38,211 nt of DNA from Nocardioidaceae bacterium. Lineage in GTDB: Bacteria > Actinomycetota > Actinomycetes > Propionibacteriales > Nocardioidaceae. Numbering within the stretch: the first letter of the stretch is position 1; each line of letters starts with the position of its first letter. Shown here piece after piece: positions 1-38,211 of the stretch. The position numbers and the translations under genes were made by a program. Below the pieces are notes generated by a model. The model was not told the origin of the DNA. It saw only the letters and a list, made by a program, of their open reading frames with translations, and did no database searches. Location: positions 1 to 38,211 of the forward strand of contig JAICWH010000017.1 of assembly GCA_025934895.1 (NCBI GenBank), in the 5' to 3' direction.

Positions 1-880
1 CGCGGCTCGGAACGGACACCAGCGCGTCGTTGAGGACGCCGACCAGCTTGGCCGCCCGGATGGGCTGCAGCCTGCCGTCGAGCACGGCGCGGTTCACGGT
101 CGCGCGGGCCATCACGACATAGGACTCCACGGTGTCGGGGGCGCCGGCGGCCATGTCCACGAGGTGGGCGCGCACGGTCTCCACGTCCCCACGGACGATG
201 GGACCGGTCAGGGCTGCGTCGCCGTAGGTGAGAGCGTTGTCGAGCGCCGCGGTCAGCAGTGGCCGGAGGGTGGCGGCCGGGTCGTCCGCGCCGGACGCCC
301 GGAGCAGGTCCATCGCCTGTGCGACCAGGGTGACCAGGTGGTTGGCCCCGTGGGCGAGGCCGGCGTGGTAGAGCGTCCGCCTGTCCTCGGCGACCCACAC
401 CAGGCGTCCACCAAGGTCGGCGACCAGGCTCTCGGCGAGGTCGCGGGTGCCCGGTCCGGCAGTGACCCCGAACACGCACCCGGTCAGTCGGGGGAGGTCG
501 AGGTCGGTGCCCGTGAAGGTCATCGCCGGGTGCATGGCCAGCACCCGAGCGCCGCGCCGGGCGGCCGGCTCGAGCACGGTGGTCCCGTGCTTGCCGGAGG
601 TGTGCACGACCGACTGCCCGGGACGGATCGCGCCGGCTGCGGCCAGCATCGTGACCACGTTGGCGAGCATGTCGTCGGGGACGGTCAGCAGGAGCACGTC
701 GCACCCGCGCGCGACCGATGTCGGCTTGTCCTGGTGGACCCCGGGAAGCAGCGTCTCGATCCTGGTCCGAGACGCGGCCGACTCCCCGGCTGCTCCGGTG
801 ATCTCGTGGCCGGCCGCGCGCAGCGCCGCCGCCACCACCGCGCCGACCCGACCGGCACCCACTACCCCGACACGCGCCAT
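1..880 (-). CDS. Rossmann-like / DUF2520 domain protein (3' end outside window)
   Basis: This gene is absent from the ORF track because it runs off the left edge; I translated it from the reverse complement. The N-terminus, MARVGVVGAGRVG, is a dinucleotide-binding GxGxxG loop (residues 8–13). It continues with Rossmann-type motifs (LLLTVPDDML, VVHTSGKHG, LAMHPAMTF) found in the Rossmann-like plus DUF2520 family, which resembles ketopantoate or pyrroline-5-carboxylate reductases. About 293 codons are visible, which is close to the full family length. The ATG at 880 is preceded by a GAAAGG ribosome-binding site about 9 nt upstream. In Actinobacteria this gene usually precedes panC, which would lie just outside the window (recalled gene order, not visible here). 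A role in pantothenate or other NAD(P)-dependent metabolism is possible, but the substrate is unknown. Confidence 0.88.
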   Translation of the reverse strand, partial: MARVGVVGAGRVGAVVAAALRAAGHEITGAAGESAASRTRIETLLPGVHQDKPTSVARGCDVLLLTVPDDMLANVVTMLAAAGAIRPGQSVVHTSGKHGTTVLEPAARRGARVLAMHPAMTFTGTDLDLPRLTGCVFGVTAGPGTRDLAESLVADLGGRLVWVAEDRRTLYHAGLAHGANHLVTLVAQAMDLLRASGADDPAATLRPLLTAALDNALTYGDAALTGPIVRGDVETVRAHLVDMAAGAPDTVESYVVMARATVNRAVLDGRLQPIRAAKLVGVLNDALVSVPSR

Positions 881-1066
881 CGTCCATCGCCTTTCGTTCC
901 AGTCCCGCAGCTCGGGTACCGGACGGTTTGCTGATGTCTGCAGTTGTCTGCGGGGCAAGCCTACGTGTCTGGTCATCCGGTCGTCACCCGGTGCCGCGGT
1001 GGCTCCGGTCACAGTCCGTGTCGTGCCTGCCGGTGCGGGCGGTCCGCCAGGTCGTACCCTGACCCG
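881..1066. other. Divergent intergenic region
   Basis: This 186-bp spacer separates the divergent DUF2520 gene and the MidA-like gene. It holds the GAAAGG ribosome-binding site of the minus-strand gene and, at its right end, a TACCCT hexamer 6 nt before the plus-strand ATG. I saw no clear -35 box, operator palindrome or RNA gene. Confidence 0.6.
1055..1060 (+). promoter_or_regulatory. Candidate -10 box of a leaderless promoter (MidA-like gene)
   Basis: TACCCT fits the TANNNT -10 pattern and lies 6 nt before the ATG at 1067, placing a transcription start at or next to the start codon. There is no Shine-Dalgarno sequence in front of this ATG, and no clear -35 box is visible. Confidence 0.45.
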
Positions 1067-2050
1067 ATGACCAGCCTGACCTCGCTGGGGATGCCCGCTG
1101 TGCCGCCACCCACGTCCCGGCCGACGTGGAAGGCGGCCTGGGACTCGGCGTTGTACGGCGCCGAGGGGTTCTTCCGACGTGAGTCGCCCGCGGCGCACTT
1201 CCGGACCTCCGTGCACGCCTCCCCCCAATTCGCGCAGGCGCTGGTCCGGATGGCCCGCGGGGCCGGCCTGGACACCGTCGTGGACATCGGCGCCGGCCGC
1301 GGCGAGCTGCTGACCTCAATGCGCCGCCTTGACCCGGCGCTGGCCCTGCTCGGTGTCGAGGTGGCCGCCCGGCCGCCCGGCCTGGACCGCTCGATCGCCT
1401 GGACCACCGGCCTGCCGACGTCTGTCGAGGGCCTGGTGGTGGCGAACGTGTGGCTCGACAACATCCCCTGCCACGTCGTCGAGCTCGACGACGACGCGGT
1501 GCCGCGCGTCGTGCACGTCGATCCCGACACCGGCGAGGAGTCGGCCGGACAGCCGCTCGGCCATCCGTCGGTGCCCTCCTCGCTGCGCAGGTGGACCGAC
1601 CAGTGGTGGCCGCTCGAGGGGGGTGAGCCGGGGGCGCGAGCGGAGGTGGGCACCACCCGGGACGCCGCCTGGGCCGACGTCGTGGGCCGGGTGCAGCGGG
1701 GCATCGCGGTGGCGGTCGACTACGGCCACCTCCGCGAGGACCGTCCTCCGTTCGGCACGCTGGCGTCCTACCGGGGCGGCCGGCTCGTCGACGTGCTCCC
1801 CGACGGGTCGCGCGACGTCACGGCGCACGTCGCCGTCGACTCGGTGGCGGCCCGGGTCGGGGCCGTCGTACGACGGCAGCGCGAGGTCCTGCACGAGCTG
1901 GGCGTCGAGGCTGCGATGCCGGCGACCGTCCTGGCCAGCGAGGACCCGGCCGCCTACCTGGGTCGACTCTCGTCGGCAGCCGAGGCTGCCGAGCTCACCG
2001 CCGCGGGCGGACTCGGCGACTTCTGGTGGGTCGTCACGACCCGGAGCTGA
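1067..2050 (+). CDS. MidA-family SAM-dependent methyltransferase
   Basis: This 327-residue protein matches the MidA/NDUFAF7 layout. It has an N-terminal FRTSVHASPQFAQAL segment (cf. family FxTSPEISxxFG), a SAM-binding DIGAGRGELL loop (residues 73–82), VVANVWLDNIP (cf. aNEflDALP), and AVDYGH...FGTLASYRGGRLVDVLPDGSRDVTAHV (cf. IDYG...GTLR...D.TahVdF), ending with QREVLHELGV. The usual Glu of the NE motif is replaced by Val here. Mitochondrial NDUFAF7 dimethylates an Arg of the complex I 49-kDa/NuoD subunit, and a NuoD-like protein is encoded at 20741–21907; that link is inference. The ORF track begins at 944, but I chose the ATG at 1067 because TACCCT lies 6 nt upstream and homology begins after it. 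The last 97 bp overlap the convergent PH-domain gene. Confidence 0.85.
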   Translation: MTSLTSLGMPAVPPPTSRPTWKAAWDSALYGAEGFFRRESPAAHFRTSVHASPQFAQALVRMARGAGLDTVVDIGAGRGELLTSMRRLDPALALLGVEVAARPPGLDRSIAWTTGLPTSVEGLVVANVWLDNIPCHVVELDDDAVPRVVHVDPDTGEESAGQPLGHPSVPSSLRRWTDQWWPLEGGEPGARAEVGTTRDAAWADVVGRVQRGIAVAVDYGHLREDRPPFGTLASYRGGRLVDVLPDGSRDVTAHVAVDSVAARVGAVVRRQREVLHELGVEAAMPATVLASEDPAAYLGRLSSAAEAAELTAAGGLGDFWWVVTTRS

Positions 2051-3435
2051 CCGGAGCTGACCGGAGTGGGCCCGCCGGACCGGTCCCGCGCCGCACGAGC
2101 CCGGCGGACGAGGGTGGCCTGCAGGTCCAGCAGAGCCCGGGCCTCCTGCGCGTCACGGTGGCGGGCGCGGACCTTGACCGGACCCGGCGGGCTGTCGACC
2201 AGCAGGTCCGCGAGCCCGAGCAGGCGTTGCAGTGGGCGCTGGTGGATGCGGAGCGACTGGACGCGCGCGTGCGGCACGATGTGCGTCCTGCGGGTCAGGA
2301 CACCGTCGCGGCCGACCAGGAGGTCCTGTCCCACGCCGAACGCGAGGTAACGCCACCGCAGCGGCGCCACCCACCGGGCCCGGTCGGGTGGCGAGCTGAG
2401 GTGGACCAACCGGGGGTCGGGTCCCCCGGCGTCGGTGAGCAGCGTGCGGGCCAGTGCGAGGACCACGGCGTGCGGCGCAACCGGCATCACCGTGGAGGCG
2501 GACGGCTTGCCGTTGTCCCCGTGCTCCATCCGGCCGGCGATGGAGACGTCCAGCCGGCTCCAGCCCAGGCGGCGCCACAGGAACGGCTCGGTGACCACGA
2601 CACCCTGCACCCGCGCCAGGTTGACCGTCTGGGCGTTCAGCTCGAACAGGCCGCGCCGCACCTGCAGCGCGGACGGTGCCCCGGCCCGGGACGAGGCGCT
2701 CACGGTGAAGTCGTAGTAGGCGGACAGCTTGCGGAACTGGGTGAGCGCGAACCCCACCACCACCGGCACCACCCCGGCGATCCCGCTGACCTGGCCGAAG
2801 ACCACGAAGACGACGCCCAGCACCAGGGCCGCCACCACGAACAGGACGGTCTCCGGCGCGAGGAGCAGGCTCACCAGCAGCATGCGCAGGTCCAGCTTCG
2901 CGATCGTCGGCTCGGCCGCTGCTGTGGGCGCAGGCACGGGCGGCGGCCCCGCACCGTCCGAGTCCTGCTCCTCCCGGACGGCGTCGCGCCGGGACAGCAG
3001 CGTCTCGCGCAGGGCCTGGGCGTGCTTGAGCGGGAGGAACGCCAGCGAGCCCTCGTGCGGGCCGCCGCCCGCGACGTCCAACCGCAGCTCCGCGAGACCG
3101 AAGAGCCGTGCGACGAAGGGCTGCACGATGTCGATGCCTTGGATCCGGTCGACCCGGATCCGGCGGGACTGCCGGGAGACGACACCGGTGTCCACCCGCA
3201 GCTCGTCGGACTCGATCCAGTACTTCGTGCGCAGCCAGGACGTGAACCCGTACGCGCCTCCGGCGACCAGGATGACCAGGAACACCCAGGCGAGCGGACC
3301 CAGCCGACCACGCAGCAGGTCGTCCCAGGTGGAGGCGAAGACCGCGACGAGCAGGATCGCACTCCGCACCAGCGGGGTGAGCGGTGAGAGCCGCCGGTAG
3401 GGGTGCCGGACCGGCGGCTCGGGTGCCGAGCTCAC
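1954..3435 (-). CDS. Multi-pass membrane protein with bacterial PH domains (YdbT-like)
   Basis: This is a 493-residue protein of the YdbT/bPH_2 kind. Hydrophobic segments lie near residues 23–34 and 47–65 and as a pair around 185–230. They alternate with about three bPH_2-like units (roughly 70–150, 235–320 and 385–470), each with a recurring YWIESDELRVDTG / R-x-R-x-x-R-x-Q-G-I/V pattern. Its GTG start at 3435 overlaps the stop of the upstream small PH-domain gene (GTGA), so I rejected the much longer track start at 3990. YdbS/YdbT pairs are widespread membrane proteins of unclear function; some homologues affect sensitivity to envelope-active compounds (family knowledge). The C-terminus runs 97 bp into the antisense of the MidA-like gene, and its last 30 or so residues look low-complexity. 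Confidence 0.82.
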   Translation of the reverse strand: MSSAPEPPVRHPYRRLSPLTPLVRSAILLVAVFASTWDDLLRGRLGPLAWVFLVILVAGGAYGFTSWLRTKYWIESDELRVDTGVVSRQSRRIRVDRIQGIDIVQPFVARLFGLAELRLDVAGGGPHEGSLAFLPLKHAQALRETLLSRRDAVREEQDSDGAGPPPVPAPTAAAEPTIAKLDLRMLLVSLLLAPETVLFVVAALVLGVVFVVFGQVSGIAGVVPVVVGFALTQFRKLSAYYDFTVSASSRAGAPSALQVRRGLFELNAQTVNLARVQGVVVTEPFLWRRLGWSRLDVSIAGRMEHGDNGKPSASTVMPVAPHAVVLALARTLLTDAGGPDPRLVHLSSPPDRARWVAPLRWRYLAFGVGQDLLVGRDGVLTRRTHIVPHARVQSLRIHQRPLQRLLGLADLLVDSPPGPVKVRARHRDAQEARALLDLQATLVRRARAARDRSGGPTPVSSGQLRVVTTHQKSPSPPAAVSSAASAADESRPR

Positions 3436-3923
3436 AGCCCTGCTGCCTGGGCCTGACCCAGTGATGTCAGCCGGTCCCGCAGCCGGGCCGCCTCGGCCGC
3501 CGGCAGGCCCGGGATCCGAGCGCTGGTGCCGGGGCTCGCGGTGTGCAGGTGGACGCTGGCCACCTTGAACGCCTGCTCCAACGGGCCCGCGTGCACGTCG
3601 ACGTACTGCATGCGTCCGTAGGGCACCACGACCAGCGTGCGGAAGAGGGCACCGTGCTTGATGTAGAGGTCCTCGTCCCGCTCCGCATATCCCCACCAGC
3701 GCGCGTTGCGGCCGATCACCCACCAGCCGAAGGCCGTCAGCACCAGCGTCAGGACCAGGACCGTCGTCCAGGACCACCCGGGCAGGGAGAGCAGGAGCCC
3801 GACCACCACCGTTGCACAGACGACGAGCATCGCGACGCCGACCAGCACCGTACGGCGCAGCCGGGCCAGTGCCGGCGCGACGGGCTGCCAGTCGTTGTCC
3901 GGTGGCGCGAAGAGATCGTCCAC
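3432..3923 (-). CDS. Small membrane PH-domain protein (YdbS-like)
   Basis: The 163-residue product has two transmembrane segments (about 24–46 and 52–71) followed by a single bPH_2 domain (about 80–155) with GYAERDEDLYIKHGALFRT and VVPYGRMQYVDV. This is the expected layout of YdbS, the usual partner of YdbT. The GTG at 3923 (GTG GAC GAT) has no Shine-Dalgarno sequence, but TAGCCT lies 6 nt upstream. Its stop overlaps the start of the YdbT-like gene by 4 bp, so the two are translationally coupled and probably act together at the membrane. The biochemical role is unknown. Confidence 0.82.
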   Translation of the reverse strand: MDDLFAPPDNDWQPVAPALARLRRTVLVGVAMLVVCATVVVGLLLSLPGWSWTTVLVLTLVLTAFGWWVIGRNARWWGYAERDEDLYIKHGALFRTLVVVPYGRMQYVDVHAGPLEQAFKVASVHLHTASPGTSARIPGLPAAEAARLRDRLTSLGQAQAAGL

Positions 3924-3929
3924 ACCTTG

Positions 3930-3935
3930 AGGCTA
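3930..3935 (-). promoter_or_regulatory. Candidate leaderless -10 box (YdbS-like gene)
   Basis: On the minus strand TAGCCT lies 6 nt before the GTG at 3923. No ribosome-binding site is present, so this fits a leaderless start for the two-gene PH-domain operon. It lies in the 32-bp gap after the stop of the upstream glycosyltransferase gene. Confidence 0.4.
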
Positions 3936-3955
3936 CGCGCGACCGACGCAGGGGC

Positions 3956-6808
3956 TCAGGACCTCGACCGCCTGAGCCTGGCGAGCTCATCCAGCACGTC
4001 GACGTACCGCCGTGCCTCCGTGGGGATGTCGACGCCGGGTGCAGCCGGTGCCGGGGCCGACTCGCGCTCGGACAGGAGACGCTGCACCTCCTCGACGAAC
4101 TTCTCCCGCGTCGAGATCACCAGCAGGTCGTGCGGGACGCCCACGCCGGGCACGTCCGTCACGATGGCGGGCAGGCCGAGAGCGGCATACATCATCAGCT
4201 TGAGGGGGTTCATGTAGGCGGCGACGTCGTCGGCGACGTGCGGAACGACGGCGACGTCCGCCTCGGCGAGCACGCGCAGGCTGTCGCTCTCGCTCAACGG
4301 ACCGAGGTAGGAGACGTTGGGCAGCGCCATGAGGGTCTCCAGCTCGGCACCGGCACGGGCCGCACCTCCGACGAGGACCAGCTCCGCGTCCGGGATGTGG
4401 GTGACCAGCTCGATGAGCAGCTGCCAATCCATGCGGTCGTTCATGTTGCCGGTGTAGACCATGGTGGGGCGGTGGCGCGGAGACGACGACTCGGCCGCAC
4501 TGCCGGGGCGCCGCGGACCAGGCCAGGAGCCACAGCCGGTCGGAGGCAGGTACCAGTTGGGCACGACGGTGAGGCGAGGGTCGCCAGGCTCCAGCATCCG
4601 CTCGTCGGTGAAGAATCCGAGATTGGCCGGAGAGTTGAACACCACCCGGTCGGCGCCGCGCAGCAGCACGCTGTACTGCCACGCGAACGCCTGCCGACGC
4701 TCCCGGCTGCTGGTCCAGAGGAACTGGTTGTCGACCATGTCGACGACGGTCCGGTAGGGGTTCAGCACGTGTGCGAAGTCCACCAGGCGACCGATCACCG
4801 GGAACAGCACGATGCTCGTGTTGCTCGGCAGCATGGCGTTGCGCACCAGGAACTGCTGGACGGATTCGGCGGCGGGGACGTCGGCGTCCAGCTCGACCTG
4901 CCGGTAGCTCACTCCGTCCGCGTCGACGAAGCCACCGGCCTTGCGGGCGGCCAACGAGAGGATGCTCGCCGAGTCCGACAGGTAGTCCCCGGCCAGCAGG
5001 GCATGGCGGCTCCTGTCGTCCGCGTCGAGGAACTCCAGCACCACCACGTCGGACTCAGGGTTCAGACGCTTGTAGACGCGAGCCACCTGGTCCACCCGGC
5101 GGCCGTACAGACCGGCGTCGTTCTGCTTCCACACCAGCAGCAGGACATCGCGCTCGACCCTGTTGCTCGCTTCGGGGAAGTCGTCCCTCAGCAGTCCCAG
5201 GACCTGACCTGCGCGGGGGGCGGCCTCCGCGTCCGCCAAGGCGTCCCCGAAGGACCCCGATGCGCCGGCCGGCGTGAACGGCGCAGGCAGGGTGATGGTC
5301 TCGGTCGAGGCCAGGGCGTCGCACAGCTGCTGGTCGAAGTTGCTCTCGTTGAACAGGTAGACCCCTGGCACATCGGCCAGGTCGTCCACGCTCGGACCCT
5401 CCGGCACGAGAACCGGCTTCCCCGCCGCGAGGCCGTCCGCGATCTTGGCCGAGATCTGGTACCGGGTGATGGGGGCGTCGGTGTGGCTGTCGGACGGGAA
5501 GCCGGTGAGGATGCAGTCCATCGTGGACAGCCGTTGCGGCAGCGCGTCCATGGGAACCATCCCGCCGACGACGACGCCGCTGCTCCTGAGCTCCTCCTTG
5601 AGCTCCGGAGGGGCGATGTCCCCGAGGACGTAGAACCTGATGGTGCGGTTGTGCACCCAGTTGGCCATGTTGACCGCCTTGGCGACCGCGAGCACGTCCT
5701 TGTGGGGCCGGACAGTCCCGACGAAGACGAGTCGTGCCTCGTCCCGGGGCCTCCGTGCCGCGCGTTCCCCGGCTGCGCGGTCCCCCGGTGCACGCACGTG
5801 TCGCACGATGTGCCCACCGAAGTCATCCTGGAGCGACCTGCTCGCGACGGTGCGACCAGGCACCTGCGCCGACAGTGCACGCACACGCCCCAGTCCGGGA
5901 AGACCGTAGACCTTGCGCCGGGAGCCGAGCGACATCGAGAAGTGCTCCTCGTTGTCGTCGAGGTCCAGGACCAGTCGCGCACCCGGGCCGGCGATCTGCG
6001 CTGCCAGCACGAACGTGGGAAGACGTGGTTTGCACAGCCACACGGTCCGGAAGGACAGCCCCATGTCGTGCATGAGCCGGTGGTAGTCGTCTCGCTGCTT
6101 CCACGGGATCTGGACGAGCTCGACCCCGGTGCCCGTCAAGGGTGGCCACAGCCCGGGGCCGAACTCGTCGAAGTGGTAGCAGAACAGCACCGCCGGCCCC
6201 CGTGTGCGCGCCACGTCATAGAGCACCTTGGCGCGACCCACCGGGTTGTGGGAGCCGTCCCAGCAGGTGACGGCCACGCAGGCGCGGTCCTTCGACAGCT
6301 CGGCCGCTCGCTCCAGCTGGAGCATCGGGTGCAGCCTCATCGAGCCCACGGCCAGTGTCGTCTGGTCGAGCAGCTCCAGAGCCCGACCTGTGAAGGCGAA
6401 GAGCTCGAGCTTCGCACCCGCCCGCGCTCCGTCCAGCTCGAACCTGAAGCCGGTGGCCTGGTCCATCTGGAGCGCACGTTTGAGGTCGGCACGCGCCAGC
6501 GGCCACTTCAGCAGCCTGGCGGGTCTGCCGTCCACGAGGAGCACCGGAGTCACGTGGTCACGCGGTGAGAACATCCAGCCTCGGACCCGGCCGCCGTGGG
6601 AGGTCTCGATGCGTCCCCAGACCCCGGCCGGCGAGGGTCGCACGTCGCTGCGCCAGGCGGGTCGCCGGGGGAGTGCACCTCGGTGCGGACGGGGCCCGGC
6701 CTGCTCCACAGCGAGCCGCCGTTGTGCAGGCTCCTCCGCCACGAGGTCCCGCGCGCGCGACGCGGCCGCACGTGCCAACCGCCGGAGCAGCTGCTTGGTG
6801 CGGGGCAA
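3956..6808 (-). CDS. Tandem two-domain GT-B glycosyltransferase with N-terminal beta domain
   Basis: This 950-residue protein has three parts. Residues 64–125 (GRIETS...VRGWMF...LLVDGRPARLL...ADLKRAL...GFRFEL) resemble a small beta-rich module often fused to bacterial glycan enzymes. Residues about 175–520 form a first GT-B unit with VLDLDDNEEHF, a C-lobe starting VFVGTVRPHKDVLAVAKAV, and a donor-site-like region (KIADGLAAGKPVLV). Residues about 555–935 form a second GT-B unit with VVDMVDNQFLW, VYTGNMNDRMDW and LKLMMYAALGLPAIVTDVPG. Both look like GT4-type retaining enzymes that add two sugars in succession (inference). Translation probably starts at the TTG at 6808: AAAGGGA lies about 9 nt upstream and no in-frame ATG is available. 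It is the last gene of the minus-strand glycan run. Confidence 0.85.
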   Translation of the reverse strand: MPRTKQLLRRLARAAASRARDLVAEEPAQRRLAVEQAGPRPHRGALPRRPAWRSDVRPSPAGVWGRIETSHGGRVRGWMFSPRDHVTPVLLVDGRPARLLKWPLARADLKRALQMDQATGFRFELDGARAGAKLELFAFTGRALELLDQTTLAVGSMRLHPMLQLERAAELSKDRACVAVTCWDGSHNPVGRAKVLYDVARTRGPAVLFCYHFDEFGPGLWPPLTGTGVELVQIPWKQRDDYHRLMHDMGLSFRTVWLCKPRLPTFVLAAQIAGPGARLVLDLDDNEEHFSMSLGSRRKVYGLPGLGRVRALSAQVPGRTVASRSLQDDFGGHIVRHVRAPGDRAAGERAARRPRDEARLVFVGTVRPHKDVLAVAKAVNMANWVHNRTIRFYVLGDIAPPELKEELRSSGVVVGGMVPMDALPQRLSTMDCILTGFPSDSHTDAPITRYQISAKIADGLAAGKPVLVPEGPSVDDLADVPGVYLFNESNFDQQLCDALASTETITLPAPFTPAGASGSFGDALADAEAAPRAGQVLGLLRDDFPEASNRVERDVLLLVWKQNDAGLYGRRVDQVARVYKRLNPESDVVVLEFLDADDRSRHALLAGDYLSDSASILSLAARKAGGFVDADGVSYRQVELDADVPAAESVQQFLVRNAMLPSNTSIVLFPVIGRLVDFAHVLNPYRTVVDMVDNQFLWTSSRERRQAFAWQYSVLLRGADRVVFNSPANLGFFTDERMLEPGDPRLTVVPNWYLPPTGCGSWPGPRRPGSAAESSSPRHRPTMVYTGNMNDRMDWQLLIELVTHIPDAELVLVGGAARAGAELETLMALPNVSYLGPLSESDSLRVLAEADVAVVPHVADDVAAYMNPLKLMMYAALGLPAIVTDVPGVGVPHDLLVISTREKFVEEVQRLLSERESAPAPAAPGVDIPTEARRYVDVLDELARLRRSRS

Positions 6809-7006
6809 TGGAGATCGTCCCTTTCGTTGGGTTCCTGTCGAGGGCCGGAGGGCGGGAAGTTGAACAAGCTCCGCTTCTCGAGGCCGGCCAGGAGCGACCT
6901 CGACAGGTGACCTCCTGGACCGTGACGGCGGGGCACCTGAAGGAATCCTAAGAGGAACGTCCCTGCGCAGTCACTGCCGACACGGCCCCCAAGCCCGGTG
7001 CCGACG
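6809..7006. other. Intergenic gap within the minus-strand glycan run
   Basis: This 198-bp stretch lies between the GT-C-like gene (stop at 7007) and the tandem GT-B gene. It contains the AAAGGGA ribosome-binding site near 6820 and a less GC-rich patch near 6940–6955 (AAGGAATCCTAAGAGGAA) that includes a short AGGA/TCCT palindrome. The size of the gap leaves room for a separate promoter, but no convincing -10/-35 pair is visible. Confidence 0.4.
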
Positions 7007-8629
7007 CTAGGGAGCCGGTGGATGTCTACTCGGCCGGGGGTTCCCGCGGCACAGTGAGGTCGGGTGCAGGTGCGACGCCGGGCGGACGAGCACGGTCACC
7101 GGCGCTCCCGTTGCGGCGATCGCGCTGGGCTTCGACGCCCGGTAGGTCCGAGCCGTCGAACGGCCGGTGCCCATCACCACGAAGACCCGGACTCCGCCGA
7201 CGAAGACGACGGACGAACGAGTGCTGATCCGTACCCGGCGTTCCCGGGAAAGCGCGACGCAGTGTGGGTCCTGGGCGGCGTGTGCGAGCGTGGCGTTCGG
7301 CGGCAGCGTCAGGCGGGCCGCCGCTTCGGCCGCGAGCCCGGGCGACCGGGGCGGCTGAGGAATCCGCGCCGAGGTCGCGGCCTCACGCAGCCATCCGACG
7401 GTGATGGCGGAGTATCCGGTGATGCCGGCGAAGGGCGGGTAACCGTCCGGGGCGTCGTCGAGGGCCGGTGAATGGGCGACGGCCAGGACCAGGGCGGGTG
7501 GTGCCAGGTCGTTGCTACGCACCTCGATGGCCGACACGTTGCCGGGCACCCCCGCCAGCAGCAGGGCGAACGCGGGCACAGCGGCCAGGGGCCAGCGGCG
7601 AACCACCCGGTCGAACCCGAGAGCGATCACCGGCATGACGAGCGCCACGCCGACGTACGCGTACCGGCTGCGGGTGGAGAAGCTCACGCCCAGCTCCTCG
7701 GCCCGGCTCAGACCCGTGAGCGCGTAGAAGGTCACCGCGCCCACGACCAGAGCCAACGGGACGGCCAGACGTCGCCGCAGGCTCTCCAGGGAGCGGCGCT
7801 GCTGCCACGCCAGCATCCCGATGCCGAGCGCGGTCACGGCCAGCAGGCCGCCCGTGACCAGGGGTGACTGCCCCAGTCGACCCATCGAGTAGCCGAGGCC
7901 GGTGGCGGTGAAACGGGCGACCAGACCCAGGTCGCTGCCGAACCGCTGGGCGCCGGTGGCGAAGGTGGCCCACCACGCCAGGTAGACCACTCCTGGAGGG
8001 ACCGAGCACCACGCCGCAGCGCGCCAGCCCCGACCAGCTAGCACGGCGAGCCCGACCACCCCGGCCATGATCAGCCCGATGCCGGAGAACATGAGGGAGC
8101 CGATCCCGCAGGCCAGGCCGGCCACCCGCCGCCGGGGTGACGGCGCGGGATGGTCGACCAACAGCAGATGGGCCAGACCGAGGGCCAGGGCTCCGGAGAA
8201 GCTGAGCTCGAATGCCCACACGACGGCCTCGGCGCCGCTGCCGTAGAGGAGGAACACGCCTGCGGCGGCAGTGGCCAGCCACGGCCCCACCCCGAGGCGC
8301 CGCCGCATCACGGCTCGCAACAGCACCGCCACCACCAGGTGCAGGCCGATGGACAGCGCCTGGTACGGCTGGTAGCTCTGTGCCCCGACAGTGTTCCAGA
8401 GCAGCCGGTAGACGATCACCGGGATCGTCGACCAGTGCTCGTTGTGGGGATCGAGCAACCCCTGCACGCTGTCCCCGTCCCGAGTCGAGAAGAACACCCA
8501 CTCGTCCTGGAAGAACCACTGGGACCGGCCCTTGACCGAGTAGAGCGCCGCGGCCAGCGGGAGCAGGGCGAGGAAAACCAGGCCGGCGGCGGACGGTGCC
8601 GCCGCACGCGACCGGCCGGGCAGCATCAT
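7007..8629 (-). CDS. Polytopic membrane protein, GT-C-like glycosyltransferase candidate
   Basis: The 540-residue product begins with a membrane segment (about 12–30) followed by a first loop with QWFFQDEWVFF. An acidic motif in the first extracytoplasmic loop is typical of GT-C enzymes that use polyprenyl-phosphate sugars. The loop continues with HNEHWSTIPVIVYRLLW, and roughly nine further hydrophobic segments extend to about residue 400. A soluble tail of about 130 residues follows. No named family is certain; a polyprenyl-dependent mannosyl- or glycosyltransferase acting outside the membrane is the best guess. The track start at 8788 lies inside the upstream gene, so I chose the first of two adjacent ATGs at 8629, 7 bp after the upstream stop. 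That spacing implies co-translation with the GT2 gene. Confidence 0.72.
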   Translation of the reverse strand: MMLPGRSRAAAPSAAGLVFLALLPLAAALYSVKGRSQWFFQDEWVFFSTRDGDSVQGLLDPHNEHWSTIPVIVYRLLWNTVGAQSYQPYQALSIGLHLVVAVLLRAVMRRRLGVGPWLATAAAGVFLLYGSGAEAVVWAFELSFSGALALGLAHLLLVDHPAPSPRRRVAGLACGIGSLMFSGIGLIMAGVVGLAVLAGRGWRAAAWCSVPPGVVYLAWWATFATGAQRFGSDLGLVARFTATGLGYSMGRLGQSPLVTGGLLAVTALGIGMLAWQQRRSLESLRRRLAVPLALVVGAVTFYALTGLSRAEELGVSFSTRSRYAYVGVALVMPVIALGFDRVVRRWPLAAVPAFALLLAGVPGNVSAIEVRSNDLAPPALVLAVAHSPALDDAPDGYPPFAGITGYSAITVGWLREAATSARIPQPPRSPGLAAEAAARLTLPPNATLAHAAQDPHCVALSRERRVRISTRSSVVFVGGVRVFVVMGTGRSTARTYRASKPSAIAATGAPVTVLVRPASHLHPTSLCRGNPRPSRHPPAP

Positions 8630-8636
8630 GAGGCGG

Positions 8637-11600
8637 TCATCGACCAGAACGTGCTGAGGTACCAGGGTCGGCGCTCTGCAGGTGGTCGTGCCGGATCTCC
8701 AGGGCGATGTCCAGCAACCGCACGGCCCGCCTGTCGAACGAGTGCTCCCGATGCACTCGACCGGCGACCCGGCGTCGCTCCTCCGCACTGCCGAAGGTGT
8801 GGTCCATCGGCCCTCTCCTGACCAGCCGCGCCAGAGAGGCTGCGTCGGTCGCCACCTGCACCGAGCTGCCGAACAGACCGGTCAGTCCCGCCACGTCGTC
8901 GGAGATCACCCGGGCGCCGCTGGCGACGGCGTCGAAGAGCCGGTTGGAGAGGAACCCCTCGCGGCGCATGTCCTCCCAGTGGTCGTTGAGCACGACACCC
9001 GCGGAGGCGTACAACGCGCCCAGCTCACGGTTGGGCACGAACCGTCCCTTGATCAGGTGTCGCGGGATCAGCCCCTCCCAGTCCGAGCCGTAGACGGACA
9101 GCGGCAGCCCGGAGGTCACGGAGTGCCTCACGATCTCCCGGTAGTGACGTCGCGACCCGCCGACGAAGACGATCGGCTCGCCCGCGTCCGTCGTGCCTCG
9201 GTCGGGGTGGAACAGCTGCGGGTCGGTGGCCTGCAGCAGCGGGTCGATGCGGATCGACCAGCGGCGCGTCATCTTGTCCGCCCACGACGGGCTGGCGGCC
9301 AGCACCCGGTCGTAGGAGGCGGCCTCCCGGCGGGTCAGCAGCTCGGGGTGGGAGATCACCCAGGCCAGGCTGACCTGTCCGTAGGCCGGCTGGAAGGGCT
9401 CCAGGCCCCGGAGCACGAGCACCACGTCGTCGTGGTGCCCCGACTGCCGACCGAAGTCCTCGCGATGGTCGAGGACCACCTGCTGCCCGATGGCGTGCAG
9501 CGCCGTCGCCAGGCTGCGCGCGAAGTGGGTGTCACCCCAGAACTCGCGCCGGTCCCCTGCGGGGGACGCGACCTTGAGGGCCCACCGCAGCCGTGGTCGG
9601 GCCTCTCGGACACTCACCCGTGGGCGGGACAGCACCGGCCGCGGAGGACACAGCCGACGGTCCGCACCGTCGGGCCCGTCGGTGACGTGTCCCTGCACCT
9701 CGAACCCGCGACTGGCCCAGAGCCGGGAGTCGTCGCGCGGCGCCCACGCGGCCCACCGGTCGAGGAACAGCTGCCGGTTCAGCACCGGCACGGCGGAGTC
9801 GGTGGAGCGACGTGGCCGCGGCAGGGCGGCCCGCGACTCCGGTGCGACGACGAAGCGACCCCCGCGCACCTGCTGCAGCCTCAGGCACAGGTCGACGTCC
9901 TCGAGGCCCCCGCGGAACAGCGGGTCGAAGCCCCGCATCCCCACCAGGTCGTCGTACCGGAGCGCCAGGGCGTCCCGGCTGAGCGCTCCGACCGGTACGC
10001 CGTCGAGGCCCGCCGCGTCCGCGACCGGGAAGCCCTGGAGGAAGTCGTAGGGCAGCCCGCCACAGGCCGGGAAGGCGAAGCCGGCCGAGTAGATGGAGCC
10101 CGAGGGGCCGGTCACCAGGGACTGGGCGGCGAGCACGTCTGGTCGCTCCAGCGCCCGGACCAGCGGGTCCAGCCACCCCCTCTCCACCCTGAGGCTGGGG
10201 CGCAGCAGGACCACGACCGAGCCACGGACCTCGGGGAGGGCCAGGTTGGTGCTCAGCGCCGACCCTGTCTGCGACGGCAGGTGGAGCACCCGGACCCCGG
10301 TGAAGCGGTGCGCTGCTGAGCCGAGGACCTGCGAGGTGAGCCGGTCGCAGCCGTCGTCGACGACGACGCTCTCGAGCGACCAGCCGTCCGGTGCCCCCGC
10401 AGCCTCCACCCGGCTCAGGCAGGCGAGGGTCTGGCGCCAGCCGGTGGCTGCGGTGACCACCACCGTCACGGTCGTCGGCTGCTGCTGCCGACGGGCCAGG
10501 GAGTCCCAGTCGACGGCCACGCGGTTGAAGGCCACGTCGGCCCAGGACCTCACCCGGCTGTGGTCGAGGGGTGGCTCGTCGACCGTGTCCACCGAGGTCC
10601 CCGGCGCCCCGGGGTCGGGCTGGCCGGCTCGCGTGGGCCCGACTGCGGGCACCGAGCGGACCGGGAACCGGGCAGCCAGGCGCAGGGCGAAGTCTGCCTC
10701 CCAGGCCGCGGGCAGGAGCTCGTCGAAGCCACCGGTGTCCTCGAAGGCCGTGCGGCTGACCAGCAGCCTCTCCAGATCGACGGTGATCGGCGACACAGGC
10801 GGCCCGGTGGCGGGCACCGAGGACCCGAACAGGTCGGGCTTGCCTGCCCGGACCAGCCGTAGTGAGTCGCAGGCCGCCTCTGCTCCGTCCGCGTCGCAGA
10901 CCCCCTGGAGGGTCCGTAGCCGTCCTGATGCCCAGACGTCACCGGGACGCGCCCAGGTGAGGTAGTCGCCGGTGGCCCGCTGGGCTGCCAGGTTCAGTCC
11001 GCCCGATGCACGGTCGCCGGCCCGCCGTACGACGCTCAGCGGGGCTCCGGGGAACAGCCGCCGGAGGTCGTGCTCGAGCTCACCGGCGCTCTGGCCGGCC
11101 AGGACGACGACGTCTCGGGCGGGCAGGTCCTGGGCGAGCACCGAGCGCAGGGTCGCCTCGAGGGCAGCGAGGTCGTGGCCGGACTCGACGACGACGCTGA
11201 CCCGTGGCTCATCGGGCGTGGGCCCGGCCTGCCGGGCGGCAGGGCTCTGGGGAGGGATCCTGGTCCAGGCGCGAGGGGCCGCACGGCGCCGTCGGAGCCA
11301 CTCGTCATGACGAGCCGCCACCCAGTCGACGAGCCCACGCGGCTCACCTGGGTCGGGGCGGTACCACGCGTTCGGGGAGAGCCCGTCGCGAGCGCCGATC
11401 TCGAGGTAGTGGCCGAGCGGACCCCAGCGATGGGTGCGAGCCGACGGATGGTGCTCGTCGTACCACGCGAGGTCGAAGAGCGGATGCGTAGGGACGTCGA
11501 ACAGTCGGCCCCTGAGGTAGACCTCGAGGGGATTGTCGCCCTCGGCCAGGGCAGGACAGGCTGCCACGGCATGCTCGACGGAGAACAGCGGATGCGGCTG

Positions 11601-11921
11601 CAGGCCGCGTCGCGCCCCTCGGCGCAGGTAGTGCCGGGCCGCCGCGAGCGGCTCCGCGCGACAGCGTGCCACCTCGGCGTACCAGTCGGCGTCGAAGAAC
11701 GGCGACGCCGCCACCACTGTCGCGGCGTCGTTGCCGGGGTCCGCCGCCGGACCGATGGATGCGCCCCGGGCGTCCGCTGGCCCTGGCGAGCCGCCAGGCC
11801 CGGAGAGCACGACGCGGGTCACCCGTCGCCAGCCTCTGGCGGTCCCGGCCGAAATGGTCACCCTGGCCCCCGAAAGATGTTGCGCCCGTCGGCGACAGAC
11901 CCTGAGCCTCAGCTTCGTCAT
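8637..11921 (-). CDS. Large multidomain glycosyltransferase (GT2–GT2–CgeB/GT1-like)
   Basis: The protein has 1094 residues from the ATG at 11921. Residues about 75–190 carry two DWY...HYL..GAR.GL.P.. repeats (FFDADWYAEV, LFDLAWYDEH) seen at the N-terminus of some polysaccharide glycosyltransferases. A GT2-like domain follows at about 240–430 and a second at about 485–740 (SVVVDDG, GGLEDVDLCLRL). A C-terminal GT-B half at about 770–1060 has VFVGGSRRHYREIV, VYGSDWEGLIP and GFLSNRLFDAVASGARVISDDV, like CgeB/Glyco_trans_1_2 proteins. Both GT2 domains lack the usual DxD: the positions read WARPGD and LLRPS. Only the C-terminal domain is therefore clearly equipped for catalysis (inference). The track start at 12023 includes a less GC-rich, non-coding-looking stretch, so the ATG at 11921 with GGAG upstream is preferred. 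Confidence 0.82.
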   Translation of the reverse strand: MTKLRLRVCRRRAQHLSGARVTISAGTARGWRRVTRVVLSGPGGSPGPADARGASIGPAADPGNDAATVVAASPFFDADWYAEVARCRAEPLAAARHYLRRGARRGLQPHPLFSVEHAVAACPALAEGDNPLEVYLRGRLFDVPTHPLFDLAWYDEHHPSARTHRWGPLGHYLEIGARDGLSPNAWYRPDPGEPRGLVDWVAARHDEWLRRRRAAPRAWTRIPPQSPAARQAGPTPDEPRVSVVVESGHDLAALEATLRSVLAQDLPARDVVVLAGQSAGELEHDLRRLFPGAPLSVVRRAGDRASGGLNLAAQRATGDYLTWARPGDVWASGRLRTLQGVCDADGAEAACDSLRLVRAGKPDLFGSSVPATGPPVSPITVDLERLLVSRTAFEDTGGFDELLPAAWEADFALRLAARFPVRSVPAVGPTRAGQPDPGAPGTSVDTVDEPPLDHSRVRSWADVAFNRVAVDWDSLARRQQQPTTVTVVVTAATGWRQTLACLSRVEAAGAPDGWSLESVVVDDGCDRLTSQVLGSAAHRFTGVRVLHLPSQTGSALSTNLALPEVRGSVVVLLRPSLRVERGWLDPLVRALERPDVLAAQSLVTGPSGSIYSAGFAFPACGGLPYDFLQGFPVADAAGLDGVPVGALSRDALALRYDDLVGMRGFDPLFRGGLEDVDLCLRLQQVRGGRFVVAPESRAALPRPRRSTDSAVPVLNRQLFLDRWAAWAPRDDSRLWASRGFEVQGHVTDGPDGADRRLCPPRPVLSRPRVSVREARPRLRWALKVASPAGDRREFWGDTHFARSLATALHAIGQQVVLDHREDFGRQSGHHDDVVLVLRGLEPFQPAYGQVSLAWVISHPELLTRREAASYDRVLAASPSWADKMTRRWSIRIDPLLQATDPQLFHPDRGTTDAGEPIVFVGGSRRHYREIVRHSVTSGLPLSVYGSDWEGLIPRHLIKGRFVPNRELGALYASAGVVLNDHWEDMRREGFLSNRLFDAVASGARVISDDVAGLTGLFGSSVQVATDAASLARLVRRGPMDHTFGSAEERRRVAGRVHREHSFDRRAVRLLDIALEIRHDHLQSADPGTSARSGR

Positions 11922-12028
11922 CGGCTCCGACTGCGGAGCGTTGCATGAATCGAACCATGACATCTGAGAAACAGTAAAGTTTCGCCTCACTCGCCCGGCG
12001 CCCCGCTCAGGGCCCTCGTTCATGTCTG
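11922..12028. promoter_or_regulatory. Low-GC intergenic region with a short inverted repeat
   Basis: This 107-bp gap between two minus-strand glycosyltransferase genes is clearly poorer in GC than its surroundings, suggesting a regulatory region for the downstream GT2–GT2–CgeB gene. It contains GAAAC-N6-GTTTC at 11968–11983, a 5-bp inverted repeat that could be an operator or part of a weak hairpin. No confident promoter hexamers were assigned. Confidence 0.35.
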
Positions 12029-15000
12029 CTACCGGGAGAAGGTGGATCCCAGCACGTCCTGCAGCAGTCGGTCGGTCACCGACCCGTCGTCGTACGGCGC
12101 GTACGTCGCCCGGAGCTGCTCACGGGCCGAGGCCCACGTGTCGTCCTCCTCGAGGGCGCCCAGCAGCTCGTCGGTGCTGCGGACGACGGGGCCGGCGGCC
12201 ACCGACTCGAAGTCCAGGTAGAGCCCCCGGACCCGGTCCCGGTAGCCCTCCAGGTCCGGGGTCAGGAAGAACATCGGCTTGTCCGTGACGGCGAAGTCGA
12301 ACATCGCCGCCGAGTAGTCGGTGACCAGCACGTCGGCGGCGAGATAGAGCCTGGTGATGTCGGGGTGGGCCGTCACGTCGACGACCCGCTCGCGGCCCTG
12401 CACCCGCGGCCGGTGCGCGGTGTTGGGGTGCCCGCGCACGAGCACCGTGACGTCCGGCCGGGCTGCGGTGACGGCCTCGTGGTCGAGGTGCAGAACCTTC
12501 TCCCAGGTGCCGCCGCGGCGGGCGTCGTCGCGCCAGGTCGGGGCGTACAGCAGCACCGTCTGGTCCGCACGCACGCCGAGCTGCTCCCGGACCTCCGCCC
12601 GCAGCCGGCCAGCGTCCGGTCCGAGGAGTACGTCGCTGCTCGGCCGGCCGACCTCGAGCACCCGACCGGCGTACCCGAACGCCCGCCGGAAGATCTCGGT
12701 GGCATAAGGGCTCGGGGAGACCAGGACGTCCCAGCTGCGGGTCTCGGAGCCGAGGAGGCGCAGGTAGTGCTCGGTGGACATCCGCTGGTGCGGGATGTCG
12801 GTGCCGATCCGTTTCAGCGGCGTCCCGTGCCAGGTCTGCAGGTAGACCTGGTCGGGACCCTTGCGGAAGAACGAGGGCAACGTGTTGTTGGTGACCAGCA
12901 AGCGGGCCGACCCCATCGCGTCGTACCACTCCGGGGTGCCCCGCACCACTGCCCGGGTGCCCTCGACGTGGGCCACGCTCAGGTCCTCGACGCTCCAGAC
13001 CAGGTCGAGGTCGGTGCCGGTCGTGAGAAGCCGGTCGCACACCGCGCGAGGAGCCTCACCTACGCCGGCGCCGCCGAAGCACTCGAAGACCACCCGCTGC
13101 TCAGGGCCTCGGGCCAGCGCCCGGGCATAGACGCCGGACCGCAGCTGCTGCTGGCCGTAGCGACTCGCGGTCACCGGGTCCGCACGTCGGCGGCGTCGCA
13201 GCAGCAGCCGGCGGTCCGGGGCGACCTCGACCGACCATCCCTCCACCAGCGGCGGAGGGGTCGCCTGGTGGTAGAGGAGACCGGCCAGCACCCGGACCTC
13301 CTCCTGACCAGGAGCGGACTCGGCGACCAGCGTGTAGAGGTTCGCGGGCAGCACGGTCCGCGCCCGCCCCCACGGCGTGTGCCAGAGCGGCACCTGGACC
13401 CGGAAGGTGCCGTCCCGGACCGTCACCGACCCCGCGCCGGACTCCGCTCGTGGGCCCCGCAGCAGCATCCGGCCGTCCCGGACCCGATGCGTCCGCCCGG
13501 TGACCGTGATCCAACCGCCAGTAGCGACGACGTCGTCGACCAGCAGGCAGGGCTGGTCCGGGACGGCCGTCAGCTGGCCGTCCCGGCTGACCAGCAGGCA
13601 CACCTGGTCGTGGCACACCGCAGCGGGCTCGAGGTCGCGGACCACCGCCAGGGTGCGGCGGTCCGGTGTCGGCACGGCGACCCGGACCCGGCCCGAGATC
13701 GGGTTCCCGGCCGGGGTGCGGGCCCCCAGCCGGATCGTCCAGCCGTCCTGGGTCCCCGTGGGGACGATGGTCGTGGGCACTGCGTCGCCACCCACGCCGA
13801 CCTGGCTGACCGCGGCCAGGCCGGGCGCGCGCACGTCGAGCTGGAAAGCATCATCATCCGCGACCACGCCGGTCACCGCGGCGTAGCCCCGGTGCACCTC
13901 CACCAGCAGGCCGCGGCGGTCCGACCAGCTCGTCGTCACCAGTGCGTCGCCCACCTCCACCGCTCTCACGATGCCGGCGCTGCCGTGTTCGCGCCTGGAC
14001 TCGAGGCACGCCTCGGCGTGCATCTGCCCGAACGCCGCGTCGACGCGCAGCTCCCAGCGCGCGAAGCGTTCCGCGTCGGTGGCGGCGACCAGAGCCTCGA
14101 GGTCCAGCTCGGCGACCACCGTGGACCTCGAGTGGTCCTCATGGGCCCGACGGGCGGCCAGGTTGCCGGCCGGGTCGGCGTCGACCCGGGTCGCGACATC
14201 CGGGTACGACGTGCCGGGGGGTCCGACGAGCCGGACCGAGGTCGTCACGTCGTGCCGGCCGGGGTCGACGTAGGACAGCGCGGCCAGGAGGCGGACCGCG
14301 AGCAGGCCGTGGGTCGACCAGTCCAGCGACTCCAGCCGGGTGGTGAGCCGCAGGTCGACCGTCCGGATCCGCAGCACGGGGTCCGGGATCGCCGGTCCTC
14401 CGTGCTCGAGGGACGGGATGCGGGCGACCAGGTGACCGGCGCGGGCGGCGACCGGGAAGTTGGACGCCTCGAAGCCCTCGTCGCGCACCAGCTGCCGCAG
14501 GGCGTCGCGATGCCCATGACGCCCGAGCCACACCGCGAGGCGGCTCCGCAGCTCGACCTCGTCGTCCAGGTCCTCGGGAGCCTGCTCGGCGATCGAGACG
14601 AGGTTGTCCTGGAGCACCTCCCAGTAGTCGTCTCCCGCGTCCGCAGCCACCCGGAGGTATCCGACGAAGTCCTCGCGCAGGGTCTTCACGTACCAGCTGC
14701 GGAGCACCGCCTGGGAGGCCCGCGCGTGCAGGAAGCCGGCGATCTCTCGTTGGGCGGCGACCCGGTCCAGGAGGTCCGCCATCTCGGCCTTCTGCTGGCT
14801 GATCGAGCTCCGGTCGTCGCGCTTGCGCCACCGGTAGACGACAGAGGGCAGGACGTCGAAGGCGCGAGCCTCGAGGTAGGCGCGGGTGATGGGCACCTGG
14901 TCCTCGTAGCGGGTGCCCACGGGGAACCGCAGGCCGACGCGGTCCACGAACTCGCGCCGGAACACCTTGGTGCAGGCCATCACGTTCGTCAGCATCTCCG

Positions 15001-15586
15001 GGACGTCGTCGATCCTGACTGCGAGCCGGCGCCGTGCGTGCGCCCGCCGGGCCCAGGGCCGCAGCCGCTCGACCCCACCCTCGTCCCGGACCAGGGCTCC
15101 CACGACGAAGTCGGAGCCCGACGTGCGCAGGGCGGCCACCATCCGCCGGTAGGCGTCGGGAGGCACGGTGTCGTCGGAGTCGGCGAAGGTGACGAGGCGT
15201 CCAGTGCTGCGCACCAGACCGGCATTGCGCGCTGCGCCCAGACCCGCGTTCTCCTGCCGGACGACGACCACGCGCGGGTCCCGCTCGGCGTAGCCGCGGG
15301 CGATGTCGGCGCTGCGGTCGGTCGACCCGTCGTCGACCAGCACGACCTCGAGGTGCTGGTAGGTCTGGGCGAGCAACGAGTCCAGGCACTCGGCCAGGTA
15401 GTCCTCCACCTGGTAGACGGGCACCACGACACTCAGGAGCGGCTGCTCGGCCAGTGGCTCGGCCAGTGGATCGGCCAGTGGATCGGCCAGCGGCTCGGCT
15501 GCGGCCGGCTGACGGGGCCGGGCAGAGGCGCCGCGGGAGGCGATCCGTCTGAGCCGATGGCGGACGCGGTCGGCGGCACTGCCCAT
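12029..15586 (-). CDS. Bifunctional GT2 – CDP-glycerol glycerophosphotransferase (TagF-like)
   Basis: The protein has 1185 residues from the ATG at 15586. A low-complexity N-terminus with four PLA(D/E) repeats leads into an intact GT2 domain (about 50–290) with SVVVPVY, LVDDGSTD, GLGAARNAG and ADSDD. A long beta-rich middle region (about 400–790) follows. The C-terminal third is a CDP-polyol phosphotransferase (Glyphos_transf) with YLQTWHGTPLKRIG, LLYAPTWRDD, VLVRGHPNTAH and VLVTDYSAAMFDF. TagF-type enzymes polymerise glycerol phosphate from CDP-glycerol, so this protein may both glycosylate and extend a teichoic-acid-like chain (inference). Start choice: ATG 15628 is possible, but TAGGTT lies 8 nt before ATG 15586. 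It heads the minus-strand glycan run and diverges from the GH16 gene. Confidence 0.85.
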   Translation of the reverse strand: MGSAADRVRHRLRRIASRGASARPRQPAAAEPLADPLADPLAEPLAEQPLLSVVVPVYQVEDYLAECLDSLLAQTYQHLEVVLVDDGSTDRSADIARGYAERDPRVVVVRQENAGLGAARNAGLVRSTGRLVTFADSDDTVPPDAYRRMVAALRTSGSDFVVGALVRDEGGVERLRPWARRAHARRRLAVRIDDVPEMLTNVMACTKVFRREFVDRVGLRFPVGTRYEDQVPITRAYLEARAFDVLPSVVYRWRKRDDRSSISQQKAEMADLLDRVAAQREIAGFLHARASQAVLRSWYVKTLREDFVGYLRVAADAGDDYWEVLQDNLVSIAEQAPEDLDDEVELRSRLAVWLGRHGHRDALRQLVRDEGFEASNFPVAARAGHLVARIPSLEHGGPAIPDPVLRIRTVDLRLTTRLESLDWSTHGLLAVRLLAALSYVDPGRHDVTTSVRLVGPPGTSYPDVATRVDADPAGNLAARRAHEDHSRSTVVAELDLEALVAATDAERFARWELRVDAAFGQMHAEACLESRREHGSAGIVRAVEVGDALVTTSWSDRRGLLVEVHRGYAAVTGVVADDDAFQLDVRAPGLAAVSQVGVGGDAVPTTIVPTGTQDGWTIRLGARTPAGNPISGRVRVAVPTPDRRTLAVVRDLEPAAVCHDQVCLLVSRDGQLTAVPDQPCLLVDDVVATGGWITVTGRTHRVRDGRMLLRGPRAESGAGSVTVRDGTFRVQVPLWHTPWGRARTVLPANLYTLVAESAPGQEEVRVLAGLLYHQATPPPLVEGWSVEVAPDRRLLLRRRRRADPVTASRYGQQQLRSGVYARALARGPEQRVVFECFGGAGVGEAPRAVCDRLLTTGTDLDLVWSVEDLSVAHVEGTRAVVRGTPEWYDAMGSARLLVTNNTLPSFFRKGPDQVYLQTWHGTPLKRIGTDIPHQRMSTEHYLRLLGSETRSWDVLVSPSPYATEIFRRAFGYAGRVLEVGRPSSDVLLGPDAGRLRAEVREQLGVRADQTVLLYAPTWRDDARRGGTWEKVLHLDHEAVTAARPDVTVLVRGHPNTAHRPRVQGRERVVDVTAHPDITRLYLAADVLVTDYSAAMFDFAVTDKPMFFLTPDLEGYRDRVRGLYLDFESVAAGPVVRSTDELLGALEEDDTWASAREQLRATYAPYDDGSVTDRLLQDVLGSTFSR
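15446..15493 (-). repeat. Four tandem 12-bp repeats in the GT2–TagF gene
   Basis: Four near-identical copies of (C/A)TCGGCCAG(T/C)GG lie in tandem. On the minus strand they encode repeats of Pro-Leu-Ala-(Asp/Glu) in the linker before the GT2 domain. The unit keeps the frame, so copy-number changes would only vary linker length. Confidence 0.85.
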
Positions 15587-15594
15587 GCGCCGTG

Positions 15595-15600
15595 AACCTA
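15595..15600 (-). promoter_or_regulatory. Candidate -10 box for the GT2–TagF gene
   Basis: Minus-strand TAGGTT lies 8 nt before the ATG at 15586. With no good ribosome-binding site in front of either candidate ATG, this favours a leaderless or near-leaderless start there. A weaker CACTCT lies 7 nt before the alternative ATG at 15628. Confidence 0.35.
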
Positions 15601-15710
15601 CCGGTGCTGTCCGGACCGGACCGAACATCGGCGAAAGAGTGGCGAGCCGCGCCCAAACCGTCCCCAGAGGGCAGATCCCGGATCAACCGGACCCAGTCTC
15701 CGATCTGTCC

Positions 15711-15716
15711 TACTCT
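15711..15716 (+). promoter_or_regulatory. Candidate leaderless -10 box (GH16 gene)
   Basis: TACTCT lies 6 nt before the ATG at 15723, with no Shine-Dalgarno sequence. Together with the TAGGTT on the other strand it makes the 136-bp divergent gap a two-way promoter region. No clear -35 box is visible. Confidence 0.45.
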
Positions 15717-15722
15717 CGAGAA

Positions 15723-17156
15723 ATGCCCCGCACCCGCGCCGCCCCGGTCCTCGCGCTGACGACGCTGGTCGTGGCAGGGATGTGCGCGATGGCCACCTCG
15801 TCCTCCCAGGCGGCCGTCCGGACGAGGGCCTCCTTCGACCTGTCGTCGCAGCAGCCGGTCGCGCGCGAGTGGTTCACCGCATCCGGCCGGGTGTCCACGC
15901 GCTTCCGACGGCCGGTGCAGGTCAGGGTGCTCGCCGGACCCAGCTGGCGCGTTGTCCGGCGAGCGACCACCTCGACCAGCGGGGTCTACCGGGTGACCCG
16001 GCTCGCGACCACGGTGCCCCGCAGGTACTCCGTGGTGGTGCCCGCGGTGCGCCGGTCCGGCCGGGTCTTCAGCCGGGTCGTCACGGGAACCCGAACCGTG
16101 TCGCCGGTCCAACAGTCCAGCTCGCTGGACGTGCTTCCCCCCGTCGCGCAGCGCGGCTCGGCTGCCGCGGCCTCCTCCTTGGCGAAGAACTCGGTGGTGG
16201 CACGCTTCACCCCGGCGCGTCCGGGGCGGCCGGTCACGTTCCGCGAGCGCAGTCAGGACGGGCGCTGGGTCGTCATCGGAGGCTCCACGCGCCAGGGAGC
16301 CGACGGCACCGCCTACTTCTTCGGGACTGCCGGGACCCGCGTCTTCGAGGCGACGACGGCCTCGCGCTTCGGCGCGCCCGCCGTGACCACCCGCGCCACC
16401 AGCAACGCCTGGGTCCCCACGTTCGGCGACGACTTCTCCGGCACGACCCTCGACCGGGCCAAGTGGTCCTACCGCACCGGCCGGGCCCCCTCACGCACGC
16501 ACTCGACCAACGACCCGCGGTCGGTGACGGTGGGCTCGGGGACACTGCGGCTGCAGGTGCGGCTCGACCCGGCGGCGCCCAACACCACCGCCGCCAACAC
16601 CAGGTACCTCAACGGCCAGGTCGGCACCGACGGCGGCTACGACTTCACCTACGGGGTCGCCTCGGCCCGGGTCAGGTTCTCACCCGCCCGTGGTCAGCAC
16701 GGCTCGTTCTGGCTGCAGTCCCCGACCTACGGCCGCTTCGCCGGCAACCCCGGGAGCAGCGGCACGGAGATCGACGTCGCCGAGTTCTTCGGCAGGGGTT
16801 TTCCCAAGGGGGGTCTGGCCACCTACGTCTACTACACGGACCGGACCGGTGACACCGTGAAGATCGGCGACGTGTGGCCGCGAGCCGCCGGGCTGGTCCC
16901 CCGCGCAGACACCTGGTGGAGCAGCTACCACGTGTTCACCGTGAAGTGGGGGCCGAGGGGCTACACCTTCTATGTCGACGGACGGGTGCTCTACGCGACC
17001 GATCGGGGCGTGTCGCAGACCCGGCAGTACCTCATCCTCAGCCTGCTCACCTCCGACTGGGAGCTGCCCGACCTCCGACGAGCCAGCCTGCCGACGTCGA
17101 TGTCGGTGGACTGGGCGAGGGTCTGGCGAAGCGCGGTAGGGTCCTCACCGCGGTAG
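15723..17156 (+). CDS. Secreted GH16-family glycoside hydrolase
   Basis: The 477-residue product starts with a signal peptide (MPRTRAAPVLALTTLVVAGM, likely cleaved near the SSSQAA at 26–31). A beta-rich N-terminal region of about 200 residues, possibly Ig-like or wall-binding, precedes the GH16 jelly-roll at about 232–470. The catalytic motif is TEIDVAEF: E349 is the predicted nucleophile, D351 the assisting Asp and E354 the acid/base. Flanking GH16 features include FGDDFSG...LDRAKW, YGVASARVRFS, and YHVFTVKWGPRGYTFYVDG. GH16 enzymes cleave beta-1,3 or beta-1,4 glucans and galactans; the substrate cannot be told here. Its place between two glycan synthesis runs suggests trimming or release of the locus product (inference). 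The ATG at 15723 is chosen over the track start because the signal peptide begins there. Confidence 0.88.
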   Translation: MPRTRAAPVLALTTLVVAGMCAMATSSSQAAVRTRASFDLSSQQPVAREWFTASGRVSTRFRRPVQVRVLAGPSWRVVRRATTSTSGVYRVTRLATTVPRRYSVVVPAVRRSGRVFSRVVTGTRTVSPVQQSSSLDVLPPVAQRGSAAAASSLAKNSVVARFTPARPGRPVTFRERSQDGRWVVIGGSTRQGADGTAYFFGTAGTRVFEATTASRFGAPAVTTRATSNAWVPTFGDDFSGTTLDRAKWSYRTGRAPSRTHSTNDPRSVTVGSGTLRLQVRLDPAAPNTTAANTRYLNGQVGTDGGYDFTYGVASARVRFSPARGQHGSFWLQSPTYGRFAGNPGSSGTEIDVAEFFGRGFPKGGLATYVYYTDRTGDTVKIGDVWPRAAGLVPRADTWWSSYHVFTVKWGPRGYTFYVDGRVLYATDRGVSQTRQYLILSLLTSDWELPDLRRASLPTSMSVDWARVWRSAVGSSPR

Positions 17157-17159
17157 TGT
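17154..17159 (+). promoter_or_regulatory. Candidate leaderless -10 box (first plus-strand GT2 gene)
   Basis: TAGTGT lies 7 nt before the ATG at 17167, and no ribosome-binding site is present. Its first three bases are also the TAG stop codon of the GH16 gene, so the match could be partly coincidental. If real, it would start the coupled plus-strand run. Confidence 0.35.
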
Positions 17160-17166
17160 CTTCGCG

Positions 17167-19149
17167 ATGACCGCTGCGACCGGCCGGTTGGCCGACCTGC
17201 TCGACCGGGTCGACCGGCTCCTCGTCGTGCGTGGTCCCTCCGTCACCCAGCAGGAGGTCCTCGGCGTCTGCGTCCGTCCGGGGCTCCAGGTGGGGCTGAG
17301 CGACGTGCCCGGCCGGCCCCCGCCGGACGCACCGGACGGCGTGCTGCTCGTGGTGCGCGACCGGATGGAGCTGCGGCGGGTGGTCGGAGCGTGCCAGAGC
17401 CTGCCGGGCAGCCCGCGACTGGGCTGCGTCCTGCTGGACAGCGACCGGCCGCCCCTCACCGCCGGCCGCCCCGGTTGGCCAGCTGTGCTGTCCGTGGTGG
17501 CCGAATCCTCCCCCGTGTGCTTCACCTTCGTCGAGCTCGCGGCACCCCTGCGGATGGGACACCTCACCGCGGACCTGGCCCGACGGTCGACACCGCGGCA
17601 CCTGATGTCGCCGGGCTGGCCGGTGCTGGCCCTCGACCGCGGCTCACCGCAGATGTGGACCCCCGGCGACCCGTTGTCGGTCGTCGGCCGGCCAGAGGAG
17701 ATCCACGACCTCTCCGGCGACTACCCCGCGGACGTGGTGGTGACCGACGGCTCGTGCGGCGCCCGGGACCAGGCGCAGGGCCGGTCCGCACGGGAGCACC
17801 ATGTCCTGGGTTCCCTGCCCCGGGCCCTGCACCTGGCGGCCCCGATGACCTGGTCGGACTACCACGAGCAGGGCGCCGAGCGCAGCGACCGGCAGCTCGC
17901 TGCTGAGCAGGGGCTGGCCCTCGGCGGCGTCGACTCGCAGCTGGTCAACCCCCAGGGCTTCCGACGCCGAGCCGCCGGCCCGGTGCATGCGCTGACCGCC
18001 GTACCGGAGGCCCCGCACCTGTGCCGGGTGGAGTGCGATGACGGCCCGGTCCTGGTGGACACCCGACATGGGCCGGGCGAACGGGACCTGACCCGACTGC
18101 GGACACTGCGGGGGGTGCACGTGGACTGGCAGGGGGCGACCGGGCCGCGCGACTACGCCCGGCTGGTGGTCGCGTTGGCGATGGCCGGCGTGCCGCTGAC
18201 CTGCGACCCGGCCCCGACCTGGGCCCGGGCGCAGCTGCATCCGGACCTGCTGGCGGCAACCGCCGGGAGGACCGACCTCGACGACCCGATGGCGCGCGAG
18301 GTCCGCAGCATCCTCGCCCGGCGCGCGGCGCTGACCCGGCACAGCGCGGATGCCTGGCGCCGTCGGGTCGCCGAGGCGACCGGCGCGGCGGGGCCGGCGG
18401 CTCCCCGGGTCAGCGTCCTGCTGCCCACCCGTCGCCCCGACCTCCTCGGGTTCGCGCTCCGCCAGGTCGCCCGGCAACGCGGCGTGGAGCTCGAGCTGGT
18501 GCTCGCCACCCACGGTCACGAACCCGACCAGCGCCTCCTCGCCGAGGTCCGGGAGAGCGCGTCGCTGCAGGTCACCGCGGTGACCGCGCCGGCCGACGAG
18601 CCGTTCGGGTCGCTGCTGAACCTGGCGGCCGGTGCTGCCACCGGCGACCTGCTGCTGAAGATGGACGACGACGACTGGTACGGCCCGCACTTCGTGGCCG
18701 ACCTGCTGCTGGCCCGCGGATACAGTGGCGCCGACGTCACCGGCACCCCGCCCGAGTTCACCTACGTCGAGGCGCTGGACCTGACGGTGCGTCGCAAGGA
18801 CGCGACCGAGTCGTTCCGCCCGGTGGTGGCCGGCGGGACGATGCTGGTCACGCGGGAGTGCCTCACCGCGGTAGGAGGGTTCCGCCGGATGCGCCGCTAC
18901 GTCGACGCGGGTCTCCTGCAGGGCGTCCTCGCCGCCGGCGGGTCGGTCTACCGGACCCACGGCCACAGCTACCTCCTGCGCCGCGGAGGCTCCGGGCACA
19001 CCTGGGACCCGGGGCTCGGCTACTTCGTCAGCCGCTCACGGACGGCGGAGCAGTGGCGGGGCTTCCGGCCCAGTGTGCTGCTCGAGGCCGACGACGCCGA
19101 CCGGCCGGCGGCGAGCGCCCAGCCCACGCGCGAGAGGTCCGTCCGGTGA
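17167..19149 (+). CDS. GT2 glycosyltransferase with long N-terminal extension
   Basis: The protein has 660 residues. The first 410 are an alpha/beta region without a family I recognise; segments such as VLVDTRHGPGERDL and ARLVVALAMAGVPLTCDPAP suggest a degenerate GT-B-like or nucleotide-binding fold. The C-terminal 230 residues are a GT-A domain: APRVSVLLPTRRPDLL (about 412–427), LNLAAGAATGDLLLKMDDDDWYGPHF with an intact Asp-rich metal-binding motif, and a GGTMLVTRECLTAVGGFR acceptor-side segment. It should be an inverting GT2 enzyme using a nucleotide sugar. It heads a plus-strand chain: its stop overlaps the GTG of the next glycosyltransferase gene (GTGA). Confidence 0.83.
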   Translation: MTAATGRLADLLDRVDRLLVVRGPSVTQQEVLGVCVRPGLQVGLSDVPGRPPPDAPDGVLLVVRDRMELRRVVGACQSLPGSPRLGCVLLDSDRPPLTAGRPGWPAVLSVVAESSPVCFTFVELAAPLRMGHLTADLARRSTPRHLMSPGWPVLALDRGSPQMWTPGDPLSVVGRPEEIHDLSGDYPADVVVTDGSCGARDQAQGRSAREHHVLGSLPRALHLAAPMTWSDYHEQGAERSDRQLAAEQGLALGGVDSQLVNPQGFRRRAAGPVHALTAVPEAPHLCRVECDDGPVLVDTRHGPGERDLTRLRTLRGVHVDWQGATGPRDYARLVVALAMAGVPLTCDPAPTWARAQLHPDLLAATAGRTDLDDPMAREVRSILARRAALTRHSADAWRRRVAEATGAAGPAAPRVSVLLPTRRPDLLGFALRQVARQRGVELELVLATHGHEPDQRLLAEVRESASLQVTAVTAPADEPFGSLLNLAAGAATGDLLLKMDDDDWYGPHFVADLLLARGYSGADVTGTPPEFTYVEALDLTVRRKDATESFRPVVAGGTMLVTRECLTAVGGFRRMRRYVDAGLLQGVLAAGGSVYRTHGHSYLLRRGGSGHTWDPGLGYFVSRSRTAEQWRGFRPSVLLEADDADRPAASAQPTRERSVR

Positions 19150-20744
19150 CTGCCGGCGACGGTCGGCCGCTGCCGGGTCAGCCCGCGGTCCCGGGCAACG
19201 ACTGGCCCTCCCTGCGGCCTCCCGCGCTCGGCGGCTGGACCCCCACGCGGACGGTCAGCGTGGTCGTCCCGGCCCACGACGCATCGCGGACCCTGCCCTA
19301 CGCGCTCGCAGCACTGGCCCAGCAGACCTATCCCGCCGAGCTGACCGAGGTGGTCGTCGTCGACGACGGCAGCGACCCACCGCTCACGCTGCCCGCCGAG
19401 CGTCCCGAGCACACCAGGATGGTCACGACCTCGGCGTCCTGGGGACGTGCGCACGCGTGTCACGTGGGCGCCTGCGCGGCGCAGGGCGAGGTGCTGCACT
19501 GGCTCGACGCGGACCTGCTCGCGCACCCCGACGAGCTCGAGGCGCAGATGCGGTGGCACCATCTCGTGGACTACGCCGTCGTGCTGGGCACCAAGACCTT
19601 CGTGGATGTCGCCGACGGCCTGCCCGACCTCGAGGAGTTGGCCCGGATGCTCCGCGAGGGCCGGGCCACCGACCTGTTCCCGGGTCGCTGGACCTCACCC
19701 CACACCTGGGTCGAGGAGCAGATCGAACACTCCCAGGGCCTCACTGCGAACCCCACCATGAGCTACCTGGTGCACGTCGGCGCGAGCGCGTCCGTGGGTC
19801 GCGACCTCTACCTGGACACCGGCGGGATGGACCCGGAGCTCAAGCTGGGCGAGGACGTGGAGCTGGGCTACCGGCTCGGCCAGCAGGGTGCGCTGTTCGT
19901 CCCGGACCGCGAGGCCCTCTCCTGGCACCTCGGCCGGTCGACGCTGATGGCCGACCAGGACCGGGTCAACGCCTATAACCGCCCCTTCGTCACCGACCGG
20001 GTGCCCGACCTGCGGCACTGGCGCACGAAGGGCCGCTCCTACACGGTTCCCTGGGTCGAGGTGGTGGTCGACGCGACCGAGCAGACCTACACCGACGTCC
20101 GGCACTCCGTCATCGCGGTCCTCACCGGTGCCGTCACCGATGTCCGGGTCGTGGTGCTCGGGCCGTGGTCGCGGCTCACCGACGGACGACGGTCCCCGCT
20201 GGCCGACCCCGACCGGGACCTGCGGATGGTCCGCGCCGAGCTCGAGGGCGACCCGCGGGTCCGGTTCGTCGAGGAGCTGCCCCGCACCGCCTTTCCCGCG
20301 ACGTTCCGGCTGCTGCTGCCGACCGGGTGGGCACCGGGCCCGGACACCGTGCGCAGGCTGGCCCGGGAGATGACCCGCCGGGACCGGGGGCTGGTCTCGA
20401 TGGTCCTCCCGGACGGCCGGACAGCCCGGCTGGAGCGCACCTCCGCCTTCAACCGGGCTGCCCGGGTTGCGGGCGCTCGGCCGGACCGTGACATGGAGGC
20501 CGGGCTCGATGACCTGGTCGACCAGGTGTCGCGGACATGGTGGTTCGACGGCCCCGAGGAGGGGTTCACCCATGTCTGCGCGGTCCCGGCCACCGAGCCC
20601 GGGACCCGCGCTGCCGGCGGAGGGCGACCGGGACGGACGCAGACCGGGTCGGCGCGACGCGACGACCTGGCGGGCGACGGCACACAACATCACCTACCGA
20701 GCGCCCGCGACCTGCTCAGCCGGGCGATCCGCCGCCGGAGATGA
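19146..20744 (+). CDS. GT2 family glycosyltransferase
   Basis: The 532-residue product carries an N-terminal GT-A domain (about 36–270): [50 protein letters not shown] (intact DxD) and [14 protein letters not shown] (ED acid motif). This is a complete GT2 catalytic set, in contrast to the degenerate domains on the minus strand. The C-terminal 250 residues include a second alpha/beta unit ([22 protein letters not shown]...VRVVVLGPW) of unclear role. The start is the GTG at 19146, in the GTGA overlap with the upstream gene; the track start at 18858 is antecedent read-through. Its own stop overlaps the ATG of the NuoD-like gene (ATGA), so the three genes should be translated in concert. Confidence 0.85.
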
Positions 20745-21907
20745 CCCCGCTCACCCGGCTCACCGTCGGGGTCGGGGCGGGCACCGCGGGGAGCTCGACC
20801 CACGACCTGGTCCTCGACATCGCCCCGCACCATCCCTCCACCCACGGGATGCTGCGGCTGCGCCTGACGCTCGACGGGGAGCGCATCGTGGCCTGCGAGC
20901 CGGTCGTGGGCTACCTGCACCGGGGCGTCGAGAAGCTGTTCGAGGTTCGTGACTACCGGCAGATCGTCGTGCTGGCCAACCGCCACGACTGGCTCTCGGC
21001 GTTCTCCTCCGAGCTCGGCGTCGTCCTCGCCGTCGAGCGGATGCTGGGCCTGGAGGTGCCGCGTCGGGCGACCTGGGCCCGGACCCTCCTCGCCGAGCTG
21101 AACCGGGTGCTCAGCCACCTGATGTTCCTGGGCGCCTTCCCGGTGCAGCCGGCCGCCGGCCGACCCGCGGTGCGCACATCCCCGGAGCGCGAGCAGGTCC
21201 AGGCGGTGATGGAGGAGCTCACCGGCGGTCGGATGCACTACATGTTCAACCGGGTGGGCGGCCTCAAGGAGGACCTTCCCGCTGGCTGGCTGCTCCGGGT
21301 CGCGGACACCCTCACGTCGGTGCGGCAGGCACTGCCGCGGATCGAGGACGGCCTCCTGGGCAGCCCAAGCTTCGAGGACCGCACGCGCGGCATCGGGGTG
21401 CTGCGAACGACGCTCGTCGACGCGTACGGCGTCAGCGGCCCCGTGGCCCGGGCGTCCGGTGCCGACCTCGACCTCCGGCGTGACGAGCCCTACCTCGCCT
21501 ACGGCGACCTGCTCCGCGACGGGGTCCTCGAGGTGCCGGTGCGCCACGAGGGTGACTGCTACGCCAGGGTCCGGATGCTGCTGGACCAGGTGGCGGTCTC
21601 CCTGGCGCTGTCCGAGGCGTGTGTGGAGCGGCTGGCGAGGCTGGACCGCGGTCCCGTGAACGTCCGGCTCCCGAAGGTGCTGCGACCACCCGAAGGGGCG
21701 ACGTACGCCTGGACGGAGAACCCGCTCGGCATCAACGGCTACTACCTGGTCTCCCGCGGCGCGGGGACGCCATGGCGGATGAAGCTCCGCACGGCGTCCT
21801 TCAACAACGTGGCCGTGCTGCCCGAGCTGCTCGAGGGCTGCCGGCTGGCCGACCTGGTCACCATCTTGGGCTCGCTGTTCTTCGTGGTGGGCGACATCGA
21901 CAAATGA
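20741..21907 (+). CDS. Orphan NuoD-like protein (complex I 49-kDa / [NiFe]-hydrogenase large-subunit fold)
   Basis: This 388-residue protein aligns along its length with NuoD/Nqo4: [79 protein letters not shown], and a C-terminal GDIDK. Against Thermus Nqo4 as I recall it, the quinone-site His38 is kept (H35). Tyr87 is Trp (W84, in RHDW) and, if ungapped, Asp139 is Gln (Q136). R61 in the HRG motif matches bovine 49-kDa Arg85. No hydrogenase Ni-binding CxxC motifs are present. No other nuo gene lies in the window. The ATG at 20741 overlaps the upstream GT2 stop (ATGA). It is therefore unlikely to be the housekeeping NuoD; a non-respiratory or regulatory role is possible, function unknown. Confidence 0.87.
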
Positions 21908-21916
21908 GACCTTCGG

Positions 21917-21922
21917 TATTGT
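21917..21922 (+). promoter_or_regulatory. Possible internal -10 box before the sulfotransferase gene
   Basis: TATTGT (within GGTATTGTC) lies in the 82-bp gap after the NuoD-like gene, the only real gap in the plus-strand run after 17167. It would give a leader of about 60 nt before the ATG at 21990. No clear -35 box was found. Confidence 0.3.
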
Positions 21923-21989
21923 CTGCACGCGACCTCGCCCGCCAGGCCGCGTTCGCGCCCGCCCACCCTCGAACCAGGCCGGAGACCTC

Positions 21990-23099
21990 ATGCCGCCCGA
22001 CGCCGACCCCGATGCGCGACAGGTGCTGCTCGTCGTCGTGACCGGGTCGGGGCGCAGTGGCACGAGCACGGTGGCCGGCACCCTGAAGATGCTCGGCAGC
22101 TACGTCCCGCAGCCCGAGATCCCGCCCAACGAGGCGAACCCCCGCGGCTACTTCGAGCCCAAGTGGACCGTCGCCTTCCACAAGAAGGTGCTCGCCGAGG
22201 CCGGAGTGCGCACCCTGGACGGCCGGCCCGTCGCACGGGAGCTGATGGGGTCCGTGACGGGTCGTGAGGACCTGCTCGAGGAGTTGCGGGACTGGTTCGC
22301 GACCCAGCTGCAGGCCCACCAGGTGGTGGTGAAGGACCCCCGCATCGTCTGGCTGCGCGACATGTGGTCCACAGTGGCCGCCGACCTCGGCGCCGGGACC
22401 CGGTGGCTGACCATGCTGCGGCATCCCGCCGAGGTGGTCGGCTCACGGGACCGGCACTACCTCGCCGGCGCCGACGACGGGCACCGGCTGACCCGGGAGA
22501 CCGCCAACCTCGCCGGCTGGGTGAACGTCGGGCTGACCAACGAGCGCGCGTCCCGGGGCGACCGCCGGGTCTTCGTGCACTACACCGACATGATCAGCGA
22601 CTGGCGCTCGGCCATGGGCGTGGTGGCCGACCGGCTCGGTCTGACCTACGACGTCGACCTGGCCGACCAGGGGCACCACCCGGTCGACGACTTCATCGAC
22701 GTCAGCCTGCGCCGGGTGCAGGTGACCCTCGACGACCTCGACGTGCCGGTCAACCTGCGCGAGATCGCGGAGACGGTGTGGAGCGGGCTCGCCGCACTCG
22801 CCCGGGACCCGGACGACGCGGCGGCGATGCACAGCCTCGACTCGGCCCGTGAGGACTACGACCAGCTCTTCCGACACTCCGCGGCCCTCGTGCAGGACGC
22901 CACCGACTTCGCCATCCTCGACACCAGGCGCCGGGTGCGGCGCAACGTCACCCGAAGCCTGACCCAGGAGCTGCAGGCCCGGCAGGGCGCGCAGGATGGG
23001 ACGCCTCCTGCGATGGGGAGCGGGCCGGCGGGGACGGGTGCGCTGCTGCGCCGCGCGGCGGCGAAGGCCCGACGCGTGCTGAGCGAGCGTCGCGGATGA
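21990..23099 (+). CDS. Sulfotransferase-family protein
   Basis: The 369-residue protein has a P-loop-like PAPS-binding motif, TGSGRSGTSTVAGTLKMLG (about 18–36), and a later MLRHPAEVVGSRDRHY segment corresponding to the 3'-phosphate-binding Arg/Ser of sulfotransferases. The central region (VVVKDPRIVWLRDMW) also fits the family. The C-terminal 80 residues are basic and alanine-rich. A ribosome-binding GGAG sits 6 nt before the ATG at 21990. The stop overlaps the start of the TagF–GT4 gene (ATGA), tying it to polymer assembly. It probably transfers sulfate to a sugar or lipid in this locus (inference). Related P-loop folds can have other roles, so activity is unproven. Confidence 0.82.
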   Translation: MPPDADPDARQVLLVVVTGSGRSGTSTVAGTLKMLGSYVPQPEIPPNEANPRGYFEPKWTVAFHKKVLAEAGVRTLDGRPVARELMGSVTGREDLLEELRDWFATQLQAHQVVVKDPRIVWLRDMWSTVAADLGAGTRWLTMLRHPAEVVGSRDRHYLAGADDGHRLTRETANLAGWVNVGLTNERASRGDRRVFVHYTDMISDWRSAMGVVADRLGLTYDVDLADQGHHPVDDFIDVSLRRVQVTLDDLDVPVNLREIAETVWSGLAALARDPDDAAAMHSLDSAREDYDQLFRHSAALVQDATDFAILDTRRRVRRNVTRSLTQELQARQGAQDGTPPAMGSGPAGTGALLRRAAAKARRVLSERRG

Positions 23100-25762
23100 C
23101 CAGAGCCGGGCTCGTGTCGGCTGTCCGCCGAAGGCTCGCCGTCGGGACCCGGCTCCGCGCCGCAGAGTCCCAGGTCCTCGCGACCCGCTACGCCCGGTGG
23201 CGCACCAGGCCGGTGCGGCCTCGCACCGTGCTCTACGAGGCGTTCTCCGGCAACGGCATGCTGGACAACCCCGAGGCGATCTTCCGGCACCTGCTGACCC
23301 AGCCGGACATGGCCGACCTGACCCATGTGTGGGTGCTCGACGACCTCGAGAGACACCCGGAGGTGCAGGCCGAGTTCGCGGAGCACCCGCGCGTGCGGTT
23401 CGTCCGGATCCGCTCGGCGGGCTACTTCAAGGCGCTGGCCACCTCGACGTACCTCGTGAACAACGCGACCTTCCCGCAGGAGTTCGCCAAGCGGCCCCAA
23501 CAGGTCTACCTCAACACCTGGCACGGGGTCCCCCTCAAGCACATGGGCTTCGACATGCCCGAGGGCGGTCCGCTGTCCCGCAACGTGATCCGCAACTTCC
23601 TGAACGCCGACTACCTGCTCTCGGCCTGCGACTTCATGACCCGCACCATGTACCGCGACGCCTACCGGCTGCAGGGCATCTTCCGTGGGGCTGTCGTGGA
23701 GGAGGGCCAGCCACGGACCGACCGACAGGTCCAGGCGGTCCGGGACCCGGAGCAGGCCCTGACCCTGCTCGCCCAGCGCGGGGTGGACGTGCGCGGGCGC
23801 AAGGTGGTGCTGTACGCCCCCACGTGGCGGGGCGACACCTTCGCCGAGCCGCACATCAACGCCGCCCAGCTGGTGTCCACGGTCCGCGAGCTGCAGAAGG
23901 GCCTCGGCCCCGACCACGTCGTGCTGCTCAAGGTCCACCAGGTCGTCTACGAGGTGGCCCAGGTCCGGTTCGAGCAGCACGGCTTCCTGGTCCCGAACAG
24001 CATCCCGTCCAACGTCGTCCTCGCCGCCGCCGACCTGCTGGTCACCGACTACTCGAGCATCTTCTTCGACTTCGCCTCGACCGGGCGGCCGATCGTGCAC
24101 TTCGTGCCCGACCTGTCGGCCTACACCCGCGGACGCGGGCTCTACCTCGACCAGGCGGACCTGCCCGGCCCGCTGTGCACCACGGTCGAGGAGACCCTGC
24201 AGGCGGTCCGCGACGGGCTGGCAGCCGGCGCGTCGGAGCGGGTCAGGGCGTTCGCGAGGAGGTTCGCACCCAAGGACGACGGGGAGGTGTGCGCCCGCGT
24301 CGTCGACCTGGTGTTCCGGGGCAGGGACGAGGCCGGCTTCGACGTGCACCGCGACTTCGGCACCGAGAAGGAGACGCTGCTGGTCTACCTCGGCAGCATG
24401 AAGTCCCAGGGGATCACCACCTCGGCCCTGAACATGCTGCGCAACCTCGACTTCGACCGCTACGACGTCACCGCGTTCTACCCCTGGACCCGCGGCCGGG
24501 ACCGCTACAAGAACATCCTGCTGGTCGACGAGCGGGTCCGGGTGGTCCCGCGCGCGACCCTGTTCATCGGGTCGCCGCGCCGAGTCCGCGAGGAGACAAC
24601 GAAGCTGATGGTCACCGGGCTCCCGGACCGCCTCGACGACCGGCACCGGCAGTTCTGGAGCGACGAGTGGCAGCGGATGCTCGGGCACTCCCGCTTCGAC
24701 CACCTGATCGACTTCAGCGGCTACGGCTGCTACACGCCGTTCCTCTACAGCGTGGCCCAGGCGCAGCACAAGTCGATCTGGCTGCACAACGACATGGATG
24801 CGGACATGCGGCGCGAGACCATCGGGGAGCGGCACCTCGAGGACCGGCTGCGGGCCGTCTTCTCGACCTACCGCTACTTCGACCACCTCGTCTCGGTCTC
24901 CCCGTCGCTGGACCGGGTCAACCGCGAGAAGCTGGCCGGCTACGCGCGCCCGGACCAGTTCACCTACGCCGCCAACACCATCGACGGGGACCGGGTGCTC
25001 AGGATGGCCGGCTTCTCCCCGGAGGAGTCCCCCGACGACGCCCGCGCGTCGGGCAACCTGCGTCGCACCGTGTCCACCGCGCCGGCGGAGCGGTCCGCGT
25101 CGTTCGACACCGAGAACCTCGCGGCCGCGGTGAGCGCGGTGCTGCGGCACTACCCACCGATCGCGGTGATCCGCGAGATCCGCAGCCGGATGCTGTTCGT
25201 GCGCGCCCAGGGCGACGACGACGTCGCCGTGTTCGTGACCGTGGGCAGGCTGTCGCCGGAGAAGAACCACGCGCGGCTGGTCAGGGCGTTCGCGGAGGTC
25301 CACGAGGAGCAGCCGGCCACCAGGCTTGTCATCATCGGCGGCGGCAAGCTCGAGCTCGAGCTCGACAACCTGGTGCGCAGCCTGGGGCTCGAGTCGGCGG
25401 TGACGCTGACCCGTCAGGTGGACAACCCCTACGCGATCATGGCGGAGTCGCACTGCTTCGTGCTCTCCAGCGACTACGAGGGCCAGCCGATGGTGATCCT
25501 CGAGGCCCGGGTGCTGGGGCTGCCGGTGGTCACCACGGCGTTCTCCTCGGTGGGCGACTCGGTGCCTCCGGGGGCCGGTCTGGTCGTGCCGCAGACCGTG
25601 AAGGGGGTGGCGCAGGGGATGCGCCAGTTCCTGGCCGGCAAGGTGCCCTCGGCCACCCTCGACGCCCGCGCCTACAACCGCGCTGCGATGGAGCAGTTCG
25701 ACCGTGCCGTGCACGGTCTCTCACCAGAGCTCGAGCAGCCGGTCGACGGTCTGGGCGGCTGA
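23096..25762 (+). CDS. Fused CDP-glycerol glycerophosphotransferase – GT4 glycosyltransferase
   Basis: The 888-residue protein joins two enzymes. Residues about 40–410 are a TagF-type domain: LYEAFSGNGMLDNPEAIFRHL, NTWHGVPLKHMGFDMP (TWHG at 141–144), VVLYAPTWRGDTF and LVTDYSSIFFDF (317–326). Residues about 425–875 are a GT-B GT4 domain with LVYLGSMKSQGITTSALNML, VTVGRLSPEKNHARLVRAF, VIIGGGKLE and DYEGQPMVILEARVLGLPVVTT. It could extend a polyol-phosphate chain and glycosylate it (inference). The TagF half has VLLKVHQVVYEV where the other two paralogues have VLVRGH(P/Y), so the second His region differs. It starts in an ATGA overlap and is the last gene of the plus-strand run; its 3' end overlaps the convergent TagF gene by 42 bp. 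Confidence 0.88.
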   Translation: MTRAGLVSAVRRRLAVGTRLRAAESQVLATRYARWRTRPVRPRTVLYEAFSGNGMLDNPEAIFRHLLTQPDMADLTHVWVLDDLERHPEVQAEFAEHPRVRFVRIRSAGYFKALATSTYLVNNATFPQEFAKRPQQVYLNTWHGVPLKHMGFDMPEGGPLSRNVIRNFLNADYLLSACDFMTRTMYRDAYRLQGIFRGAVVEEGQPRTDRQVQAVRDPEQALTLLAQRGVDVRGRKVVLYAPTWRGDTFAEPHINAAQLVSTVRELQKGLGPDHVVLLKVHQVVYEVAQVRFEQHGFLVPNSIPSNVVLAAADLLVTDYSSIFFDFASTGRPIVHFVPDLSAYTRGRGLYLDQADLPGPLCTTVEETLQAVRDGLAAGASERVRAFARRFAPKDDGEVCARVVDLVFRGRDEAGFDVHRDFGTEKETLLVYLGSMKSQGITTSALNMLRNLDFDRYDVTAFYPWTRGRDRYKNILLVDERVRVVPRATLFIGSPRRVREETTKLMVTGLPDRLDDRHRQFWSDEWQRMLGHSRFDHLIDFSGYGCYTPFLYSVAQAQHKSIWLHNDMDADMRRETIGERHLEDRLRAVFSTYRYFDHLVSVSPSLDRVNREKLAGYARPDQFTYAANTIDGDRVLRMAGFSPEESPDDARASGNLRRTVSTAPAERSASFDTENLAAAVSAVLRHYPPIAVIREIRSRMLFVRAQGDDDVAVFVTVGRLSPEKNHARLVRAFAEVHEEQPATRLVIIGGGKLELELDNLVRSLGLESAVTLTRQVDNPYAIMAESHCFVLSSDYEGQPMVILEARVLGLPVVTTAFSSVGDSVPPGAGLVVPQTVKGVAQGMRQFLAGKVPSATLDARAYNRAAMEQFDRAVHGLSPELEQPVDGLGG

Positions 25763-28672
25763 CCGGCCCTGCTCCAAGGGGCAGAACCGGGACCGGAACG
25801 AGGCCCGGCGGGAGGTGTCCGCGTCCGGGCGTGAGAGCTCCTCGAGCACGCCGGCGGTCGAGCGGGCGAGCGGTCCGGGCGCGTGCTCCTCGAGGTCGAA
25901 GTAGAACCCACGCTCGACCTCGCGGTACTGCTCGAGGTCGGGGGTGAGCAGGACGACCGGCTTGTCGGTGAGCACGAAGTCGAACATCACCGAGGAGTAG
26001 TCGGTGACCAGGACGTCGGCGGCCAGGTACAGCTCCGCGATGTCGGGGTAGCGGGTGACGTCGTGGACCCGGGCCTGCCCTGGGAACGCCGCGGAGTCGT
26101 GGGTGGCGGTGTAGTGGCCGCGCACCAGCACCACGACGTCGGGCATCGACGCGACGACCTGCGCGGCGTCCAGGAACAGCGGTTTGGAGTCCCGCTGCCC
26201 CAGGTAGCTGCGCCAGGTGGGCGCGTAGAGCAGCACCCGGTCCTCCGGTGCGAGACCGAGCCGGTGTCGTACGTCGTCCCGGAGGGTCCCCGCCCCCGGC
26301 GAGAGGAGCACGTCGTTGCGTGGGTAGCCGACCTCCCAGAGGACGCCCTGGTAACGGAAGGCACTGCGGAAGATGTCCGAGCACCAGGGACCCGGAGAGA
26401 GCATCGCGTCCCAGCGGGCGGCCTGGCCGTCGAGCCGGCGCCGGTGCCGCCAGGTGGCGAAGTCGCCGGGTCCCCGGTCCTCGCCGATCCGCTTGAGGGG
26501 GGTGCCGTGCCAGGTCTGCAGGTGGATCTGGCCGGACCGCTTCTCGAACCAGTAGGGTGCCCCCGCGTTGGCGACGTAGCCGCGGGCGTTGGCCAGCGCG
26601 TCGTACCAGGCCTCCGTGCGGCGCACGACCGCCCGGGTGCCGGGCGGCGGGTCGACGGCCGGGTCGTCGACCACCCAGACCAGGTCCAGCCCGAGGTCGC
26701 GGGCCAGCAGCTCGCGGCCGATGGCGCCCGGGTTGTCACCGACGCTGCGGCCGCGGAAGGTCTCGAGCAGCACCATCCGGTCGTACGACGGTCCGCGGGT
26801 GCCGTTGGCTGCGCCTGCGCCTGCATACACCCGGGAACGCAGGTCCTGCTGTCCGAAGGCACCCCGCTCGTGGGCACGCAGCGGCGACTGGACCCGCAGC
26901 AGCGCAGCCGGACCGGAGCCGGCCAAGGTGACCCGCAGGCGCGCGTCCACGAGCTCGGGAGCCTCCTCGAGCAGGTGTGCTGCCCAGCGCGCCGGCACGG
27001 GTGCACCTGCCTCATCCGTGACCCGCAGCTCGTAGCGGCCGACCGGGAGCCGCACCCGGCGTCCCAGCTCGACGGTGCTCAGCCGGACCGCGCCGGTGAA
27101 CCGTCCGCCCTCGACGTGCAGCCCGGCGCCGGATGTGGTGCCGTGCGGGCCGGAGACGTCGACGTGCAGCCCGGTCCCCGTGCCGAGGCCCGTGCCTGTG
27201 CCCGTGCCGAGGCCCGTGCCGAGGCCCGTGCGGGTGCCCGAGCCGGCCAGTGACAGCACCCCGTCGCGGAGGCCGACGGCGTCCACCTCGACCGGGACCG
27301 GCGACCCTGGTCCGGTCGGGCCCTGCACCTGGTGTCGGGTGGTGCGCCCCGCCGCCAGCACCTCGACGATGCGGGCTGCGGGGGCCTCGGGCAGGAGTGC
27401 CGCGTCGAACCAGGCCTCCCAGCCGGCGTCGGAGCGATCCTCGAAGGCGCGCGCGGCCCACTCGTTGGTCCGCGGGTCGTGCCGGCGCTCCACGTCGAGC
27501 CGCACCCGTTCCTGTCCCGGCCCCGGCAGGGTGAGGGTCGGCAACGGTGCCTCGTCGACGTACTCGGTGAAGGTCGCCCCGGAGAGCCGGCACCGGTTCC
27601 CGACCCGGACCGCGCGCTCGGACACGCGCACCCGTGGGCGGCGGTCCACGTCCGCGATCCTGCGCCACTGCGGCGGCACCTCGACCGACAGCCCGGCCGG
27701 CACCGGCACCAGACCTCCGGAGACCCGCAAGCCGTGCGGGTGGTCGGCCAGCAGGTCCTGAAGCAGAGCCAGGTCGTGCAGCGTCCCGTGCCGGGCGACC
27801 CAGGCGCCGAGTCGGGGCGCGACCGGCACGCCCGCCGGGTCCATGCCGTCGATGATCGGTGCGGCACCGGCGGTCAGCGCGGCGAAGTAGTGCTCGCCGC
27901 CGCCGACGGCGTCGACGTAGAGCGGGGGGAGCAGGTGGGTGGCCGCCAGGTCGCACCAGCCCGTCGGGGCCCGTTCGGCGGCCCGGCGAAGAGCCTGCAG
28001 GACGGTGACCGGTGGCTGGAACCGGGCCTGCTGCCCGACCGGCAGGCACGTGTCGTCCACGGTGGACCCGGCGACCGGCCGGGGCAGCACGTCGAAGGCG
28101 TCGGCGGCCAGGGAGGCAGCCAGGACCGCGGCGGCCCCGGTCTCCGCCAGAGCGCCAGGACCGACGTCGACCCCGGCCCGGCGCCAGGACGCCAGCCGGA
28201 ACATGTGGTTGGGGACCGTGAGGTCCACCAGGGCCAGGGGGCACGACACCGCGTCCTGGCGCACCAGCCGTCGGCTGAACAGCTCTTTCGCCCAGGCCCG
28301 GGCGGCGGTGCTGTTGAGGTCCCCGACGACCAGGTCCGAGCCGGTCTCCGCCAGGTCGTCGGTCATCGCCGCCCACGCGTCCGGCAGGACGGCGTCGGCG
28401 GGTCCGAGCAGCACGAGATAGTCACCGCGCGCACCGTGCACCGCGTCGTCGACGGTCGCCGCGCGGGCCACCGCGGTGCCGCCCACCCGGCCCGGCAGGC
28501 TGACCTCCGGGCCGCAGACCACGACCGGCTCGAGCAGCGGTCGGCCGGCGGGCGGCAGCCGGCCGGCCAGGGTAGCCAGCGCGTCTGCGCCATCGAGGAC
28601 GACGGTGACCCTCGGGCGCGTGCCGACCCGCCTGCGTGCGGCCGCCGCCAGCCGCCGTACGGCGCTCCTCAC
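25721..28672 (-). CDS. TagF-like CDP-polyol phosphotransferase with degenerate GT2-like N-terminus
   Basis: The 983-residue product has the same plan as the GT2–TagF protein at 12029–15586 and shares the QQ(D/Q)LRS.VYA joining motif. The C-terminal domain (about 620–983) has HLQTWHGTPLKRIGED (TWHG at 720–723), LLYAPTWRSY, VLVRGHYTATHDS and VLVTDYSSVMFDF, so a glycerophosphate-type transferase is likely. The N-terminal 200 residues look like a worn GT-A fold (ARGDYLVLLGPADAVLPDAW), with GPAD where the DxDD metal site should be. The middle is beta-rich and holds a Gly-Thr/Gly-Leu repeat. It starts at a GTG with no clear ribosome-binding site, and a 60-bp gap separates it from the upstream coiled-coil gene. 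Its end overlaps the convergent TagF–GT4 gene by 42 bp. Confidence 0.83.
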   Translation of the reverse strand: MRSAVRRLAAAARRRVGTRPRVTVVLDGADALATLAGRLPPAGRPLLEPVVVCGPEVSLPGRVGGTAVARAATVDDAVHGARGDYLVLLGPADAVLPDAWAAMTDDLAETGSDLVVGDLNSTAARAWAKELFSRRLVRQDAVSCPLALVDLTVPNHMFRLASWRRAGVDVGPGALAETGAAAVLAASLAADAFDVLPRPVAGSTVDDTCLPVGQQARFQPPVTVLQALRRAAERAPTGWCDLAATHLLPPLYVDAVGGGEHYFAALTAGAAPIIDGMDPAGVPVAPRLGAWVARHGTLHDLALLQDLLADHPHGLRVSGGLVPVPAGLSVEVPPQWRRIADVDRRPRVRVSERAVRVGNRCRLSGATFTEYVDEAPLPTLTLPGPGQERVRLDVERRHDPRTNEWAARAFEDRSDAGWEAWFDAALLPEAPAARIVEVLAAGRTTRHQVQGPTGPGSPVPVEVDAVGLRDGVLSLAGSGTRTGLGTGLGTGTGTGLGTGTGLHVDVSGPHGTTSGAGLHVEGGRFTGAVRLSTVELGRRVRLPVGRYELRVTDEAGAPVPARWAAHLLEEAPELVDARLRVTLAGSGPAALLRVQSPLRAHERGAFGQQDLRSRVYAGAGAANGTRGPSYDRMVLLETFRGRSVGDNPGAIGRELLARDLGLDLVWVVDDPAVDPPPGTRAVVRRTEAWYDALANARGYVANAGAPYWFEKRSGQIHLQTWHGTPLKRIGEDRGPGDFATWRHRRRLDGQAARWDAMLSPGPWCSDIFRSAFRYQGVLWEVGYPRNDVLLSPGAGTLRDDVRHRLGLAPEDRVLLYAPTWRSYLGQRDSKPLFLDAAQVVASMPDVVVLVRGHYTATHDSAAFPGQARVHDVTRYPDIAELYLAADVLVTDYSSVMFDFVLTDKPVVLLTPDLEQYREVERGFYFDLEEHAPGPLARSTAGVLEELSRPDADTSRRASFRSRFCPLEQGRSAAQTVDRLLELW
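27177..27236 (-). repeat. Hexamer-based tandem repeat in the TagF-like gene
   Basis: CCCGTG and CCGAGG hexamers alternate for about 60 bp. On the minus strand they encode a Gly-Thr / Gly-Leu stretch (GTGLGTGTG...) in the linker between the middle region and the rest of the protein. The repeat is in frame with a 6-bp period, so slippage would change length by two residues per unit. Confidence 0.85.
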
Positions 28673-28732
28673 GGGACCGGGGACTCGGAGGTCACCCGGG
28701 TATTGTCCTGCATCGCCGGCAGCGCCGCCCGG

Positions 28733-29350
28733 TCAGGCCTGGGCGGGTGCCACCGGGACGTCCCCGTGCCAGCCGGCGCGCGCGGCGGCCTCCGCCTCCA
28801 GCAGCGCGACCCGGGCGGTCAGCCGCTGCACGAGGTCCTGCGCCTCGACCACCCGGCGCGCCTCGCGCTGCACCCGGGTCTCGGCCTGGGTGGCCCGCTC
28901 CTCCGCCTCGGCCGCCCGTCGGTCCGCGTGGACCACGCGGTCGCCGAGCACGGTGGCCTCGCGGCCGCTGCGGGTCAGGCGGTCGATCATGGCGGCGGTG
29001 AAATCCGCGTGCTCGGCGGCGCGGACGGCGAACAGGTCACGGTAGGCAGCGGCCTGCGCAGCCCGGTCCGCGGCAGCCTCGCGGCGGCTCTGCACGAGCT
29101 CGGAGTAGACGATCCGGGCAGCGGCCCAGCCGCACCCCAGGGCGGTCACCGAGGAGACGCTGAGCCACCCGGCCGACTGCGTGGGAAGGGCCAACAGCAC
29201 GGCGAGCGTGGCGAGTGCCAGGAGCGTGGCGGCGACCCCGACCCGGACGCTGCGCTGCCGGCGCCGGCCGGCCTGTCGCCGTGCCGGTGCGGGAGGCCGC
29301 GACCGTGGGGTTCCGGTCGCGTCGGTAAGGGCAGGACTCGGGTCGACCAT
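28733..29350 (-). CDS. Small membrane protein with C-terminal coiled coil
   Basis: The 205-residue protein has a basic, Pro-rich N-terminus (1–36), two adjacent transmembrane segments (about 37–56 and 59–80), and a long charged alpha-helical region (about 85–192), rich in Ala, Glu and Arg, that looks like a coiled coil. I recognise no named family. The track start at 29485 lies in the DUF3180 gene; the ATG at 29350 is preferred because TAATCT lies 7 nt upstream. It follows DUF3180 by 16 bp, so it may be read with the fol operon as well as from its own start. A structural or scaffold role at the membrane is a guess. Confidence 0.7.
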   Translation of the reverse strand: MVDPSPALTDATGTPRSRPPAPARRQAGRRRQRSVRVGVAATLLALATLAVLLALPTQSAGWLSVSSVTALGCGWAAARIVYSELVQSRREAAADRAAQAAAYRDLFAVRAAEHADFTAAMIDRLTRSGREATVLGDRVVHADRRAAEAEERATQAETRVQREARRVVEAQDLVQRLTARVALLEAEAAARAGWHGDVPVAPAQA

Positions 29351-29357
29351 AGGGCCC

Positions 29358-29363
29358 AGATTA
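29358..29363 (-). promoter_or_regulatory. Candidate leaderless -10 box (coiled-coil membrane gene)
   Basis: Minus-strand TAATCT lies 7 nt before the ATG at 29350, within the 16-bp gap after the DUF3180 stop. There is no Shine-Dalgarno sequence. This is one of the better -10 matches in the window. Confidence 0.45.
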
Positions 29364-29366
29364 GGT

Positions 29367-29900
29367 CTATCGCTCGTCCTGGCTGACCCGACACGCACGC
29401 TCCAGCAGCAGGGACCCCACCACCAGCAGCACCCCGGCGACCCCGGCCAGGACAGCGTGCACCATCCGCTCGTGCGCGAGCGCACCCTCGGTCAGGCCGA
29501 GCCAGCTGAGCGCGTAGCCGAAGTACCCGCCCGAGAACAGCGCGCCGGCGATGGCGCAGGCCTTGGCCAGCACCAGCCGGTTGACGGCGTGGTGCGGCTG
29601 CAACCGCTGATGGCGCCGGTGCACGACCCGGTACGTCGACCAGGCGACCGACCCCACCACGACAGCCACGAACAGCAGCGCCAGCACCGGTAGCCAGCTG
29701 ACCGTCGGTGCCGACCCGCTCGTAGCGACGCTGACCGGCCGGACCAGCCAGCCCAGCACCAGGCCGGCGAGGAAGAAGCCGACGACGGTCCCGGCGGACG
29801 TCGTGCCGAGCCGTCCGCGGGGGCCGTCGGGCGGCGGCTGGGGGGACCCGTCCGGACCGGGGCCGTCCGGACCGGCGCCGGGCAGCGGGTCACGGCTCAA
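29367..29900 (-). CDS. DUF3180 membrane protein
   Basis: The 177-residue product has a Pro/Gly/Asp-rich cytoplasmic N-terminus (1–30) and four transmembrane segments (about 35–52, 68–86, 108–131 and 147–166). This is the layout of the actinobacterial DUF3180 family, which commonly follows folK; its function is unknown. The start is a TTG at 29900 with AGGAG 6 nt upstream. The nearby ATG after the folK stop is in another frame and soon meets a stop. That AGGAG lies in a small hairpin directly after folK (see 29905–29921), so translation may depend on ribosomes finishing folK. Confidence 0.82.
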   Translation of the reverse strand: MSRDPLPGAGPDGPGPDGSPQPPPDGPRGRLGTTSAGTVVGFFLAGLVLGWLVRPVSVATSGSAPTVSWLPVLALLFVAVVVGSVAWSTYRVVHRRHQRLQPHHAVNRLVLAKACAIAGALFSGGYFGYALSWLGLTEGALAHERMVHAVLAGVAGVLLVVGSLLLERACRVSQDER

Positions 29901-29904
29901 CGAC

Positions 29905-29921
29905 GGCTCCTGGTGGGAGCC
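29905..29921 (-). promoter_or_regulatory. Hairpin sequestering the ribosome-binding site of DUF3180
   Basis: The minus strand reads GGCTCC-CACCA-GGAGCC, a perfect 6-bp stem with a 5-nt loop. The 3' arm contains most of the AGGAG that serves the TTG start at 29900. It lies 2 nt after the folK TAG, so a ribosome terminating on folK would melt it. Translational coupling by this route is inference; there is no T-run to make it a terminator. Confidence 0.5.
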
Positions 29922-29923
29922 AT

Positions 29924-30490
29924 CTAGAAGGTCAGGCTGAGGTCGTCGCGCACCGTGACCACCTGGTCCCCGGCCTTGACGAGCAGGTCGGCCACCGGTC
30001 CGACGTCAGGGATCTCGGCGTCCGGGTCTACGTCGTGCCAGGGAGCCAGGACGAAGGCGCGCTCGTGGGCCTTGGGGTGCGGCAGGACGAGGTGCTCGTC
30101 GTCGGCGCGGCGGTCCCCCACCACGATCAGGTCCACGTCGAGGGTCCGGGGTGCGTTCGGGTAGCTGGTCCGCTCGCGGCCGTAGGCGTCCTCGATCGCC
30201 AGGGCCCGCTCCAGCAGGGTGCGGGCCGTGAGGGTCGTGTCCAGCAGCACCACGGCGTTCAGGAAGTCCTGGGAGTCCGCAGGGGCGTCGACCGGCTCGG
30301 TCTCGTAGACCGGGGACACGGCGGTCAGCCACACCTCCGGGGTGTCGGCGAGTGCGTCCACGGCGCCCTGCATGTGGTTGAGACGGTCGCCCAGGTTGGA
30401 CCCGATCGACAGCACGCAGCGACGGACCGGGTGCATCTCGCCGGTCAGCGTGTCGGCGTCCACGATGTTGGGGTTCGGGGTCTCAGTCAT
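29924..30490 (-). CDS. folK: 2-amino-4-hydroxy-6-hydroxymethyldihydropteridine diphosphokinase
   Basis: HPPK transfers pyrophosphate from ATP to 6-hydroxymethyl-7,8-dihydropterin, the step before dihydropteroate synthase. The 188-residue protein shows CVLSIGSNLGDR (about 25–36), VSPVYETEPVD, DFLNAVV and the family signature PRTLDVDLIVVGD with its two metal-binding Asp residues, then LPHPKAHERAFVL. It is about 30 residues longer than the E. coli enzyme, mostly through an N-terminal extension before the core. The ATG at 30490 has GGAG 6 nt upstream and overlaps the folB end by 8 bp, so the two are coupled. Confidence 0.95.
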   Translation of the reverse strand: MTETPNPNIVDADTLTGEMHPVRRCVLSIGSNLGDRLNHMQGAVDALADTPEVWLTAVSPVYETEPVDAPADSQDFLNAVVLLDTTLTARTLLERALAIEDAYGRERTSYPNAPRTLDVDLIVVGDRRADDEHLVLPHPKAHERAFVLAPWHDVDPDAEIPDVGPVADLLVKAGDQVVTVRDDLSLTF

Positions 30491-30869
30491 GGTCGTCTCC
30501 GGTGCGGGTGCGGATGATCGTCAGGGTCACGTCGGTGAAGGTCGCCTCGATGGGGGCCCCGGGCTTGTGCAGCGTCACCTCGGCCACGCCTACCCGTGGG
30601 TGCGTGAGGCAGAGGTCGGCGATGCGTTGGGCCAGCGTCTCGATCAGGTCGACAGGGTCCGACTCGATCGCCTTCTTCACGCTGAGCACGAGCGTTCCGT
30701 AATCGACGGTGTCCCGCAAGTCGTCGCTGCGGCCGGCCTCCCGGGTGTCGAACAGCAGGACCACGTCGGCGACGAACACCTGCCCGTCACGGCGCTCGGC
30801 CTCGAGGACCCCGTGGTGCCCGAACGCCTGGATGCCGGTCACGGCCAGCCGGTCGAGCCGGCCGGTCAT
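30483..30869 (-). CDS. folB: Dihydroneopterin aldolase
   Basis: FolB converts 7,8-dihydroneopterin to 6-hydroxymethyl-dihydropterin and glycolaldehyde. The 128-residue protein has the expected length and motifs: GIQAFGHHGVLEAERRDGQVF near the start, DTVDYGTLVLSVK, LIETLAQRIADLCL (with the Glu that binds the pterin), and VTLHKPGAPI with the catalytic Lys. The track start at 30938 includes sequence from the upstream repeat region; the ATG at 30869 gives the normal N-terminus. It overlaps folK by 8 bp. Confidence 0.94.
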   Translation of the reverse strand: MTGRLDRLAVTGIQAFGHHGVLEAERRDGQVFVADVVLLFDTREAGRSDDLRDTVDYGTLVLSVKKAIESDPVDLIETLAQRIADLCLTHPRVGVAEVTLHKPGAPIEATFTDVTLTIIRTRTGDDHD

Positions 30870-30885
30870 CGGACCACCCGGCACC

Positions 30886-30955
30886 GAGTCACCCGCACCG
30901 GTCACCCACACCGGGTCACTCACTCGGGTCACCCACACCGGTCACCCACACCGGG
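30886..30955. repeat. Short imperfect direct repeats between folB and the NTF2-like gene
   Basis: The 86-bp gap is almost filled by a repeated unit close to GTCACCCACACCGGG: three clear copies (from 30901, 30928 and 30941), one diverged copy (GTCACCCGCACCG near 30888) and a partial one between. On the minus (transcribed) strand it reads as GGTGTGGGTGACC-type units. It lies directly after the NTF2-like stop and ends 16 bp before the folB start. Confidence 0.8.
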
Positions 30956-31366
30956 TCACCGATCGCCATCGGCGGCCGCGAGCACCGGGGATGCGTGGTG
31001 CAGCCACAGCCGCCAGCCGTCGGGGGTGCGCAGGAACACGTTGGTCGCCACCGCCTTGCCGCCCCCGAACTCCTCCGGGCCGGTCCGCTCGTCCCCGGTC
31101 AGGACGTTCTCGGTGCAGGTCACCGACGCGGCCTCCCCGTGCACCGCGACCTCCACGTCGGTCAGGAAGAACTGGATGTAGGACGTGTGGGCCATCACCA
31201 CGGCCCAGGACCGGCTGACCGGACCGGGGCCGCGGACCGGGAGTGCCCCTGGGTGCACGCAGACGACGCCGGGGTCGTCGACCCACAGGTCCAGCATGCT
31301 GTCCAGGTCGGCGTTCTCGATCGCCTCGTAGAACGCCGTGTTCACGGCCTCGACCTGTCGGTGCAC
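30956..31366 (-). CDS. NTF2-like (SnoaL/DUF4440-type) protein
   Basis: The 136-residue product has the NTF2-like pattern: an N-terminal helix VEAVNTAFYEAIENADLDSMLDLW, then DDPGVVCVHPG, a central helix around SWAVVMAH, and beta strands (VHGEAASVTCTENVL, KAVATNVFLRTPDGWRLWLHHAS). Such folds serve as small enzymes or ligand-binding proteins; homologues often sit beside folP in Actinobacteria (recalled), but no role is established. The start is a GTG at 31366, 4 bp after the folP stop; the longer track start reads through folP. It is part of the fol operon. Confidence 0.82.
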   Translation of the reverse strand: MHRQVEAVNTAFYEAIENADLDSMLDLWVDDPGVVCVHPGALPVRGPGPVSRSWAVVMAHTSYIQFFLTDVEVAVHGEAASVTCTENVLTGDERTGPEEFGGGKAVATNVFLRTPDGWRLWLHHASPVLAAADGDR

Positions 31367-31370
31367 CGCA

Positions 31371-32252
31371 TCAGGCACGGCCGGCCTCGACCTGCCGGGG
31401 TGCCGCTGCCCAGCGCATGGCGACCCGGACCGCGTCCGCGGTGGGCCGCACGGAGTGGGTGCGGATGCACCAGGCCCCGGACACGGCGGCCAGCGCCGAG
31501 GTCGCAGTCGTGGCATCTTCGCGCTGGTCCGGCGGTCGCAGCGCTCCCGACTCGTCGGCCAGCAGCGCCCCCAGGAAGCGCTTGCGGCTGGTGGCGATGA
31601 GCACCGGGTGCCCGAGGTCGTGCAGCCGCTCCATCCGGCCGAGCACGTCCCAGTTCTGGTCCGCGGTCTTGGAGAAGCCGATGCCGGGGTCCACGACGAT
31701 CCGGTGCGGGTCGACGCCGGCCGCCAGCGCCGCCTCCACCTGGTGCCCCAGCTCGCTGAGCACGTCGGTGACCACGTCGCCGTACGCCGTGTGCTGCTGC
31801 ATCTCGTGCGAGTGCGCCCGCCAGTGCATCACGACGTACGGCGTCGCCAGCCGGGCCACCTCGGGAAGCATGTCCGGGTCGGCACGGCCTCCGGAGACGT
31901 CGTTGACCAGGACCGCGCCTGCGTGCACGGCCGCCCGGGCGACGGTGGCCCGCATGGTGTCCACCGAGACCAGCACCCCGTCGGCGACCAGCCCGGTCAC
32001 CACCGGGAGGATGCGTTCGGTCTCCTCCTGCGGACTGGTCCGGGCAGCGCCCGGGCGGGTGGACTCGCCGCCCACGTCGACCAGGTCGGCGCCCTCGGCG
32101 ACGAGACGCCGACCGTGCTCGAGGGCCGCGCGGGGCTCCAGGTAGCGACCTCCGTCGGAGAACGAGTCCGGGGTCACGTTCAGCACGCCCATCACCAGCG
32201 CGCGCCCCGGCCGCGGGAGACCGTCGACGTAACGGGGTGGGCGGCTGAACAT
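31371..32252 (-). CDS. folP: Dihydropteroate synthase
   Basis: FolP condenses 6-hydroxymethyl-dihydropterin diphosphate with p-aminobenzoate to give 7,8-dihydropteroate; it is the sulfonamide target. The 293-residue TIM-barrel protein has the two family signatures, MGVLNVTPDSFSDGG and GADLVDVGGESTRPGA, followed by VSVDTMRATVA, LVNDVSGG, VVDPGIGFSKT and LIATSRKRFLG. The ATG at 32252 is preceded by TAGGGT with a 6-nt gap. The gene begins a minus-strand group folP–NTF2-like–folB–folK–DUF3180 and diverges from the hypothetical gene at 32432. Confidence 0.95.
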   Translation of the reverse strand: MFSRPPRYVDGLPRPGRALVMGVLNVTPDSFSDGGRYLEPRAALEHGRRLVAEGADLVDVGGESTRPGAARTSPQEETERILPVVTGLVADGVLVSVDTMRATVARAAVHAGAVLVNDVSGGRADPDMLPEVARLATPYVVMHWRAHSHEMQQHTAYGDVVTDVLSELGHQVEAALAAGVDPHRIVVDPGIGFSKTADQNWDVLGRMERLHDLGHPVLIATSRKRFLGALLADESGALRPPDQREDATTATSALAAVSGAWCIRTHSVRPTADAVRVAMRWAAAPRQVEAGRA

Positions 32253-32258
32253 GCAGCG

Positions 32259-32264
32259 ACCCTA
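32259..32264 (-). promoter_or_regulatory. Candidate leaderless -10 box (folP)
   Basis: Minus-strand TAGGGT lies 6 nt before the folP ATG, and there is no ribosome-binding site. It lies in the 179-bp divergent region, so folP should be transcribed on its own rather than from folE. Confidence 0.45.
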
Positions 32265-32306
32265 CCGCCCGGGTGGCAGCGTCCGGGTGCCCGCGGGTCG
32301 GGGCGC

Positions 32307-32312
32307 TAGCAT
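32307..32312 (+). promoter_or_regulatory. Candidate -10 box for the plus-strand hypothetical gene
   Basis: TAGCAT fits the TANNNT pattern and would give a leader of about 110 nt before the ATG at 32432. The rest of the 179-bp divergent gap (32253–32431) is a C-rich stretch with repeated GACCAC/GACAAC words; I saw no hairpin of note. Confidence 0.3.
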
Positions 32313-32431
32313 CGCCCGGGACGGACGACCACCCGCCCCCGAAGGCAGCACACGAGCACCCGTGCGACCACGCGTGGGACCACCCCGCGCGACAACCCCG
32401 AGCGACAACCCGAGCCAACACGGAGACACAG

Positions 32432-32962
32432 ATGAGCGAAGAGGCCACCACGGCCGCCGAGCTGACCCTTGAGCTGTCCGCCAGCTATGCGCACCGGGTC
32501 GGTAAGGACCTCCACGTCGTGCTCCGGCTCGCCGAGGCCGCCGGGATCGGTCTCGAGCCGATCCCCGGGCAGCCGGTGGAGCTCGAGCTCCGCGCCGGCA
32601 AGGTGGTGGTGCGCGTCCCGGTCACCTCCGTCGGCGAGGTGATCGACGCACGAGTGCCGGCCGACCGCCTGCGACCCGGGCTGTGGCGGCTCGCGCTGGT
32701 GGCGAAGGACGGTGAGGTGCGCGACGTACAGGGCCGGCTGCTCAACGGCCGCAAGCAGCCCGTCGCCTTGCTGCCCGGACCGGCGCCGACCACCCAGATG
32801 CCTCCGCCCCAGCCCACCGCGCGGTCCTCGTCGCCGGTCAGGGACCGTGCCTACCGCACCGCTGCCGTGGTCGCGAACAAGGGCCTGGGTCTGCTGCCCG
32901 AGGAACGGGCGTCCCGGGCCCGGGCGGCCCTCAAGAAGGTGGGTCACCGGGTCCTGGGCTGA
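32432..32962 (+). CDS. Hypothetical protein with beta-rich domain
   Basis: The 176-residue product starts at the ATG at 32432, with GGAG 7 nt upstream. Residues about 8–110 look beta-rich (LTLELSASYAHRVGKDLHVVLRL, VELELRAGKVVVRVPVT, GLWRLALVAKDGEVRDVQGRLL), recalling the beta modules in the middle of the TagF-like proteins here. A Pro/Thr/Ser linker and a basic helical tail (RAYRTAAVVANKGLGLLPEE...) follow. I do not recognise the family. It is the only plus-strand gene in the fol region and ends 8 bp from the convergent methyltransferase gene, so it may be a satellite of the glycan locus (inference). Confidence 0.72.
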   Translation: MSEEATTAAELTLELSASYAHRVGKDLHVVLRLAEAAGIGLEPIPGQPVELELRAGKVVVRVPVTSVGEVIDARVPADRLRPGLWRLALVAKDGEVRDVQGRLLNGRKQPVALLPGPAPTTQMPPPQPTARSSSPVRDRAYRTAAVVANKGLGLLPEERASRARAALKKVGHRVLG

Positions 32963-32970
32963 GCGATTCC

Positions 32971-33741
32971 TCAGCCGACGGGGGCGACGGTGCTGTCGAG
33001 CAGGCCGGCCTGGTCGACCAACCGGCGGATCTCCGCGCGGGCCCGTGCGTCGGGAGCCGTGCGCAGGGAGCGCACCGAGTCCCAGATCGGTGCCCGCACC
33101 AGGGCCCACGGCTTGACGGCCCGGGTCCGCTCCAGGGTCTCGGTGGGCACCACCTGCGGGTCCGGGACCACGAACTCAGCCACCAGCCGGTCGTAGGCGT
33201 CGGCAAGGGCGGTCGAGGTCGGATCGGGCGTCATCAGCACGGCGGTCCCGGTCGGCCGGGTGTCGACCTCGAGGCAGATCAGGTCCGGACGCAGCTCGCG
33301 CAACGAGGCGACCATCTTGTAGACGTCGCCGGCCCAGTGGCCGTGCGCGGCTGCGCCCTGGCGGGTCCGGCCGGCCTCCTCGACGCCGCGGGGCAGCATG
33401 TCGTCGATCACGATGACGCTGCCGGCATGGCAGTAGCGCTCCACGTTGATGACGTCGCGCAGGGCGTACTCCGACAGGTGCATCCCGTCGATGAAGGCCA
33501 GGTCCACCACCGGCTCGTCGAAGTGGGCCAGGGGATGGCGACGCGCGAAGAACTCGTCGCTGGTGGTGCGGACCAGGTGCAGGTCGCAGAGGATCTCCCT
33601 CTCGATCTCGTAGAACGGGTCCACCGCGACGGTCCGGGCCCTGGACAGGGCCAGGCTGGCGCCCTTGCGGACGCCGATCTCCAGGTAGGTGCGGGGCTGC
33701 ACCAGCTGGTGGAGGTGCTTGAGCAGTTCGTGGCGGAACAC
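32971..33741 (-). CDS. Class I SAM-dependent methyltransferase (Methyltransf_24-like)
   Basis: The 256-residue protein has a glycine-rich SAM loop at YLEIGVRKGASL (about 19–30), an acidic strand end at VAVDPFYEIE, DLAFIDGMHLSEYALRDVIN (the FIDG motif typical of Methyltransf_24) and GSVIVIDDMLPRGVEE. Such enzymes often methylate sugars or other small molecules in glycan or natural-product loci. The acceptor is unknown. The start is the GTG at 33741 with GAGAGG upstream. It sits between folE and folP and converges with the hypothetical plus-strand gene, so it interrupts the folate gene run. Confidence 0.8.
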   Translation of the reverse strand: MFRHELLKHLHQLVQPRTYLEIGVRKGASLALSRARTVAVDPFYEIEREILCDLHLVRTTSDEFFARRHPLAHFDEPVVDLAFIDGMHLSEYALRDVINVERYCHAGSVIVIDDMLPRGVEEAGRTRQGAAAHGHWAGDVYKMVASLRELRPDLICLEVDTRPTGTAVLMTPDPTSTALADAYDRLVAEFVVPDPQVVPTETLERTRAVKPWALVRAPIWDSVRSLRTAPDARARAEIRRLVDQAGLLDSTVAPVG

Positions 33742-33783
33742 GGCGGGCCTCTCGGGCTTCGGGACATGCGCAGGCGGACTGGG

Positions 33784-33789
33784 ACAGTA
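33784..33789 (-). promoter_or_regulatory. Possible -10 box before the methyltransferase gene
   Basis: Minus-strand TACTGT (in TTGATACTGTCCC) lies about 42 nt before the GTG at 33741, in the 68-bp gap after folE. It could give the methyltransferase gene a promoter apart from folE. No clear -35 box was found. Confidence 0.3.
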
Positions 33790-33809
33790 TCAACCGCGAA
33801 GCCGCAGGC

Positions 33810-34424
33810 TCAGCGGGTCCCGGACATGATCAGGCTCATGGCCTCGGCCCGGGTGGCGGCCCGGTGCATCGTGCCCCGCACCGCCGAGGTGACCGTCTTC
33901 GACCCCGGCTTGCGCACGCCCCGCATCGTCATGCACAGGTGCTCCGCCTCGATCACCACGATCGCCCCACTGGCTTGGAGGATGTCCATCATCGAGTCCG
34001 CGATCTGGCTGGTCAGCCGCTCCTGCACCTGGGGTCGCTTGGCGTAGACGTCGACCAGCCGGGCGAGCTTGGAGAGCCCGGTGATCCGGCCGCTCGTGTT
34101 GGGGATGTAGCCGACGTGCGCGACGCCCGTGAACGGCACGAGGTGGTGCTCGCACATCGACCACAGCTCGATGTCGCGGACCAGGATCATCTCCTCGTGA
34201 CCCGCGTCGAACGACGTGGTCAGCACGTCCTCTGCCGAGAGCCGCATCCCTCCGAGGAGCTCGGCGTAGGCGCGCGCGACCCGCGCCGGGGTCTGCCGGA
34301 GTCCCTCCCGGTCGGGGTCCTCCCCCACCGCGATCAGCAGCTCCCGGACCGCCGCCTCGGCACGCGCCTGGTCGAACGGGGGGACGGCTACGTGCGGCTC
34401 CTGGGTGATCGGGTCGATCGCCAT
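33810..34424 (-). CDS. folE: GTP cyclohydrolase I
   Basis: FolE converts GTP to 7,8-dihydroneopterin triphosphate, the first step of folate synthesis. The 204-residue protein has the zinc ligands in [10 protein letters not shown] (C91 and H94) and [11 protein letters not shown] (C164), plus the family motifs [21 protein letters not shown]...[25 protein letters not shown] and the C-terminal AVRGTM. Size and motifs are normal. The ATG at 34424 lies 9 bp after the ftsH stop, so folE is probably co-transcribed with ftsH. Confidence 0.96.
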
Positions 34425-34433
34425 GTCAGCAGG

Positions 34434-36476
<2,043 letters not shown>

Positions 36477-36627
36477 GGGACTCTCTCGACGACGAATGCT
36501 GCCCACCGGCGCCGCGCCGGAGAACACTGGTCAGAACACTGAATTCTGAGAATGACGACGGTACACGTCATCCCCAATGTTCATTGTCCCCTGCGAAACC
36601 CACATCACCTACTCGGGGACGGCGTTC
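36477..36627. promoter_or_regulatory. ftsH upstream region
   Basis: This 151-bp gap between the PPOX gene and ftsH is the least GC-rich stretch of the window (around 36525–36600). It holds the repeated half-sites GAACACTGGTC/GAACACTGAATTC and a plus-strand EcoRI-like GAATTC palindrome, and should contain the ftsH promoter. No -10/-35 pair stood out clearly enough to mark. Confidence 0.45.
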
Positions 36628-37185
36628 TTACTGGTCAGGCCCGCCCCGTGGCGGCGCGAGCAGGTCGAGGCGGACCTCCGGGGAACCCAACGAGGTCGCG
36701 GTGGTGCCACGTCGCACGAATTCACGGCCGAGGGGCCAGCGGACGACGTACTGGTCTCCGGTCGGCTCGTCGTACCGGATGAACGTGACGTCGTCGATCT
36801 CGACCCGGAAGAGGTGGAAATGTCCGGGGTCCGGCTCCCAGCCGAGGCACTCCTTCACCTCGGCCGCATACCCCTCCTGGACGGCTCGCGACTCCTCGGA
36901 CACCGCAACCCCTCGGATCTTGAACTCTCCGGCGGAGCCGTCGCGGCCGGTCACGACGCTGTGCACGAGGACGCGCGGGTCCCGACCCAGGTCGCGTGCC
37001 TTGGTGGACCGCCACAACATCGACAGCCAGAGGTCGCCCTCCCACAGCAGCGGCTCGACCGGGCTGATCCGAGGTGAGCCGTCCGCGCGGACCGTGCCGA
37101 CGAGCACCACCCCTGGGCCCACGAGTCGCTCTTCGCCGACGCCCGCCAGACGGGGAGCATCGGCGACGAGGTCCTGCCACCGCAT
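36628..37185 (-). CDS. Pyridoxamine 5'-phosphate oxidase-family (PPOX) flavoprotein
   Basis: The 185-residue product has the split-barrel PPOX pattern: VVLVGTVRADGSPRISPVEPLLWEGDLWLSM near the N-terminus, followed by STKARDLGRDPRVLVHS, FKIRGVAV and HLFRVEIDDVTFIRYDE. Such proteins bind FMN or F420; the reaction here is unknown, and it is not clearly PdxH, lacking the usual C-terminal RIPxxxEFWQG-type end. The ATG at 37185 is preceded by an almost perfect AGGAGGTG. It sits between hpt and ftsH, where many relatives have no gene. Confidence 0.85.
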   Translation of the reverse strand: MRWQDLVADAPRLAGVGEERLVGPGVVLVGTVRADGSPRISPVEPLLWEGDLWLSMLWRSTKARDLGRDPRVLVHSVVTGRDGSAGEFKIRGVAVSEESRAVQEGYAAEVKECLGWEPDPGHFHLFRVEIDDVTFIRYDEPTGDQYVVRWPLGREFVRRGTTATSLGSPEVRLDLLAPPRGGPDQ

Positions 37186-37189
37186 GACG

Positions 37190-37197
37190 CACCTCCT
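37190..37197 (-). promoter_or_regulatory. Strong Shine-Dalgarno of the PPOX gene
   Basis: Minus-strand AGGAGGTG lies 4 nt before the ATG at 37185, or 6 nt counting from the AGGAGG core. It is the best ribosome-binding site in the window and contrasts with the many genes that lack one. Confidence 0.7.
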
Positions 37198-37217
37198 GTA
37201 AGCGAGCGTGCCACGGA

Positions 37218-37245
37218 GCAGGGACAGCGGGGCAGGGACAGCGGG
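37218..37245. repeat. 14-bp tandem duplication between hpt and the PPOX gene
   Basis: GCAGGGACAGCGGG occurs twice in direct tandem (37218–37231 and 37232–37245) in the 111-bp gap after hpt. The rest of the gap holds only a weak CCCG/CGGG hairpin near 37270. No function is evident. Confidence 0.8.
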
Positions 37246-37296
37246 GGCAAGGACGTCGGGCTCCCGCAGCGGGTTTCGACTCGGCGGCCCCCTACA

Positions 37297-37848
37297 TCAG
37301 CTGTAGACGTGGGGCGCCAGGGTGCCGATGTCGCGCAGGTTGCGGTACTTCTGCCGGTAGTCCAGCCCGTAGCCGACCACGAAGTCGTTGGGGATGTCCC
37401 ACCCGACGTACTTCACGTCCAGCGGCATCTGCACCGCCTCCGGCTTGCGCAGCAGCGTGCAGATCTCGACGCTGGCGGGATGGCGGCTGGCGAGGTTCGA
37501 GGTGACCCAGCTCTGGGTGAGGCCGGTCTCGATGATCTCGTCGACGATCAGGACATGCCGACCGGTGATGTCGGTGTCCAGGTCCTTCAGGATCCGCACC
37601 ACGCCGCTGGACTTGGTCCCCGAGCCGTAGGAGCTGATCGCCATCCAGTCCATCTCGAGGTGCCGCGGCAGCGCTCGAGCCAGGTCGACCATCACCATCG
37701 CCGCTCCGCGCAGGATGCCGACGATCAGCAGGTCCTTGCCCTCGTAGTCCGCGGCGATCTGCTGGGCCAGCTCGTCGAGCCTGTCCTGGATCTGCTTCTC
37801 GGTGAACAGAACCTCGACGAGGTCGTCCTCGACCTGGGTGGCGTCCAT
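37297..37848 (-). CDS. hpt: Hypoxanthine (guanine) phosphoribosyltransferase
   Basis: Hpt salvages hypoxanthine and guanine using PRPP. The 183-residue product has the expected layout: LIVGILRGAAMVMVDLARAL (PPi loop), MAISSYGSGT (flexible-loop start), the PRPP-binding motif VLIVDEIIETGLT, LLRKPEAV, and the purine-binding KYVGWDIPNDFVVGYGLDY. The PRPP motif is unusual: where most relatives have E-D-I/V-I/V-D-(S/T)-G, this protein has D103-E104-I-I-E107-T-G, with each acidic residue exchanged for the other. The ATG at 37848 lies 10 bp after the tilS stop and has no ribosome-binding site. Confidence 0.94.
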   Translation of the reverse strand: MDATQVEDDLVEVLFTEKQIQDRLDELAQQIAADYEGKDLLIVGILRGAAMVMVDLARALPRHLEMDWMAISSYGSGTKSSGVVRILKDLDTDITGRHVLIVDEIIETGLTQSWVTSNLASRHPASVEICTLLRKPEAVQMPLDVKYVGWDIPNDFVVGYGLDYRQKYRNLRDIGTLAPHVYS

Positions 37849-37855
37849 GGCGAGA

Positions 37856-37861
37856 ACGTTA
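37856..37861 (-). promoter_or_regulatory. Candidate leaderless -10 box (hpt)
   Basis: Minus-strand TAACGT lies 7 nt before the hpt ATG. Its TAA is also the tilS stop codon, so the match could be partly coincidental. If real, it gives hpt its own leaderless transcript. Confidence 0.35.
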
Positions 37862-38211
37862 GCCTCGATCGGTGCCCGTGACGCGGTCGAAGCGGAGTAC
37901 GCCGTCGCGGCGCGACGCCCGCACGTGGCCGGGCAGGTCGACCCACTTCTGTCCGTGCCAAGCCGTCACCAGATCATCTACGGCGAGCACGTGCTGGTGG
38001 AACGTCTCGCCGGCGGGAGCCCCGGCCTCGACCGCTGCCGCTCGCAGGACGCGCGTCCGGATCGGGGGGGCCAGCCGCGCGAGCACGTCGAGCGAGAGCC
38101 CCGCCTCGACGGTGGCCTCGGCGCCCGCCTGCGCGGCGTACTCGTCGAGGAGCTCCATGTCGCCCCGCAACAGGTCGGCCGTCCGGCCCAGCGCCTCGGT
38201 GACACCGGGGC
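37859..38211 (-). CDS. tilS: tRNA(Ile)-lysidine synthetase, C-terminal part (5' end outside window)
   Basis: TilS modifies the wobble cytidine of tRNA-Ile(CAU) to lysidine. About 117 codons of the C-terminal part are visible and continue past the right edge; the track shows only the part from an internal TTG. Recognisable features are PGVTEALGRTADLLRGDMELLDEYA (end of the N-terminal catalytic region), LARLAPPIRTRVLRAAAVEAGAPAGETFHQHVLAVDDLV and a short end, WHGQKWVDLPGHVRASRRDGVLRF. Actinobacterial TilS often has a short C-terminus like this. Its place directly upstream of hpt and ftsH supports the call. Confidence 0.88.
   Translation of the reverse strand, partial: PGVTEALGRTADLLRGDMELLDEYAAQAGAEATVEAGLSLDVLARLAPPIRTRVLRAAAVEAGAPAGETFHQHVLAVDDLVTAWHGQKWVDLPGHVRASRRDGVLRFDRVTGTDRG

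Follow-up and report, generated by a model that had tools for sequence, protein, structure and literature searches.

In a 38,211-nucleotide contig of a Nocardioidaceae bacterium (GenBank JAICWH010000017.1, hereafter the window), we found two overlapping genes that would encode consecutive steps toward a sulfated teichoic-acid-type surface polymer, a poly(glycosylglycerol phosphate). We assign this reading a probability of about 0.55. The upstream gene encodes a putative sulfotransferase and the downstream gene a predicted TagF-like/GT4 polymerase (Table 1), and both open reading frames have a coding-type codon composition, with GC3 values of 0.94 for the 369-residue and 0.97 for the 888-residue product. 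The first-pass annotation of this DNA had reported an ATGA overlap between the two genes, and direct reading confirmed that these four bases are common to both. Conserved coupling through this overlap was rejected: in N. iriomotensis the genes lie a few bases apart, and about 100 bases separate them in a further relative (L085). What relatives in the Nocardioidaceae and Segeticoccus retain is the adjacency of the genes, and the overlap itself is local.

Table 1. Features of the surface-polymer island in the window, with positions counted from the first base of the contig.
Feature	Coordinates	Strand	Basis
GT4-type glycosyltransferase, 950 aa	3956..6808	-	PF13692 E 4.7e-20
GT2 + GT4-like glycosyltransferase, 1128 aa	8637..12023	-	PF00535, PF13524
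GT2-TagF fusion, 1199 aa	12029..15628	-	PF00535 E 1.1e-39, PF04464 E 3e-90; WHG
GH16 family secreted glycoside hydrolase (predicted)	15723..17156	+	PF00722 E 1.5e-11
Weak GT2-like glycosyltransferase, 660 aa	17167..19149	+	PF00535 21.4 bits, below cut-off
GT2 glycosyltransferase, 532 aa	19146..20744	+	PF00535 E 9.2e-16, scanned on longer ORF 18858-20741
NuoD-like orphan subunit, 388 aa	20741..21907	+	PF00346 E 1.2e-59
PAPS-dependent sulfotransferase (predicted), 369 aa	21990..23099	+	motifs, fold, sub-cut-off Pfam match
ATGA start/stop overlap between sulfotransferase and polymerase genes	23096..23099	+	direct sequence reading, ...CGCGGATGACC...
TagF-like/GT4 bifunctional polymerase (predicted), 888 aa	23096..25762	+	Pfam, PDB 8qoy match, catalytic residues
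Second TagF-domain protein, 983 aa	25721..28672	-	PF04464 E 3.9e-85; WHG

The 369-residue protein carries a P-loop (VTGSGRSGTS, residues 17-26), a KDPR motif (115-118) and a 3'-phosphate-binding motif (LRHPAEVVGSR, 143-153). Across 47 homologues, residues G19, R22-S26, R144, P146 and S152, which fall in the 5'- and 3'-PAPS motifs, were invariant. Its score against Pfam PF13469, 24.4 bits, missed the curated threshold of 27 bits; 21 of the 26 members of its family matched this model at E <= 0.01, the best at 8.9e-9. When the AlphaFold model of the protein (pLDDT 91.6) was compared with known folds, every one of the 15 PDB entries matched at E <= 1e-3 was a sulfotransferase; TM scores were modest (0.35-0.40, by query length). 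The nearest were 4gox (Synechococcus olefin synthase), TPST2 and M. tuberculosis Stf1 (2zq5), and the sole PDB match of a profile of the family was likewise the sulfotransferase domain of 4gox (listed as polyketide synthase). Because the PAPS motifs are invariant among the homologues and the fold comparison agrees, we hold to this assignment despite the sub-threshold Pfam score: judged by its motifs and modelled fold, the protein is a PAPS-type sulfotransferase, as the first-pass annotation had proposed. That this P-loop protein is instead another nucleotide-binding, kinase-like enzyme of envelope metabolism could be argued from the Pfam score, from a single-sequence PDB search that returned no significant match and from the PFKFB kinases among the weaker fold matches (E >= 3.5e-3), but we regard this as highly improbable given that nothing other than sulfotransferases reached E <= 1e-3, that R144 and S152 of the 3'-phosphate motif never vary and that the profile retrieved a sulfotransferase domain. 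The protein has its P-loop, 3'-phosphate motifs and fold in common with bacterial Sulfotransfer_3-type enzymes but, unlike them, lies below the Pfam cut-off and forms a separate family, whose members are about 40-65% identical to the window protein and, among the matches kept, come mostly from Nocardioidaceae.

The 888-residue protein contains a TagF domain (PF04464, E 1.9e-81, residues 34-407) followed by a GT4 domain that spans approximately residues 420-870 (PF00534, E 1.6e-28, residues 708-857). The combination of the two in a single chain, which had been pointed out earlier, is real, but the architecture is already known from the characterised Cps3D/Cps7D polymerases. Cps3D (PDB 8qoy) was the top match in the PDB (E 2.5e-87, 297 bits), collinear over residues 22-638 and 712-869, ahead of TagF (145 bits), TarL (52 bits) and Bcs3 (34 bits). 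The TagF half has the catalytic histidine pair H143 (in a WHG motif) and H281, and the GT4 half has R718, K723 and an EX7E motif (E795-x7-E803). All six residues are kept in 14 TagF-GT4 fusions, and in TagF/Cps3D the equivalent positions have been described as essential or as part of a motif (PMC11666461). In Cps3D/Cps7D the GT4 domain inserts a sugar into the backbone (PMC5974469, PMC8262930, PMC11666461), and the proven products are alpha-Gal-glycerol-phosphate polymers (PMC8262930). Given the collinear homology to Cps3D and the retention of all six catalytic residues, including that of the WHG motif, the GT4 half of the window protein probably builds backbone instead of decorating a chain. 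Therefore, the glycosylated phosphopolyol suggested by the first-pass annotation stands as a likely phosphopolyol/sugar polymer, with the correction that the sugar would go into the backbone and not onto a finished chain.

If the TagF half transferred ribitol phosphate or hexose phosphate, the sulfated polymer would instead be a poly(ribitol) or an oligosaccharide-phosphate chain. Both units have precedents, hexose phosphate in the TagF-like domains of the GT-A subgroup and ribitol phosphate in Bcs3/TarL (PMC5974469, PMC11666461); moreover, the TagD-like protein encoded elsewhere in the genome scores 112 bits, under the NCBIfam cut-off of 165. We nevertheless consider such a product improbable, since glycerol-phosphate polymerases are reported to have WHG where hexose-phosphate transferases have QHG (PMC11666461), the window protein is closer to Cps3D than to Bcs3 and TarL, and the best PDB match of the TagD-like protein is 1coz, the glycerol-3-phosphate cytidylyltransferase TagD of B. 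subtilis.

The protein and Cps3D share the order of TagF-like and GT4 domains in one chain, the catalytic residues, WHG and EX7E. They differ in that the N-terminal TPR domain of Cps3D (about 350 residues) is absent: only some 34 residues precede the TagF domain, and the match begins at Cps3D residue 366. According to the Cps3D papers, the TPR region is required for elongation of a poly(Gro3P) primer, and most but not all members have it. Its absence makes a priming mechanism shared with Cps3D less likely and leaves the enzyme class unaffected. In further contrast to Cps3D, the protein is actinobacterial and has a sulfotransferase partner, and the window showed no sign of a group 2 capsule (Kdo) context. 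Staphylococcal TagF is of the same glycerol-phosphate transfer type with both catalytic histidines, and TarM has the same GT4 fold; in relatives of the window, a GT2 protein with a TarS linker domain adjoins the fusion, recalling staphylococcal TarS. However, in staphylococci TagF and TarM/TarS are distinct proteins, which either make type I wall teichoic acid (WTA) or decorate it, whereas the window enzyme is a single chain with a predicted type II product (sugar in the backbone) and predicted sulfation.

The sulfotransferase and TagF genes lie together more often than chance would allow. Among 61 Nocardioidaceae genomes holding 32 sulfotransferases of this family, 7 of the 32 had a TagF gene less than 500 bp away, against 0.03 expected under random placement, and 17 had one within 10 kb, against 0.25 expected. 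The order of sulfotransferase then fusion is the same in N. iriomotensis and Bin5.1, and both Segeticoccus and G040, a member of another genus, have the pairing too. The TagF-GT4 fusion occurs in 6 of 121 Nocardioidaceae genomes, all six with a sulfotransferase within about 2 kb: in four it belongs to the family of the window protein, and in the two that lack this family an unrelated Sulfotransfer_2 protein and a GT2 protein with a TarS_linker domain lie near the fusion. A third type, Sulfotransfer_3, directly adjoins the fusion in G148 and G466, which belong to another family. Altogether, one of three mutually unrelated sulfotransferase types sits beside the fusion in 9 of the 13 actinobacterial genomes with strong fusions; the regions scanned in the other 4 had no sulfotransferase nearby.

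These neighborhoods also bear on whether the sulfotransferase, although genuine, sulfates another glycan of the island, in which case its overlap with the polymerase gene would reflect a shared transcript only. Besides the TagF-GT4 fusion, the island encodes two other TagF-domain proteins as well as several glycosyltransferases, and each of these could make the acceptor, for instance an oligosaccharide from the GT2 pair or whatever the GT2-TagF fusion produces. In three genomes (G008, G018 and G031), the neighbor of this sulfotransferase family, about 50-100 bp away, is a TagF gene that carries no GT4 fusion. Furthermore, a TagF gene was within 10 kb at just 14 of 79 named-genome loci carrying the family, and because most members adjoin other GT4 genes, the family can, as judged from gene context, act on other glycans. 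Against this, the fusion is the direct neighbor of this family in the window, G011, G055, G040 and Segeticoccus, and elsewhere unrelated sulfotransferases adjoin it too. We therefore regard sulfation of another glycan as unlikely, if a serious alternative.

The pathway that we favor, sulfation of the TagF-GT4 polymer, is modeled on the enzyme families, catalytic residues and conserved pairing read from sequence and fold, together with the enzymes of PAPS and CDP-glycerol type that the genome encodes. The TagF half would transfer glycerol phosphate from CDP-glycerol and the GT4 half would add a hexose in alpha linkage, alternating with it, to give a poly(glycosylglycerol phosphate) backbone of WTA type II like that of Cps3D. 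The sulfotransferase would then transfer sulfate from PAPS to a chain hydroxyl, on sugar or glycerol, in the cytoplasm. Sulfation would precede export, and LCP transferases, with four matches in the genome, would probably attach the polymer to the wall. We infer the donor sugars, the action of the sulfotransferase on this polymer, the order of the steps and a location in the wall rather than a capsule. The first-pass annotation had recommended a search for PAPS synthesis genes (cysD/N/C), and we found an APS kinase (C9:713-1174, 195 bits) adjoining rmlBACD-type genes. As APS kinase occurs in 115 of 121 family genomes, its presence is permissive and not diagnostic, and we set it aside as too common to discriminate. 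No clear APS kinase was found in the incomplete assembly of the sulfotransferase-bearing genome G055. About ten further Sulfotransfer_3 matches occur in the window genome, some of them in glycosyltransferase-sulfotransferase clusters apart from this one.

Both enzyme types are already known, and the new element is their sulfated combination. The claim that such a polymer is uncommon in Actinobacteria held in part: a sulfated wall polymer is known from Promicromonospora citrea, whereas in the open literature searched we found neither a sulfated teichoic acid with genes nor a description of a phosphate polymer that bears a sulfate ester. The P. citrea polymer, a wall teichulosonic acid of Glc-3-sulfate and Kdn, resembles the predicted product as a sulfated anionic wall glycopolymer of an actinobacterium but is non-phosphorylated and Kdn-based, and the review describing it gives no genes (PMC6801904). 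The wps-1 locus of Actinoplanes missouriensis is likewise an actinobacterial polysaccharide cluster with predicted sulfotransferases, and sulfate is a prediction in both cases; unlike the window locus, it specifies a Wzx/Wzy-type exopolysaccharide, with no glycerophosphotransferase mentioned (PMC13390465). The study that established the TagF-like polymerases described the synthesis of type II WTA in Gram-positives as largely unknown (PMC5974469). The locus supplies actinobacterial candidates for a type II WTA polymerase with intact catalytic residues, including one in the culturable N. iriomotensis, and leads to the prediction that a phosphate polymer is esterified with sulfate. More broadly, and at slightly less than even odds, Actinobacteria may make sulfated teichoic acids: a Cps3D-like enzyme would build a wall polymer of poly(glycosylglycerol phosphate), and dedicated sulfotransferases, recruited at least three times, would sulfate it, the sulfate charge adding to or partly replacing the phosphate charge in the wall. 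Since unrelated sulfotransferases appear to have been recruited to the same polymerase, the prediction is testable with two purified enzymes.

In domain order the GT2-TagF fusion follows the GT-A/TagF-like (Cps1B/CslB) capsule polymerases, yet its motif is WHG, and the second TagF gene is convergent with the TagF-GT4 fusion gene. The GH16 open reading frame opens at 15585; reading of the N-terminus places the signal-peptide-like start at ATG 15723. The weak GT2-like protein has a homologue at the equivalent place in N. iriomotensis, and the following GT2 gene has 4-base overlaps with the genes on both sides. A search of a phage protein library returned a glycosyltransferase match only. The NuoD-like gene, whose product falls below the cut-offs of the NCBIfam NuoD models, had been taken as a further pointer to the polymer. 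This did not hold, and we rejected a role in the polymer pathway: the gene is syntenic with MidA and bPH genes in the relatives L053, L060 and L173, in L060 without the polymerase gene. By gene order, the NuoD-like, MidA and bPH genes are the conserved flank of a variable surface-polymer island.

We found that the two open reading frames that the first-pass annotation had described as overlapping by a shared ATGA are indeed present, each with a codon composition that fits a genuine gene in this sequence of 72% GC. The window makes up the whole of contig C32 in a Nocardioidaceae genome of 3.9 Mb, and Nocardioides iriomotensis is the nearest named relative among the matches (about 61-64% sulfotransferase identity). 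The ATGA overlap itself was found in this genome only, but the two genes stay adjacent in relatives.

The 369-aa product of the first gene scores 24.4 bits against PF13469, under the cut-off of 27, so that by Pfam alone its assignment as a sulfotransferase would be doubtful. In an alignment of 47 members of its family, which among the matches kept occurs mainly in Nocardioidaceae, three stretches are near-invariant: GxGRSGTS (P-loop), KDPR and LRHPAEVxxSR (3'-phosphate motif). A confident AlphaFold model (91.6) matched exclusively sulfotransferases in the PDB at E <= 1e-3, with modest overall TM scores that perhaps reflect the family's own helical C-terminal part. The PAPS-type assignment was thereby upheld, and motifs and modelled fold make a PAPS-dependent sulfotransferase very probable.

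The 888-aa fusion was matched over both halves by Cps3D, the crystallised capsule polymerase of A. pleuropneumoniae (E 2.5e-87), far more strongly than by TagF, TarL or Bcs3. Cps3D and Cps7D transfer glycerol phosphate and alpha-galactose in alternation, yielding poly(glycosylglycerol phosphate) (PMC8262930). Residues named as essential or motif residues for Cps3D are present in the TagF half (H143, H281) and the GT4 half (R718, K723, E795-x7-E803), and are invariant across 14 actinobacterial fusions. The TagF half also carries WHG rather than QHG, an indicator of glycerol phosphate (PMC11666461). Although it lacks the TPR region of Cps3D, the protein is probably, judging from its sequence, a Cps3D-type polymerase, an architecture already known from Gram-negative capsules. 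The Cps3D-like match and the catalytic residues suggest that the GT4 half most likely places a sugar within the polymer backbone. TagF and GT4 domains in one chain, as first proposed, thus have a homologue in Cps3D; separate glycosylation of a polyol chain is less likely than backbone insertion.

Sulfotransferase and fusion are also adjacent in N. iriomotensis, MAG Bin5.1 and G040 (another genus), and, with gene order reversed, in Segeticoccus. Across 61 sampled Nocardioidaceae, 17 of 32 sulfotransferase-family members have a TagF gene within 10 kb and 7 of 32 have one within 500 bp, where random placement expects 0.25 and 0.03. This null is generous: the genomes share ancestry, and genes for glycans tend to group together in any case. 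Substitution of sulfotransferase types beside the fusion is a stronger argument for a link. The fusion is present in only 6 of 121 Nocardioidaceae genomes, and the window-type sulfotransferase adjoins it in 4 of these 6. A genome search did not find this family in G062 and G068, where an unrelated Sulfotransfer_2 lies ~2 kb from the fusion and a GT2 with a TarS linker domain is also near; in the polymerase tree, both fall inside a clade whose remaining members pair with the window-type enzyme. In a wider sample, Sulfotransfer_2 lies ~3 kb from the fusion in G349, and a third type, Sulfotransfer_3, immediately adjoins it in G148 and G466. Altogether, of the 13 genomes whose fusion is strong, 9 have a sulfotransferase nearby; the profiles used and a Pfam scan of ten neighbours revealed none near the fusion in G196, G301, G427 and G548. 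This count left out weaker or partial fusions (G614, G685, G695, G756), near which no sulfotransferase showed up either.

We infer, with a probability of roughly 55%, that the two enzymes act in one product. The gene-pair observation stands, and its interpretation stands in part, sharpened toward Cps3D-type backbone synthesis. One actinobacterial genus is known from chemistry to have sulfated wall polymers, of a non-phosphorylated kind (PMC6801904), and a sulfated exopolysaccharide was proposed from prediction in Actinoplanes (PMC13390465). As polymerase architecture and sulfated wall polymers are each known already, the new element is their combination, a sulfated poly(glycosylglycerol phosphate), which we did not find in the literature searched, a scope that excludes most subscription journals and with them much structural work on actinobacterial wall polymers. 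The prediction is directly testable with the two enzymes. Among fusions without a nearby sulfotransferase, one adjoins a GDPD glycerophosphodiesterase (L186) and a divergent pair is surrounded by esterases (L185), a hint that this backbone may be decorated differently, or turned over, there.

Coordinates of genes and clusters in the window and at other loci
Sequence	Position	Strand	Feature
Window	944-2050		MidA/NDUFAF7-family methyltransferase (PF02636)
Window	3956-28672		Hot spot of surface-polymer genes
Window	12029-15628		GT2-TagF fusion, 1199 aa
Window	20741-21907		NuoD-like orphan
Window	21990-23099	+	Sulfotransferase
Window	23096-25762	+	TagF-GT4 fusion
Window	25721-28672		TagF-domain protein
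L047 (contig C9)	2-6779		APS kinase locus
L044 (C112)	11156-17808		Sulfotransferase cluster
L046 (C138)	561-8774		Sulfotransferase cluster
L185	5011-13461		Divergent fusion pair
L186	8015-11688		Fusion beside GDPD gene

The island holding the pair is bordered by ftsH-folE-folP-folB-folK-DUF3180 on one side and MidA/bPH/NuoD-like genes on the other, and in relatives the same borders enclose TagF, GT2 and sulfotransferase genes in differing combinations. Therefore, the NuoD-like gene, earlier counted among the signs of the polymer, marks the island border. NuoD-like, MidA/NDUFAF7-family and bPH genes also lie close together at three loci in relatives (L053, L060, L173). NDUFAF7 dimethylates an arginine of NDUFS2, the NuoD homologue; the NuoD-like protein retains LHRG, a candidate target motif, at aa 59-62, and the two flanking genes could possibly encode an enzyme-substrate pair outside complex I. 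The window holds two further TagF-domain proteins, one of which combines the Cps1B/CslB domain order with, nonetheless, a WHG motif (the GT2-TagF fusion). That a single island encodes three TagF proteins points to at least two phosphopolymers or to a primer-plus-polymerase set.

Outside the island, the genome encodes APS kinase, a TagD-like cytidylyltransferase and LCP proteins. The proposed check for PAPS synthesis genes thus found APS kinase, but this is not diagnostic: 115 of 121 family genomes have one, so it permits sulfation here and is no argument for it. As read from the sequences, the APS kinase gene adjoins a TauE-type anion transporter-like membrane protein and lies beside dTDP-rhamnose genes (rmlC, D, A, B-like), which suggests that PAPS supply is organised together with surface-glycan sugar synthesis. 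Separate sulfotransferase clusters (L044, L046), with some of the sulfotransferases fused to GT2 domains, also carry a MATE-type flippase and a methyltransferase, and probably represent a second sulfated glycan pathway.
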